Source: Lineus longissimus
Lineage: Eukaryota; Nemertea; Pilidiophora; Heteronemertea; Lineidae
Assembly: GCF_910592395.1 (NCBI RefSeq)
Contig: NC_088316.1
Location: forward strand, 10,724,001 to 10,788,000
Direction: 5' to 3'
DNA length: 64,000 nucleotides
The notes beneath the pieces are model-generated. The model did not search any database and was not told where the DNA came from. It was given only the letters and a program-made list of their open reading frames with translations. Positions 1 through 64,000 of this stretch are shown here, piece by piece (the first letter of the stretch is position 1; each line of letters opens with the position of its first letter). The position numbers and the translations under genes are program-made.

Positions 1-534
1 CGCAATGTATTCCTGGTAGTCGTGGCCCTCACGGGTTTCAAGGTATCGTCTGTAGGATTTATGTTTAGCACGGACCTTGCCAAATGCTTTGTTATTCATC
101 CATAGGGGTTTCACCTTCTTTGAGTTACCAATGAAAACCCGGTTCGTAGGGACGTATTTGTTCCTGAGGGCCAGTAAAGTTGATTTGATTTTTTCCCATG
201 CATCGTTTGCACCCATGTGCAAGATCTCCTCACTTAAAGTACCATTTCTTAGTTCGTCTTTAATGGCTTTATAGTCCGCTTTCTGGTATTGATACTTAAT
301 TTTGCCAATAGGCTCAAACTTGTGGTGCGGGCAGACGACAGTGAAAGTCAGTACATCGTGGTCGCTTTTTCCCAGGCCTGACCTATGGGAAACTGAGCCG
401 TCGATAACTTGGTCTGAGGAGATGACTAGGTCATCAAGGGTGGACTTTTGACCATCACGGTGCCTGGTGGGAGCGGACGTGTGTTGAGAGGCCAGGGAGT
501 CCTTGAACGTGTCTAGGAATATAGATGCCGCGTG
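1..534 (-). mobile_element. CR1-like LINE fragment: endonuclease end and linker, inverted arm
   Basis: Read on the minus strand from 534 to 1 this is open and encodes the C-terminal part of an apurinic-type LINE endonuclease, with STLDDLVISSDQV and LGKSDHDVLTF, followed by the linker that precedes the reverse transcriptase. Up to position 75 it is the mirror image of 560-1019. From 75 to 1 it continues into VRAKHKSYRRYLETREG, which is the usual linker of CR1/Jockey-type pol proteins, while the plus-strand arm jumps straight to the RT domain. So this arm keeps sequence the other arm has lost. It runs off the window at position 1. Clade assignment to CR1/L2-like is from motif style only. Confidence 0.75.
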
Positions 535-1019
535 GTTTTTACCTACCTTAGCGTCTGAGCACGCGGCATCTATATTCCTAGACACGTTCAAGGACTCCCT
601 GGCCTCTCAACACACGTCCGCTCCCACCAGGCACCGTGATGGTCAAAAGTCCACCCTTGATGACCTAGTCATCTCCTCAGACCAAGTTATCGACGGCTCA
701 GTTTCCCATAGGTCAGGCCTGGGAAAAAGCGACCACGATGTACTGACTTTCACTGTCGTCTGCCCGCACCACAAGTTTGAGCCTATTGGCAAAATTAAGT
801 ATCAATACCAGAAAGCGGACTATAAAGCCATTAAAGACGAACTAAGAAATGGTACTTTAAGTGAGGAGATCTTGCACATGGGTGCAAACGATGCATGGGA
901 AAAAATCAAATCAACTTTACTGGCCCTCAGGAACAAATACGTCCCTACGAACCGGGTTTTCATTGGTAACTCAAAGAAGGTGAAACCCCTATGGATGAAT
1001 AACAAAGCATTTGGCAAGG
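75..1019. repeat. 460-bp inverted repeat with a 25-bp loop
   Basis: Positions 75-534 and 560-1019 are reverse complements of each other. I found no mismatch in the stretches I compared, and the predicted proteins of the two arms are identical. The loop is 535-559. The arms are two copies of the same LINE segment (endonuclease end plus start of linker) placed head to head. Perfect identity means a very recent event, a template switch during reverse transcription, or a fold-back artefact of library or assembly. Confidence 0.9.
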
Positions 1020-2539
1020 TTAAAAAGAAACTAAGCCAGCTAAAACCTAACAAAAGTCAAGGCCCTGATGGACTACACCCTCACATGCTGCATGAACTCC
1101 AGGAAGAATTGACCACCCCCCTCACTATTCTATTCAATAAATGCCTGTCCTCGTCAACAGTGCCCGACGATTGGAAAATGGCTACTGTTATCCCAATCCA
1201 CAAAAAAGGTGATAAACATCTCCCTTCTAACTACAGACCTATAAGTCTGACAAGCATCTGCTGCAAACTTCTTGAACAGATTGTAAAAGACTCAGTTTGG
1301 GACCACCTCAAAATGAACAACCTCATGTTCGAAGACCAACATGGCTTCATGGATAAAAAGAGTTGTGTCACAATTCTTCTTGAATCAGTTGATGCTTGGC
1401 TACAAGCATTAGACTGCGGCGACAGCATAGACGTCATCTTTCTCGACTACTCTAAAGCTTTTGACTCCGTCCCGCATGCAAGACTAATTTCTAAACTAAA
1501 GGGTTATGGCATTACCGACCCTTGGCTAAGCTGGATAGAAAACTTCTTGGCTGACCGAACACAAAATGTCCAAATAAATAACAGCCTATCCCATACTAGA
1601 CACGTAAAGAGCGGTGTCCCACAGGGTAGTGTCCTGGGACCTCTACTTTTTATAATTTTTGTTGATGACCTTACTGACTCAACCACATCGCCTACCAAAC
1701 TCTTTGCGGATGACGCAAAAACCTTCGAAACGATCAACTCCACCCAGGACTGCCTACAACTCCAGCAAGGCCTCTCCAACATAGACGATTGGTCGGTAAT
1801 ATGGCAAATGGGTTTCAACCTTGCCAAGTGCAAGCACATGAGATTTGGCAGATTCAAAATTGACCATCATTATACGCTAAGAAATGAAGCAGGGGGGCTC
1901 CATCTGATTGAGCGGGTGTACACTGAAAAGGACCTCTGTGTAACCCTCGATCCCAAACTTTCTTTTGATACCCATATCAATACCATCATAAAGCGAGCGA
2001 ATAGTATTCTCGCAACAATTAAACGCACTTTCACAGAGCTTAACAAAAGCACCTTCCGGCTCCTCTTCAAGTCGCTCGTGAGACCGCACTTAGAATATGC
2101 TCAGGAGGTCTGGTCCCCCTACTGGAAAGGGGAACAGGATGCTATAGAGAAGGTCCAACGACGGGCCACCAAACTCGTAAAAGGTATCAAAAACCAATCA
2201 TATGAGACCAGATTAAGGGCCCTCAATCTCCCTACTCTAAAACACCGGAGACTAAGGGGAGATCTCATTAGTACGTACAAGATCACCCATGGGTCCACCC
2301 TCACGAACCTGCAAATCCCCTACTCCGACAATAAAAACTTGCGGGGACATCCCCTCAAACTAGCCCCTATCAGAGCTCAACACCAACGAAGATGCCACTT
2401 CTTTTCCAACAGGATAGTAGTCCCTTGGAATGACCTACCAGAGGAAATTGTAATGTCGCCTAGTGTTAACACCTTCAAATCCAGACTTGACAAGTTTTGG
2501 GTCTCAAAGGGGAAAAACATTTATGCCTATAGCTGGTAA
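560..2539 (+). pseudogene. CR1-like LINE pol: truncated endonuclease plus reverse transcriptase
   Basis: An open frame of about 660 codons. It starts inside the endonuclease C-terminus (LGKSDHDVLTF), has a shortened linker, and then a full LINE reverse transcriptase: NKSQGPDGLHP, NYRPISLTSICCKLLEQI, FLDYSKAFDSVPH (first catalytic Asp), GVPQGSVLGPLLF, and FADDAK as the YADD-equivalent box. The C-terminal end, with RPHLEYAQEVWSPYW and IEKVQRRATKL, is the usual thumb and tail of CR1/Jockey-type elements. There is no real start: upstream codons read through the loop of the inverted repeat. About 150 residues of linker are missing after FGKV (position 1019), judged against the family and the opposite arm. 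Stop TAA is at 2537-2539. The RT itself looks uninterrupted, but the copy is 5' truncated and not autonomous. Confidence 0.88.
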
Positions 2540-2707
2540 TAGTCCACTGCTCGCCTGTCTATGCATACCATATTATCATATTTATAACGATATTATCTAT
2601 TCTGTGTGAAGTGTGTTTTTCTAGTTACCCATTTGTAAACTTTCTATCACTGCTCTACAATCTTATCCCTGTGACAAACTTTCAAACATACCATTATCAT
2701 CTTCCAG
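2540..2707 (+). other. Short gap, probable LINE 3' UTR
   Basis: 168 bp of unremarkable sequence between the LINE stop and the next ORF. I see no poly(A) tail or microsatellite end that would mark the LINE terminus, so its 3' boundary is undefined. Confidence 0.3.
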
Positions 2708-3678
2708 ATGGACAACGAACCGATTATAGACACCGATCTAGATTACGACGATGATTCTGACGATTCCGTAGACACCGGGACGACTCAGTCCGAGCCGAGC
2801 GACAGCGGCACCGAGGAAGGTAGGCTAGAAGACGATCATATGCCACCGGCATCCAACGACATCAGACACGTGGTGATGGGGGGAGTGTGCGTGTACAGTG
2901 AGAATATCCATGAGGATGATGTAGGAATGAATTTTGTCACCATTGGACGCCCTACGGGCAGCAGCTGTCCGATCTGTCCCCATCAAACCACAAGGTTGAA
3001 GCGGCACGTGCTGGTGGTCCACCTGCCATGGTTCACGCGTGGAAGCTCCGCATGCTTCTCCTGCAGGCACCAGCACGGGTGTCGACCGATACTAGAGCGG
3101 ACACACCCCAACTGCCCGAAGAACGAGGATCTGCTAACCATGAGTCTGTGGGCGGAACGCGTACACAGAATGCTTATCCGCCTCGCCATGGCTTTCAACC
3201 TACCAAATCTCCACTGCCTATTCCTCAAAGTTATAAACGAAAAACTCTTCCCACCTCAACCGAAACTGGGAGCTTATAACTCGCCCTTTGATCCAACAGA
3301 ACAATCCTTCATGCACAGATATGAATTCATGTTCAATCCATATCACAAACCTACAACAGTCTTCACCGCATCGCCACCAAACAGTCCTATCGCTATAGTC
3401 CACTGGAGAACCCTGTTAAACATCATAAGCATCGCTCCAGTGGACACTGTCGCTGCTATCTTCAACTTCCAGTAAATGTACCCAACTACGACCGGCAATG
3501 CCTCGTATTGGGAATCTCATTGTACATTGTCATATCTAAACATGTCCCTCATCACTCCATTAGTATGGTCGACAGGTATATGCCTCGATCATGTCAAATC
3601 ATCTACCCATCAAATTCCATTGACGCTGTAAATACTACCCCATATCATGCGTTTTTGAGACCTGAACAACGTCAATAG
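2708..3678 (+). pseudogene. Zinc-finger ORF of unknown role, frameshifted near its end
   Basis: ATG at 2708 opens 255 codons to TAA at 3473-3475. The first 45 residues are very acidic (DLDYDDDSDDSVD). A C2H2-like finger follows (CPICPHQTTRLKRHVLVVH), then LPWFTRG and a second Cys/His cluster (CFSCRHQHGC), then a helical region ending VHWRTLLNII. Just after the stop another frame stays open from about 3469 to 3678 and reads like a continuation (YDRQCLVLGISLYIVISKH), so I infer a 1-2 nt frameshift at about 3468. Zinc finger plus a helical domain resembles accessory ORFs of some lophotrochozoan and deuterostome retroelements, including families fused to TatD-like nucleases, but I see no nuclease motif here. 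Function unknown. Confidence 0.5.
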
Positions 3679-4305
3679 GTCCATGCCTTGACGTCACCCT
3701 CTGGTCATCAACCATCATTTAAATCCATCTTGTAAATACAAGTAGCCAACAACTCACCATAAATTCATTATCCGGCAAAAGGCATCGCCTTGGCCCCGTC
3801 CATCATCCATCACCAACACCCGTTAGCCAGTCATTGCTCTCACTAAACCATCTTTCACCACTAGCCATCAAACATATGTCGATATGGTGCCGCCTCGACA
3901 TAATATATCTTACCATTGATGCTTCATCGCCATTACCAAATATCTTCGCCTGACAATCCATATAATAGATCATTATCATACTATTCTAACAGTTAACTGA
4001 ACATTCAAGAACCACCTGGCAGACTAGTGTCACGCTGAACAAATTCGACTTCAAGCAAAGAACGCCAACCAAAGGAAGCTTCTAGGTCAGTAACCATTGC
4101 GATGTTCACGCCCACGAGCGAACACTACAGCACAATCTACGATCACCACTGCCATGACACACCAGTCCAGGTTCAGGCTGTTATATGCGAACCTGACTTA
4201 AAACACTCTGCACCAGACATATCTGTTCCACTCATCGCACTGCACTCCTTTGTGTTGATATTTGCACTACTTTCTCACTTCTTTCTATTGTTTGCTAATG
4301 ACAGC
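3679..4305. other. Gene-free AT-rich interval
   Basis: About 630 bp rich in CCATCA-type trinucleotide drift. No long ORF, no clear terminal repeat and no RNA gene seen. Confidence 0.4.
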
Positions 4306-4404
4306 ATGTTCAAAACTAAGAAAGCAAGATGGTCTCAAGAAGAAAATGGCATATTGTTCAGGGACATGAAAAACTTGGAGGAACAAACACTCCAGCTCAG
4401 ATAA
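4306..4404 (+). pseudogene. Small SANT/Myb-like exon fragment
   Basis: A pyrimidine-rich tract ending in CAG at 4302-4304 (acceptor-like) is followed by ATG at 4306 and 32 codons starting with a basic run and KARWSQEENGILFRDM. The W-S-x-E-E-x-x-x-L-F spacing is that of the first helix of Myb/SANT-like DNA-binding domains found in transposon-linked genes. The frame stops at 4402-4404 with no donor that I can identify. Best read as a leftover first exon; low confidence. Confidence 0.25.
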
Positions 4405-5469
4405 GAACAAAGGAACAACCTGGTGATGGAAAAACAGGAAGTCGTTTTGCCAAAGTCCATCGAGGCCATGAGAGCAGACAATAACAAAGATTAGATTTGC
4501 TAACTGAGCCCCCCCCCCCCCCCCCCGTATATCTAAAGTGTGTTCATCCACATTCAGCTCAATTGAGGAAGTTCCAATGTCTTGTTCTACTATCAGGTTG
4601 TGGAGTATTCTTAAAATGAAACCTTTATTGTGGGGCATATGGTGGAAAATAATGTATAGCGTGAAAATTTCTTTTGCAGAACATGTTTACAAATTCTGCC
4701 AGGTGTCTGTAAGTTGCTAAAATATTCTTTCACAGATTTTAGACCCCTCCCCCCCCCCCAGATTTGGTGCTGCTGCTGTGAATATCTTCTAAAGGGTTTT
4801 CTTTACATTGAACATAAAAACATGGAAATCCTGACACAAAGCTTCGTTTCTCACCTAATTAATTTTGGTATTGGTATCACTTACCTGTCTTTGCCACTAG
4901 AAGTGATGTGTTCGTGGCCTAGTGTGTGTGGTCATGTCATTGATGATGTGGTGTGTCTCAAACATGGTATGCAAGTCGCATACTCCGGTCTCCTAATACC
5001 TCATCAACAAAAAGCCAAATGCTTCATTATTTTTTGAGTAATTATAACAATACTGTAAACCAAGAAATGTGCATAACCATTAGCATTTTGTCAATTTGTT
5101 TTCCATTTAGGATAGTGTTTTGGAGATAGGGTTCAATTTCATTCCATTTTATCTTACTTTTTGCATAGAACTTTACATGTCATTCACAATTAGTGAAACC
5201 AAAACACATAAAAAGGCACACGAATAGTTATTGGTTTATAATAGGCTTGTTTAATAAGCACAGAGTATGTTGCCGAATTATTTTGTGGATGATGTTTTGT
5301 CATTACATTTGTGATAAAGCAAGGGTCAATTTTTTCCTGATTTGTTGGATTACAACGTGAGGAAGTTAATGAGAGGGCAAGTACTTCTGAATTTCATGCG
5401 CAAATTTTCAAATCACGTCCATAAGCAGGTTACGAAAGCCCAGTCATCTGTTGCTCGCTCCAAAAAGGT
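4405..5469. other. Gene-free interval with C homopolymer tracts
   Basis: Contains a run of about 18 C at 4509-4526 and a second C-rich tract at 4744-4760. No supported coding sequence; the short ORFs across it have no family signature. Confidence 0.4.
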
Positions 5470-5797
5470 TGTGTTCCTTTTATCATATTGGAGCTTCAAT
5501 ATTTGACAGTGTGCTCTGGTTTCGTCCAGTCTATTACCAATCATTTTGTTACAAGCACTCTGGTCATGTTGACAACTCAGTGTGTGTGGTAATTGTTTGT
5601 CTTGCATAATGTTTTGTTCATTTTATCATATTGGAGATTCAATATTCGACTGTGTGCTCTGGTTTCGTCCAGTCTATTACCAATCACTTTGTTACAAGCA
5701 CTCTGGTCATGTTGACAACTCAGTGTGTGTGGTAATTGTTTGTCTTGCATAATGTTGTGTTCATTTTATCATATTGGAGATTCAATATTCGACAGTT
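5470..5797. repeat. 143-bp tandem repeat, about 2.2 copies
   Basis: GTGCTCTGGTTTCGTCCAG occurs at 5511 and again at 5654, a 143-bp period. The block from TTTATCATATTGGAG to GTCTTGCATAATGTT is repeated, and a third partial copy ends at about 5797. Copies differ at only a few positions, so the duplication is recent. Confidence 0.85.
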
Positions 5798-7131
5798 AGT
5801 CCATGAGCTGGAGGGCCAATTGGTATCAGTCAGAGGGACAAAGCCTCATGCCGATTTTCTAATTGCTTTATGTCTATATTTAATGAATTGATGTGATAGA
5901 CTTTTATATCGAGTAGCTTTTTGGTGGTTATCACCCCTTGAACATGACGAAGCACTCACCATTTCGGTAATTCTGTTTTGGGGTAGGGGAAACTATATTG
6001 ACCATAACTATTCAACTAATAGTCATGAAATATCATATGACCACTCAAAATGTGTGGTTTGGTGACCCCTACATGAAGAAAAAAAAAAATGCAAATGAGA
6101 TTAATAACTAGGTCAATAGAGGTCAAAAGGTCACAAAATTTAGGTCATGCTTAAAATCTGGCAACCCCTACAGAAAACAGTACTGGAGGATAAAAAAATT
6201 TATTTGGTAAATTTTCAAGGTTGTTATTACAGGCAAGTGATCAGCTCAACATGTTAGACATGTAAAACTTTCCCAAACTATTGTGGTTTGGTGTCAGTGA
6301 AAAACTATTTGAGACGGTTTTTCAAAATATCGTTTTTTGACGCGTTTTCGAAAGGGAAAACCATAACAAGGATAACTTCTCAACAAATTGTCAAAATAGA
6401 TCATATGACCACTCAAAATGTTTGTTGTGATGTTCTGCATGTGTTCATTATAGCAATATGCAAATTAGATGGTTAACTAGGTCAACAAAGGTCATAAGGT
6501 CAAGTATTAAGGGTCATGCTGAATATCTGACTCTTACAGGGAGGATGATCGACAGTCTTGGTAAAAATGCAGGGGAATGTTGATCCCTCTCAGACTAGGG
6601 CTGCCAATACCCAACAATATCCACGCCCGGTCTCTGCGCTGATCAATGACTTCAAAGGCCTTTGTCATGCCCAGTGCATTATACGATTGGGGCGGTCCCA
6701 CCACTTTATAATGAAGGTGTGTTATTGAGAAGAATCTAGAGTATGTACGTATTGATGTAACTCGAGATTAGAGGTGGTTTTATGAGACATTTGCTCTTCG
6801 GCGATGTATAAAGTGACAGGGCATATATTATGCCCCACTAGTGTAAGATGTGCCCTATATATTTTATGGGGCATCAATATAAGACCAAGTTGTGCAAATC
6901 TGATATTTTAAATAGCCCTGACTATGGGGCAATTGTATACATCAATGCCCCGTATCTGGCATATATGCTTCTAAATATCAGACCTTGTTGTGTAACAAAA
7001 TGCAGATAAAAACAACCATGTTGAGATCTAGGGAAAAAACGGGGGCAGTGTATATGCCTCGCAAGAATTTTTAACCTCTCAACTCTGATATGCAGATTTG
7101 CCCCATATCTGGCCAAAATGCAAGGACAGTA
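5798..7131. other. Repeat-derived intergenic stretch
   Basis: No coding sequence. 6090-6170 and 6470-6530 carry clustered AGGTCA motifs of the kind found in the long array downstream. 6815-6950 holds several copies of TGCCCCAT or GGGGCA in both orientations, suggesting a decayed foldback element, but I cannot set its ends. Confidence 0.4.
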
Positions 7132-7245
7132 GAACCTCCCCTTGCGGACACTTCTACATTACGGACAAGTCTATTCAGTCCTGATTTCCAATAACTAAAA
7201 CCTCTATTGAGAGAACACCTCTCTACTCCAAATTACGGACACGAT
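7132..7245 (+). mobile_element. Tigger/pogo-like MITE, one end only
   Basis: Starts CAGTAGAACCTCCCCTTGC and continues with GCGGACACTT, TTACGGACA and CTCTATTGAG. This is the same family as the element at 48172-48340, whose two ends match each other. I do not find the other terminus here, so it is a truncated copy. Confidence 0.45.
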
Positions 7246-7689
7246 GATGATGACCTTGTGGTCCAATCATCTCGCAATAACGAACAATAAACACGTAACG
7301 ATTGCTTCCCGAGTGTGCTTTAGGGGATATATTTGGGTATATTCCATTGAGTTCATTAAGGGGAAGGGGGGGGGGGGCTCAGGGTTTTCACCACAGGGTA
7401 AAATGGGTAAAATTTCGTACCCAAAATAAATCCTAGAGATAAGTACCAAAGTAAGTTGGGAAAAAATCATCCACCATGTTCAATGTAGATATGGCCTATC
7501 TGTTGTATTGATTCTACTACAGCGTAACGTAATAAATGAGTTCTTGATGCTGGGAAATCATTTCTACGGCTTCTCGAGATGATTTTTTTTCTGGAGGAGG
7601 ACCCTTGACTCGAAGGTCAAACATGGTCGCCAGGCAGCCATCTTGAAATCCATTTCCGGGCATTTGAAGGAGAACGCTTTCATGGAATG
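7246..7689. other. Gene-free interval
   Basis: Contains a G-rich tract near 7360-7377 and nothing else I can support. Confidence 0.3.
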
Positions 7690-10450
7690 CAATGATTTCA
7701 CTGTGAGAATTGCCAATGGTTAGACAAAGGTTTTTTATTGTCGTCCTCTTCGCCGTCTGTCTGTCTGTCCGTCTGTCTGAGGGTCTGTCTGTCCGTCCAT
7801 CGAGACGACGTAAACGCTCTAACTTGAGACTGCTTCAAGATTTTCTTTTCATATGCGACATATGTAAAGCTTATCAGTAGGAGCAGGTCGCTATTGAAAA
7901 TCGTCCCAATCCGATTCACCGTTTCACCCCCAGGGGGCATTAGCTGAAAACACATAATTGGCAATAATTCCTATACAACTTGACCGAATTTGATAAAATT
8001 CACGAGGGATGTGCATCTCCTAAGGATGTATCATATATCACACGGGTTTTTGGTTTGACCTCATTTTCAAGGTCACAGAGGTCAAAGTTCAAAAGTCCCT
8101 TGACTAACGACCTAAACGTTCTAAATTGAGACTGCTTCAGGTGCAAGATTTTCTTTTCTTACGCGGTATAAGCTTATCAGTTGGAGCAGGTCGCTATTTA
8201 AAATCATCCCAATCCGATTCACCGTTTAACCCCTAGGGGGCGCTAGGGATCACGTCTAAAGTCCGCACGCGAATATTCGCTGCGCGAATCGGGGCGAAAA
8301 TTCGCCTGGTCGAATATCGCCACACTCATTCGCCTCCAAATCACTCCCTGCTTCGGCGATTCTATTATGATCAGGCGAAAATTCAGACTGAATAAAAATC
8401 GCAGGCGAAAATAATAATCGCGCCTTATTCGTTCTCACCAACCATCGGAACGAAGCGAATATTAGAGGCCTACATGTGTTGTAGTATGCGTATTCCGACA
8501 TCAGCTGATAGCAGGCCGAACAAAAACACAAACTGGAATTCCCGGTCAACCTGACTGCAGTAATCATATACATCACATCTATCCACGAGGAGCTACACAA
8601 ATTTGGCACAGAGGTTTGAGGTTCTTAGTATTATGGTATGTATTCCGAAGGATTGTGGCGGAATGTACCGAATCATCCAGCTAATCATAGTTAGGCTTAT
8701 GTTTCCGAGTCTCAGCCAACCAATCAAAATCGTTGTAGTATCTGGTTATCCTAAACAGCGTCCACCAGCGCCCACCAGCGTTCACCAGGTTTAAAGTTGG
8801 GTATAAAGTCATCAAATAAAATTTTTTGGCCAAAATGTAATACGTACACCATAAAAAATACATTTCCTGAAAATTTCATGCTTATTTCGTTTATGACCAT
8901 TATATTTTACTTTGATGGCTTTAATGTATGTATGTGTTTAAACCTGGTGGACGCTGTTTATTATGACCCGATTTGTTTACGTGACTGCACTTTTCCGCCA
9001 ATAAAACAAGACGAAAGTCGTTGCAAAATCGTTCCGAATATCGGACAAGCATGCAAGAGCCACCAATTTCATAAAATCGCTCCATTATCGCCTGGAGCGA
9101 TTTTTGGGGCGAAATCGAAGATTTGGCGCGATTGTGGGCGAATTTCGCATCTGACATTCCGGAGATTTCATATTATCGCCTCACATTCGCCGGTCGATTT
9201 TCGGACAGATTTCGCAGGCGAAATACTGTAGGGTGAATTTCGCCGGCGAATATCGCGTGCGGACTTTGGACGTGATCCCTTAGCTGAAAACACAATATTG
9301 GCAGTAACTCCTATTCAACTTGACTGAATTTGATAAAATTCACATGATATGTGTATCTGCTAAGGATGTATCATATATCACACAGGTCTTTAGTTTGACC
9401 TCACTTTCGAGGTCACAGAGGTCAAAGTTCAAAAGTCCCTTGACCAACGACGTAAACGCTCTGACTTGAGACTGCTTCACGATTTTCTTTTCATATGCTG
9501 TAAGTGTATGGCATATCAGTGGGAGCAGATTGCTATTGAAAATTGCCCCAATCCAACCCATGGTTTAAGCCCTAGGGGGTGTTACATGAAATTGCAAGAA
9601 TTGCAATAGTTCCTATAAAACACGACAGAATTTGATGACATTCACATGGTATGTCTATCTGCTGAGGATGTATCATACGTCACACAGGTTTTCAAATTGA
9701 CATCGTTTTCAAGGTCACAGAGGTAAAAGTTCAAAAGTCCCTTCACCAACGACATAAATGCTCTAACTTGCGACAGCTTCAAGATTTTCTTTTCATATCT
9801 TATCTTGTAAGTGTATTGCACATCAGTGGGAGCAGTTCGCTTTTGAAAGTCGCCCTGATCTGATTTATGATTTAAGACCTAGGGGGTGTCAGCTGAAAAC
9901 ACACAAATTGCAATAACTCCTATACAACTTGACTGTGTTTCATGAATTTCACGTGGTAAGTGCATCTACTGAGGATCATATCTCACACAACTTCCTCCAT
10001 TCTCTTCATTCTCAAGGTCACAGAGGTCAAAGTTTAAGTCCCTTCACCAACGATGTAAACGCTCTCACTTCAGACTGCTTCAAGATTTTCTTCTCATATT
10101 ATGCATGTCAGTGGGAGCAGTTCGCTTTGGAAAATCACCCAGATCTCATACACGCTTAAGCGTTATAGGGCGTTACCTTAAAATGAAAAAAATTTGCAAT
10201 AACTCCTATACTACTTGACAGAGTTTCATGGACTCCCCATGGTATGTGGAGCTGATAAGGATGTATAATATATCACTAGGGTTTTCAGTTTCACCTCATT
10301 TTCAATGTCACACAAGTCAGACTTCAAAAGTCCCTTCACCTACAATGTAAACGCTCTCGCTTCAGACTGCTTCAAGATTTTCTTCTCATATTATGCATTT
10401 CAGTGGGAGCAGTTCAATTATTTAAAAATTGCCCAAATCCAATTCACAAA
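7690..10450 (+). repeat. Array of ~300-bp AGGTCA-containing repeat units
   Basis: At least six diverged units of about 290-320 bp follow a GTCTGTCTGTC microsatellite at 7755-7800. Each unit runs: AACGCTCT(A/G)ACTTGAGACTGCTTC, then AAGATTTTCTTTTCATAT, then GTGGGAGCAG, then a CCCAGGGGGC-type box, then AACTCCTAT-CAACTTGAC, then a GGATGTATCATATATCACAC box, then AAGGTCACAGAGGTCAAAG. Unit starts are near 7808, 8105, 9450, 9765, 10055 and 10345. The array is interrupted at 8246-9279 by an inserted element. The same kind of repeat recurs at 12717-13200, 39540-40517 and 47167-48160, so it belongs to a large family of non-autonomous elements with tandem internal repeats. Confidence 0.8.
8246..9279. mobile_element. 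1,034-bp non-autonomous DNA transposon, Harbinger-like ends
   Basis: The ends are GGGATCACGTCTAAAGTCCG on the left and its near-reverse complement ending GACGTGATCCC on the right, followed inward by CGCACGCGAATATTCGC versus GGCGAATATCGCGTGCGG. It sits inside one ~300-bp array unit. Flanking trinucleotides are CTA (8243-8245) and TTA (9280-9282), compatible with a 3-bp TWA target duplication. Both arms (about 200 bp each) are packed with GCGAAAATTCGCC-like palindromes. The interior has no credible gene; the two ORFs of 63 and 144 codons look accidental. The PIF/Harbinger assignment rests on the GGG start and the 3-bp duplication only. Confidence 0.8.
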
Positions 10451-11093
10451 GTGCAATCACTCTTATAAAACTTGAGGGAATTCCATGAAATTCAAGTTGT
10501 AATTCAAGTGAATATCATGTGTCCACTTAATAAGTTTCTGGTTTCGCCACAATTTCAAGGCCACAGACATTTCAACGTAACACTCATCAACTTTTCACCC
10601 ACCTCAACTCTGCCTTGGGCCGAGGGGTATCACGTGCGACTTAGCACGGTATTCTTTTAATAATGGGTGTCATCAACTATCCGAGATGGAGGCCAGGGTA
10701 GCCATCTTGTTTTTCTGTGTGTTGCACGTCATTAGAAAATTGGCTGTAACAACGGCCTTCTGTTTCCCTCCATTTTAAAGAAAATGTTTCATCTCATGAA
10801 GCCAAGTTTTTTCCTGTGTGTTGGAAGTCATTAAGGGAAGGTTCCTTTTGAAAATTGGCGTGATCAGATATTCAGTATGGCCAGCCATTGTCAGTTTGGC
10901 TTCTCGCCCTTTTGGGGAGTTTTCAAATTTTCCTCCAGTCAGTAATTACATGAGAAGACAATCACAGTCATCATGCCCACAGACAACACTCTGGTGGGGG
11001 CATATGCCATACTTTGCATTGCTCTTGTTTGCATCTTGTATTTATCTTTTAGGTATGTAATTACACTAATGCGGACTGAGTCACTCAATAATA
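10451..11093. other. Decayed repeat and gene-free interval
   Basis: The first 150 bp look like one more decayed array unit. The rest shows no coding signature. 10664-10830 contains two copies of a TTTTTCTGTGTGTTG-like stretch (about 10709 and 10808). Confidence 0.35.
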
Positions 11094-11494
11094 GTGAGTT
11101 TCCGCACTGCTCACGAACAACGATTACACTTACGATTTCTTTGTAATTGAGTAGATTACATGCCAGGGGCGTAGCGTGATGTCGCAGGGGGGGTTCGTTC
11201 GCCCATTTCCGAAGCGACTTAGTTGCAAAATGTGAGCGCCAAAGGCGCAGAGCCCCACGAAGGTGAGGTCGAACTCTGACAGGTCGGCACTCCCAGTAAT
11301 GGAAGACCGTATAAAGTCACTCAATAATACAAAGGCCCACGTGGATAGAATCATGGTGTTTCAAAACTCAATAAAAATGTATTTTTGCATCTCCTGAGCG
11401 GATCCTTTGCTCCAGCAGGGGGAGGGGGGGTGCATGCACTTATACGAAGAATTCGTAATCGTAATCGTAGTTCGTGAGCAGTGCGGAAACTCAC
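11094..11494. mobile_element. MITE with ~40-bp terminal inverted repeats, TA duplication
   Basis: The left end GTGAGTTTCCGCACTGCTCA at 11094 is the reverse complement of the right end at 11475-11494, and similarity continues through CGAAC and the CGATTAC boxes. TA flanks both ends (11092-11093 and 11495-11496). The interior (about 11165-11260) contains a GCCAGGGGCGTAGCG stretch that may be an older nested element. No coding capacity. Confidence 0.85.
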
Positions 11495-11722
11495 TACTAG
11501 ACTAATTTCCTGTTATATGATTGAGTGGAGTTTCACTCACTTAACACGAACTCGTTTAATTATTTCTTCTGCGATGGAATATGTTATTACTTCAAAACAA
11601 CACCTCCTTAAATTCTGTGCTCGTTCATTCAGTGGGATTATAGCTACATTTTGTGTTGCCGTTGTTGGTTACATTGTGTCAGACGTTGTTGCCACAGATG
11701 GATGGTAACTTTAATAACATCA
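11495..11722. other. Short gap between MITEs
   Basis: No supported feature; the short ORFs here have no family signature. Confidence 0.3.
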
Positions 11723-11726
11723 TTAA

Positions 11727-12114
11727 GCTTGCAGCACACTGGACACCAACTCTGGCATCCATGGGAAATTTTTTCGCTGCCAGTGCCTGAACGCCAGAGT
11801 TGACGATGAACTCCATGGATTCTGGACTCCACTGAAATCAGCAAGTCTGCTACCAATTTGGAATTCCAGAGCTGGCGGCCGAGCTGTTAGCCAGTCAGCC
11901 GACGTTTTGGGGTCACACGATTTCAAAATGGCAGCCTTCAAAGACAAGGATTTTTTTTAAAGGAAGGGTAAAAGTGGCGGCAGAAGATGCCACGGACCTC
12001 CAAGTGTGCGCTCAACGGGATCCTCTTGCTGCCAACTCTGACATCCAAAGACGTCCAGTGGCGTTCAGTCAAACTCCACTGGACGCCAGAGTTGGCATCC
12101 AGTGTGCTGCAAGC
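11727..12114. mobile_element. MITE flanked by TTAA
   Basis: The left end GCTTGCAGCACACTGGACAC and the right end, ending in CAGTGTGCTGCAAGC, are inverted repeats of about 30 bp, with further internal matches (CCAACTCTGGC). TTAA is present immediately outside both ends (11723-11726 and 12115-12118). TTAA is the piggyBac target, but these termini do not start with CC as piggyBac ends do, so the superfamily is open. Confidence 0.8.
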
Positions 12115-12190
12115 TTAATAGCACTGCCCTATTGAGACCCTACAGCTGCCTCTCCCATCAGTGCTGATGCATGGCTCCTAACCTAATTTA

Positions 12191-12538
12191 GGGACTGTAG
12201 CAAAAATGAAACACGTCAATAAAAAACGAAATTTTTTTGTTTGGGGGGAGGGGGTCAAAGGGTCATTTCGTTTCTCTGAAACTTTTTTGGACACATCAAA
12301 AAAATCAACTGCTGACTGCCTAGTCTTGATGGGCATGGATCTAAAAGTCTACTGACTCCTAGTCATGATGGGGATGGGTCTAAACAGTGATTGCTTGCCT
12401 TACTCCCTGTGTTAATTATGTGTGAATATGAACTTCAAAATTCACCCAAAATTTAGTTTCTCAGAGGGGGGGAGGGTGTCTGGAGAGAAACTAAACAATT
12501 TAGTTTCTTTTTGACGTACATATTTTTGCTACGCTCCC
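12191..12538. mobile_element. MITE with GGGA ends and TTA duplication
   Basis: The left end GGGACTGTAGCAAAAATG and the right end ...TTTTTGCTACGCTCCC are imperfect inverted repeats that also share an inner ACGTCAA-AAA block. TTA flanks both sides (12188-12190, 12539-12541). The interior has two tandem copies of a roughly 55-bp unit with CTAGTC(T/A)TGATGGG(C/G)ATGG. The 3-bp duplication and GGGA start match the element at 8246 and suggest a PIF/Harbinger-type origin. Confidence 0.7.
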
Positions 12539-12716
12539 TTACATCACATTCCATTAGGATGTCTATCTTATATATTATTTCTCGCTCTCAGTTGGCGATT
12601 TTTGTGGTGCTAACTCCGAAGTTATTTGACGTTCAACTGGCATGAAATTTGGTTGAAGTACTGATCAGTGCTTTCCAATGTTGACGGTAGATCATTTGGT
12701 GATTTTGGAACTACGC

Positions 12717-13200
12717 TTGGCCCCAGGGGGCGCTTCATGTGAAAAACTACTTTTGACTATATCTCATGAATTATGCTAGCTAGAATCATGATATTTTTAC
12801 TGAGGACTGTACTCATGAGACTACATCACATGATACCCAGGTTTTTGATTTGACCTACTTTTCAAGGTCACAGGGGTCAAATAGCGTAAATTGACCGCCA
12901 GTGGTTTCCGGACCATATTTCCATATCTATTGAAGCTGAGCTTAAGTGGCTTGAAGGTCTTATGGTGCCATTGTGCCTTTTGGCAGTTTTCACAATTTTT
13001 GAACTACGCTTGGCTCCAGGGGGCGCTTCATGTGAAAAACTACTTTTGGCTATATCTCATGAATTATGCTAGCTAGAATCATGATATTTTTATTGTGGAC
13101 AGTAATCATGAGACTACATCACATGATATCCGGGTTTTTGATTTGACCTACTTTTCAAGAGGGTCAAATAGCGTAAATTGACCGCCAGTGGTTTCCGGAG
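12717..13200 (+). repeat. Two copies of a ~292-bp AGGTCA-family unit
   Basis: The blocks beginning CTACGCTTGGCCCCAGGGGG (12713) and CTACGCTTGGCTCCAGGGGG (13004) are direct repeats about 292 bp apart, each running through GAATTATGCTAGCTAGAATC, a CATGAGACTACATCACATGA box and GACCGCCAGTGGTTTCCGG. The second copy has lost the AAGGTCACA half of its hormone-element-like motif. Confidence 0.85.
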
Positions 13201-13361
13201 GTAGCCTACCTACTGTAAGTGACACCCAACATCCAAACTGCACAGCATGATAATTCCTGGGGACTGTCACATCACTAAACCCCTCACTTACCCAACTGTC
13301 GCGTGGAGTGCGGGTAGTTCTAGTAAACATTAATTTCCACTTTCACCCTTGGTCTATTTCA

Positions 13362-16133
13362 GATGAAGGAGATGTCAGTGTTGGGGAGCCACTGCTTTCA
13401 AGTACACCTGGTCGTTGTTCTACAGATGACGATGGGGACACACTTCGATGTCGTGGTGATGATGACAGTACTTGTAGTATTTCTGCTAGTTCCACTCGGA
13501 TTGAGTCAGGCTTGAAAGTACTTCATTCAGATTCTTCCTTGTGTGATGAATTGTCTGCTGGTGTCATTAAAAACGATGATGTGGTTCTACCCACCCCCTC
13601 AATTGTTTTAGACAATTCTCATCAAAGTTGTCATGGAAGTGTGAATGTTACTCAGGCTGAACCTTCTATGCATGACAAAGTGTCCAGTGGTGGTGACCCT
13701 TGTGCTACAGATGTTATTTTGGACCTAAATAACAATGAGTATTCATGTAGGTTTATAGAGAAAAAGCGGGAAATGCTGCTAAAATCCTCTGCTATGTTTC
13801 CTGACACTGATATTGATTCTAGTGAATTGCAATACTCTGATAAAGGTCCTGATTTTTTTATTGTTCCGAAAAGTGAACTAGAAAAATCCAACTCTGAAAC
13901 TGAAGTGGGAGCTGGGAGTGAAGATACCACCAAAGACTGTGCTCCTGATTCTGATGAAGTTCAGGATATCATTGTTTCAAAAACTGAACTAAAAGATGCG
14001 AAATCCGAAACTGGAATGAAAGTTGGAGGTGAGAGAGAAGATGAGACCATAGTTTGTGAGCAGAGAGGTTCCATTGTTAAGCCAATTATTCCGAAAAGTG
14101 AACTAGAAAAATCCAACTCTGAAACTGAAATGGGAGCTGGGAGTGAAGATACCACCAAAGAATGTGCTACTGTTTCTGATGAAGTTCCAGAGTTCATTGT
14201 TTCAGAAACTGAACTAAAAGAATCGAACTCCAAAACTGAAATGGAAGTTGGAGGTGAGAGAGAAGATGAGACTATAGTTTGTGAGCAAAGAGTTCCCATT
14301 GTTAAGCCAATTGTTCCGAAAAGTGAACTAGAAAAATCCAACTCTGAAACTGAAATGGGAGCTGGTATTGAAGATACCACCAAAGACTGTGCTCCTAATT
14401 CTGATGAAGTTCCAGAGTTCATTGTTTCAGAAACTGAACTAAAAGTAACGAAATCGGAAACTGAACTAAAATAATCGAAATCGGAAACTGAAATGGAAGT
14501 TGGAGGCGAGAGAGAAGATGAGACCATAGTTTGTGAGCAGAGAGGTTCCACTCTTAAGCCAATTGAGACAGTTGACGGGGATGATGACAAGAGAAGAGGT
14601 TCTGAATCTGATATGGAAGCTGGAAGTGAAGATGATACCAACGATAGTTCATACAACTGCAGAATAAGTGAATGTGCTGATGACTCTGATAAAGATCCGG
14701 ATTTCTCTGTATCAAAAGATGAACTAGAAAAATCGGACTCGGAAACTGAGACAGAAGCTGAAAATAAGACCATAGTTTGTAAACAGATAGGTTCTAGTGT
14801 TAGGCCAATTAAGTCAGTTGAACGGGATGATGGTAAAAGGAGCAGAAAGAAAGCCGGCAAGAAAGTTATGAGCAGTGTCTGCAACAAGAGAAGTTCCAGT
14901 GTAAATACAGTTGAGACGGGCAATGAGGATGAGCAAGGTGATCCAGGGGATGAGGACGATAGTATGTTTACTGCCAGTTTACAGCGACAGCTAGCGAACG
15001 TAATAATTCCAACATGCAAAAAAGATGGCAAGAAAAGAGATTATAGAAAGAATGACTACTGTTTGTATTGTAGTAGGTCATTCAGCTCAAACATATCTGT
15101 TCACTATCTGGCTGTGCATTCAAACGAACGAGAAGTGCAGGAGGCAAACTGTCATGAGAAAGGATCCTTCCTTAGAAAAAAACTACTAACGAAATTACAA
15201 AACAAGGGAAACTACGTTCATAATTGTAAAGTGATTGAAAGGGGGGAGGGAGAACTCGTTGTTGCAAGAAGACCTGATGAGAAATGTAGACGGAAGGCTG
15301 TTGACTTTCTACCATGTGAATATTGCTTAGGTTTCTACTTACTAGATTCACTCTGGGTCCATATGAAAACTTGTCAGCTGAAGCCTGTAGAACAACAACC
15401 CTCCTCAAATTATGTAAGAGATGCCAGAACAATGCTTGCCCCATTTATACGAAAGCCATCTTGTGAGGAGGAAGCTGAGGTCGATGCACTTACAACTGGA
15501 ATGAAGGAGACCAACCTGAATCCAGGCATAGCTGGTATCTGTATGAAAGATGTGCTCATCCGTGAGTTTGCAAGTTCACTTTTGGGTCGGCTTGGGACAA
15601 AAGATGAACAAAGAAGAAAAGATTTAACGAATGTTAGGCAGAAACTCAGAACCGTGGCTCGCTTTCTGAAGAAAGTAAATGAAGTAAACGGTAGTGAATG
15701 GATGCCATTAACTCACTTTCTTTGCTTTTACAACCATTTTGAATTTGGTACCAGAGTCAAGATGCTTGCACAAGACTCTGATTCCCCACAATTGGCTATT
15801 GTTCTTGGCCACTACATCAAACAATGTAATTTGCTGAAAATCAGCATTTCAATTCAAACTGAAGATGATATCTTGTCAAAAGATATGGAAAATGAGGCAG
15901 AGAGATTCGAACGTTTATATAGAGCGCATTGGAACAACATGGTGGCCTGCATAGCATGCAGGCGCCAGAGACTGCGCAAGATCAATAAACCTTCAATTAA
16001 CCCAGTTACTACAGACCTGGTAGGCCTCAAGAATTGGATAAACGAGCAACTATCAGAGCTTATGAGGAAAGATGAACGAACCTCGAGTGACATTCAGTGG
16101 TACGCTCAGTTACTAATGGTTCGTATATTGTTC
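13362..16133 (+). pseudogene. Acidic repeat and zinc-finger gene, 5' part (split by the Ngaro-like element)
   Basis: A splice acceptor (TTGGTCTATTTCAG, ending 13361) opens a long exon that is continuous to 16133, where a retrotransposon interrupts it; the frame resumes at 22421. The N-terminal ~500 residues are Ser/Glu/Asp-rich with tandem 75-residue repeats. Then come two C2H2-like fingers: YCLYCSRSFSSNISVHYLAVH (at about 15060) and LPCEYCLGFYLLDSLWVHM (about 15310). A helical region follows (GMKETNLNPGIAGICMKDVL, DVRQKL-like), of a kind common in uncharacterised invertebrate nuclear proteins. An in-frame TAA at 14472-14474 breaks the repeat region where sister repeats read GAA, so this allele is a pseudogene or carries a polymorphic nonsense change. 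Upstream exons are not visible. Confidence 0.65.
13864..14540 (+). repeat. 225-bp (75-codon) coding tandem repeat
   Basis: TTCCGAAAAGTGAACTAGAA starts at 13864, 14089 and 14314, exactly 225 bp apart, and a shorter fourth copy runs to about 14540. Each encodes KSELEKSNSETE, then GAGxEDTTKxCA, DEVPEFIVSETELK, and a GGEREDETIVCEQR block. The period is a multiple of three, so copy-number change keeps the frame. Positions 14434-14510 contain an additional small internal duplication of the KSETELK segment, and this is where the TAA lies. Confidence 0.9.
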
Positions 16134-16213
16134 ACCATAAGCGTCTTCTATTGTCGAGCGTAGTATAAATTGAGCTCCCGGGCCAAGGAGAGACCACTTC
16201 GTATTTCGCTTTC
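16133..16213 (+). repeat. A1 terminal repeat of the Ngaro-like element
   Basis: 81 bp, from CACCATAAGCGTCTTCTATT to CGTATTTCGCTTTC. I find no difference from A2 at 22073-22153. It contains TATAAATTGAGC at about 16164, a plausible core promoter for the element's transcript. Confidence 0.92.
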
Positions 16214-16463
16214 GTCGCACTCGGACCGGGCTTTATTCCTTTGGTATTCTTCGGTGTAAGTAGAATTTCTGCCGCTTTTGTGCTCTCGATTTCCTTTGTC
16301 CGTATTTCGGCTACGCCTACTGTGTAGTCTCCGCTTTGTGGCCTACGTGCTCTGGCCTCTACTATGCTTCTGTGCTTACGGATCTTGCTTCTCTTGGATT
16401 TGGTGTTCGTCTTTTCCCGTATTTCTCGTTTATGTCTATGTTTTATATGTTCTGTTTGTCTCT

Positions 16464-16750
16464 GCTTAAATTGTTGGTCCGTGGGTATCAACAAGCCCGT
16501 AGGGGTGCAATGTGTAAAGCTTAAATTGTTGGTCCGTGGGTATCAACAAGCCCGTAGGGGTGCAATGTGTAAAGCTTAAATTGTTGGTCCGTGGGTACCA
16601 GCAAGCCCGTAGGGGTGCAATGTGTAAGCTTGAGTTGTTGGTCCGTTGGTATCAACGGGCCTGTTGGGGTACGCTGTGTAAAGCTCAAATTGTAGTTCCG
16701 TAGGTATCGGCAGGCCCGTGGGGGTGCAGTGTGGCTTGCATAGTTGTTGC
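16464..16750 (+). repeat. 55-bp tandem repeat in the element's 5' leader
   Basis: About five copies of a unit with AAATTGTTGGTCCGTGGGTA, then (T/C)CAACAAGCCCGTAGGGG, then TGCAATGTGTAAAGC. The first three are nearly identical and the last two diverged. It lies between A1 and the gag start, where it could act as a promoter or leader repeat; that role is inference. Confidence 0.85.
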
Positions 16751-16924
16751 CCATGGGGGTGCCATGTATGGAAGTATAGTTCGTGGATGCTCTATCGGCG
16801 CGTGGGGTATAAACGTGTCAAAGTTTGTGTCAAGCCATATGAGGCTCCAGTATAGCAGAGTGCGGTTGTTGAGTGCTCAAATATCAGGGGTTTGTTTTGT
16901 AATGTATTATTTCTTGTGTTGCAG

Positions 16925-18094
16925 ATGGTTCAGCCGACTACCCTAAAGAAAAAGCATTCCCTGGTGGGGAAAAGTTTGCTGCCGCTGTTCGCACGGTTCA
17001 ATGGTAGCCCTGATGAGCCCAGAGAGTTGGCTAGGATGGACAAGGATCAACCTTTGGAGAATCTGGATTCCGATGGTATCGCCACAGCCTTCAAGAAACT
17101 CACCGGAGAAAACATCGGAGACGTCCTTGCCGCCCTCGGCAAACAAAGTGGAGCTGGAGTGGCTTTATTGCACCATGCAATTGTGCTAGCGAACGAAATC
17201 GGCCAGCCAGTAGGGCAGCCCCTTAGGGTAAGTCAATAGCTTCAGTCCTATCGGTTGTGCGGTTAAAGTGGGTGATTATCTGTCGGCTATGTTCATGGTC
17301 TCTGGAAATGGTTATGTGAGCATGTGGTATAAGATGCGGCTGGTGTGCTCTGGGTGGTATGATTTCGGATGGGTAGAATGTTATGTTTCGGTGCTTGTGT
17401 TATAACAATGGTTTTGCTATTTCAGGACCCGCCCATCACTCCACCGGGTGTTTCGGATGATGTAAGTGAGCCACCGAGGAAGGTGCAGAGGATAGCGTGC
17501 CAGGCGACCGTAGCTGATCCAGTGCAGAAGGCAAAGGCGAAGGTGAGGTCCTTGGCATTACATGAAGAGCCCAATGAGTCGTTGATGTTGCTGTACCTGG
17601 AGGATTTAGCGGCGGCTGCTACTTCTGTTTCGCATAAGGACATGGAGTTGTTCGACGATTTATATCGTCAGGCAAGGCGTTACCAAGGAAAGGTGGACAT
17701 GGCTAATGTTATCTTGACGGTGTTGGGTGGTGGTACGGGTGAGCTTATCACCAAGGCCATTAGTAAGTCGCTAAAAAAGGTAGTCGAACCGAAGCCGATT
17801 GAAACCGTGAAACCTGAAGAGAGCCCAAACCCAAGCCCGTCCATTCAACATAGGTCACCTTTAACGGATTTGTATAGCCAGGTTGCTGCGGTTGCATCTT
17901 TGCAGCAGATGATGAATCCGCTCTTTGATTCCTATAGGGGTGGGGCGTCAAGAGGTGCCCGGCGAGGCAGGGGTAGGGGAACGGATTCCTCTCCTCCAAA
18001 TAATTATCAATGTTATTTTTGTAACTCACCAGATCATTTTTATCGTGATTGCGATAAAATGAAAGAGGCATTGAAGATGGCAAAAACGAAGTAG
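16925..18094 (+). CDS. Gag-like protein of the Ngaro-like element (two exons)
   Basis: ATG at 16925 follows TTCTTGTGTTGCAG, which looks like a splice acceptor in the leader. Exon 1 runs to 17227. A canonical intron 17228-17425 (GTAAGT...TATTTCAG) joins to exon 2 in phase 0, and exon 2 ends at TAG 18092-18094. The joined product is about 324 residues. Near the C-terminus it has an arginine/glycine-rich patch (SRGARRGRGRG) and one CCHC zinc knuckle, CYFCNSPDHFYRDC, as expected for a nucleic-acid-binding Gag. The middle is helical (VQKAKAKVRSLALHEEP). Both exons have coding-like composition, and the intron has stops in the relevant frame. Confidence 0.75.
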
Positions 18095-18220
18095 GTCCCC
18101 TCCCGGAGCATTCTGCTCTAGTGGAGATTTACATCTTCACGTGGGTGGGGGGCCGGGCTTCGCGTCCGTCGGATTTGTCTGCTGCGACTTTTAAAGCTAC
18201 TGCTCTCTTTGTTTTAGGGT

Positions 18221-20437
18221 ATGGACATTTTGGGTTACGAAATCCAGGATTGGGAATTCCAGATTCCGTTTGATCCGCAGAGAGCAGTAGCATCCAAGCA
18301 TCTGTCGCCGCAGTGGACAACTCTGGATGGGCGTGAACCTCGGCTTTCCACCCACCAATGCCCGGATTTTGAAAGCGTTATAAATGACGGTGTATGTTTT
18401 GATTTGAACGAGCTGCCACTACGAAACCCTGATCATTTTGTAGCAGGTCAAGTTCATCAAAATTTAGATCAATGGCGGGAAGTCATTGGCCATGTTTCTG
18501 ATACTTGTCCTGTTTCTAGCCAAGTATTATCATGGCTAACAGACGGTGTTAATGTGGATGATTTTTTCAGGCCATTTAAGGGCAACTTTAAAGGTGAATC
18601 GTTTGACTCGGATACCCCGCCTTCTCGATACTACCCGAATTCCAACAGTTGTCAGCAGTTTGGGGAGTTTATAGCCTCGGAGCTTCAGCAGCGTGTTAAA
18701 ACGGGGGCAATGGAATTAGTTGGTCGGGTGGGCGAGTGTCAATTACCATCCATCATCATGCCGCTTACTGTCGAGCCTACAAAACCACGGCTTTGCATAG
18801 ACAACCGATACTTAAATTTATGGATTAAGGATTCTCCGTTTCAATTGGAAACGCTTAAACATGTTTATAGGCTAGTTGATGAAAATGCGAGAATGGTCTC
18901 AACGGATGAGAAATCCGGGTATGATCATGTTCTCCTGTCCCCTTCCAGTTCATCTTACTTTGGCGTACAGTTTGGGGGTTGGGTTTTCCGCTGTAGATCT
19001 TTGCCGTTCGGGTGGAAGTCTTCCGCTTATATCTATCAAATGGTTGGGATGGTTGCAACAACGTATTTGCGCACATTTGGCATTCGCAATGCTCAGTATA
19101 TCGATGATAGATTAGCCGTAGAGGCAGTGTTCTCTACTTCTAGCGTAAAGCATCTTCCAATAGAGGTAATTGCTTATGCTTTGTTGCAGCTATTAACGAG
19201 ATTGGGTTACACATTTGCAATTCACAAGTGTAAGCTCGACTTTGGGACGTATCTCAAATATTTGGGGTTTATGGTTGATTCAGCTAGATTAGCTTATATT
19301 CTCCCGGACTATAAGAAAGTTAGCTTTGGGGCTTTGCGTGATTATATCCTGTCGTGCCAGCAGATCAATATCAAAACGTTGCAAAGATTTTCAGGCAAAT
19401 GTGTGTCAATGTTGTTGGCAGTTCCAGCAGCTGCTCTCTACACTAGAGAAGTAAATGCGGCAATATCAATGGGCCTAAAAAATAGTAGGGATGTTCAAGT
19501 TTCTGGCAAGTTACGCGCTGAAATAGAACATTGGAGATTTTTAGATTCGTGGGGTGGTTGTTTGAAGTGGCGTCGGGAGTCACATAAGCAGATTGTTCTC
19601 GCAACAGATGCATCGCTTTTCAAATACGGGGCGGTGGTCACAGGGGGTGAGCATGCGGGTTTGAGCTTTTCTGATTTCTAGGACAAGGATGATAAGCGGC
19701 CAATAATTTTAAAAGAAGCTGATGCTTTGTTAAAATCGTTGCAATCCATGCAGCCTGATTTGGTTGGCAAAAGAGTGGATATCTTGACGGATAATAAGCC
19801 GCTCATCTTTGCATGGAAAAACCAAGGTTCAAAATCTTCTCCTTTGAATGATTTGTTGAAGCTCATATTTCAATTCGTCTTTCAAAATAGTATAGATTTG
19901 AGGCTTTTCTATGTGCCATCTAAGCTCAACCCTGCAGATGCTCCATCTAGATCACTAAGTTCCGATGACATTACGCTCGCAGACGAGGTTTGGACCATTG
20001 TCCAAAAGGCATTTGGCCCGCACTCTGTTGATCTCATGGCGCTGGATTCCAACGCCATGTTGGATAATAATCGGTTGTCTCTGCGACATTTTACTCCTTC
20101 ACCTTCGCCATTTTCATCTGGCATCAATGTTTTTGCTCAGAATGTGGCAAAGGAGGGCAACCCGTACGTTTTTCCACCAGATAATCTTGTATTATCTCTT
20201 TTGTCGTTCTTAGCTCAGCAAACAGTGTCTGCTTTGACTATGATTGTTTTGTTAACGCCGGAGGCTTCCATTGCTTTGCCAATCCTCCGTGCATACTCTA
20301 TCTCTAAGATATGCTTGGGTCAAAAAGGTCAAAAAAGAGTTATTAAGATTCCTTCAAAGCTGGGATATAAGCTTGATGGTGATGGTTTAAAATACCCTTT
20401 AATTGCCTATAGGCTTTCTTTTAAAAAGGGTAATTAA
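18221..20437 (+). pseudogene. Reverse transcriptase-RNase H of the Ngaro-like element, one nonsense codon
   Basis: One frame from 18221 to 20437, broken only by TAG at 19679-19681. Its N-terminal region has LRNPDHFVAGQVHQNLDQWR. The RT core shows KPRLCIDNRYLN, STDEKSGYDHVLL (first Asp), CRSLPFGWKSSAYI and the catalytic YIDDRLAVE box, then HKCKLDFGTYLKYLGF. The RNase H part spans the stop: TDASLFKYGA before it, DILTDNKPLIFAW and LRLFYVPSKLNPADAPSR after. The tail with VDLMALDSNA and FSSGINVFAQN is the conserved C-terminal extension of DIRS-order pol proteins. The stop replaces a position that is Trp in related proteins as I remember them (SDF-W), consistent with TGG to TAG. A pyrimidine tract ending TTTTAG just upstream of 18218 may be a splice acceptor. 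Confidence 0.88.
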
Positions 20438-20445
20438 TTTTTCAG

Positions 20446-21663
20446 ATGGCGAGTCGGCGGCGTCTTTTGTCGGGCATCGATTTGCAGGGCATAAACAATC
20501 GTTTGGATATCTTGGATGAGCGACACTTGAACTCCGAAATGGTTAAAAGGAAAACAAGTGAGCAGCTTAGTTTGGAGCATTTTTTCTCATTGTTGCCTTT
20601 TCATGTCAATATTCAGTCTTGTACTCCTCAACATCTAAGGCGGTATTTGGTTTGGAGGGATGTGGATGGCAAAACAAAAGTTCATGATGTAAAGTGTCTG
20701 TTTTTGGGAGACAAATCGTTATCAACATGTCTTTGCCCGACAAGATTAGCCCATGGTACTCTTATAACCATTGTTCAAAGATTATCAAAAATATTTGAGG
20801 AAGAAGGCAGGGGGAAGGAATGGTGTACGAAATCGGAAACCGGAAATCCCGCAAAATCAAATGTCATAAAGCTGTACTTGAAGAAAATTTCGGAAGAGCA
20901 GGCTAAGGCCCAGATAGTTCCAAAACAGGCCAAGCCGTTATTTCTCTCTAAATTGGAGAAAATCTCTTCTTACATAGATAACCAGTTGTCTAGGCCAGAT
21001 ATCACTTTGCGTCAGCGTTTCGTTTTGTTTCGAGACCAGGCGTTCTTTAAGTTACAATTTTTTGCGGGTGACAGGGTTTCCGATTTATCGGGCGCTCCTA
21101 GTCAATCGGTTAGATATTTTGCTGATAACACTGGCATGGCTGTTTCGCATACATATACGAAAGTCATAAGAGGAGATGGGAGGTGTAACACCTTTGTTAT
21201 CAAGAGATGTGATAACGCGGCTCTATGCCCCGTAAGCGCACTGGAGCGCTACTCAGCTTGGGCCAAAAGCGCTGGGGTAGATCTTTCGCTAGGTTACCTC
21301 TTTAGGCTAGTAAGTGACTCGGGTAAGGTATTAGATCAATGTGTCTCATATGCAGTGATGTATTCCCGCTTGTTGGAGTATTTGACGACGCTCAATATCT
21401 ACGAGGGGGAGACACCTCATAGTCTCAGGTCGGGTTGTGCCATAACGTTGAAGTTGTCCGGGGCGGCTGACTCCAATTCCCAGACTATGAGGCATGTTGG
21501 TTGGTTCAAAGAATCTTCATGCAGTTATTACAGTCGTGAGGATTCTTTGAAAGAGCCGGCGCAGTTGGCTCAGAGGTTAGCTTCGTCACCAGCTTTGTCG
21601 GGAAAGATTGAATCTGATTACCAACGCTATGCAACATTTAACACTTTGAATCATGCAATCTAG
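20446..21663 (+). CDS. Tyrosine recombinase of the Ngaro-like element
   Basis: ATG at 20446, TAG at 21661-21663, 405 residues, uninterrupted. The catalytic set of a YR is visible: Arg in FFAGDRVSDL (about residue 210), His-x-x-Arg in TPHSLRSGCA (about residue 325), His in MRHVGWF and the nucleophile Tyr within CSYYSRE (about residue 362). The N-terminal half contains FSLLPFHVNIQSCTPQHLRR and KVHDVKC, a core-binding-like domain. It would join the circular cDNA to the target and explains the lack of target duplication. It starts 8 bp after the pol stop, in a different frame. Confidence 0.88.
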   Translation: MASRRRLLSGIDLQGINNRLDILDERHLNSEMVKRKTSEQLSLEHFFSLLPFHVNIQSCTPQHLRRYLVWRDVDGKTKVHDVKCLFLGDKSLSTCLCPTRLAHGTLITIVQRLSKIFEEEGRGKEWCTKSETGNPAKSNVIKLYLKKISEEQAKAQIVPKQAKPLFLSKLEKISSYIDNQLSRPDITLRQRFVLFRDQAFFKLQFFAGDRVSDLSGAPSQSVRYFADNTGMAVSHTYTKVIRGDGRCNTFVIKRCDNAALCPVSALERYSAWAKSAGVDLSLGYLFRLVSDSGKVLDQCVSYAVMYSRLLEYLTTLNIYEGETPHSLRSGCAITLKLSGAADSNSQTMRHVGWFKESSCSYYSREDSLKEPAQLAQRLASSPALSGKIESDYQRYATFNTLNHAI

Positions 21664-22000
21664 GTGTCGTTTTGTTAATGTATTGGTCTTGGTTCTGATA
21701 ATCCATTTCTGTCGAGTGTGTCCATAATTGTATCACTTTTAAGGTAGCGTTTGTAATTGATAAACTCTTGTCAAATGGGTTGAAGGTTTATATTTTCTGT
21801 AATTAAAGCGGATATTATAAAAGTTTCTTCTTCAGTCTATGTAAGTTGTCGTTCCTGCCATCCCATGATACCATGAGCTTTGCCTGTGGACATCCATTTG
21901 CTGTTCATGGTTTTGGGTGTTGTGGGGTGATGGGTGATGGGGTGTTGGGGTATTGGGGGAAAAAGCTGGAATGGTGATATGGAATGTTTTCGGGAATCCA
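21664..22000 (+). other. Ngaro-like element, noncoding 3' stretch
   Basis: Between the recombinase stop and B1. It is rich in GGGTGTTGGGG-like G/T runs at 21915-21960 and carries TTAATGTATTGG and GTAATTAAAGC. No gene seen. Confidence 0.5.
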
Positions 22001-22420
22001 TATCAGGTTGATATTCAGGTTTTCCTCCCAATACTTTCAGCGAGATAATGGAGGACGCTTAGGATGTGTTCACACCATAAGCGTCTTCTATTGTCGAGCG
22101 TAGTATAAATTGAGCTCCCGGGCCAAGGAGAGACCACTTCGTATTTCGCTTTCTAGGATCTCTGGGCAGAAGCTTTTGCCCCGTATTCTACGGGGATTGA
22201 GCGTATGGCCGTTGGGTGCCATGTTGGTCGCCTCGGCCCCAATTTTATTAGCTTACGTTGTCTTTTGGAACTTTGGGCTGTGGGGATCAGTGGATCCTTT
22301 TGCCCACCCCACCCCCCCTTTGCGGTCTTTTATTTTCTCGCCCCTGAGTATCAGGTTGATATTCAGGTTTTCCTCCCAATACTTTCAGCGAGATAATGGA
22401 GGACGCTTAGGATGTGTTCA
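22001..22420 (+). repeat. B1-A2-B2 terminal repeat cluster
   Basis: B1 (22001-22072) and B2 (22349-22420) are 72-bp direct repeats starting TATCAGGTTGATATTCAGG and ending GGATGTGTTCA; I see no difference between them. A2 (22073-22153) abuts B1, recreating a B-A junction like the one expected in a circular intermediate. The 195 bp between A2 and B2 are unique. Confidence 0.92.
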
Positions 22421-23129
22421 GTTCAACAAACGTAGAGTGTCGGAGGTTGAGGAATTGAAGGTCACGCATTTCAATGAGAGGAAAGATGATGTTGATAATG
22501 AAGAAATTTTGGAATCTTTAACATTTGCTGAGAAAACCCTTGCAAAGAGGATGAGTGTGATAGAAGTTCGTGGAAAAAGCACCCGGCAAGTGAGGAAAGT
22601 ATGTGTGCTCTTAACCCTTGAAATGGCTGATCAAATCGATTTTCTATTGAGAAAAAGAAAGTTTGTTAGTCAATATGTCTTTGCTCGTCATCAGAAAACT
22701 GATTCCCCACTTGACGGCTGTGAAACTATGCGACTCGTTACAGATAAGTGTCCAAGTCTGAAATACCCAACAAGAATACGTACATCAAAACTTCGAAAGT
22801 ATCTTGCCACTACTTCACAAATACTGGATATGAACAACGCAGAACTAAAAATGCTGGCTGACCATATGGGTCACAATATCAACATTCATGTTGATCATTA
22901 CAGGTTGCAGAGCAACTTGATAGAAAGGGCTAAAGTTGCTCGAGTACTGTTGGCTGTGGAAAATGGCTCACTCAGTGCTTTCAAGGGGAAAATTCTTGAA
23001 TCAATTTCTACAGACGAGTTGCCAATGCCTATTTCTTATAATGATTCTTGGGAAAATAACGAAGATGGTGGTGACATGGAAACAGATGATGAAATGGAAC
23101 CTCAGCCTGGACCTAGTCAGTTAGACTAG
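22421..23129 (+). pseudogene. 3' part of the split gene: recombinase-like C-terminal domain
   Basis: Continues the frame of 13362-16133 when read across the shared GTTC, and ends at TAG 23127-23129. Visible features: VKVCVLLTLEMADQID-like helices (actual residues RKVCVLLTLEMADQI), FARHQKTDSPLDGCETMRL, TSKLRKYLATTSQIL, LADHMGHNINIHVDHYRL, and an acidic tail DMETDDEMEPQPGPSQ. The spacing Arg...MGH...HYR resembles the last two boxes of tyrosine recombinases and of Crypton-derived host proteins, but the His-x-x-Arg box reads S-K-L-R, so catalysis is doubtful. Uncharacterised family widespread in marine invertebrates (from memory). Confidence 0.6.
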
Positions 23130-24320
23130 TCAATAAATCTGAAAATGTGCCTTTATAGAATGATTGAGGCATTTTTGAGTAAAAACAAGCAAACCAATTT
23201 TTATGGGGTAGTTTTTCATGCTGAATATGAATCTGTTGTTTGCCAAGCCCAAAAATGCGTAATTAGGTCACTAATCAAGGTCAAAGGTCAATGAGTGCAA
23301 AATTCAATTTTTTGGAAAAAATGCTTTATTTTACATTCCCTATCCTAACATTGCAATTATTTTACAATATTTTGTCTAGTAAGGTTGCTAAAGCTTTTCA
23401 AAATCTTATTTTTAAAGGAAAACGTGAGGACACATCTGTGCTCATTTGCCTTTATCTCTGTAAGGGGCGACAATAAGTTTTTGCGTAATTTGCTTGCAGT
23501 TTAACCTCTAAATGCACAATGGGGCAGAGTTTTATGCTCCTATTGATGGTCTAGAGATAGATTTTATAAAGACAGAATCTAAAAGTCACCGGTAAACAAC
23601 ATAGGTCAAAGGTCAATGAGTGCGAAAGTCTTGCAATGACGCAACAGTTACTTGCACTTGAAACCATTCCTTTCACTCAACAGAGAAAGTGCACTCAACA
23701 GTGAAAGTGGCTTCATCTTTCTGACCCCAATGCATTTGCCATGTTTGTCAAATCATTTCCATTCAGACAGAGCAGGGTGTTCTTCAATAGACCCTTAATG
23801 ATGAAGAATGAATGTAATAGCCTAGCACAGGCCATCCAGTTCGTACCCTAGGCATCAGGCATTAAACATTTCAGGAGTACAGGTAAGGGTCTTTTTAAGA
23901 TTGTTAAAAAATGAAATATAAAATCAAATGAAGGTAAAGGAATGCATTCTTCTTTGGTGACATACATGTACATACAAATGTGTAATGTATGCTTGACATC
24001 TCACATCATAGGCAGGCCTACATACATGTACATTTACCTAACAGTAGCAAAAAGACAGGCAGGGCATGGGCATTGACGATGAGTGCCTAATACATCTACC
24101 ACTAATGAATTAGTGATATCGGTTAGATGTTTTGTCTTGAAGAAGCTTTACATGTACTTTGAGTCTTTGAGAATAAGATTAAAACCCGGGCCAACACTGC
24201 CTGCGCTTATTCGATCATTTAAGGGCTGTTGCAGTATATCACACAACGTTGTAGTTTTCATGGTCAGAACATGCGTGCCTGGTGCTTAGTTTGGTTTCTG
24301 TTTCTCCCCTCAGGCAAACC
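23130..24320. other. Intergenic region with two perfect DR1 motifs
   Basis: About 1.2 kb with no coding signature, probably 3' UTR of the upstream gene and 5' region of the next. AGGTCAAAGGTCA, a perfect direct repeat with 1-nt spacing, occurs at about 23278 and 23604, both followed by ATGAGTGC. 23660-23710 has a small duplication (CACTCAACAGAGAAAGTG). Confidence 0.5.
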
Positions 24321-24562
24321 ATGGAACCTGTTACCAGCCTCAAGCGACAGCGTGAAGATGTGTCGTTTGAACTTTGTAACATTTGTCAGGGAACTCGCCA
24401 GGTCAAAGATACGATTTTCAACCAGACAAACCAGGGTATTGCTGCCATCAGAGAGGCGACCGAGCTCCGATGCAAACTTAGACACTACGAATTTCAATCA
24501 GCCGTGGACAGGCTTTCGACTCTCTTTGCAGAGCCTCCAGAAAGTCTCCCCAAACTTAAATG
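24321..24562 (+). pseudogene. CxxC gene, 5' part (split by the DIRS1-like element)
   Basis: A strong acceptor (TCTGTTTCTCCCCTCAG, ending 24313) precedes ATG at 24321. The frame encodes a basic start, then FELCNICQGTRQVKD and a helical stretch (AIREATELRCKLRHYEFQ). At AAATG (24558-24562) the frame passes into the end of a retrotransposon; the same frame resumes at the other AAATG (31096-31100). The C-x-x-C-Q start followed by a helical region and W-H-x-x-C-Y is typical of a large uncharacterised invertebrate family. Function unknown. Confidence 0.55.
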
Positions 24563-24580
24563 CCCATTTCCTTACAAGAA

Positions 24581-24773
24581 ATGGCCATTTTGTTAGTTCA
24601 TACTTCCCTATGGAGCACTTTTGCATGTTACTCCATTTGGGCTCAAACACAAGAGTATCCCTTTAATTTTCTAAAGGGAGAACTGAGTTAACAGCTCGGC
24701 CGCCAGGCGGCGCCCTGACCGATCCCGCCAGATCGCGCCGATCTCATGCCGCCATATTCAGTCTTACTCTTGA
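24581..24773. repeat. Left inverted terminal repeat of the DIRS1-like element
   Basis: Matches the reverse complement of 30910-31100 with a few differences. Shared landmarks are ATGTTACTCCATTTGGGCTC, AAGGGAGAACTGAGTTAAC, AGCTCGGCCGCCAGG and ATCGCGCCGATCTCATGCC. Confidence 0.9.
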
Positions 24774-24820
24774 GCGTTAACAAAGAGTATGTCCCGTTTG
24801 TGGGGACGGCGGGAGGGCCG

Positions 24821-24915
24821 TGTTCCATAGGTAAGTATGAACTAACAAAATGGCCATTTCTTGCAAGGAAATGGGCATTTTGTGTCATTCGAACTTACCT
24901 ATGGAACACTTTTGC
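24821..24915. repeat. Internal complementary region (ICR)
   Basis: The first half (24821-24880) is the reverse complement of the element's left end (24558-24617). The second half (24878-24915) is the reverse complement of its right end (31060-31099). The join inside the ICR, AAATGGGCATTTTGTGTCAT, equals a right-end/left-end circle junction. In the DIRS1 model it templates completion of circular DNA. Confidence 0.9.
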
Positions 24916-25241
24916 ATCGAATCCCAGCAACCTATTGGAGGTGGGAAACGAGGACTTACCTAAGGCTGAGCTGTTGTTCCATCGAGGAGGCACCACCGGC
25001 ATATTAGCTAAGGAGGACCGCCAGGGGAAAGAAATGGGGAGAACCGGGGGACCGGTATTTTGATCTCGGTATTACAATCGAATTATAGAGAGTAATAGAC
25101 CCATTCTCCGGAAAGCGCTAGAATTGCGTAATAAAACCATCTTCTTTCCGGCAACAGAGCTTAGAGCAAGTAAGGCATGTTCAAGGGTGTAGAATGAGTT
25201 ATTGCTAAACAACAATAAGAAATTGCGTCCTTTCTTGTCTA

Positions 25242-26490
25242 CTAGGGGTTGCCTGGATTGTTGAAGATAGGGCATATCAAAAATGGTGCAAGATGCGCGT
25301 TTGACTCTTCAATCGGGCTCCCCCCCTGTTTTGATCTAGCCAGGATCAAACAACATGCCCCGCAGACACAATCGGGCCGATTGTGTGCATGCCATCTACG
25401 AGGGAAGAAACGAGAGAATGTGGAGTGATTACTCCAACATGCAGCGGAAACGACTTCTTGAAGAGCAACTCCTCGGTAGTTAGCCCAGGAGGTGGCTAGT
25501 GCTCTAACTTCGTGCGCTGAGATGTAAGCTAGCGCACGAAGATCAGAGGAAGTCTTCAAGGTGTTGTAGGAAAGACGGATAGTCTCCACAATCCACCTTG
25601 AAATAGTGGCGGCCGCTATCTCTCGTTTTTTCCCTCCTTATAGGACAAAAACAAACTCTCTCCCCTGGCGGATACCGGGAGGTTTTGTCCTATTTATGTA
25701 GAACTTTAGGGCCCTGACGGGACATAAAGTTCTGTCAGGAAGATCATAAGAGATCGTTCCTGACAGAGAGGGAATAGTAACCGGGGGCCGAGAGGCGGCC
25801 GGTCCCTGGTTCTTCGCCAGAAATCCTGGTATGAAAGCCAGGATAACCTCCCCTCCCTCTCTAAAAGCCAGCTTCTTAAAAGAAAGTGCATGGAGCTCTG
25901 ATCTCCGTTGGGCGGTAGCCAAGGCTACTAGAAAGACCGTTTTGAGTGTCAGATATTTCATGGATGAAATAGACATGGGTTCAAAAGGATGCCTCATGAG
26001 CACCTTAAGGACAACAGAAAGGTCCCATTAAGGGGTTTTGTGAACCGGTCTAGGGCGCTCTAATAACATTCCTCTGAAAAGAGGGGTTATTTGGTCCTCC
26101 CAACGAAGATCCCAGGTGCTTAAAACACGGAGGGTAGAAGCGATGGCGGACTTGTACCCTTTTATAGCCGTGACAGATAGTTGTCTTTCCGTGAATAATT
26201 CAATAAAGAAATCAACTAATCTGTATATAGAGGGAGAGATTGGATTAACTCCGTTTTCCCTGCACCAGGAAGTGAAGGTAGACCACTTTCCTTGATACAC
26301 ATCAAGGGTAGACCCCCTTTGAGGTGCGGACATGCGTTTGACAGCGATGTCCGAAAAGCCTCTCTGGTGGAGATGCAACTGGATAAGTTCCAGGCGTGAA
26401 ACTTGAAAAATCCAGGGTTCTGGTGGTAGCATCTCCCCAGGGGGTGCCACAGGAGGTGCTTCCAAGTAGGAAGACTCCTGGGGTGGTCTA
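25242..26490 (-). pseudogene. Tyrosine recombinase of the DIRS1-like element, broken
   Basis: Reading on the minus strand: the core-binding domain with ELIQLHLHQRGFSDIA, QGKWSTFTSWCRENGV and TAIKGYKSAIAS (about 26400-26130) ends at TAA 26030-26028. The same frame resumes with HPFEPMSISSMKYLTL and TAQRRSELHAL (catalytic Arg) to about 25638. After a deletion in the A-run at 25625-25631 a third frame carries ISAHEVRALATSW (His-x-x-Arg) and VVSAACWSNHSTFSRF. Where relatives have F-Y-L-R this copy reads F-F-P-R, so I do not see the nucleophilic tyrosine. Inactive. Confidence 0.8.
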
Positions 26491-28245
26491 TCAGGAGCTC
26501 CAGCAAGGCTGGGAACCAGGCCTGATTTGGCCAGCAAGGTGCGATGAGAGTTACTCTCACCGGGTGGCTGGTCAAGATCTTGTTCAGGACTGGTTGGATG
26601 AGAGGGAGGGGTGGAAACGCATATGCGTTCAGCCCGACCAAAGAGGCTGTAAGGCTGTCGACTTCCAGGGCCTCTTCGTCCGGAAGTGGAGAGTAATAGA
26701 TGGGAAGGCGATTGTTCAGCCTGGTGGCAAACAGATCTACCTTCGGAGATTGCCAAAGGCGACAAAGGTCGTCTACAATCTCCTGATGGAGTGTCCACTC
26801 TGTCTGAACTAGTTTGTCCTGACGGGACAGGGCGTCGGCAAGGATGTTGCGTTTGCCCGGTATGTGTCTGGCACATATCGATACTCCAAGGTCGGCACAA
26901 AGATGGTAAAGCTCCCAAGTTAGCTGGCAAAGAATGCCGGACTTTGTGCCTCCCTGTCTCCTGACATATGTTACTACTGTAGAATTGTCGGAGAACAGGG
27001 TTACTCTCCGATTCTTCAGGTGAAGGGAAAGAGCCCTCACGGCAAGAAGGACAGCCTTCATTTCCAATATATTTATTGAAAGAATGGTCTCCTCCCTTGT
27101 CCATAGACCCCTTATGGACATGCCCCCGTTGTTCAGATGTGCTCCCCACCCTAGTAGAGAAGCATCTGTGAACAGGGACACTTCTGGGGGCGGTGGAGCA
27201 AGATCTACACTGCTTTGGAGACGAGTCTCAGACTCCCAGAAGTTCCAGACGTTCTTGAGTAGGTATTGAGGTATCAATACCAACTTGTCTAATGGGTCCC
27301 TGTGGGGTTTCCATAGAGACATTAGAAACATCTGGATGGGACGCATATATAGACGGCCAAGAGGGATTTGGTCTGCTGCCGAATTCAGAAGTCCCAAAAG
27401 GCTCAAGCATCGCCTTGCGGGAGCTTGAGTCCTTCCTCTGAATTCTGCGACGAGATGAAGAATTTTCTTTATCCTGTCTAGGGGGGGGGCAGCATTTTCC
27501 CTATGGCCGTAAGGAACCGAACTCCAACGTAAACGAAGTCTTGGGATGGTATGAATTCTGACTTCGTTTCGTTGATAATCCAACCTGCGGAAACTACTTT
27601 TTGCTTTAGAACCTGAAGTTGTTGCAGTAGTAGTTCCCGCGATTTGCAACGGAGTAGCCAATCGTCTAGGTAGTGATAAAGCTTGAACCCCATCACGTGA
27701 AAGGGAGCGACGAAGGCTGTGACTCTCATCGTAAAAATTAGGGGTGCCGATGCCAGACCGAACGGCAGGGCCCTGAATTGATACGTCTTTCCTTCGTAAT
27801 GGAATCGAAGGAAGTGTTGATAGTCTGGATGGATCGGTACATGTAAGTACGCATCCGTTGAATCCATCGATACCGCCCAATCGTTGGGCTGTATCGCCGT
27901 TGCTATAGACCTAGTGGTTTCCATCTTGAAATGAGGAACATTCAAGAAGGTGTTTAACCTGGAAAGGTCTATGATCAGCCTCCATGTCCCTGCTTTCTTG
28001 GGAACCAAGAAATGTGGCTGTAAAAGCCAGGGGAGCATGGATTTTGAAGGACCTGGATAGCTTGCTTCTCCAGTAATGTCGCGACCTCTGCTTGGAGGGC
28101 AGAGACCTTGACTGGGTCCTTCGGTGGCTGAACTGGGGTTGGATATATGGTAGTCGGGGGGGGGGGGGTACGGTTGAAATCTAGTTTCACTCCGTACCTC
28201 AACATGTTTGGGACTGGGGACCCCTTTGGGCACCAATCGTCCCAA
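26216..28245 (-). pseudogene. Reverse transcriptase-RNase H of the DIRS1-like element, frameshifted
   Basis: The RT core lies in 28245-27478 on the minus strand: QPHFLVPKKAGTWRLIIDL, SMDSTDAYLHVPIHP (first Asp), FRALPFGLASAPLIF and the catalytic YHYLDDWLL box. A C homopolymer at 27481-27489 (read on the minus strand) ends this frame, and the RNase H continues in another frame to 26216: VSLFTDASLLGWGAHL, INILEMKAVLLAVRAL, TLFSDNSTVVTYV, ICARHIPGKRNILADALSR, then the DIRS tail KVDLFATRLNNRLPIYYSP. The amino-terminal lead of the RT (KQAIQVLQNPCSPGFYSH) is in the gag frame, so a second indel sits near 28013. Homopolymer-associated shifts could be sequencing errors and should be checked with raw reads. 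Confidence 0.88.
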
Positions 28246-30617
28246 ATGTCTGCAAATTTTGGCAGACGGCCCCCGACTACCGGAGTCGGCTCCTTTTTGC
28301 GTCCGGGAGGAGAAAGGAGGGGGGAGTCACTTCTTCTGGCCTGCACCCCTTGGATGAAAGGAGTGCTTAGTTGGACCGGATCCACCCTGGTTGAGGAAGT
28401 ATTTTTCCTCTTTCCAGTCCGGCGACCCTCCGCTTCCCGTCGGAAGGATCTAGCAGGAGCAGGCTGACTAGGCGGGGTAGGCCTAGGCAGGACCTGCCTG
28501 GCGTATGGGATTGAACCCGATGCCTGCTGGGGCCTCTCTATCTTTCTAGCGTTAGGTAGAGAGGTCTTGGCCCTCTGTGTCGCAGTGGGGGCATATAATT
28601 TGTCCCAATCTTTCTGTGCTTGAGCCGCCTCTTGTACAGAATCTGCGAACAGGAAAGAACCGCCCATAGGAGCGGTTCTTAAGGCCCCTTCCAGCTGTAG
28701 GGATCTGATGACATTGAGAGAGCCCAGTGCGGCGTCTCTACGGAGTAGGACGCTATTTGCTGCGGTCTTGGCGGACAGAGCAATAGCATGCCTAATCGAA
28801 TGTGACAAGGATGTCACAAGCGATTTTGTGTCATCAGATAGTGACTCATTATCCTTTAGAGATCTGGCTAGGGCCAGGTTAGTGTGCTCTGCGTAGGAGA
28901 GCACCGCTAACGTGTTTTTGGCCAGACCCTCTTGTGCTCTAAGGTCTCGGTAAGCCGAGGAGGAGGTCACCCTAGGCACAAGTTGGTCCAGCTGTACATC
29001 GTCCTTTAATATGGAAGTCGATGCTGCAGCTGGACAGCCGGCCGAGCTGACTCGATAATAGTCAGTGCGGTACTGCCTAACGGGAGGAAGTCGTGCCGTG
29101 AACAACTTCCCCGGTTTACACCAAGCTTCCGGTCCGACTGCCCGAAGGACAGGGATGGAAGTACGTTGGTGGGCGCCTTGGGAGTCTCTGATTGTACGCT
29201 CCAAAAGTTCAGAGACTGCTACCACCGACGGGGAGGGAGGAAGGAATTCAAGTGCCCGAGTGGAGCCCTGAGAAACCTGTGGATCGGGATCCACTTCCTG
29301 TCCCCAAAGTGAAAAGGTCGGTGTTGATAAGGCTGGCAGTTCCGGCGGGGTAGGGCACAGATCCTGCGGGAGGTACGCTCTGATCAAGGATCTGAGTGTC
29401 CTCATATCCGACAAGATACTGGCCTCCTCTGGTGACAGCTCCTCCTGCTTGGGGGAGCGGTAGCCTGGCTGAGAACTCTCGTTCTCAGAAAATTCCTCTA
29501 ATATAGAGGAGTCGGATGGTGGGTATCCGATGGGACCAGGCGCACCAGAGGAACCGGAACCCTGCTCCAGATGGCTGAGTCTATCAGTAAGACCCGCTAC
29601 CATCTGGATGAGCTGGGACAGTTGCTGTCCCGACTCGGGTTCCGGACCCGACGTGCGGCTTCTCTCAACGACGGGCGGTTGAGGCGAGGGTGAGTGCATA
29701 AGCGAACCCTCGAAGCCGTATGTACGGGCGAATGGGTCTTCCGGAAGCGGAAGATGCCCATATTCTGAACCAGAGTTCAGATGTCCCCTCTGCGTAGCTC
29801 GTTCCATGGGAACGACGCCTCTGCTACGAGGAGGGGGTGGCACTTCCGGTTGGCTCCACCTAAGAGGTTGGCCAACGTAGGGAGGTGCCTGCATTTCCGG
29901 CAGGACGAAGCCCGAAACCGGAAATGCCCGTAACTCCTTCGCCGGTATGGAGCTACCGGTTGCCCTTTTAGAAGGAGGTACGGAGGGCGGAAATGCTGTT
30001 ACCGAAGACGCATGGCGTTTCGGAGGTGGCGTTATAAAGTCCGTCCCTACTCTACTGTGTCCGTGAGGACTGGGGTTATTTCGCAGTAAAGACTGAGAAA
30101 AACCCCCAGTAGAGTCTTCGGTTACTGATAAACGGGAACCCGCGTCAGCAACCGGAACTGCAATCGGCGGACCGGAAGCAGGGTGCTCCCGCGGGTACAA
30201 AGGGCTTGTACTCCGGGGAGCGGACGACAGAGGAACCGGAAGGTTCCCTGAGGTCCGGGGTATATTAAACCCTTGGAGACTTACTGCATGTAAGTCTCCC
30301 TTGGGACCACAGACATTGATAATGTCTGATCCCGCATCCTTCGCAGCCGCGGCCGGAACCGGAACTCGGCTGACAGAAGGGGTGGTGGTGGCGGGAGGTT
30401 TGGTAGACCTCCGGGTTATATGCCCGGAAACGGAACCGGAAGAGGGTTTAGGCGTCTTTGCCGCCCGTTTCCCGCCACCAGACGCAGTCCTTTGTTGTGA
30501 GACAAAGGATGCCGTCGGAGGGGTACGCCATATAAAAAATGGTACCAATGACAATAAAAACACTGGGAACCCCAAGTAGGCCAGAAAGGACGCAATTATT
30601 AATGGAAAGGAAAACAT
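27975..30617 (-). CDS. Gag-like ORF of the DIRS1-like element, running into RT
   Basis: ATG at 30617, 880 codons on the minus strand. The first 30 residues are hydrophobic (LIIASFLAYLGFPVFLLSL), either a real membrane segment or leader sequence that happens to be open. About 400 residues rich in Pro/Ser/Gly follow. The conserved part is near 28950-28600: LAVLSYAEHTNLALARSL, ALSAKTAANSVLLRRDAALG and QKDWDKLYAP, the helical block seen in DIRS1 gag proteins. A basic linker leads into the N-terminal RT residues before the frame ends at 27975. The DNA is unusually rich in CCGGAA/TTCCGG. Confidence 0.7.
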   Translation of the reverse strand: MFSFPLIIASFLAYLGFPVFLLSLVPFFIWRTPPTASFVSQQRTASGGGKRAAKTPKPSSGSVSGHITRRSTKPPATTTPSVSRVPVPAAAAKDAGSDIINVCGPKGDLHAVSLQGFNIPRTSGNLPVPLSSAPRSTSPLYPREHPASGPPIAVPVADAGSRLSVTEDSTGGFSQSLLRNNPSPHGHSRVGTDFITPPPKRHASSVTAFPPSVPPSKRATGSSIPAKELRAFPVSGFVLPEMQAPPYVGQPLRWSQPEVPPPPRSRGVVPMERATQRGHLNSGSEYGHLPLPEDPFARTYGFEGSLMHSPSPQPPVVERSRTSGPEPESGQQLSQLIQMVAGLTDRLSHLEQGSGSSGAPGPIGYPPSDSSILEEFSENESSQPGYRSPKQEELSPEEASILSDMRTLRSLIRAYLPQDLCPTPPELPALSTPTFSLWGQEVDPDPQVSQGSTRALEFLPPSPSVVAVSELLERTIRDSQGAHQRTSIPVLRAVGPEAWCKPGKLFTARLPPVRQYRTDYYRVSSAGCPAAASTSILKDDVQLDQLVPRVTSSSAYRDLRAQEGLAKNTLAVLSYAEHTNLALARSLKDNESLSDDTKSLVTSLSHSIRHAIALSAKTAANSVLLRRDAALGSLNVIRSLQLEGALRTAPMGGSFLFADSVQEAAQAQKDWDKLYAPTATQRAKTSLPNARKIERPQQASGSIPYARQVLPRPTPPSQPAPARSFRREAEGRRTGKRKNTSSTRVDPVQLSTPFIQGVQARRSDSPLLSPPGRKKEPTPVVGGRLPKFADIWDDWCPKGSPVPNMLRYGVKLDFNRTPPPPTTIYPTPVQPPKDPVKVSALQAEVATLLEKQAIQVLQNPCSPGFYSHISWFPRKQGHGG

Positions 30618-30909
30618 GCCTACTTGAATTAAACACTATTGCAATGGATCTGAGTCTTGTTCATTACAATAGAGAGGAGAATAGCCTACGTAAATCTTCC
30701 CTACCAAGATCAAAATAATGGAGCCGGGTCGACTAAGCTAGCTAAGAAAGGTCTATAATTAAATAGACTGGACAATACTAATGCCAAGATTAGTTTGGCG
30801 GTCTACTCCGTAGGTGAATGAACCCAAAAATCGTCTAGACTTGGCTGGTTGAATTTGGTTTTAAATCGAATTCACGGCAGCTTTGAAAAAACGATGTGCT
30901 TCGTAGAAG

Positions 30910-31100
30910 CACAAGAGTAAAGACTGAATATGGCGGCATGAGATCGGCGCGATCTCGCAGGATCGGTCAGGGCGCCACCTGGCGGCCGAGCTGTTAACTC
31001 AGTTCTCCCTTTAGAAAATTAAAGGGATACTCTTGTGTTTGAGCCCAAATGGAGTAACATGCAAAAGTGTTCCATAGGTAAGTTTGAATGACACAAAATG
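30910..31100. repeat. Right inverted terminal repeat of the DIRS1-like element
   Basis: Mirror image of 24581-24773. It ends CCATAGGTAAGTTTGAATGA then CACAAAATG at the junction with host coding sequence. Confidence 0.9.
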
Positions 31101-31362
31101 GCACAAGCTATGTTACTCTGCATACACACACAAGGGGAAAATAAATGCTAAGCTAGCCAAGGAACAATCCAAAAACGAAAAATATCCTGAAAGAAAGAGT
31201 GTTTTGGCTGAAGCATATCCGTTTTTACGCAGTAGTACTACTAAGATGAACTGGACATTGTGTATGTTCTGCCAGAACTTTGACAAGAAGCAGAAGACAA
31301 GTCGTGTCACAACCTTCAAAATGAGTAATGAAATTACGGAAAAAGCTAAAGACGAGTTGTGA
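31096..31362 (+). pseudogene. CxxC gene, 3' part
   Basis: From the shared AAATG the frame of 24321-24562 continues with WHKLCYSAYTHKGKINAKLA, then a Lys-rich helix, then WTLCMFCQNFDKKQKTSRV (second C-x-x-C) and an end in EKAKDEL with TGA at 31360-31362. The W-H-K-x-C-Y and C-x-x-C-Q motifs are the family's usual second and third landmarks. The ORF could equally be read from ATG 31084 inside the transposon end, but that Met is element sequence. No downstream exon recognised. Confidence 0.55.
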
Positions 31363-34300
31363 AGTCCCAATTTTTCAGTAACATAATCATTGTTTCATTC
31401 AAAAATCGTTGTAACTGACAGATTTTTTATCTAAGATTTTTGCTCTCATCAGACAGAATATCCTGTCCTGTTCTTATACATTTCCATTAAAAATATATAA
31501 TATATCAGATAAAAATATATGATATATCAAATATATCAGGCAAAATCAGTGCCATGTTTACTAAATCAAACAAAGCACCACATTTATTAAAGCGTTGGAA
31601 CGAGTACGATTGAGCTCTGTTTGGGGATTTGGAAATGAGAGTCGATTCATAGAATCACACTGGGTGCTGCCATTCTGTGCATTCATACATTTTTATAGGG
31701 GTTCCCCATTCTGAAAACACATTGGCACGAGCAGGAACTGTGTTGTCTCTTCCACATTATTCAGCACGTGGTGAAGGTGAACTGTTGGTGGAATGCAAAA
31801 CACAAACATACAGGGAAAATTGTGACATTGTCAAGTTTGTTGACGAACAAGTGGTATATACATGTACTTGCATTTTGGAGTACAGCTTCCATGCATTTTT
31901 TAGACACGCTGAGATAAGATAAGGTTGTGATGCTAAATTAGCCGGGTTGTTGAGTAATTAATGTTTGTGGATCACTCTGTTGTCATTGCATAGCTGCTAA
32001 TCGTTAATATTTAATTGTTGTATTTACATATTTTTTCCAAGAAGTCATCAAAGCTTTAAGAATTTGGTGCAAAACATTTTCTATTAAATTGCATTAGGTA
32101 TTTTAGAACTTAGATAACTACATATGCTACTGGTATCGTACTTGATACTGAGTGTTACTTGAAAACAGCGATTTCGAATATATAATCTAAAAGATACAAA
32201 AGCCCAGAAGGCTCATCTAAAATTCAAAATCCGAAATCGCTGTTATGCTGAGAAACGTTTAGCCAATCACATAAAATGTAACATTCAGTAAATTTGTTTA
32301 GTTTTCATCAATTTTTAAATGGGGTTTGTGTTAGCCCAGGTCAACCTCTCTGTCAGTTTCCATGCCTCAATCTCGGGTTAAGTGTTGCCACCTCATAATG
32401 ACATACGAGCATGAACCACTCTTCCCCCCACCGAAAGAACAGGAGACTTCTTGAAAAGTATTTACCATTATTGATTATGTGCCGAGGTGCCAGGCCCTTT
32501 TCAATTTCATTGTTACACAACATCTAAATTGGTTTTGTAGTTAGTAAGCTTTCCTCTCATTGGTTAATATTGGATTTAATGTTTTGATATCAAATTTTGG
32601 ATTTTGAATTGCAGATGAGCTTTCTGAGCAATTGTAAAAAGATGTAGTAGTATCTAACACCTTTATACAAGATTCTTTTTAAATCCTAGTGGAATACAGA
32701 AGACATCTGCAGAAAAGGTTTTTGAGACACCCTGTAATACCATAAGGCTGTGGTGCTACATGTAGATTGTTTCGCAGTTCGCGTTACGTAATACTTTTCT
32801 CCTCTTACTTTGAAACAATTGTGTTATTTGTACTGTCCAAGTCACAGTTGACATCCCTATACGTGTTACTGATGTGTCACTTGCACGCAACTTCACATTA
32901 TCTGTAGTGTTTTGACATCACCGCATTGGCGTTGTGTGGATTGTCACTCATTTGGTGTTAGATGGCTGATATTTTACCCAAATTGTGTGAGAGTGAGGTT
33001 TTTAAGTTGACTCGATTACAAATAACCTAATAAAAGGTGATTAAAATTTAGTTTACACTGTCAACAAGCTGTATGAAAAGTCCGACCTGAGCCAGAACAT
33101 AATCTCCATGGACCCATTTTGCATATGTGGTGTGTATTCACGCGTCACCTGCACTCCACTGACATGTCACTTGTGTGCAACTCGGCATGCAAGTGACACA
33201 TAATTTGAGCAAAATTGACTTGAAGCAGAAGGGATGTCATTTGTGATTTGGGCTGTAGCTCTTTGTGTTGTCATTGACATGGTAAATGCTCCGTGTTTTG
33301 AGAAACAGTATGTTGGTAACGAGTGGGTTATTTCGATGAAACTTATTCTTGATAATAGCCGTCCGATGCATAGAGGAAATAAAATTTGTCCTGTGATGAC
33401 TGCCTTTATGCATTGGAAATGTAATTACTGCTAAAGAGATAATCATTATCCAATGCGTAAGGCATAAAGGCAGCAAGTACTGAAGTTACTGCCTTTTCGC
33501 ATTGCATCATTGTGGGCAACAGTGAGTTGCTCCCTTTTCAATGGGGCTTATTTGATAACTGAGTAGAATTGGGCGGAAAGAATATGCTGGGTTTAATGGA
33601 GCATTCCAAGTTGTTTCGGAAATGACCAAAAGATGTCTCTGTCAAAAAGTTACTTCTGCCTGTACGCATTGGATAGTTGAATTATCATATCCTTAATTGG
33701 TGGGATTGAATTTGTGATTTAGTTTAATCTTGATTTTGTCATTAGAGTTGAACCATAAGAAAGCTTTCTTTATAGTGAATACATAGTGTGCTAATATGAC
33801 ATGATTCTTAACTGCTGGACTAAATGGCTGAAATTTGGAAGGATGGTAGGTTTGAGACCATATTTTTGTTGTCTCTGAGGAAGGCTGGCAAAAATCAGCT
33901 CCATTCTTAATGGAAACTGTTGCCCATCCTTATGACTACCTGACATTTGCAGATTTTTTTTTCTCAGTGAGGGTCTATTAGATGTATCTGTACTTAACAG
34001 CCAAGATGAGACGTGTTCATAAAAAAGTCCAGCAGTCGAGATGGCTTGTTTAGATGATGTCATCACTGAAAAAGGGCAGGCGTCTACTTGGACTGTTTGA
34101 TGTCGTGGACACGCATGGTTCCGTTCGTGGTCGGCAAATTGTCCATAATAAAGTCTGACGGCATGATGGCAACATCAATATTGTGAACACGTAGTACACT
34201 TTTTCATTGATTTTGGTATGGTTTGTCATTTTTTGCCATCTCAGTGATGTCAGTACATGAGCCCATGATGTCGTTTCTTTCTTGCCTTGATATATTAAAT

Positions 34301-35535
34301 TCTAAGTCTTCGTAATTTTCAAAATATGCGTATTTTCAATAAATAATTCACTGATAGTTGTTCTATACTTGGTATTGTCTGTTTACTCCCATTTCCTAGG
34401 TATCAACAAACACCTTGTACATTTCATTGATTCTATCACCAGTTGGCCATCAGTTAGATAGTGTCTGTCCACCCAGAGAAACAGTGACAACAAGCAAGTG
34501 GAAGCTACCAAAGGCATTGATGTTTTATATCGCCCGTGGTCATGATGGTCCCCAACCCCAACCCCAACCCCTTGCCCCACAGTTATATTGACACCATTGG
34601 AAGTTATGACGTAATTACTATGTCTTTGGACGTGTTTTTCTCCCTATACAAAAGTTGTAACTGCCATTGGACATTGAATTGAGGTGCTTCAAATGATCAT
34701 ATCATCCTCTGGCAGGTAGGGATTGTGCTTGGACATCTTTAGGGCATCCTCAGATAAGTTGCAGCTGGCATATTCCATCTCATCTCAACCAGTCGTGCCA
34801 CCTGTCCGACTCAGATTTTAAGTGTACTTATGCTGTAGGTAGACTTCCATGTGAAACTCAAAAAGCCCAAATATTTCTCGCCAACTCCTACTACGAAGGG
34901 AGTATATGGCCCCCTGTTGCCAATGGCAACGGAAGTGCCACGCCCACCTTGAAAAACACAAAAATCGTTATTACTCCGCAACTAGAAAAGCTACAACATC
35001 CCAAATTGGTGTCCTGGAGTATTTTTCAACGCAGATTCTGAATCTGCAAACAGAATTTTTCTGTCATTAATATCTTCGGAATTATCTGTCAGTAGCCCTT
35101 TATTTTAGCCCCTTTTTAAACCCTTCAAACCCAATGAGGGTCCAAATATTTTTTTTTCATTTTTGGGGTGTAGATGTCTTTTTGCATAGCCTTTATCATG
35201 TAAAAAAATTGGGAAGGTGTTTTTCCTGGTTTCTGAGATATCGTAATGTATTTCTATATGTTCAGCCTGTATTGTACAATCATGTACATGTACATATATA
35301 CCGGTACTAAATAATATGGTTTCTTTAGATCTTTTTTTTTCAGATAGCAAATGAGAATGTTGATATCAAAAGTGAGTGTTTCTGGAACGCAGTCTGCTGT
35401 TTCATATACTTCATCATTCAGTAGGCCTTAGATCACTTTCACTTTCACTTTTACTGACTGCATGCATATAGTGTGTGATGGGAAAGCCCCAGATTGTGAA
35501 CCTGCAGTAGGTTTTGGTTCCTGAATGTGAGCACA
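31363..35535. other. 4.2 kb without supported genes
   Basis: AT-rich, with short ORFs lacking any signature. Contents seen: ATATATCA-rich tract 31485-31545; a hairpin at 32165-32243; clustered TATGCATTGG/CCAATGCG inversions at 33405-33500 that may be a decayed foldback element; four CCCCAAC units at 34549-34570; CATGTACATGTACATATATA at 35281-35300. 31690-31860 is a 60-codon open stretch (GEGELLVECKTQ) that might be an exon remnant, not supported further. Confidence 0.4.
32165..32243. repeat. Short inverted repeat
   Basis: ACAGCGATTTCG at 32165 and CGAAATCGCTGT ending 32243 are reverse complements around a 55-bp loop. No target duplication evident. Confidence 0.6.
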
Positions 35536-37806
35536 ATGGCTGCTAGCTTTGAGAAGTGTTCTGTTGGAATATATCTTCAAGCGCAAGAAGACTGTCATAA
35601 GCAACATTATAAGCGGAAATCTGACCTCATTCCACTAAAAGACTTAAATGAGGAGGAGAGGGACCTGTTAATTTGGAGAACAGAAATAGGAAATTTTGAC
35701 ATTCAAACTGACACTATCTGCCTGCATCATCATGCTCATTTCCTCTCGAGATTCGAATCAAGGCAAAAGCGTTGCTGCAATCCATTTTCGATTCACAAGA
35801 AAGTTGTGAAATGTATGTTTTTTAACATTTTTGGCAACAAAATATCATAAGGCCAAATATAAAATACCAGTGATTCCGGTTGGAATCCATTGGGAGCAGT
35901 CATTTCGGTAACTTTAAAAAAAAAATGTTTCAATTTCAGCTTCACTGAAGATAGTTAGCAAGGAGTTAGCAGTACAGATGGCAGAGCATGGGATTGTCGT
36001 TAAGCCAGGGGAGAAGTTATGCATCTCGTGTGTGAAAAAAGCTTTAGAATTCGAACAGATTGAGATGGCAGACGAACTGGAGGAACCTTCAGAACTTGAA
36101 AGAAGTGAATATCAGCCAGATCCAGAGATACTAGTAGACGATTTGAATGAGAAATTCATGAGTCTTGGGTGCACCCCTCTGAATGTGCACAGAAAAGGAC
36201 ATTTGAGAGAGCGGGCCACCTATGCAAAGCGCAAGTTGGGCAATTTGACAGCAAAGGTTCAATATACTGTTGCAAGTGCATTACAAATTCCAGCTGAAAA
36301 ATTGCATGAAGAGTCTACTGCATGTTCTGATATAGCCTCATTAGTCAGTGATCTTAAAAACAAGTGTGTTAGTGCAACTCGGAGGGAGAAAATTCGGTTA
36401 CTTACTTTAGCGCCAACTAGTTGGTCCATAGATAAAACTGCGAAGGAATTTGGGGTTACGAGATATATAGTTAAAAAAGGTCGTGAACTGAAGAAGGTGT
36501 CTGGTATTTTGGCGGACCCACCAAACAAACGTGGGAAGCCAATTTCTACAGAGGTCATAGATTTGGTGAAGGCAATCTACGAGGATGACGAGTTCTCCAG
36601 AATGTGTCCGGGAAAGAACGATTTTGTGATTACGAGAGAGGCAAATGGGGAAAAGGTTCATCACCAGAAACGGTTGTTGCTCATCAATCTCAGGGAACTT
36701 TATCTTGAGTTCAAAAGCCGTCATCCAGTTGATATTGGGTTCTCTTCATTTTGTGCGCTTAGGCCGAAGTGGTGTGTTACGGTTGAAGCAAAGGGGATGC
36801 ACTCAGTCTGTGTGTGTGAGATTCATCAAAATTTAAAACTGAAGGTGGCGGTTCTTCCTAAATCAGTTGACTACAAAGAGTTGCTTTCCTTGTTAGTATG
36901 TTCTTTAGATTCAAGGGACTGCATGATACACAGATGCGAAAACTGTCCTGATAAGGCTAAGCTACGAGAATACTTGGAGGTTATGTTTGATGACGCTGAC
37001 ATGGATAATGAGGATCAAGTACACTTTAAGCAGTGGACACATGGTGGACAATCCAAGCTGATTGATGTGTCTGAATCAGTGGAAGATTTCATTCAGACTC
37101 TAGTTGAATCAGCTCAAAATGCAACAAGGCATCACTACACTGCGAAAGCACAAGCCTCTTATCTTAGGAGTCTTAAGGAGAAGCTCCACGTGGGAGAAGT
37201 TATAATTCTATTGGACTATGCGGAAAACTTTTCATTCATTTGCCAAGATGCAATTCAGGGATTTCACTGGGAGACGTCTCAGGCAACATTACACCCCTTT
37301 GTTGCGTACTTTCGACAGGAGGCCAACGAGTCATTGATCACAGAGACCACAATGCTCTAGCAGTGAACAAATTTATTAGTGTTATCATGGACTTACTAAA
37401 AGACACGATTCCAACAGTCACTCACGTCCACTATTTTAGTGACGGAGCCTCATCACAGTACAAGAATTGTAAAAATTTCATAAACCTGTGTTTTCATAAA
37501 GATGACTTTGGAGTGACAGCAGAATGAAATTTCTTTGGAACCAGTCACGGGGAAAGTCCATGCGACGGTATCGGAGGTACTGTGAAAAGGCTAGTCTCAC
37601 GCGCGAGTCTGCAAGCAACTGAGCATGGCCACATCCTTGATCCGTTGACCCTTTTTAAGTGGGCTGATGAAAACATAGCAGGGATAAAAATGTTGTATGT
37701 TTCAAAGAAGGATATTGCAGCACATGGACTGTTGCTGGAGACAAGGATGACATCAGCTAAAACTTTGGGGGGGGGGCACAGTCTTTGTCTTGTGCAGAGC
37801 ATGTAG
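35536..37806 (+). pseudogene. Two-exon gene of an uncharacterised invertebrate family with SHGKSPCDG motif, broken
   Basis: ATG 35536; exon 1 to 35812 carries CLHHHAHFLSRFESRQKRCC and a basic end. Intron 35813-35939 (GTATGT...TTTCAATTTCAG) is 127 bp. Exon 2 from 35940 has GIVVKPGEKLCISCVKKAL, a helix-turn-helix-like stretch (WSIDKTAKEFGVTRYIVKKG), FSSFCALRPKWCV, HSVCVCEIHQN, CENCPDKAKL, then IILLDYAENFSFICQDAIQG and FHWETSQATLHPFVAY. The frame shifts near 37325; the continuing frame gives YFSDGASSQYKNCKNFINLC, then TGA at 37525-37527 where relatives have Trp, then FGTSHGKSPCDGIGGTVKR and ends at 37806 beyond a G run. Acidic residues in LLDYAENF, FSDGASSQYKN and AE(W)NFF suggest a nuclease/transposase-type fold, but that is inference. 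Relatives occur in many copies in cnidarians and other invertebrates (from memory). Confidence 0.65.
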
Positions 37807-38717
37807 ATGCTTTTTCACATGTACAAGGGTGTGAGTAGTGGCTATGGGGTATAAACAAAAGTGGGGTATTTCGGTAAATATATAAAAGTATATCATATAA
37901 CCCCATACTTAGGTTTTTGAAAATTGCCTCATTACATTGGTTTCATATGGATGCCCCATATCTGGCATATCCATGTATATATACGCATATTATCATTATC
38001 ATTTATTAAAGAGTCATCCATATGTATACAATGGCCAGCCATATCTGGCTTACAAGACACAATACTATTTAAGTTTTGTTCAGGGGCTGCCGCTATATTG
38101 TTGTTTCCTTGCTATTGACGAAGATTATATCTCGTAGTCACACATAACGGCGCCTATACCTTTGAGATTGGTTTTTGGATTAGCCAATGATAATGAGCAT
38201 AGCTGACAAAAATACGGTTGATGTATCATTTACAGTGGTTATGAGAACATATGCAAGTTCTTTTATTTCTGATTTTATCAATGCTTATTGAAAGAGTTCT
38301 CTTAATGATTACTTCAAATTTTATAACTAATCGCCACAATATGCCTACACCAAAATACACTGTAAAAAAAAGTAAAAACTATGTACACAGATAAAATTAT
38401 AGAGTTTATTACTCAAATTTGATTAATTACATGTAGCAATTAACATACTGCTAATCAATGCTGATTGATATGATTTCCCTTATGATTGCTTTGATCAGGT
38501 GGAAATGGATTTCCATAAGCCCAATTATCAACTAATTATTATTATTATTTCTTAATTATCTGAGTCAGAAAAATTGATTCCTTTGAAAGGGTTGCTTTTG
38601 GTCTTTTGTATGGTTTCCAACAGCTTGGTGGTAGGCTTAATTATCCCAAGCTAAATGTGCAAATGAACTTGTACAAAACCTCAGCCTTAAAGTTAGGACA
38701 TCATAACAAATTCTGGC
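37807..38717. other. Gene-free AT-rich interval
   Basis: No coding signature. 37950-38060 has GCCCCATATCTGGCATAT-like boxes that resemble 6940-6965 and 7095-7115, so a shared decayed repeat is likely. Confidence 0.4.
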
Positions 38718-39085
38718 ATGATGGAGCTCATCACAAATAATCGAGGAGGTCAAAAGCTATGTTTCAACGGTTTTATGTATAATAAACACAGATCAACTAA
38801 TACAACATTGAATTGGAGATGTGTCAAGCATAACTTTGATTGCAAGAGGAGGTTGAGATCAACCCTGGCATTAGAAAATCTTGTTCTCCAATCTGAACAC
38901 AACCATGATCCAGACCAAAAGAATGTTGATGTAACGAAGGCGAGGGCTACAATGAAGAGGATGGCTGCAGAATCGGATAGTAAGCCAGGACAGATCCTCG
39001 CCAGGGTAACAGCAACAGTCTCACACAACGCCCAAGGATTCATCCAAGCACCAGACATCTGTAAACGAACCATCCGAAAATTTCG
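38718..39085 (+). pseudogene. FLYWCH zinc-finger fragment
   Basis: ATG 38718 or an upstream acceptor opens a FLYWCH-type finger: RGGQKLCFNGFMYNKHRS, TTLNWRCVKHNFDCKRRL and SEHNHDPD, giving the F/Y...WRC...C...H-x-H pattern. The helical segment after it (ATMKRMAAESDSKPGQIL, ICKRTIRKFRS) is the one that normally links FLYWCH to a MULE-type transposase or to an uncharacterised partner. Recognisable sequence stops at about 39085, where a repeat begins, and the remaining frame to 39266 is repeat-derived. It is therefore a 3'-truncated copy. Confidence 0.7.
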
Positions 39086-39109
39086 CTCGGTGCCACCTAG
39101 TGGCCAAAC

Positions 39110-39313
39110 CGCTCATCCTGCCGGACCCACATTTGGTCTATTCAGGAGTCCTGAAGGGTCTCAACGCCTCAGAGGGAAAATCTATCGCCTATCCGCCATA
39201 GTTTTGTGCCTGTTTAACGGACAGACAGACAGACCCTCGGACGGACTGACAGACGGACGCCACTGAGCAGCTTGTTTGACAAGCTCAGCTGACTTTGTCA
39301 GCTGAGCTAAAAA
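39110..39313 (-). mobile_element. End of a TTTTTAGCTCA-type repeat element
   Basis: On the minus strand it begins TTTTTAGCTCAGCTGAC and the hairpin GTCAGCTGAGC, then a GTCTGTC/GTCCGTC microsatellite (39220-39260). Copies of the same start occur at 45548 (minus) and, with CACC in place of CAGC, at 47167 (plus). Confidence 0.5.
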
Positions 39314-39539
39314 GGAAAAGATGAAAAATAAAAATATTTTTGGCTGTCCTTGACCGGGGTTTGAACTCACGACCTTTGGATTGCCACAATACGAGGAAAA
39401 ACCCACAAAACATGCAATTTCGGCCATATTTGAATTCCGATCTCGCTGAAACTTGGCATACAAATAGTGGCTTCTTAGATGCATCATTACACAAAATTAA
39501 AACTCTTTACATTGAACAACGACAAAACGTACCAAGAAC

Positions 39540-40517
39540 GGTAAAGTTTTCAACTTTGACCTCTGTGAACTTGAAAGGTGGGTCAAATCAAAAACCCGTA
39601 AGATATGTGATGTATCCTTGCTGGGAGTACCTACCATGATACTTTTATCAAAAACAAATCAGTAATAAGCGAGAAATCACACTTTTTGAGTTTTGAGTTT
39701 GGGCCCCCTGGTGGCCAAGTCAATAATCAGACCGAACCAAAATTCAGTGTAAAAGGTCAACTGACCTAGGGGGTCATTTGTTCAAAGTTTCAAGTTCATA
39801 ACTGTTGCGGTTGAGAAACGTGCCATAGTTCACTCAAACAGCAAATTTACGCCATTTGACCTCTACGACCTTAAAAAGTAAGTCAAATCCGAAAAATCGT
39901 GCAACATCTGAGGTAACCTTGCTAGGGGTCCCTGCCATAAAAATTTCATCAAAAACAATTTGCTAATAAGCAGGCTATTGCACTTCTTACTTTTTCTGTT
40001 TTGGCCCCCTGGTGGCAAAGTCAAGAATCAGATCAGGCTGAAATTCAGCACCAGAGGTTATCTGATATAGGGGGTTATATGTACCAAGTTTCAAGCTCAT
40101 AGCTTTGGTGGTTGAGAAACGTGCCATAGTTACACTCAAACGGCCAATTCACGCCATTTGACCTCTGCGACCTTGAAAAGTAGATCAAATTAAAAACCCG
40201 TAAGATATATGATGTATCCTTGCTATGAGTACCTACCACAAAAGTTTTATCGAAAACAAGTCACTAATAAGCGAGATATCACACTTTTTAGATATCCACA
40301 TTTGGCCCCCTGGTGGCCAAGTAGAAAATCAGATCGGACAGAAATTTAGTTTCACGGGTCATCTGACCTAGGGGGTCATGTGTACAAAGTTTTAAGTTCA
40401 TAGGCCTAGCGGTTAAAAAACGTGCCACTGTTTTTGAACTAGGATACGACGGACGACGACGACGACGGACGACGGACACTGCGGTATCGTATAGACTCCC
40501 CTACGGTGAGCCAAAAA
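39540..40517 (-). repeat. AGGTCA-family element, three internal units
   Basis: On the minus strand it starts near 40517 with TTTTTGGCTCACCGTAGGGG and a GTCCGTCGTCC microsatellite (40447-40480). It then has three ~300-bp units, each with a GGCCACCAGGGGGCC box (about 40310, 40008, 39704), a GGATGTATCATATATCTTAC-like box and AAGGTCGCAGAGGTCAAA or variant (about 40155, 39856, 39560). It is the same family as 7690-10450 and 47167-48160. Confidence 0.75.
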
Positions 40518-41165
40518 TCGTCTTTATTTCAAAGGGCGAGTAAAGAATCTTCTGTGCCTCCTGCCTCTATCAGAAGGCCTACTTCCGATGAAGAGGAACA
40601 GATTGAATATGATGATAAAGAAGAAGGCACAGACAGGGACGATAATGATGATGAGAGTGGGACTGCCAAAGGTAATAAGGTTGAACAAAATAAACTACAG
40701 TACCGGTACTACCTAGACAACTGTTCAAATTAGTGATATTCGATTGCACGCAACGGCTTGAGGCCTACTTATAGCCTAATAATAGTCCCGACTAGTCTGA
40801 CAACAAGACGTAGGCCTACTGTTTACTACATTACTACTCATGTCTTCATTTCAGACGCAGAGTTTATGCCAACTGAAACAACCCCAGCGGGCCCCAGTAA
40901 GGAGAAACCACGTCCAAACTCCAAACATTCAGAAGGGTTTAATCAAAAGTGGTTCATTACCAACCCTAGCCTAAAAGATTGGTTAGTTCACCAACGCAGT
41001 GCTGAAGGCAGTAGTAATAGAGACCTTTGGCAGGACGTTTTACGTGAATGTCCCGGTCGTTTATGCGTACTTCGTCGACGCTTTGTGTGTGTCTCAACAA
41101 CTTTTGTTCGCGTTATAGGCCCCTGCAAGGGCATAAGTTTAGGTGCGCGGGGGTTTTGCATGTAA
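40506..41165 (+). pseudogene. Two-exon acidic gene fragment
   Basis: Exon 1 is open to 40671 and encodes an acidic patch (SDEEEQIEYDDKEEGTDRDD) ending AAAG|GTAATA. An acceptor at 40852-40854 (TGTCTTCATTTCAG) joins in phase to exon 2: AEFMPTETTPAGPSKEK, then FNQKWFITNPSLKDWLVHQR. Coding signal fades after about 41040 and the frame stops at 41163-41165. Exon 1 overlaps the end of a repeat, so its start is unknown. The W-F...L-K-D-W-L pattern recalls fingers at the start of transposon-linked proteins; not conclusive. Confidence 0.4.
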
Positions 41166-41771
41166 CTAAAGCCTACTTTTCCAATGGCTGGTATCGTATG
41201 TAATAATCACAGTTTGGCATGAGAGAAACAGAGGCCGTACGTGAGCCTATTGCGTATTAGGTCATCACTTTTTGTATAAATGCGGGTGTTTCGGGCCTGT
41301 GGTGGCATACTCGCGGAGCTTCTGCAACGTGCGGAAAGGTAAGTATTCGTTTGTCCAAAACGTGTTGGACTTCCTCGATTTTCGATTTGTCTCGATTCGA
41401 TTCTCGATTTTTTGCAAACTATTCCAACAATATTCGTGTATATGTAGTAGCATACACAATGGTACTATAGTATACATATATGGAATTTGGCGCTGGGTTA
41501 CTAGTTTTCGAGAGCTTTCAAGGTATTTTTCAATGAACACTGAGGATTTATGAACAGGAAAGGGGTAGGAAAAGGAACAAAACCAAATTTGTATCTGTTG
41601 ATCAGTGCACCACTGAGACCTTTTCGGCGGTGACCATGGTTTGACACCCAAGGCGCGTTTAAAGTCTGTGCCCTAGAAAAGCGGTCGGTATGGCTTGATT
41701 CTGATCATGCATCCCTCAACTATTATACATTTTCCATAATATTTTGTTAAATTTCGTTATGCTTGCAGAAA
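41166..41771. other. Gene-free interval upstream of the SANT-like exon
   Basis: No supported features except a splice-acceptor-like end, TTTCGTTATGCTTGCAG, finishing at 41768. Confidence 0.35.
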
Positions 41772-42011
41772 ATGGACGAGAAAAAGAAGATTATTCATTT
41801 CATCCCGGCCACAGACATTTTGCTGCTCAGGGAGGTGCTTGCAACCAACCCATTCGAGTCGGTCGGGTTATGGGACAAAGTTGCTGAAAATGTCAACACA
41901 GCACTGGTCAAAACGGGGAGTAGTGCCTCTGTCACTGCGAGAACGGTTCGTGAGAGGGCTCAGCGGCTCATGCAGAAGCACCGGGCAAACGAAATGAAAT
42001 CACTTAGAAAG
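41772..42011 (+). CDS. Myb/SANT-like coding exon
   Basis: ATG 41772 follows an acceptor (ends 41768) and the exon closes with AGAAA|GTAAGT at 42011-42012, so both borders are canonical. It encodes about 80 residues: FIPATDILLLREVLATNPF, GLWDKVAENVNTAL, VTARTVRERAQRLMQKHRAN. The D-(I/L)-LLLREVL...W...VTARTVRER pattern is the N-terminal DNA-binding-like domain of a repeated invertebrate gene family. The next exon is not identifiable with confidence. Confidence 0.55.
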
Positions 42012-42044
42012 TAAGTCATCATGTTAGCCCTTTCCAGCAATTAG

Positions 42045-42386
42045 TTGTGTGCACTCCAAGAGCTTAACTGGGAAGTAAAGTCGGCTGGTGGCGGTGTGGT
42101 TAATTTCATGGAGACTTGTTCTGTGAAAAAGAACTCTTATTGCTGGCCTCCGTCCCCAGGCATAGACAATGATGTACAAAGTAAATTTGTTGTTCACTGG
42201 GGATTTGAAATGAACTCGCCTAATGGAAAACTCTGGAGTGTGGACAATCCAAAGGAACTTGGTCGTGTCTTTTCTACCTTCATTCAGGCTATCAATGGGG
42301 AAAACTGTCTCCACATTGTGAAGGCAGTCATGACCAGATGGCTCAACCACTTCAGCCACAGTAAAAACACATTGATTGTTGAATGA
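42045..42386 (+). other. Open reading stretch of unknown identity
   Basis: 113 codons without a recognisable domain, including KNSYCWPPSPGIDND and GKLWSVDNPKELGRVF. Composition looks protein-like and the ORF lies just after the SANT exon donor, inside what would be its intron. It may be a gene fragment. ORF end at 42386. Confidence 0.25.
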
Positions 42387-42813
42387 TTTATTCACTTGTC
42401 TTCACTCACCGACTGGGGCTTTCCCTTAGGAAAGTGACACTAGGTGACACCTCAAGGCATTGTACTCTGCAGCCACCAGTGCATCATCAGGCGCAGATCC
42501 AAGAGGGGCCGGGGGCCAACCCAGCCCGGCCCCTTTTTTCAACGACAATCAAAAAAATAAAAGAGTCCCTAATAAAAAAACCTACTTCAGACATTGAATT
42601 ATTGGTGAACATGAGAGCATCTAGTTTCCAAAATTTCCTGGGGGAGGCCCCCCCCCCCAGACCCCCACCGTGGCTCGCGCCGAATCGCACTGATCAGGCT
42701 TTGCCCTCCCATGCCCAAAATAGGATAAAAAGAACTAGGTGTATTGCTCTTCATGCAATGGAGTGGCCTGCATGCAGTTGCCCGCGATATAAAGCAAAGC
42801 TTGAACATTTCTA

Positions 42814-43419
42814 TTGAGGATGACGACGCCCTTATCCATCCCCCATTCATTTGTTGTTGAATGTTGTCGCTTGAAACTGGGTCGATGGTGCAAGAACATT
42901 AACAGAAAGCACCCTGGTATCATGAATATAGAGGTTAGGGACTTTTCTGCGCATTCTGATTCGTGTGTGATATGCGTAGGTGATCAGGGAGATTTAGATC
43001 TAACATTGTTAGATGTATGCGAAGAGACTGCCAGAAGCTGTTGTTTTCCTTTGGAGAGAACAGGAGAATGTGTGACTGTTTTCATTTTTGATAGAGAAAA
43101 GACTGCACTTGAAAAGAAACTTTCTGTTCATGCCGATCGATCATGGACATTGTTTGTAAATGGCAAGACAGTGAATCCGACAACCATTGAGTTAGGTGAT
43201 GAACTCTCTGTTGATCAGTGCAGGAGCCTTCTCATGGACTTGAAAAGGGGTAAAATCCGAATTTGTGTAGGAAATTCAGGATTTTCGGATTTGTGTCGAG
43301 CAAAAAACAACAATGGTGCTGCCATTTTTTTCAGAGACAATGGATCTGTGATCGCCCAAGAGGATTTCCAGACGGGGCATGTTCATCATCGTGGATGTGA
43401 TCTTCTTGTAAAAGATTGA
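42814..43419 (+). CDS. Hypothetical protein of 201 codons
   Basis: ATG 42814 (or the Met at 42820), TGA 43417-43419. Cys-containing N-terminus (VVECCRLKLGRWCKNINRKH), then a beta-rich body: HSDSCVICVGDQGDLDLTLL, SWTLFVNGKTVNPTTIELGD, RIFVGNSGF-like (actual IRICVGNSGFSDLC), and VHHRGCDLLVKD at the end. No family recognised. It is uninterrupted and well above chance length, so a real or recently lost gene or terminal exon is likely. Confidence 0.4.
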   Translation: MRMTTPLSIPHSFVVECCRLKLGRWCKNINRKHPGIMNIEVRDFSAHSDSCVICVGDQGDLDLTLLDVCEETARSCCFPLERTGECVTVFIFDREKTALEKKLSVHADRSWTLFVNGKTVNPTTIELGDELSVDQCRSLLMDLKRGKIRICVGNSGFSDLCRAKNNNGAAIFFRDNGSVIAQEDFQTGHVHHRGCDLLVKD

Positions 43420-45569
43420 CAACAATGTTGCGTTTGTAAAATCTACAGAACAGACTTAAATAAAATGCTCTGTCATATGAACAAGAGGCCCAAGGGCCTG
43501 GCGCTCAGCTGGATGACCTAATAACATAGGACTGCGGGTGTAAAGTAGTAAATATCAGCTTTATACTGTTTGAAGGTCAAGAGAACACGTTATACCACTA
43601 AGATTTCCAATGCAGAGCTGCCAGCTGGATGAAATATGATTGAACTAATCAGCCATGGTATGTAAATATTACAGGAGGCAACGGAAGATATCCCTAGTTC
43701 AGTATGTTGTATCGGTAGCTTTACAGAAAAGAAGTGTCAAGAGAGGATAAGACTTCTCCATGGACAACTGTGGTATGTCCAGGCTGGGTTGTACAGCACA
43801 AGGATACAAAATGCTGTCTGTAATTCAGAGGTATCCTAATTTAACAGAGGTCAAAATAAATAGAAATGACCAGTTTGGAACTAACACCGCTGTCTTTTTT
43901 TTGATAAGGTAGAGATTACAGGAGTCAACAAAATTAATTTTATTGAGAGAAATTGACCTGTAGGCTGTCCTGCAGGTGATTGGAATTTACAATACAAAGG
44001 GTCGTTTTCATATTTGAAAATCCCTTCATAATCAAGGGCTACCTCTGACTAAAACAGCACCCATAAACAATAGACCACCAATTTGACCCCTGCTCCTAAC
44101 TGCGGGAAAACCCAAGTCCAGCAACCAAAAGTACCAAAAATACATTTTTGTTTACATTTGAACTGCACACATGCGTTTGTTTACAATTTCCCGCGAAATC
44201 TCGAAAATCAGGTGACCTGCAATCGTGGATTGAAAATAACATTTATCTGGGTTCAGCAGGTCAGCAGGTATACCGGCTGTTCCAATCATCCCCCTACAGC
44301 CAGCTGTTCAAAGGTAATGTTATTCACCCCACAGGGAGTGCAGGTAATTGATTAAGCCCCTGCATAACTTAACAGCAATGGCTTGGCTTCTGTGAGTGGT
44401 AAGGAGAATCGACAGTGTCCGATTAAAAATCCCTCATTTCTGCTCCGCTGATGTAAATTTTTGAATAAAACCAAGACGTTGCATCAGGGTAAGGTGTCAC
44501 CACCATTCATGCAAAATTTCAAGGCGATCCAACGCCTCTAAGTGTGACTTTATTCGTCCCCCTTCTAATATTATTATTTAGAAGATTTAGACCAGCGATG
44601 ACGTCATTTCTGGTGATTCCCTACGTTGTCCAATGAGCGCTTTTTAAAGTGTGCCATTTGGCATGCATTAACATCGAACGTTTTTTATCAGACAATTGCC
44701 GAACAGAATGCCGTAGCTCCGTCAATTTGCAATCAATTTTTTTGGGAGTAACATTATTGTGTTGCTTAAAACGTCTACTTTTTACTCATGTAAGAATCGC
44801 AGTACTAAAAACTAATATGCAAACAGAATCATGCCGATTCACTGCACATACTGTGGGAATTCTCCACTTCAAAATACATCGCGAACAGAGCGTGCACTTC
44901 CGATATCGTTTTCACAGAATTGTGGCAAAATTTTCAAGAACTAATTTCTGAAAGTATTCCCTTAAGACCTTATGACTACCCACTGAAAGGAACTAGTGAT
45001 AATATCGCCTACTTGACTACTTTTTAGCAGAAAATTGGTTACTTGTTGCAAAATCAATCTTCTATCTTTACACTGGTCACAGTGGGTATGCTGAAATATA
45101 GCCTGGTTCCCTGGCCAATTCAATGCGCAGAATACAACTGCGCAACTATACATTATAACCCGGGCTTTTGAATCGTCAAAAAAGCTGTCCAATGTGCCTG
45201 TAGCGCCAACTGGCGGTGAAAACTAAACTAATTCCATTACAAGTCAAAATGAAAAATTATTAAAAAATATTCGGCCAGATTTGAAAACAATATTTCCTCT
45301 GTGGCCCGAGGTATAAAGGAAAGAAGTTTAAACTTCCCGATGACCTCATTTGCCGAATGTAGGTCGGATCGCGCTGATTTTTGGTTTCTGAGTTCCCCTT
45401 GGGCTACTCCTAATTTAGCAGCGTCAACAAAGTGCCTAGGTCTTACGGTTACAAAATGCCCAAAATTGACATGGAAGGATGGAAGGACGGACACCATTCC
45501 CTTAGTAATATTACCAGCTTCGCTGACTTTGTCAGCTGAGCTAAAAATGGACCCTCTGTTACTGCAAAT
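43420..45569. other. 2.1 kb repeat-derived, gene-free interval
   Basis: Begins near 43480 with AAGAGGCCCAAGGGCCTGGC, a palindromic start seen in many marine-invertebrate repeats. 45340-45548 is the tail of a minus-strand TTTTTAGCTCA element, start TTTTTAGCTCAGCTGAC at 45548, with AGGTCGGATCGCG and a GGATGGAAGGACGGACA microsatellite. No coding signature. Confidence 0.4.
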
Positions 45570-45623
45570 GTGCAAGTTCAAAATAGGCATACTAGAAATG
45601 ACCGTCTGTCTAGCGTCCAAATA

Positions 45624-47152
45624 AAAGCCAAACTGTGTGCATTAAAAAGTGATAATGACAGATTAAAAAGGAAAGTGAGGACCCTTGAAGACATAGTGCA
45701 TGTGAGGCTTGAGAAAGAATCTGTGAGTCTGCCAGCTGAAATTTCAGATGATATGAATGAAATATCCAATCAGGTACGACCAAGTGTCAGTGACAATAGT
45801 CCTCGTGCAATTTTCTGGTGACAGCAGGAAAAGTACCGTGACCTCAGAAGAAATCATCAATGAGGTGGCACCCACTGATGATAAAATGGTGCATTGCATT
45901 CTGGGCCAAATCTCCTGCAGATTACCAGTTCCTAAGGGATTCTGGGATGGTTGCATTACCACATGGGAATACACTGCGCGATTACACCCTTTTCAGGAAG
46001 GCAAAGTCCGGTTTCAATCCAGATGTGGTGAAGAGGATTGCAGAGGATATGAGGTCTGATATGGACACATTCAAGAACAATGTCAGTGTTGTTTTTGATG
46101 AAGTTAAAATAAAGGAAGGACTTGTGTATTCTTCAGAAACTGGAGAGCTTATCGGCTTCTGCGAGCTTGGTGATGTGAATGAGGAAATAAGTTTGTTTAT
46201 CAAGTCATGTGACAATAGTGATGATGATTCAGATGCAACTCGCTCTCCTCCTACAGCGACACCTTCATGGTACGAGGAATATTTAATAGTGTCCATGCAG
46301 TCTTTGGTCACTATCCTACCCGTCAGTTCACCAGTTCACAACTATTTTGGGTGGTGTGGCAGGCTGCACGCACATGAAATCCGATCGCCTCCAGAATGCC
46401 TACATTGATCGCTGATGGAGCAACCCCGAATCGTAAATTCTTCAGGCTGCATCAGGATACCGACGAAATAACATACAGAACAAAAAAACGCTACAGACCT
46501 GATTCATACATTTACCGGTACTTCATTTGTGATCCCCCTCACCTCATCAAAACGACTAGGAACAACTGGGAAAACTCTGGCTGGCACAACAAGACCAAGA
46601 CTTTGGAAGTAAGTTATCAATGACACATCAAAATGTCACTCTGAGTCTGATGACAGTAGGAATAATATGATGGCTATTTTAACTAACAATATAAAATATT
46701 TTGTTGAATTCATATTGGTACATTTCAAAAAAAGAAAGTACTGGTATTAGAAAAGTTATTGATATTATCTAAGAATATTTTGTTTGTGCTTTCAGTACAA
46801 TGGGCAGCAGATCAAATGGTCTCAGCTAATGACACTGGTGGAGACCGACATGAACATGACCCGGAATGAGCAGGGGGATGTCGGAGGCCTACAACAGCTG
46901 TCAAAAATCCGCAACGCACACTTGTACCTCACTCCATCCTCCCGACAACACATTTTTCATGTGGCACTGTATTGCATGTTCATTTATTAATGTGTCCTTT
47001 CATTTTCTTCTTTTTGCAGTGGCTAACCAAGGATTTTCTTGGATTTCTGAAAGAATGGGAGGATGAAAGTCAGGGAAGACTTGAACTGACGAAGACGGAG
47101 AGAGCAAAACTGTGTCTAAGTAGGGAAACACTTGAAGGCTTACGAATTACTG
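45624..47152 (+). pseudogene. P-element-type (THAP) transposase, decayed, with introns
   Basis: Pieces in order: a coiled coil (ALKSDNDRLKRKVRTLED, about 45640); AFWAKSPADYQFLRDSGM and GNTLRDYTLFRKAKSGF (about 45895-46010); SVVFDEVKIKEGLVYSSETG (about 46090-46140) with the Asp expected in the first catalytic position; a frameshifted stretch; ADGATPNRKFFRLH (46410) with the second Asp; and FICDPPHLIKTTRNNW (46525). Donor GTAAGT at 46609, acceptor at 46793-46795, then NGQQIKWSQLMTLVE; acceptor at 47017-47019 opens a last piece ending at donor GTAAGT 47153. The motif order matches P-element/THAP9-type transposases. At least two frameshifts; no THAP domain and no terminal repeats seen. Confidence 0.7.
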
Positions 47153-47166
47153 GTAAGTTGTTTACA

Positions 47167-48160
47167 TTTTTAGCTCACCTCTTAGCAGAGGTGAGCTTAT
47201 CCCATACCGTGGCGTCCGTCGTCCGTCGTCGTCGTCGTCGTCGTCGTCCGTCGTCCGTTAGCAGGGCACGTTTCGTAACTGTTAGAGCTATTGAGTTGAA
47301 ACTTGGTACACAGGTACCCTTATGTAATGACACCTTGGAGACCAAGTTTCGGTCCGATTCGTTTCATGGTTTGGCCACCAGGGGGCCAAACGTTAAAAGT
47401 GAAAATATGCAATATCGCCCTTAATAGTAGTCGGGAAATTTTGAAAAAAATATGGTAGGTACTTCTAGCAAAGGTGCATCATATATCCTCCGGGTTTTTG
47501 ATTTGACCTCCTTTTCAAGGTCACAGAGGTCAAACAGGGGGCAAAATCCAAAAACCTTAAAAATGTGATTATTCCTTAACTTCTTGCCCGATTGCCACCA
47601 ATTTTATATCATGGGTACATCTAACCACCATACAGTATATGTCACACAGGTTTTTAATTTGACCTTCTTGTCAAGGTCACAGAGGTCAAATGGCGTAAAT
47701 TCGCCGTCAGGCCGTAACTATGGCACATTTCTTAACTGCAATGACTATTGATCACAAATTAAGTACACATGTACCCCTTGGTCAGGTGATCTCAGGTACC
47801 GAAGTTTGGTGCGATCTGATTTGCCGTTTGGCCTCCAGGGAGGGGGCCAAATCCTAAATTCTTCAAAATGCCATTATTCCTAGTAATGACTTGCCCGATT
47901 GGCACCAATTTTATATCATAGGTACATCTAATTCTAACAACCATTCAATGTGTCACCCGGGTCTTCTTTGATTTGACCTACTTTTCAAGGTCACAGAGGT
48001 CGAATGTACTGTAAATTGGCCATTTTGGGGAAATTGTAATTGCTTGGACCTACATCAAACCTAACACTACATGACACAATACCATGCTCTTTATCCATCT
48101 TCCCTCCACATGAGGTGAGCACAATGGCCCTGGCCATTTTTTATATCTGAAGGCCATTAT
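47167..48160 (+). mobile_element. AGGTCA-family element with hairpin start
   Basis: Starts TTTTTAGCTCACCTC at 47167 with the foldback AGCAGAGGTGAGC, followed by a GTCCGTCGTCGTCGT microsatellite (47213-47260). It then has three units, each with a GGCCACCAGGGGG-type box and AAGGTCACAGAGGTC (47517, 47673, 47987). Towards the end it reads GAGGTGAGCACAATGGCCC (48112). No coding capacity. The hairpin start, microsatellite and internal tandem units recall Helitron-related non-autonomous elements of bivalves, but the 5'-TC and CTRR-3' termini are not evident. Confidence 0.65.
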
Positions 48161-48171
48161 CTACTGGTACA

Positions 48172-48340
48172 GCGGAACCTATCTTGCGGACACCTCTCTA
48201 TTAAGGACACTAGTTTTGGTCCCAGAGTGGTCGTTTCTATTCGATTTGACATCTCTAATAAGGACACCTCGCTATTAAGGACAGCACCTGTCACTGTCAG
48301 TCCCAAGGGTGTACTTGACATGCTTGAGGTTCTACTGTGT
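48172..48340. mobile_element. Tigger/pogo-like MITE
   Basis: The left end CAGCGGAACCTATCTTGCGG and the right end ...CTTGAGGTTCTACTG are inverted repeats over the outer ~12 bp. Inner boxes TATTAAGGACA occur twice. TA lies outside the left end; TG outside the right (a decayed TA). Same family as 7132-7245. Confidence 0.65.
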
Positions 48341-48471
48341 TTTAAAGTAGTAACTCCAAAAGAACCTTGTTTTTTTTTTTATTGCATTTAATTCAAAATA
48401 ACAAGATACGGTTTTTACAGGACTTCCTACAATTTATGACTTGGGTTTGCAGTAATACAGTAATACAGTAA

Positions 48472-48617
48472 TGTTATGATATTGGGTAATTCAAGTTAGC
48501 CGCCTTGTATAACTTTCTAGTGACATCATCGCTGTTTGCATGATGTGTGTGATACGTCATCGTTTTGGGCTAATAAACATGGTCATACACGAAATCCTAC
48601 TTTTCTGGTTTGTAACA
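48472..48617 (+). repeat. 5' LTR of the gypsy element
   Basis: Begins TGTTATGATATTGGG and ends TTTGTAACA. Contains GGGCTAATAAACATGG, where AATAAA may serve as the polyadenylation signal. Confidence 0.92.
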
Positions 48618-48697
48618 TGGTGGCAGCGATAAAGATCGCTTAAAATCAACAAAAGTAAAGGTAATCGTAAGCCTTGCAACCCAAAAACGAAAACTAG

Positions 48698-49477
48698 ATG
48701 GCCCCAAAATTCCATCTACCTGAGGCATTTGTCGCCATTCTGGCCAGCCCTCTGGCCTAGAAAAGTCAAAGATTCCTCAGATATCGTGTCACAACTGCAC
48801 TGGATGCGGAAACGGAGGCTGTACAGACCAATACATTGCTGTACGCAATGGGCCAGCAAGCAGATACTGTGTACAACACGTTTGTGTTCGCCCCTGTCAG
48901 AGATGTTGAACATCCTGAACTCGTTTTTAACACTGTCCTGGAGAAGTTTAACAACCATTTCGTTCCACGTCGCAATGTTATTCATGAGAGGGCTCGCTTT
49001 TACCAAAGGGAACAGAAGCAGGGCGAAAACATTGAAGAATTTGTTCGAAATCTGTACGAACTCTCGCAGCACTGTGATTTCGGTGGAAATCATAATGAAC
49101 ATATCCGAGACAAGCTGGTTGTTGGTCTTCAGGATAAAGAACTATCTAGAGATTTGCAACTTAAAGCTGACCAGACATTAGATCAGGCAGTCCAGCTGTC
49201 TAGGGAACGTGAAATGGTGAAAAGCCAGGTTACATCACAACACGGGAAAGGTGAGGAACCATCAGTTAGTGCTGTTAACGCTCGTCTCCGAGGCCGCCAA
49301 CCCCGTCCACGCAACGCAGATCGCCCAAAAAGGGATCACCAAAACAAAAGACTTCGTCAGCAAAAAGTACCCAACCCCATCCTAAGCAAAACTCCAACCC
49401 CCAAACTTGGAACGAAAAGTGAGGGCGGTGTGGTGGGTCACATGGCCCTACGTCACGCTGTCCAGCAACTGGCGTGA
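48698..49477 (+). pseudogene. Gypsy gag, nonsense at codon 21
   Basis: ATG 48698 starts MAPKFHLPEAF, the usual opening of this gag type, and meets TAG at 48758-48760. The same frame then runs uninterrupted to TGA 49475-49477: SQRFLRYRVTTALDAETEAV, then NTVLEKFNNHFVPRRNV and ERARFYQREQKQGENIEEF, the conserved capsid C-terminal block, then a basic tail. Related gags have Trp at or near the stop position, so TGG to TAG is the simplest reading. The next ORF overlaps its end by 4 nt in another frame. Confidence 0.8.
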
Positions 49478-51069
49478 CCTGTCATAAATGTAGTCGTCAC
49501 AGACATTTTGCTAAGTTTTGCCTGTCAAAAGACGTCAAGGAGGTTGAATTCGACTTCAATGAGGAATCTGAGGATGACGAAAGTTCATTATTCTTGGGTG
49601 CAGTGTCCAAGGATGGTTCAACAGCATGGAACGGTAAACTGAAAATTTTGAAGCAGAATGTGCAGTTCAAAATAGATTCTGGAGCCGATGTCACGGTAAT
49701 ATCTGAAAAGGCGTCCAACTCGCTCAAACCTAGTCCTACTTTGAAAAGGGCTCATTCCAAGCTAAAGAGTGTAGTTGGTACACTGGAATGCAAAGGCATG
49801 TTCACTGCCACTACATACTTGGACAATCAGTGCCATTTGCTGAAAGTGTACGTTATTTCAGGAGGGTGCAACTTGCTATCTCGACCAGCTGCTGCATCAA
49901 TGGGACTGATACGGGTCACAAATAGCGCCAAAGTACATGACATCAAACAAGATGTCTTCGGTGATCTGGGAAATATGAAAACTGATCTGGTGAAAATAAA
50001 AATCAAGGATGACGCAGATCCTTCTAGTGTTAATGTTGCGCGCCGTGTGCCAATTCCGTTGTTGCCAAAAGTCAAGGAACAATTAGAGAAAATGGAAAAC
50101 ATGGGAGTGATTCAGCGTGTCACTGAACCGACGGAATGGTGTGCACCCATGGTCCCTGTGGTTAAAAAGGGTAACCGTGGTATTCGAATTTGTGTTAATC
50201 TAAAACGCCTGAACCGGTCTGTGGTCCGTGAGAAATGTTTCTTGCTGTCTATTGAAGATGTGATCTCAAAATAGTCAGGCGCGAAACATTTTTCGAAACT
50301 TGACTGTTCTTCTGGTTTCTGGGCCAAACCACTTAACCCAGATAGTGCTAAATTGACCACCTTTATAACACCCATCGGCAGGTTCTGTTTTCGCCGCCTC
50401 TGTTTTGGCATATCTAGTGCGCCAGAAATCTTTCAGACCAAGATGGCCAATCTGTTGAAAGATCACGATGGTGTTATAATTTGGATGGATGATATTTTGA
50501 TATATGCAGCCACCCAGGAGGAGCATGACAAACGTCTCCAACGCGTACTTGACACCATAGAGAAATCGGGTCTAAAACTAAATCGACCAAAGTGCCAATT
50601 TGATATGGACAAACTTGACTTCATTGGCCACTGTTTTAGCGCCGAGGGAGTCTGCCCCTCGAAAGAGAAAGTGAAGGCCATTCAGGAGTTAGCTGCGCCG
50701 CAATCTGTGACTGAACTCAAGAGAGTTCTGGGTATGATCACGTACCTTGGTCGCTTTGTCAACAACTTGTCCACTGTGGCAAAGCCGATGACTGATCTCC
50801 TGAAAAAGGACACTCACTGGTCGTGGGGACACCGCCAACAAACCGCATTTGAAAAAATCAAGGAAATGATCTCCAGCGCTCCAGTACTCACATATTACGA
50901 TCCGTCGTTACCTACCACCGTTAGCGCAGACGCCAGTAGTTATGGGCTCGGAGGAGTCCTGCTTGAGGAAAAGAACAACCGTCTCTCTCCTGTAGCTTTT
51001 GCATCAAGGACACTTACCGAAATACGCGTAAATCGAGAAGGAGGCCCTGGCCTCTGTGTGGGCTTGTGA
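49474..51069 (+). pseudogene. Gypsy zinc knuckle, protease and reverse transcriptase
   Basis: The first ATG at 49474 leads straight into a CCHC knuckle, CHKCSRHRHFAKFC. The protease active site is FKIDSGADVTVIS (about 49670). RT motifs follow: MGVIQRVTEPTEWCAPMV, GIRICVNLKRLN; then TAG at 50272-50274 and, in the same frame, [12 protein letters not shown] (first Asp), [17 protein letters not shown], the catalytic [10 protein letters not shown] box, and [16 protein letters not shown]. The RNase H start [16 protein letters not shown] precedes a frameshift near 51020. The zinc knuckle being in the pol frame, not gag, implies frameshift or overlapping translation at 49474. Confidence 0.85.
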
Positions 51070-51607
51070 AAAATTCTCACAGTATCTGTATGGACTACAC
51101 ACTTTCAAAATATTGACAGATCATTAACCCTTAGTACCATTGATGAATGATAGAGACTTGGACAAAGTTCCAATTTGTTGCCAGAAATTACTCATGCGCC
51201 TTATGAGATTCAATGCCAAAGTTGAGCATGTGCCAGGAAAGACATTAGTTATCGCCGACGCGTTGTCTCGGAGTCCTTTGTCCGTGGACCCCGTTGACAA
51301 GACTATATTTGAAATCCAAGCTGCCATTGACGCCTATGTCGAATCGGTCGAAAACAGCAGGAATGTGTCTTTGAATAAACTTGAGGAAATAAGGTCAGTT
51401 AGCGCAAGGGATCAAACTTTCGCGGATGCCATGAAATTCACGCTCAGTGGCTGGCCAGACAGAGCCAGCGACGTCCCTATGCATCTCAGAAACTTCTATG
51501 GTGTGAGAAATCATCTCTCTGTTGCCAATAATCTCTTGCTGTACGATAATAGGATCGCCATTCCCGCCGAATTTAATACAGCAGGAAATTCTAGCTCGAA
51601 TCCATGA
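51020..51607 (+). pseudogene. Gypsy RNase H end and linker
   Basis: In the frame that continues from the indel near 51020, [19 protein letters not shown] is followed by two TAA codons (about 51020-51025 and 51125-51127). Then the RNase H end FNAKVEHVPGKTLVIADALS and a linker run to 51607. The frame shifts again at about 51575 where the integrase begins. Confidence 0.75.
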
Positions 51608-52706
51608 CGGTCACATGGGTGTGACTAAGTCCAGAGAAAGGGCAAAATCGTGTGTCTTGTGGCCTGGTCTTAGCAATGACATTCAGAACGTTGTAGAAAA
51701 ATGCTCATTTTGCCAGGAACATCGCCCTAAGCAAAATAGGGAACCACTGATTACAACCCCCATGCCATCCCAGCCATGGGACAGGATCGGAGCAGATTTG
51801 TTCACAATGGTATCATTCAACCATGACTCCTATCTTGCCATGATGGACTATTTTTTGAGATACATCGAAATTGCCCACCTTGGGAAAACCACCACTAGCA
51901 AAGTCGTCATCGGCAAAGTCAAAGCCATATTTGCCCGCTGGGGTATACCAATAACTGTGGTTACGGACAATGGTCCTCAGTTTTCATCTGTCGATTTTGC
52001 TGCTTTTGCTAATGACTATGGTTTTGAACACATCACATCCAGCCCCACCTATGCTCAATCCAATGGTGAGGCTGAGGCCGCGGTAAAAATCGCAAAGAGA
52101 ATTCTAAAACAACTCGATCCGTACAAAGCTCTACTAGCCTATCGGGCTACACCCATTGCTGCGACCGGGTTTAGCCCAGTCGAAATGTTAATGGGGCGCC
52201 AACTCAGAACAACCCTTCCTGTTCTCCCAAGGAATACCGATCCAGAATTCAGTTTTTATGGTCAAGCTCGAGAAAACGACGAAAGTGCAAAAACTCATCA
52301 GGAAATGTACTACAATCGCAAGCATGGAGTACGTCCTCTTCCGAACATTGCCCCTGGTAATGTTGTCCGAGTCAAAACTGATCAGGAAAAATCATGGAAA
52401 ACGTCTGCTACTGTTATCGACAAACATCCGTCTACCCCTCTTTCCTTTATCGTTCAGACCGATTCAGGATCAACTCTCAGGAGAAATCAACGACATCTGC
52501 AATCTGTACCGGTACCCAATCCGGGTGTACCGTCATCGCCTTGTCGAAATTTGTCAGAAGTGCCGCCATCTTCTCCATGTCGAAATCCGTTGACAATGAC
52601 TCCCGTTGCTGAAAATAACCCTAGTGCCCCTGTTCCACCCGCAGGAACAGTGATTTCAACTTGCGCGGGTCGTGTAGTCAAACCCGTTCAAAAACTCAAC
52701 CTCTAG
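51522..52706 (+). CDS. Gypsy integrase
   Basis: One open frame to TAG 52704-52706. HHCC zinc-binding region (IHDGHMGVTKSRERAKSCVL...CSFCQEH) and the DDE core: GADLF (Asp), VVTDNGPQFSS (Asp) and SNGEAEAAVK (Glu), spaced as in retroviral-type integrases. The C-terminal region has VLMGRQLR-like sequence (VEMLMGRQLRTTLP) and NVVRVKTDQEKSW, and ends with a Pro/Ser-rich tail. The upstream start is within the linker; no independent ATG is needed in a polyprotein. This is the only uninterrupted enzyme domain of the element. Confidence 0.88.
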   Translation: MPIISCCTIIGSPFPPNLIQQEILARIHDGHMGVTKSRERAKSCVLWPGLSNDIQNVVEKCSFCQEHRPKQNREPLITTPMPSQPWDRIGADLFTMVSFNHDSYLAMMDYFLRYIEIAHLGKTTTSKVVIGKVKAIFARWGIPITVVTDNGPQFSSVDFAAFANDYGFEHITSSPTYAQSNGEAEAAVKIAKRILKQLDPYKALLAYRATPIAATGFSPVEMLMGRQLRTTLPVLPRNTDPEFSFYGQARENDESAKTHQEMYYNRKHGVRPLPNIAPGNVVRVKTDQEKSWKTSATVIDKHPSTPLSFIVQTDSGSTLRRNQRHLQSVPVPNPGVPSSPCRNLSEVPPSSPCRNPLTMTPVAENNPSAPVPPAGTVISTCAGRVVKPVQKLNL

Positions 52707-52974
52707 TACAATCACTACAAATATCAGTATTTCTGACACAAGGATTCTAGATAGTGTGTGTGCGTTTTGTGTGTGTAAAAACTCCATACAACGTTTTTTT
52801 GCCTGTTTCTTTTACTTTAGAAACGGGATGAGACAGTGTTTGGCCAGAATAATGCCAAGTTTCATTCCAGAGAACTGGGCAGTCTACCCTGATTCTCTAG
52901 ATGTTACTCCAGTTGTAATTTCAAGTTTTTGTGTTTTTGCCCTTTGGCATATTGTAATTTTGCCATGTGTCATT

Positions 52975-53461
52975 TAAAGGTCACCTGCAACACTTTCTAA
53001 CTAAGGGAAAAAAGAATAGGGCATAAGATAACAAACACAGTGGTGAAAACCGCATAAATATCGAACTACCCATCTTCAAGTTATGGCAGGTAGAACATTC
53101 AAACATTCCAGGTGGTGCAGGAAGAACAAACTGATTATGTACATTGTGCTGTACTGAAATAAAGCTTTTATAGTTTCATGCCTATATTTTGAAATTGTAC
53201 ATTTAAACATGTTCATGAAAAGCTCATACCTGTGACAAGGTAATTAGAATATAAGCATGAAACTATCAAAACTCTTTTTTCAGTACAGCACAATCTACAT
53301 CATTAATTTGTTCTTCATGCACCACCGGGAATGTTTGAATTACATACTGCTATATCTTTAAGATGAGTAGTTTGATTTTTATGCGCTTTTGTTTCTTATG
53401 TTATCCCTATTATTTACCCCAAGTTTAAAATTTTAATAAAAGCGTTTCAGGTCACCTTTAA
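52975..53461. mobile_element. MITE nested in the gypsy element
   Basis: The left end TTAAAGGTCACCTGCAAC and the right end ...GTTTCAGGTCACCTTTAA are inverted repeats. The arms extend for over 150 bp with good similarity (for example ATTCAAACATTCC at 53096 against GGAATGTTTGAAT at 53329). It lies between the integrase stop and the polypurine tract, so it arrived after or with the gypsy insertion. Flanks suggest TA or TTA duplication. Confidence 0.85.
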
Positions 53462-53708
53462 TATTTATGCCACTAATTGCCATTTGTAAGTTTTGACCAT
53501 TTGCAAATTTGGGCTCTTGCAAGTTCTGTGTATACATTTTGAGATACTATATTAAGTGAGCTTCAGCATTAGTGTACCCAGCCAGCTTTGTGAAATATTA
53601 TTAATTATGAATTAAGTTTCTGGACTCTTATGACTCTTATGCATAGACTCTTGGACTATTCAGACTCCTGATAATAGCTGATGTTTCAGACTTAAGTTAA
53701 AGGGGAGG

Positions 53709-53854
53709 TGTTATGATATTGGGTAATTCAAGTTAGCCGCCTTGTATAACTTTCTAGTGACATCATCGCTGTTTGCATGATGTGTGTGATACGTCATCGT
53801 TTTGGGCTAATAAACATGGTCATACATGAAATCCTACTTTTCCGGTTTGTAACA
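53709..53854 (+). repeat. 3' LTR of the gypsy element
   Basis: Matches the 5' LTR apart from C/T differences in CATACA(C/T)GAAATCC and TTTT(C)CGG/TCTGG near its end. Confidence 0.92.
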
Positions 53855-53859
53855 AGTAA

Positions 53860-54329
53860 TACTCATAGTACAGTCAATGTACATACATGTTCTGAATCCA
53901 GCATTATGACTACTTTTTTACAGTGCTTTGATTCACTGCCTTGGCAAAGGAACTGTTGTCCATTCCATCTGTGAACTTCCTACTCTCTGGAAAACTAAGC
54001 CAAGATCCACTTGAGCTGTACTTCAGTAAGTAGTGGGGATGTGGTGGACGAAATGACAACCCAACAGTTCAGCAGTTTGCGAAGAATGACCTGCACATTT
54101 TGGTGGCTGGATCAAGGAACATTCAAGCCTCTGCTAGAGGGAACTGTGAGGTAAACCTGAATGAGAGAATGGGTCGCCGTGGAAGTGGGTTGCAAAGTTG
54201 CTCGTTATTTGCCAACAATAGAACAGCACAATAAAAGTGACATATGAATTTCTTCTAGGGAGGTTGAGGTTGAGGATTTGAACTGTCAAATGTATTCATC
54301 TCTAAAGACAATGGCATGCATGCCTCTAC
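53860..54329. other. Gene-free interval after the gypsy element
   Basis: No supported features. Confidence 0.35.
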
Positions 54330-54838
54330 TTAGGAGAGTTTTGTTTTTTTCAGCTCTTTTCGCAGACCCTTTTGTCCTTTTTTCGACAACTTATCATTTT
54401 TTTGTTCAACAAAGATGTAAGTGCTCAAAAAAGCTTTAAGTCTAAGAGACACCCAGCACCCAATAACATCTTTGAATAGTTTTCTATTTAATTGACTACT
54501 CATGTGTTCTGTAACTTTGTTCCATGCGCATTGAACACTCACATTGTCGTGGAGCTTGTTCTCCAAGTCAGTTTTCAGATTTTTGCCAGCCAATCTGCAA
54601 ACATTTTCACTTTCAAAATTGGATTTACGACAAGTTCAGTATGTTTGAAGAAGTCATACACATCATCCCTTATGACGAAAAGTCCACCCCTGTTACAAAT
54701 GTCTACAAGTTTCCGAGTGTAACTCAGGAAGGTATCGACTTCAGGAATTGACTTGTCTACCCTCCATTTTTTTTTGCAATGTGCAGAATGTAATCCTTTT
54801 GCATTCAGAGACTTTCTATAAAATGTGACATTGTGCAT
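54330..54838 (-). pseudogene. C-terminal fragment of an uncharacterised invertebrate gene
   Basis: On the minus strand, 54838 to 54575 encodes KKWRVDKSIPEVDTFLSYTR and FADWLAK; the frame then slips by one at about 54585 and continues through KLHDNVSVQCAWNKVTEHMS, FKDVIGCWVSLRLKAFLSTY and GLRKELKK to 54330. The V-x-x-CW-x-x-(L/I)R-x-x-(A/S)F pattern and GLRKELK end occur in a repeated family of uncharacterised proteins. No upstream exon found. Likely a retained 3' exon with a frameshift. Confidence 0.45.
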
Positions 54839-54864
54839 AATAATTGAATGAATATGTTTGGATA

Positions 54865-55036
54865 TACTCTAGATTCACTTTTCTACGGTCAGTGGTAAAT
54901 ATTAATTTCTTACCTTCAGCATTGTCTTCTTCTTCTATATGAATTCATTTTTTTCCGAGGCGCCGATGTATAGCATAATTTTGCAAGGCAAGAAATTAAT
55001 ATTTGCAACTGACCTTAGAAAAGTGAATCTCGAGTA
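54865..55036. mobile_element. 172-bp foldback MITE
   Basis: TACTCTAGATTCACTTTTCT at the left and AGAAAAGTGAATCTCGAGTA at the right are inverted repeats of about 50 bp, continuing through GGTCAGT and AATATTAATTTCTT. No coding capacity. Confidence 0.85.
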
Positions 55037-55101
55037 TTATTATTATTATTTTTAATTTTATTATTATTTGTGTACATGAATGTCGTTTTCATATGCCTAT
55101 C

Positions 55102-55231
55102 AGAATATATGTATTGCGATGGTAGGAACTAGGTTATGCTTTAGGCCCTTTTGACCAAAGACCTTACAGGTCTTTTGCCCCAAATAAGCCTACAACCCCA
55201 AAGAACCAATCCATCGCAATACATATATTCT
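55102..55231. repeat. Inverted repeat with perfect 21-bp arms
   Basis: Arms 55102-55122 and 55211-55231 are exact reverse complements (core TATGTATTGCGATGG). The loop contains a smaller inversion, AAAGACCT/AGGTCTTTT. Probably a small MITE. Confidence 0.8.
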
Positions 55232-55593
55232 ATCATTCATGAGATTCCCAGTGAAGCGTTGCAATGAAATGGTCAATGAAATGGTGAGGGAATACTAGAG
55301 CTCAATGGGTTAATGTAATCATGACTTACTGTATTCCAACAGAAAGTACACGTCAATAGCTTTCCAAGGATACATCATTGCAAATATCCGTTAAAAAATA
55401 TCAGAGAAATGAACCCTTGAAGTTCGCACATCTTGACAGTCCCAGCGTATTCCAATAAATGCTGTAGGCCTACACGACAGCTGTTACAGTGATTAATCAT
55501 TGTTGCTTGAATCTATTGAAAATATTGTTGACAGAGTCTGCATGTACATGGTAACATATGTTACCAAACAATACTCACGTCCCAAAGTATTAC

Positions 55594-55730
55594 AAAGGTC
55601 TATTGTTCGTTAATGCGTTTATCCGACAGAATTTAGAGAAATTATTTTAACGACGCAAAAATAATTTTCAGCGCTGAAAATATTTTCGAAAATTCTGTCG
55701 GATAAACGCATTAAGACACAATAGGCCTTT
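55594..55730. repeat. 137-bp palindromic element
   Basis: The left arm includes TAATGCGTTTATCCGACAGA and the right arm is its reverse complement; outer parts match with a few differences (AAAGGTCTATTGT against AAAGGCCTATTGT). The centre is AT-rich and contains CAGCGCTG. Could form a long hairpin. Confidence 0.85.
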
Positions 55731-55748
55731 TCATGTCTTTGACAAGCA

Positions 55749-55838
55749 AAATAATTAATGACTGCAACATCTGATATGGCCATTGTAATTTGCAAGCACA
55801 AATAATTAATGACTGCAACATCTGATATGGCCATTGTA
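55749..55838 (+). repeat. Short tandem duplication, ~51-bp period
   Basis: AATAATTAATGACTGCAACA followed by TCTGATATGGCCATTGTA occurs at 55749 and 55800. Lies 160 bp upstream of the first Polinton-like gene. Confidence 0.85.
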
Positions 55839-56001
55839 CAACTGAATATCACTATGGTTTAAAGGCAAATGTTATTCTGTCCATGGAGACATGATGTTAA
55901 CGTCACACTTTCTCCATCTGGTGAGATTATTCCATTAAAATAAATGGCCTTTTTACTGTCTTCATTAACCAAAATTCAAGGAAAAAATTCAAGTAAATTA
56001 A

Positions 56002-57392
56002 ATGTATTATCAAATAGCAAATCAACATAAAAGTAAATTCACCTATGACTTCTTTAATTTAGAAGTAACTGTTAATACTAATAACTTCTTCCGCCTACAA
56101 GAAACTAAGATAACACCTGGGTTTTTGAGCCTGAAAAATAAGAAAGACTGTCTGCGACTGGCAAAGAATCCATTATCGTTTTACCAGAACCAATTTAACA
56201 TGGCTGTTTGGTTTGCTACAACAGGTTGTGGTATTTCAATAGACGATCACTTGAATCACAGTGACCCATTGATAAGGTCAATTTACAGGTTTCATGTTTA
56301 CTATCAAATATTGAAGATCATGAAGAATCTAGAGATACCAATTCCAGGTGAAAGTGATTTTAATGAGACAAACAATAACATTAACCGTAGGAAACTAGGA
56401 GGGTTATTGAGTGAATTTGGTTTAAAAGACGAGTACGATTTCTCGGTGTTTGAAAATAACGGTGGTTGGAGGTCATGGAGTGTACCGGATTACAACCCGA
56501 ACATAACTGATCCCGGATATTACATCAATGATTCTAAAATCAATTTCTTCCTCATGCAAGTTCATGAAAATAGAATGCCACCGATGTTCAGTAAAGACTG
56601 GGATGCTGGAATGGCTAATTTCAAATATCCAGATATTTTCATCAAGGATCATGTCAGGAGACACAAGAATGTATTTGATGTAATTACACAAAATGAATGT
56701 CAAACCTATCAACAATTCATGATATTTAATCAAATGGTTTCTCTAATCCTGGAATAGAGAGGTTGAATGATACAATAAGAACATATGTTTACTGTATTCT
56801 GGGTGCTCAGGCATTGACCAGAACACCAATAATTGGAGTACCGGGTACAGAATTGGATGCACAGAAGGAATTTAACAAACTATTAAAGGACTCGATTAAT
56901 CAACATCCTGATATTCCCACTTCAATTCAAAGATACCAAAAAGCAGTGAGTGACACTCATACAAGACTAGATTATGTAATAGCACCAGGATTGTATGTCA
57001 TAGGATCAAATATGGTACTCGTTATTGGTAAGCTGGATAACTACAATAATAACATTTTAATAGCACCAAAAAATGCCAAACCCGGTAAGAATGACATTAA
57101 CCACAAAAAGACCTTACCACCACCACTGATGGAAGGAAATAGTTCTAAGAAAATAAGAGTTAAGAGTAGCGTTGGTACTGTCAAGACGGACTTCGTCCTG
57201 AGAGCAAAGCTCGAGACCAGTCATAAACCAAAGAGTAATGTTGATACACCAAAAACAACTGAAACCTCAAAGAATACTCCTACTACTACTAAACTTGACA
57301 CCAAAGTTGAGAAGGTGGATGATACTCATGAAACAATTAAATTCATGCTTTACTCAGTTGTTGGTACATTGATTGTTTTTATGGTTAGATAA
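56002..57392 (+). pseudogene. Polinton-like gene A: probable virion structural protein, one frameshift
   Basis: ATG 56002 opens 251 codons to TAG 56755-56757. The next frame carries on from about 56742 (GIERLNDTIRTYVYCILG) to TAA 57390-57392, so a single 1-2 nt indel near 56740 splits one ~460-residue protein. Landmarks: FFRLQETKITPGFLSLKNKK, SFYQNQFNMAVWFATTGCGI, IYRFHVYYQILKIM, TRTPIIGVPGTELDAQKEF, ITLDYVIAPG-like (RLDYVIAPGLYVIGSNMVL). The C-terminus is Lys/Thr-rich with a hydrophobic last segment (FMLYSVVGTLIVFMV). Similar proteins accompany pPolB elements in cnidarians and echinoderms (from memory). A structural role is inference. A double-hairpin module sits at 57188-57212 inside it. 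Confidence 0.6.
57188..57212 (-). repeat. Double-hairpin module 1 (single)
   Basis: GGAC-TTC-GTCC, spacer TGA, GAGC-AAA-GCTC: two perfect 4-bp stems with 3-nt loops. In frame it reads DFVLRAKLE within gene A; the TGA is out of frame. Confidence 0.9.
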
Positions 57393-57402
57393 ATAAGTAA
57401 TT

Positions 57403-59040
57403 ATGGCTGAAGGAGGTGAAAATTATGAAATGAGTGAATACTATCCACATTACAATCCTGATTACGATCCTGATTACGATCCTGATTACAAACCTGAGGA
57501 TTATGTTGATATCTTTGATATTAATAAAAAGTTTAAAGATGATCGCGCAAGATACAACACAGGAGGTGAAGATTATGCTGATATCTTTGGTTTTAATAAA
57601 AAGCCTCGAGATTATGACACAAAATACAACACAGGAGGTGAAAATCTTACTGATGAAACTTCATTCACTAAAACTCCAGAAAGGCCAGGCACAACATACA
57701 ACACAGGAGGTGAAAATCTTACTGATGAAACTTCATTAAGTATACCAGAAAGGCCAAGAGGTATTGTCCCTGAATTGATGGAAAAGGAGTCATTTCTAGA
57801 TGATAAAGAGGATAAACTTGATACAGCATTGAAAAAAAGTGGTAAATGGAAATATGACCCGAACAAACTAAGTAAACTAGCAACACGTATTTATTTGCAC
57901 AACGAGGAACCTTACTTCTTGCCTACAAAAGGAGAATTAGCAAACTTTACAGAACAACAAAAGAACAATATGAATAAAATTCCTAATCCTAATGGAGGGA
58001 ATGCCTTTATCATTCCTTTAATTAAATCAGATGGTAAATTCCTTTCTGAAGGCACATTAAAGACTAAGTTTGGTACTAGATTTGCTAACATGATTAGAGG
58101 TATGATTGCACCTGGCCCACCAGTAAGGGAACCTACATTAGTAACCCCTGAAACACAGGCAGTAATTAATGAGGTAAACAGTTCAAACAAACCAATAGAT
58201 AAACTGATAGATGCTACTGATGATGAACTTAAATCACTGGGTTTTACTGAATATGCCTTGAGAGAATTTAGAGGGTTAAAACAGGCTGGTGATGATCTAG
58301 CTGCAGTAAAGAGGGATAAGGACATGCAAATAGAAAGCCTAGAAGAAGAACTTAATAATTTAACAAGAGACTATGTAAAGTCTGTAGAAGAAGATACTAA
58401 AGATAAAGGAGAGTTGAAAAAGCAAATAGATGAACTAAATGACAAATTGTATGAGGAACAGTCAAAGGTATGGAGGTTAGACAATGACAGGGAGTCACAA
58501 ACTAGAAGAATGAAACGTTTAATTGTTGATGTTCTAAAGAAACCAGATTCAACTATTCCTCTGAAGGATAGAATAAAGTTACTTTTTAAGACATATGGTG
58601 TAACCATTAGCGCCATAATAACAGCTGTTGTAATGACATTTACAACTCTAGGTCTTAGTATCAGTAGTGCTTTAAGTGGTGCCACTAAATCTGTAAAACC
58701 AACTCCAGGACCAGGACCATCTCCAGGACCAGACCCAACTCCAGGACCTACACCAGAACCAGGACCAAAACCATCAATACCAGATAAAGTAAAAAAAGGT
58801 CTCAAGAAGTTTGCTGAATGGCTAAAAGAACTAGCCAAGAAATCAGCTGCGGCTTTACCGGGAATCATCGGTTCTATCGTATCATTTCTCCTGAAAACAA
58901 TTGGTGCAGTTGTTGGCTTTCTAGCTGAACATCTGATCATAGCAGTTATTGCTATTGTTAGTTCCATAATTTATGGTTTAATTGGGGGTGTTAAAGCCTT
59001 AAAATCACGTAAAACAGTAAAATCACGTAAAAGGTCTTAG
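57403..59040 (+). CDS. Polinton-like gene B: coiled coil and membrane-segment protein
   Basis: ATG 57403 to TAG 59038-59040, 545 residues, starting 10 bp after gene A. The N-terminus has short tandem repeats (DPDYDPDYDPDY, then three YNTGGE units). The middle contains KLATRIYLHNEEPYF and IRGMIAPGPPVREPTLV. A coiled coil follows at about residues 300-370 (IESLEEELNNL, LKKQIDELNDKLYEEQSKV). Then a hydrophobic segment (ISAIITAVVMTFTTLGLSIS), a Pro/Gly linker (PGPGPSPGPDPTPGPTPEPG), an amphipathic helix, and two more hydrophobic segments (ALPGIIGSIVSFLLKTIGAV, LIIAVIAIVSSIIYGLIGG) with a basic tail. This suggests a membrane-active virion protein or minor structural protein; function not known. 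Confidence 0.7.
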   Translation: MAEGGENYEMSEYYPHYNPDYDPDYDPDYKPEDYVDIFDINKKFKDDRARYNTGGEDYADIFGFNKKPRDYDTKYNTGGENLTDETSFTKTPERPGTTYNTGGENLTDETSLSIPERPRGIVPELMEKESFLDDKEDKLDTALKKSGKWKYDPNKLSKLATRIYLHNEEPYFLPTKGELANFTEQQKNNMNKIPNPNGGNAFIIPLIKSDGKFLSEGTLKTKFGTRFANMIRGMIAPGPPVREPTLVTPETQAVINEVNSSNKPIDKLIDATDDELKSLGFTEYALREFRGLKQAGDDLAAVKRDKDMQIESLEEELNNLTRDYVKSVEEDTKDKGELKKQIDELNDKLYEEQSKVWRLDNDRESQTRRMKRLIVDVLKKPDSTIPLKDRIKLLFKTYGVTISAIITAVVMTFTTLGLSISSALSGATKSVKPTPGPGPSPGPDPTPGPTPEPGPKPSIPDKVKKGLKKFAEWLKELAKKSAAALPGIIGSIVSFLLKTIGAVVGFLAEHLIIAVIAIVSSIIYGLIGGVKALKSRKTVKSRKRS

Positions 59041-59087
59041 GTGACCTTCTATCAAAACAATGTTTAAAAAATAATTATTATGTAAAT

Positions 59088-60227
59088 ATGAATAAATACA
59101 TCTCATTAAAAGACTATTATTCTAGTGAGTGGAACAATGAGAATCTTAAAGGATACATTCGTCCTAGGGTTATGGATCGAGCAGAGCTCTCAGGACGAAG
59201 TCCGACTAGGACAAAGTCCAGAGAGCAAAGCTCGACTCGAGCAGAGCTCTCAGGACGAAGTCTGACTGAGACAGGCAAAGTAGTCCTGCCAAGAATGAAA
59301 GAATATGACGTCAGTACCAACACTAATGCTCAATTCTGCCGTAATTGTAAAAGGTGGACACTTTTTGAGTATCAAAAAAACTTGAATTCAGCAAGGTACG
59401 CAGCTAAAACTGTGAAGTATCAATTCTGCACCAATTGCAATTCGACTACTTACGACGATGATTTTAAAACTCTTGAGATCAATATTGACAACAAGACACG
59501 TTACTTTGACAGTATTCTAAGGAAACTTGGATGGAGTCGGCTGTCCGAATCGGCAGTGAAGTATTTAAAGGACTTTGTGGAAGGGTATTTACAGTGCTAC
59601 TTTTCAAGTCACAGAAAATGTCTTAGTAAGCAGAGATATGAAAGTACTCTTCAGTCAGCCCTAAAAATGGGTATTAACACTCTCCCCTCTAAGTTATGTA
59701 ACCAAGGGTTACATGGTGAAGCCATGCTTTTTAAATTTCACTGTGGGGAATATGATTGGTTTCTTGCCATTGAATTTATTAACAGGGCAATTGGTAAACC
59801 GCAATTAACCGATGAGAATATCACTGACCTTAGACTAGTGTACTATGCTTTCCTTAGATTTCTGCATTACTGTGGTGTGAAGGTCACCATTAACTACAAG
59901 GTATTTTTACACCAAGCCTTTAAAACGCTGAAAATTGATTATGTAATATTTACACCTTTTTTAACCAACAAGGAGCGAGTAAATGATTTGGAGAGATTAT
60001 GGTATGATTTCACTCAAAGTATTTTCTTCCAGAATTACAAGGTTGAGAAGGAATATGACCAGGATATTGACAAGCAGTTTGACGTTTTACTGAGTGCCAG
60101 TGCAGGTCGAGACATTAACTGCATCAGTAGTATTAAGTTTACACCAGCCGGACTTCGTCCTGAGAGCATAGCTCAAGCCAGACTTCGTCCTGAGAGCATA
60201 GCTCGAGCTAGTGTTAAGATGCAATAA
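59088..60227 (+). CDS. Polinton-like gene C: Cys-rich protein with hairpin-derived segments
   Basis: ATG 59088 to TAA 60225-60227, 379 residues. FCRNCKRWTLFEYQ and YQFCTNCNSTTYDDDF form two C-x-x-C pairs, a probable zinc ribbon. The middle is a helical domain (YLKDFVEGYLQCYFSSHRKC, CNQGLHGEAMLFKFHCGEYD, FLRFLHYCGVKVTINYKVFL). Residues about 30-60 and the last ~30 residues are encoded by double-hairpin modules, giving RAELSGRSPTRTKSREQSS near the start and LRPESIAQARLRPESIARA near the end. Those segments are low-complexity insertions and not part of a domain. Function unknown; perhaps a replication or packaging accessory. Confidence 0.65.
   Translation: MNKYISLKDYYSSEWNNENLKGYIRPRVMDRAELSGRSPTRTKSREQSSTRAELSGRSLTETGKVVLPRMKEYDVSTNTNAQFCRNCKRWTLFEYQKNLNSARYAAKTVKYQFCTNCNSTTYDDDFKTLEINIDNKTRYFDSILRKLGWSRLSESAVKYLKDFVEGYLQCYFSSHRKCLSKQRYESTLQSALKMGINTLPSKLCNQGLHGEAMLFKFHCGEYDWFLAIEFINRAIGKPQLTDENITDLRLVYYAFLRFLHYCGVKVTINYKVFLHQAFKTLKIDYVIFTPFLTNKERVNDLERLWYDFTQSIFFQNYKVEKEYDQDIDKQFDVLLSASAGRDINCISSIKFTPAGLRPESIAQARLRPESIARASVKMQ
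59179..59263 (+). repeat. Double-hairpin array 2 (six hairpins)
   Basis: In order: GAGC/GCTC, TCA, GGAC/GTCC, GACTA, GGAC/GTCC, AGA, GAGC/GCTC, GACTC, GAGC/GCTC, TCA, GGAC/GTCT. Only the last stem has a mismatch. Entirely open in the frame of gene C. Confidence 0.92.
60150..60204 (-). repeat. Double-hairpin array 3 (two tandem modules)
   Basis: Two copies with a 30-nt period of GGAC-TTC-GTCC, TGA, GAGC-ATA-GCTC. The second has AGAC in place of GGAC. They form the C-terminal end of gene C; TGA spacers are out of frame. Confidence 0.9.
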
Positions 60228-60278
60228 AGTTGTGAAAACAGCATTTTGCACTTAACAGTCATTTTTCCATAATTTTAA

Positions 60279-61100
60279 ATGAATAATCAGCAAATGAATA
60301 GTCCGACATTTGCAGTGATTGAACAACAGATGAAACAGATTGGTGTTATGAGTCCTGAGAGCTTAGCTCGAGTTGGGGCTTCTAACCAACAGAACACTGG
60401 TAGTTACCAACAAAACAGAACTAACTTTCAACAGAACTGCTCTACAAATCGACAAGTTTCAAACAAGCAGTTGAATAGTTCAAATTTTGTTACTCCCAGT
60501 CAGGGAATAGTTAATCCCAGTCAAGGAATAGTCAATTCTAGTTGCCAACTAGGATCAACCAGCAATCAACAAAATTTGAACTATTTGACTGATAGTGGTC
60601 TTAAAGCCAAACAAGACTTAGAGATTCTAGTTGCAACTGGTAAAAGCAAGGATTTCCTTAATAAACAAATAACTTTTAATGACTTAGATAATATGACTGA
60701 AAAAGAAATCTTAAAACACCATAGAATGTATGAAACAAAGATGGCTGCCAGACTTAATGATTCTTTGGGTAAGACAGTAATTAAAGCTTACACTAAATTA
60801 TCAAGGTGGTTATTACCAATAGATGATGAAGATGATCTTTATCATGATCTTAGAAATGATTATTTGATAACTAACGAGTTGGATAAATGGCTTGGATGGT
60901 TGAGTTTGAGAATGGGTCCATTAACTGCACTTGCTTCAACAACACTTATTACTTTAGGTCATTGTCATGAGGAATCATCTATGAATACATCGAGTATGAC
61001 TGCATCAAATATGAATACACCAAATATGACTGTCTCTGAATGTGACAAACCAATAGATGAAAGTCTAGATATCACAGGTAGTGATGATAAAGAAGACTAA
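60279..61100 (+). CDS. Polinton-like gene D: Asn/Gln-rich protein
   Basis: ATG 60279 to TAA 61098-61100, 273 residues. The first ~110 residues are Gln/Asn/Ser-rich with a small duplicated IVNPSQGIVN motif. The second half is folded-looking: LTDSGLKAKQDLEILVATGK, TFNDLDNMTEKEILKHHRMY, DLRNDYLITNELDKWLGWLS, and a hydrophobic MGPLTALASTTLITLGHC. The tail has MNT/SMTASNMNTPNM repeats. A partial hairpin module lies at 60352-60369. No family assigned with confidence. Confidence 0.6.
   Translation: MNNQQMNSPTFAVIEQQMKQIGVMSPESLARVGASNQQNTGSYQQNRTNFQQNCSTNRQVSNKQLNSSNFVTPSQGIVNPSQGIVNSSCQLGSTSNQQNLNYLTDSGLKAKQDLEILVATGKSKDFLNKQITFNDLDNMTEKEILKHHRMYETKMAARLNDSLGKTVIKAYTKLSRWLLPIDDEDDLYHDLRNDYLITNELDKWLGWLSLRMGPLTALASTTLITLGHCHEESSMNTSSMTASNMNTPNMTVSECDKPIDESLDITGSDDKED
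60352..60369 (-). repeat. Double-hairpin module 4 (partial)
   Basis: GTCC, TGA, GAGC-TTA-GCTC: one full hairpin plus the inner strand of the other, whose outer strand is lost. Reads SPESLARV in gene D; TGA out of frame. Confidence 0.8.
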
Positions 61101-61179
61101 ATTAACCTGGTTATGAGAACATAGTTCGAATTAATTTGAGCAAGATAAATGGAACTTGAAACTGTAACTGATACTACTC

Positions 61180-61234
61180 GAGCTATGCTCTCAGGACAAA
61201 GTCCGACTAGGACTACGTCCAGAGAACAAAGTTT
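61180..61234 (+). repeat. Double-hairpin array 5 (four hairpins, 55 nt)
   Basis: GAGC-TAT-GCTC, TCA, GGAC-AAA-GTCC, GACTA, GGAC-TAC-GTCC, AGA, GAAC-AAA-GTTT. The last stem has GAAC/GTT, a paired change from GAGC/GCT, with one mismatch. Confidence 0.9.
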
Positions 61235-61561
61235 CAGTGTCTAAGAAACCTCGATCAGAGAAACAATTAGCATGGTCTAGAGAACTGGGTAGAAGATCTA
61301 AGGAATTTAAGAGAATAAAAAACGATAAGACGACATTTAAAGTACAGGACTCCTCACCAAAAAACAGAGTTGTGGAAAAGGAGGAAGAAGAAGTAGAGGA
61401 AGAAGAACCACAATCTCAAAATACTGATGTATCACTGCGTGAATCTAGTAGTAATACTTATGTCTATGTACTAGGTTTAGGTGCCGTTATTTTAGCAGCA
61501 TTCATTATGTTTAAGAAACTTCCTAAAAAAGTAAGTAAAGAGCAGCGATCAGGCTTGAATC

Positions 61562-61616
61562 GAGCTATGCTCTCAGGACAAAGTCCTAATCGAACTTTGT
61601 TCTCTGGACAAAGTCC
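61562..61616 (+). repeat. Double-hairpin array 6 (four hairpins, 55 nt)
   Basis: GAGC-TAT-GCTC, TCA, GGAC-AAA-GTCC, TAATC, GAAC-TTT-GTTC, TCT, GGAC-AAA-GTCC. All stems pair, including the compensated GAAC/GTTC. In frame in gene E (RAMLSGQSPNRTLFSGQS). Confidence 0.92.
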
Positions 61617-61684
61617 GAATGAAGCAGTCATGAAGGGATCAATTAACCCTCTTGTTAAACCTGTAGTTAAAGAGAAGAAATGTA

Positions 61685-62698
61685 CTATTCCTTTAATGGA
61701 ATGATCTCATCAGGTGGTCGAGCTTTGCTCTCAGGACGAAGTCCGTCTAGGACAAAGGCCAGAGAGCAAAGCTCGATTCTTAACTCTAAAGAAACCTCTG
61801 TTCCTCTGAAATTAACTAGCTTACCATTCTCATCAGTGATTTCGAATTTTATGTGATTAGTACACTTATTTATCGTTTTCTTACAATTCGGTTCGTATCG
61901 CTGCATTTTTATTTGGTCACCATCTTCTACAGGTATGATGCAGAAAATGTTAGATGGTTTATTGTTGTAGAGGGTCTTAGCTTTGTCAACCAAATTAGCT
62001 TGCAGGAATAGATATTTCCTGTAAAAGTTGAGTGGTCTTGTGGAGTAGTATTTTCCTTTCTTGGTGAATTTAGTTTGCTTAAAGCCAAACCACTCATTCA
62101 CCACTGTGAGCTGTTTTTCTATCACCTCTCTTATGGTTTTGCTTATTTGAAAACCTTCTGTGTTTCTCTCAATCTTGATTTTTTCATTTTTATCTAACTT
62201 GTCTACTTTCAGAGGGTACTCTTTATCCTCTGTAAGTTCAAGGGTTATGTAATTATTGTTATCACAGTAAATTTTCACATGGCTAATTCCAATTTCTTTT
62301 ATGTATTTTTGCCATACCTCACAAAACTCACTTAAACTAAAATGTTGAGAGTATGGAAATGTGTATTGAGTAATGGTGTCTTTAGTTGTGGTAGATTCAT
62401 TTTCCAAATGCCGTTCGCAAATTTTCATGACTTCCTTTTCAAGTGTATCTGTTTCAAGTCCAGGAGCAAATAATGTCCTACACCATAATTGTTTATCTAA
62501 GGGCTCATGTGTTGTAAATCTGGTTATTTCGACTAGAAATGAGAAAATCCTGACTCCCTCTGGTAGAAAATCACCTGTCCACCATGAATTGTAAAAGGTT
62601 ATCGATTTCAAAGTAATGGATTTTATGTCTAATTGGGCTGTTAAGTAGTACTCAAATTTGGCTTCATTACATTCTTGTTCATTGATTATGAAGTCCAT
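61685..62698 (-). CDS. Polinton-like gene F: unknown protein on the minus strand
   Basis: ATG at 62698 down to TAG at 61687-61685, 337 residues. Landmarks: LTLKSITFYNSWW-like start (ITLKSITFYNSWWTGDFL), RIFSFLVEITRFT, YSQHFSLSEFCEVWQKYIKE, NNYITLELTEDKEYPL, NEWFGFKQTKFTKKGKYY, KYLFLQANLVDKAKTLYNN. It is beta-rich and resembles, in layout only, minor capsid or fibre-like proteins of pPolB elements. It is convergent with gene E (20-bp overlap) and divergent from the polymerase. The last ~30 residues come from a four-hairpin array. Confidence 0.6.
   Translation of the reverse strand: MDFIINEQECNEAKFEYYLTAQLDIKSITLKSITFYNSWWTGDFLPEGVRIFSFLVEITRFTTHEPLDKQLWCRTLFAPGLETDTLEKEVMKICERHLENESTTTKDTITQYTFPYSQHFSLSEFCEVWQKYIKEIGISHVKIYCDNNNYITLELTEDKEYPLKVDKLDKNEKIKIERNTEGFQISKTIREVIEKQLTVVNEWFGFKQTKFTKKGKYYSTRPLNFYRKYLFLQANLVDKAKTLYNNKPSNIFCIIPVEDGDQIKMQRYEPNCKKTINKCTNHIKFEITDENGKLVNFRGTEVSLELRIELCSLAFVLDGLRPESKARPPDEIIPLKE
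61720..61774 (+). repeat. Double-hairpin array 7 (four hairpins, 55 nt)
   Basis: GAGC-TTT-GCTC, TCA, GGAC-GAA-GTCC, GTCTA, GGAC-AAA-GGCC, AGA, GAGC-AAA-GCTC. One stem has a mismatch (GGAC/GGCC). Read on the minus strand as the C-terminus of gene F without a stop. Confidence 0.92.
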
Positions 62699-62754
62699 TT
62701 CTATTTAATTCAAGAGATTTATTGAATTTAATAAATTTTAATCTAATAAATAGA
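62699..62754. promoter_or_regulatory. 56-bp divergent intergenic region
   Basis: Separates the starts of gene F (minus) and the polymerase gene (plus). It is almost pure A/T with ATTTAATTCAAGAG and TTTAATAAATTTTAATC, so a bidirectional promoter is likely by position. Confidence 0.45.
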
Positions 62755-64000
62755 ATGACTGATAAGAATCAGAAAATACTTTGCACTACATGTGACAAGT
62801 ACATATCCTACAATAATATGGCTATTCACAGGAGAACCAAAGGTCACTTAAGTAAATTAAATCCGGATTATGTCCCTATTGCTCAACCCCGAGCCCCATC
62901 ACTGATCCCTAAAACTATGGATAAGAAACTTGCATTTGAGGAAAATGAGCTAGATGGCATAAAGAAAGTGAGTGGAATAGAAATAGTAAAACAATTTGGA
63001 AAGCCTGTAATCACCATTAGTTTGAAGATTGACAGAGAAGCTAAACAGGTGTATGAATACAGAGATAAATTAGAGGAGGTATTATTTCAACTCAATGATT
63101 ACCATCACAAAATTAGCATATCAGTATTTGCTCAGTTTGATCGTCAGGGTGAAAGTGTAACACACCCCATACAGTCTCCAATGGAAAGCATAATTTCAAG
63201 GAACCAGGCAATTTATGCCATAACCAACCAGTTAAACTACATTAAGACACAGATTGAGGAAAGGTACTTTCAAGGTTCTGGACTTACTTTAAATAAAATA
63301 GAGTCTTGTAACATGACCATCTGTTCTTACAAGAGGTGTAAAGGTGGTCATTACACTAAATTACCATTTAAAACAAAAGCAGTAATAAATGTGGAATCAA
63401 ATGACAATAAATGTTTTCTCTGGTCTTTATTGGCCGCTAAATATCTGAAAGAAAATCCAGAGACGTACTTTGTCCTGAGAGCAGAGCTCGAGAGTACATT
63501 AAATATTACTACCGATATGCTAGAAATGACTTCGTCACGAGAACAGAGTTCGAAAACTACTGATATCAAAATCAAATCATTTCCTGTATGTATTCAAAAG
63601 GATATTCCTAAGATAGAGAGTGATAATAATCTCAAGATTAATGTGTTCAAGTTAGAGAACGAATGGGCTAAGAGCACCTGTGAGGCAAAAGTAGAACCTC
63701 TCTACCTGTCCAAGAATTATGATGATGATGATGTCATCGATCTGTTGTATTTCAAGGACCATTTCATGTACATAAGAGACATCAATCTTTTCTTCAGGAC
63801 ACTAGCTCATAGAGTGTATCTTTGCAGGAGATGCATGAATTACTTTTACAGGAAGTCAACACTAGATAAGCATAAAAAGAAATGTGGAGAACACGATTAC
63901 TGTAAGATTACTTTGCCTCCACCTAACAGTAAATGGTCACAAATTAAATTTGAAAAACACTCATTCAAAAATAGAGTTCCGTTTGTGATCTATGCTGATT
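62755..64000 (+). CDS. Protein-primed type B DNA polymerase, N-terminal part
   Basis: ATG 62755, open for 415 codons to the window end. A C2H2-like finger at the start (CTTCDKYISYNNMAIH), a helical region, SNDNKCFLWSLLAAKY (about residue 215), DLLYFKDHFMYIRDINLFF, a second finger (YLCRRCMNYFYRKSTLDKHK), then VPFVIYADF at the very end, which is the exonuclease I motif region of DNA polymerase B family 2. That N-terminal layout is the one found in pPolB genes of Polinton-like elements in invertebrates. Polymerase palm motifs lie outside the window. Two double-hairpin modules are inside it. It would replicate the element, primed by a terminal protein. Confidence 0.82.
   Translation, partial: MTDKNQKILCTTCDKYISYNNMAIHRRTKGHLSKLNPDYVPIAQPRAPSLIPKTMDKKLAFEENELDGIKKVSGIEIVKQFGKPVITISLKIDREAKQVYEYRDKLEEVLFQLNDYHHKISISVFAQFDRQGESVTHPIQSPMESIISRNQAIYAITNQLNYIKTQIEERYFQGSGLTLNKIESCNMTICSYKRCKGGHYTKLPFKTKAVINVESNDNKCFLWSLLAAKYLKENPETYFVLRAELESTLNITTDMLEMTSSREQSSKTTDIKIKSFPVCIQKDIPKIESDNNLKINVFKLENEWAKSTCEAKVEPLYLSKNYDDDDVIDLLYFKDHFMYIRDINLFFRTLAHRVYLCRRCMNYFYRKSTLDKHKKKCGEHDYCKITLPPPNSKWSQIKFEKHSFKNRVPFVIYAD
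63465..63489 (-). repeat. Double-hairpin module 8
   Basis: GTAC-TTT-GTCC (one mismatch), TGA, GAGC-AGA-GCTC. In frame YFVLRAELE in the polymerase, the same frame as module 1; TGA out of frame. Confidence 0.88.
63527..63551 (-). repeat. Double-hairpin module 9, fully compensated
   Basis: TGAC-TTC-GTCA, CGA, GAAC-AGA-GTTC. Both stems differ from consensus, yet both still pair. Read in the third frame (MTSSREQSSK), where a TGA spacer would be a stop; here it is CGA. Confidence 0.88.

Follow-up and report, generated by a model that had tools for sequence, protein, structure and literature searches.

A 27-nt double-hairpin module that probably behaves as a mobile element within the Polintons of Lineus longissimus

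The window analysed here is a stretch of 64,000 nucleotides from the genome of Lineus longissimus, and its last part is occupied by the left portion of a Polinton with a total length of approximately 18.9 kb (Table 1). The element ends in a terminal inverted repeat of 172 bp with 100% identity and is bordered on both sides by the 6-bp target duplication CCTATC; for a second Polinton of the same genome the duplication, ATTATG, is again 6 bp long. The carrier thus shows the terminal inverted repeat and the 5-6 bp target duplication of a Polinton, and it also has the corresponding genes for pPolB, an rve integrase and a packaging ATPase. In the Polinton stretch L027 (such stretches carry L numbers throughout) these appear as DNA_pol_B_2, an rve+Chromo integrase and a Pox_A32-type ATPase. 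A 419-aa ORF looks capsid-like by eye, and the 379-aa protein encoded at 59088-60227 had no homologues at an E value of 0.001. Scans of IMG/VR with the integrase and pPolB yielded no confirmed relative. A sub-threshold Rfam match to mir-9261 lies at 55612-55714.

A preliminary description of this DNA had reported a 25-nt module of two adjacent hairpins at nine places. Searching for GAGC-N3-GCTC-N3-GGAC-N3-GTCC with at most two mismatches, we obtained 12 matches in the window, all within 57188-63489, as opposed to no match in any of 100 dinucleotide-shuffled sequences. When the pattern was tightened slightly and at most five mismatches were allowed, the search recovered all nine places, including the degenerate modules at 60345-60369 (first reported as 60352) and 63527-63551, so that every place was confirmed, while the unit itself had to be redefined as 27 nt plus 3 nt. 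A structural scan that disregards sequence and requires two perfect 4-bp stems, 3-nt loops and a 3-nt spacer gave 10 matches in 55901-64000 and none in the remaining 55.9 kb, and added a module at 61103-61127 (stems TAAC/GTTA and GAAC/GTTC) that was absent from the first reading. Of 36 loop and spacer geometries compared, this one was the richest in the Polinton part, with 10 matches against 5 for the runner-up. As initially stated, the modules occur in both orientations and are missing from the DNA that precedes the Polinton: the 27-nt form with up to six mismatches had no match in positions 1-55100 of the window, whereas 11 further modules were found under the same threshold between the window end and the right end of the carrier. 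Within the Polinton part, the intervals 56002-56757 and 57403-59040 are free of modules. Rfam returned no match to any module in the region 55000-64000 up to E = 1.

Table 1. Position and orientation of the module cores and of their carrier in the window.
Feature	Coordinates	Strand	Remarks
Carrier Polinton, left part	55102..64000	+	right end at about window coordinate 73990 (C9:10797990)
s1, 27-nt core	57187..57213	-	duplication TCT (AGA on + strand); empty site in L026; translated as DFVLRAKLE in ORF 56763-57392
s2, core 1 of three-core array (+,-,+)	59178..59204	+	flanks GAT/ACT, imperfect duplication
s2, core 2, type B (TCT spacer, terminal T)	59208..59234	-	
s2, core 3	59238..59264	+	
s3, array core	60149..60175	-	duplication GCT
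s3, array core	60179..60205	-	
s4, degenerate core	60344..60370	-	full module in L026, duplication ACT
Extra module, between two genes	61102..61128	-	stems GAAC/GTTC, TAAC/GTTA
s5, core type A	61179..61205	+	duplication ACT
s5, core 2, type B, truncated in window copy	61209..61235	-	
s6, core type A	61561..61587	+	duplication AAT; empty in L025, L026
s6, core type B (GAAC/GTTC)	61591..61617	+	duplication AAT
s7, core at 3' end of ORF 61685-62698 (minus strand)	61719..61745	+	
s7, second core	61749..61775	-	
s8, core inside pPolB	63464..63490	-	duplication TCT
s9, type C core inside pPolB	63526..63552	-	stems GAAC/GTTC, TGAC/GTCA

Comparison of Polinton copies revealed that the module consists of a 27-nt core, usually accompanied by a 3-bp target duplication. 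Among 21 Polinton stretches there were 475 distinct insertions or deletions of at least 12 nt, and 112 of the 134 that measured exactly 30 nt contained a module, as did every one of the 30 at 60 nt, the 5 at 90 nt and the 7 at 120-210 nt. Module-bearing differences were exact multiples of 30 nt in 154 of 204 cases, and many of the other 50 resemble alignment shifts. Footprints of a cut-and-paste movement would be expected as 27-nt differences, and only four of these bear a module, against the 112 at 30 nt; by eye, alignment shifts account for two of the four, and the other two represent a single integrase site at which L022 differs cleanly by 27 nt from L014 and L027.

At 16 sites clean empty alleles in some copies stand beside one or more units in others, so that the modules are not conserved at identical positions in all related elements. 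At these sites 173 of 182 readings lie on a ladder of 30-nt steps that starts at 0, and 9 of 182 fall off it. The flanking trinucleotides are identical on both sides at 11 of the 16 sites, with an expectation of 1/64 per site, and the left one ends in T at all 16. Insertion is into an NNT trinucleotide, often ACT, and the duplicated triplets vary with the target (TCT, GCT, AAT, AGT, ACT). The most frequent flank pair is ACT/ACT (40 of 179 distinct contexts). At the five remaining sites the flanks differ, two of them in the same manner (TGT/GGT), which is not what a plain staggered cut predicts. A 28-nt unit of T plus core with a 2-bp duplication can be read equally well from the same data.

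The individual sites document a series of states. One insertion is present in a single copy and missing from eight. Site s5 has no unit in 7 other copies, one in 8 and two in 2, and among copies that are approximately 98% identical in a neighbouring gene it is empty in L039, L041 and L042 and filled in L043, L044 and L045; its second core in the window is 11 nt shorter than in L017 and L040 and, by eye, shifts the frame of the gene. At s3, L026 has no unit and 19 other copies or stretches have 1, 2, 3, 4 or 7, while s6 occurs empty, with type A or type B alone, and in the orders A-B and B-A. Site s2 elsewhere comprises two insertion points separated by a 60-nt segment that the window copy lacks, the first of them empty in L012, L016, L025 and L026. 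As judged by length and by eye, s7 has no module in L026, while each of the other copies that were read carries two to four. Site s8 is empty in L025 and L026 and filled in 7 copies, and for s9 an empty copy was not found among those read. The direction of change, gain or loss, is clear at few sites, and some empty alleles could have arisen by gene conversion between copies or by slippage of a hairpin between the 3-bp repeats.

The module comes in several sequence types, among them A, B and C, and distinct types recur at distant sites. In a set of 28 hand-picked modules with eight stem pairs, 22 cells had changed on both sides of a stem, compared with 5.9 in shuffled data, and five of the eight pairs were compensated, while one of five covariation measures, for further pair types, did not exceed the shuffles (84 of 500 reached it). 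Folding of single-stranded DNA lends the two-hairpin form no support: three of five inputs folded no better than shuffles, and two folded better, with other pairings.

Most modules lie in coding sequence. In 17 stretches, 166 of 220 were located in ORFs that encode 140 aa or more, in both orientations and read in all six combinations of strand and phase, with no fixed peptide. The usual insertion adds ten codons and preserves the frame, also in the Polinton integrase and DNA polymerase, and the module is probably tolerated in genes because 27+3 nt keeps the frame. Spacers and loops are used in a frame-specific manner, a partly circular observation, as only modules in open frames were counted. 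Read-through, initially stated for nearly all copies, does not extend to every module: 54 of the 220 modules fall outside such ORFs, and in the window copy the gene with the truncated second core of s5 has a shifted frame. Likewise, the reported six affected genes are indeed touched, but out of eight main non-nested ORFs (56002-63999) or stop-to-stop frames rather than seven.

In the entire genome we counted 1,920 matches to the module pattern and none to the reversed pattern. Two samples of these were inspected, the first 100 listed, all on contig C1, and 71 taken genome-wide. On C1, 96 of 100 were inside stretches with Polinton sequence, and the other 4 were no more than 0.7 kb away from such a stretch. 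Of the 71, 44 had a scored Polinton gene at a distance of 19 kb or less, a criterion of proximity only for a zone that makes up 1.2% of the genome, and 22 fell into 20 stretches, each of which matches Polinton DNA once the modules are masked. None of the 100 on C1 and of the 66 checked among the 71 was traced to a location outside Polintons, with 48 of them assigned by proximity alone. An equal density across the host genome was thus not seen in the two samples, and a host-wide repeat is not supported. One genome per prokaryote species yielded a single pattern match, in a Kutzneria record, that we take as chance, and IMG/VR contained the pattern in 0 contigs. The module is known only from inside the Polintons of L. 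longissimus, and this confinement suggests that it spreads during Polinton replication.

In its mode of action the module is comparable to the double-hairpin elements of mitochondria, the GC clusters of yeast and the palindromic elements of Rickettsia, yet it lacks a defining feature of each. REP/RAYT systems are marked by a GTAG-type head and a REP-associated tyrosine transposase, and by eye no GTAG is present at the module ends. With MITEs it shares a target duplication of fixed length, but it has no terminal inverted repeats of at least about 10 bp: by eye, its ends have only TCG...CGA in common. The GC42 cluster of yeast mitochondria is described as a 42-nt palindrome, optional between strains and mostly intergenic, with direct-repeat flanks AG or ACT, fusion into larger clusters, loops more variable than stems and an unsettled mode of movement (PMC4478555); the module is likewise short, palindromic and optional, with short direct-repeat flanks, larger arrays and stems less variable than loops, but it has 27 nt, is nuclear and resides mostly in Polinton genes. 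Hairpins dispersed and spreading inside one genome are also reported for Allomyces, as mitochondrial double-hairpin elements described without flanking duplications, and for sponge mitochondria, as repetitive hairpin-forming elements (PMC2800124). Adjacent hairpins and optional insertion are common to these and the module, which differs in its usual 3-bp duplication, in residing on contigs of 13-29 Mb rather than in organelle DNA, and in its position chiefly within ORFs. Rickettsia palindromic elements, bacterial and about 150 bp long, enter unrelated genes in frame (PMC10969869), as does the module, although with 27 nt in Lineus instead of roughly 100-150 bp in a rickettsial genome. Submariner MITEs, which are also small and non-autonomous, proliferate in the viral genome of Pandoravirus salinus, where 10 of 30 lie in coding regions (PMC4495683). 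The module shares this behaviour within a virus-like genome, but it is made of hairpins and targets NNT, while Submariner is of Tc1/mariner type with a TA duplication. PARCEL repeats are also translated DNA repeats with dyad symmetry, but form a tandem 25-residue amphipathic motif (PMC2996958), unlike the ten codons of variable peptide and phase seen here. An earlier description of such an element was not found in the open-licence PubMed Central literature, as judged by title and abstract.

We consider it probable, with a likelihood of roughly 0.8, that the modules represent copies of a mobile element, ultra-short and non-autonomous, which lives as a parasite of the Polinton; the empty alleles and the confinement to Polintons in the samples support the mobile, coding-tolerant hairpin element originally proposed. 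The 27-nt double hairpin would insert at NNT and as a rule duplicate 3 bp, for a gain of 30 nt. Its copying may be coupled to Polinton DNA replication, as protein-primed synthesis should expose single strands in which hairpins can form, and might proceed via a putative nuclease, recombinase or template switch. The same target is used repeatedly, which gives rise to the mixed arrays; uniform arrays such as s3 would then expand and contract by local duplication, and variants with an in-frame stop from loop or spacer would be removed. The Polinton integrase is unlikely as the inserter, because the two Polinton insertions show 6-bp duplications. Neither an enzyme that would mobilise it nor a longer, autonomous relative is known to us; this weighs against a mobile element, as do the unequal flanks at five sites and the differences and readings off the 30-nt ladder. 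The fuller picture of a 27-nt hyperparasite that copies only during Polinton replication, is codon-locked by its 27+3 format, which opens the genes of a compact virus-like genome to it, and diversifies by compensated stem changes and frame-matched loop and spacer changes is tentative, somewhat short of even odds.

The preferred reading overlaps in its copying step with a rival in which the Polinton polymerase, with no dedicated enzyme, switches between hairpins at microhomologies and copies the 30-nt unit, the apparent duplication being microhomology. That no module was traced outside Polintons, that ACT/ACT is the commonest flank pair and that a donor-like ACT stands on one side of the imperfect sites GAT/ACT and AAT/ACT would all fit, but the duplicated triplets follow the target at varied sites and distinct sequence types recur far apart, and we regard such template copying as possible, though doubtful. 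A MITE-like host family whose transposase hits Polintons by chance is improbable: it would explain the short duplication, both orientations and the sequence types, but neither the lack of modules traced outside Polintons nor module ends with so little in common. We are equally sceptical that the modules serve the Polinton as cis-signals, for packaging, for transcript ends or as an enhancer, and are maintained by selection rather than by spread of their own. Such signals would account for the compensated stems, and giant viruses are reported to have hairpin-directed mRNA ends (PMC5413956), but presence and number differ between nearly identical copies, no constant number or spacing was seen at the 16 sites, and most modules lie within ORFs in either orientation. 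Ancestral protein parts or ordinary tandem minisatellites have hardly any probability left; the uniform array at s3, with 1-7 units in filled copies, would suit the latter, but one and the same 30-nt unit recurs in either orientation at numerous sites that are unrelated, the s8 stretch is missing from 7 aligned pPolB relatives, and a screen of 130 relatives found a full module peptide in only 1, the Lineus integrase P0026. Ancestral parts in particular are not supported because of the empty alleles, which exist at most sites.

Ultra-short palindromic invaders have hitherto been described from organelles and bacteria, and here one family is found in a chromosome-level animal genome, where many sibling copies of the carrier, empty sites and intermediate states make the insertion rule, NNT with a 3-bp duplication, directly readable. 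To our knowledge such an element would rank among the smallest mobile elements that duplicate their target, and it would clearly exemplify how a mobile element parasitises a Polinton inside coding sequence.

The double hairpin of 25 nt was confirmed by a pattern scan at all nine places listed for it in the window, where 12 matches at up to two mismatches compare with none in 100 shuffles. Its absence upstream was borne out as well: positions 1-55100 hold no match at up to six mismatches, and a structural scan gave 10 matches in 55901-64000, including an additional module, and none in 1-55900. The upstream ORFs, comprising RVT_1 ORFs, gag-like and rve integrase ORFs of retroelements and one with an ALOG domain, are all free of modules. 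The window covers C9:10724001-10788000. The carrier is a Polinton reaching from window coordinate 55102 to approximately 73990, with terminal inverted repeats of 172 bp (100% identical), a 6-bp target duplication, CCTATC, and genes for pPolB, an rve+Chromo integrase and an A32-type ATPase. At up to six mismatches its part inside the window contains 15 modules, with 11 more past the window end, and none in a 419-aa ORF that by eye looks like a capsid protein; the ORF at 57403-59040 also lacks modules. Note that window 56002-57392 comprises two neighbouring ORFs in different frames (junction near 56760) that may be a single gene broken in this copy. Close to the left end of the Polinton, an inverted repeat at 55612-55714 resembles mir-9261 below the threshold (31.6 bits against a gathering cutoff of 86). 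Another copy of the element has a second Polinton nested in one of its genes, flanked by a 6-bp duplication, ATTATG.

Coordinates of features in the window and in the stretches compared with it (L numbers; C1 is a genome contig)
Feature	Location	Remark
Additional module	window 61103-61127	found by structural scan, beyond the nine reported places
Upstream RVT_1, ALOG-domain, gag-like and rve integrase ORFs	window 503-2539, 18221-19681, 20446-21663, 48836-49477, 51522-52706	
Alternative hairpin arrays in integrase linker	L019:2380-2470, L049:80-125	
Nested Polinton	L014:4409 to L012:8250, ~C1:13004409-13023250	ends read in L046 and L047

We compared copies of the element in 20 stretches (19 from contig C1, one from C9) and 16 short stretches (nine sibling copies, eight contigs). 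Identical flanks in different copies enclose zero, one or several modules, so that the modules are not fixed at identical sites in all related elements. At 16 sites, measured in every readable stretch, 173 of 182 readings equal the empty form or exceed it by a multiple of 30 nt and 9 do not, three readings being doubled because at three sites the window and L027 represent one copy. Among the nine reported sites in the window, s1 to s9, the third holds 0, 1, 2, 3, 4 or 7 units. At s5 seven copies have none, eight have one, and L017 and L040 have two, the second unit being truncated in the window's copy, and its occupancy varies among copies approximately 98% identical in gene 3. The same target is used repeatedly: s6 is empty or carries core type A, core type B, A-B or B-A. 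In pPolB, L025 and L026 have an empty s8, and the stretch with s8 and s9 is missing from seven pPolB relatives aligned over the region. One insertion is filled in a single copy and absent from eight others; two further sites first taken for single-copy insertions are each filled in three. A screen for the full module peptide, which would miss degenerate modules, detected it in 1 of 130 relatives (10 pPolB proteins and 120 integrases, the ones listed out of 3,243 matches), namely P0026 from the same worm, Lineus longissimus, and in 0 of 130 reversed controls; P0026 is 100% identical to contig C16 across 380 aa. A database protein, P0011, listed as Bartonella sp. CL29QHWL, shares 94% identity with the Polinton integrase across 88% of it and is either contamination or a very close relative in another animal; this partial sequence starts directly past the integrase module site. 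P0001, a pPolB fragment assigned to a Candidatus Omnitrophica MAG, shares 46% identity with the Polinton's pPolB and is perhaps mis-binned eukaryotic DNA.

All-against-all comparison of 21 stretches yielded 475 different indels no shorter than 12 nt, the commonest size being exactly 30 nt (134, with a module in 112). Modules are present in 30/30 indels of 60 nt, 5/5 of 90 nt and 7/7 of 120 to 210 nt; in total 204 indels carry modules, 154 of them with a length divisible by 30 and 50 without. One integrase site breaks the rule with a clean 27-nt difference. Among the 22 indels of 30 nt below the module threshold, inspection by eye revealed a divergent member at one site (stem GACC/GGTC, duplication ATC) and a hairpin pair with other stems at another, while most others look like coding tandem repeats. 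The unit usually duplicates its target: in the commonest filled form the flanking trinucleotides agree at 11 of the 16 sites and differ at 5, all 16 having a clean empty allele and flanks free of module-like sequence, although one adjoins another module on inspection. Outside this strict list, s1 and s6 by eye have perfect duplications and s7 is off by one base. As T is the last base of the left trinucleotide at 16/16 sites, the data can equally be read as an element of 28 nt that duplicates 2 bp. At one target reading ACC or AAC, the left copy is AAT and the right an unchanged ACC, which favours a T carried in by the element.

Covariation was analyzed in 28 modules hand-picked for diversity, some from the structural scan. 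Here pairing holds in 97.3% of pair cells (87.4% in shuffles), both sides are altered in 22 cells where shuffles give 5.9, and 5 of 8 stem pairs show compensation; further pair types are no more numerous than in shuffles (84 of 500 reach the observed count). In 159 variant cores that were not hand-chosen, some of them chance matches at 7-8 mismatches, Watson-Crick pairs make up 75% of stem cells, compared with 17-34% when slid; 262 cells are altered on one side, and in 87 both sides are altered with pairing kept. Counted by stem type, the window and L009-L028 contain GAGC/GGAC (106), GAAC/GGAC (25), GAAC/TGAC (11), AGAC/GAGC (11), GAAC/TAAC (8) and rarer ones. DNA folding of five inputs did not support the two-hairpin form, three folding no better than shuffles and two pairing otherwise. 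In the same linker, other integrase lineages by eye contain hairpin arrays of other kinds, some made of single GAGC-ATA-GCTC hairpins every 15 nt, so that one hairpin may also expand alone.

Of 220 modules surveyed in 17 stretches (L014, L019, L020 and L021 excluded), 166 lie inside ORFs no shorter than 140 aa, in every one of the six strand and phase combinations. In the combination that would turn a TCA spacer into the stop codon TGA, TCA occurs in 0 of 27 modules against 119 of 139 in the five others, and where TAT in the loop would be translated as the stop TAG, TAT occurs in 0 of 22. This bias is partly automatic, the count being restricted to modules within open frames; its informative part is that fitting variants exist and occupy those frames.

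Across 391 Mb in 30 contigs, the pattern GAGC-N3-GCTC-TCN-GGAC-N3-GTCC matched 1,920 places in both orientations (958 forward, 962 reverse) and its reversed control none. Of the first 100 listed, all on C1, 96 lie in stretches bearing Polinton sequence, L019 being assigned by an integrase fragment, and 4 within 0.7 kb of such a stretch. A second variant pattern gave 71 places on 18 contigs, 44 of them no more than 19 kb from a scored Polinton gene, an assignment by proximity only. From the remaining 27, 22 were traced in 20 stretches, all 20 matching Polinton DNA with modules masked; two of the other 5 places are approximately 2.5 kb from a stretch examined. In these samples equal density across the host genome was not seen, and no module was traced to non-Polinton DNA.

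The modules work similarly to mitochondrial double-hairpin elements, yeast GC clusters and Rickettsia palindromic elements, but fail a defining feature of each. Yeast GC clusters are reported to be flanked by AG or ACT (PMC4478555), which the module's ACT/AGT resembles, a resemblance only. Among the open-licence papers searched, mostly by title and abstract, none describes elements of this kind in Polintons. As a host transposase would be expected to leave copies elsewhere too and none was traced outside Polintons, insertion probably takes place on replicating Polinton DNA. For the copying step we rank first a putative nuclease or recombinase that would process the hairpin element during Polinton replication, and second template switching by the polymerase; the two readings overlap, and we infer a replication-coupled process under either. 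The imperfect flank pairs, GAT/ACT, AAT/ACT, AAT/ACC and TGT/GGT (twice), are the best handle for distinguishing a nuclease or recombinase from template switching.
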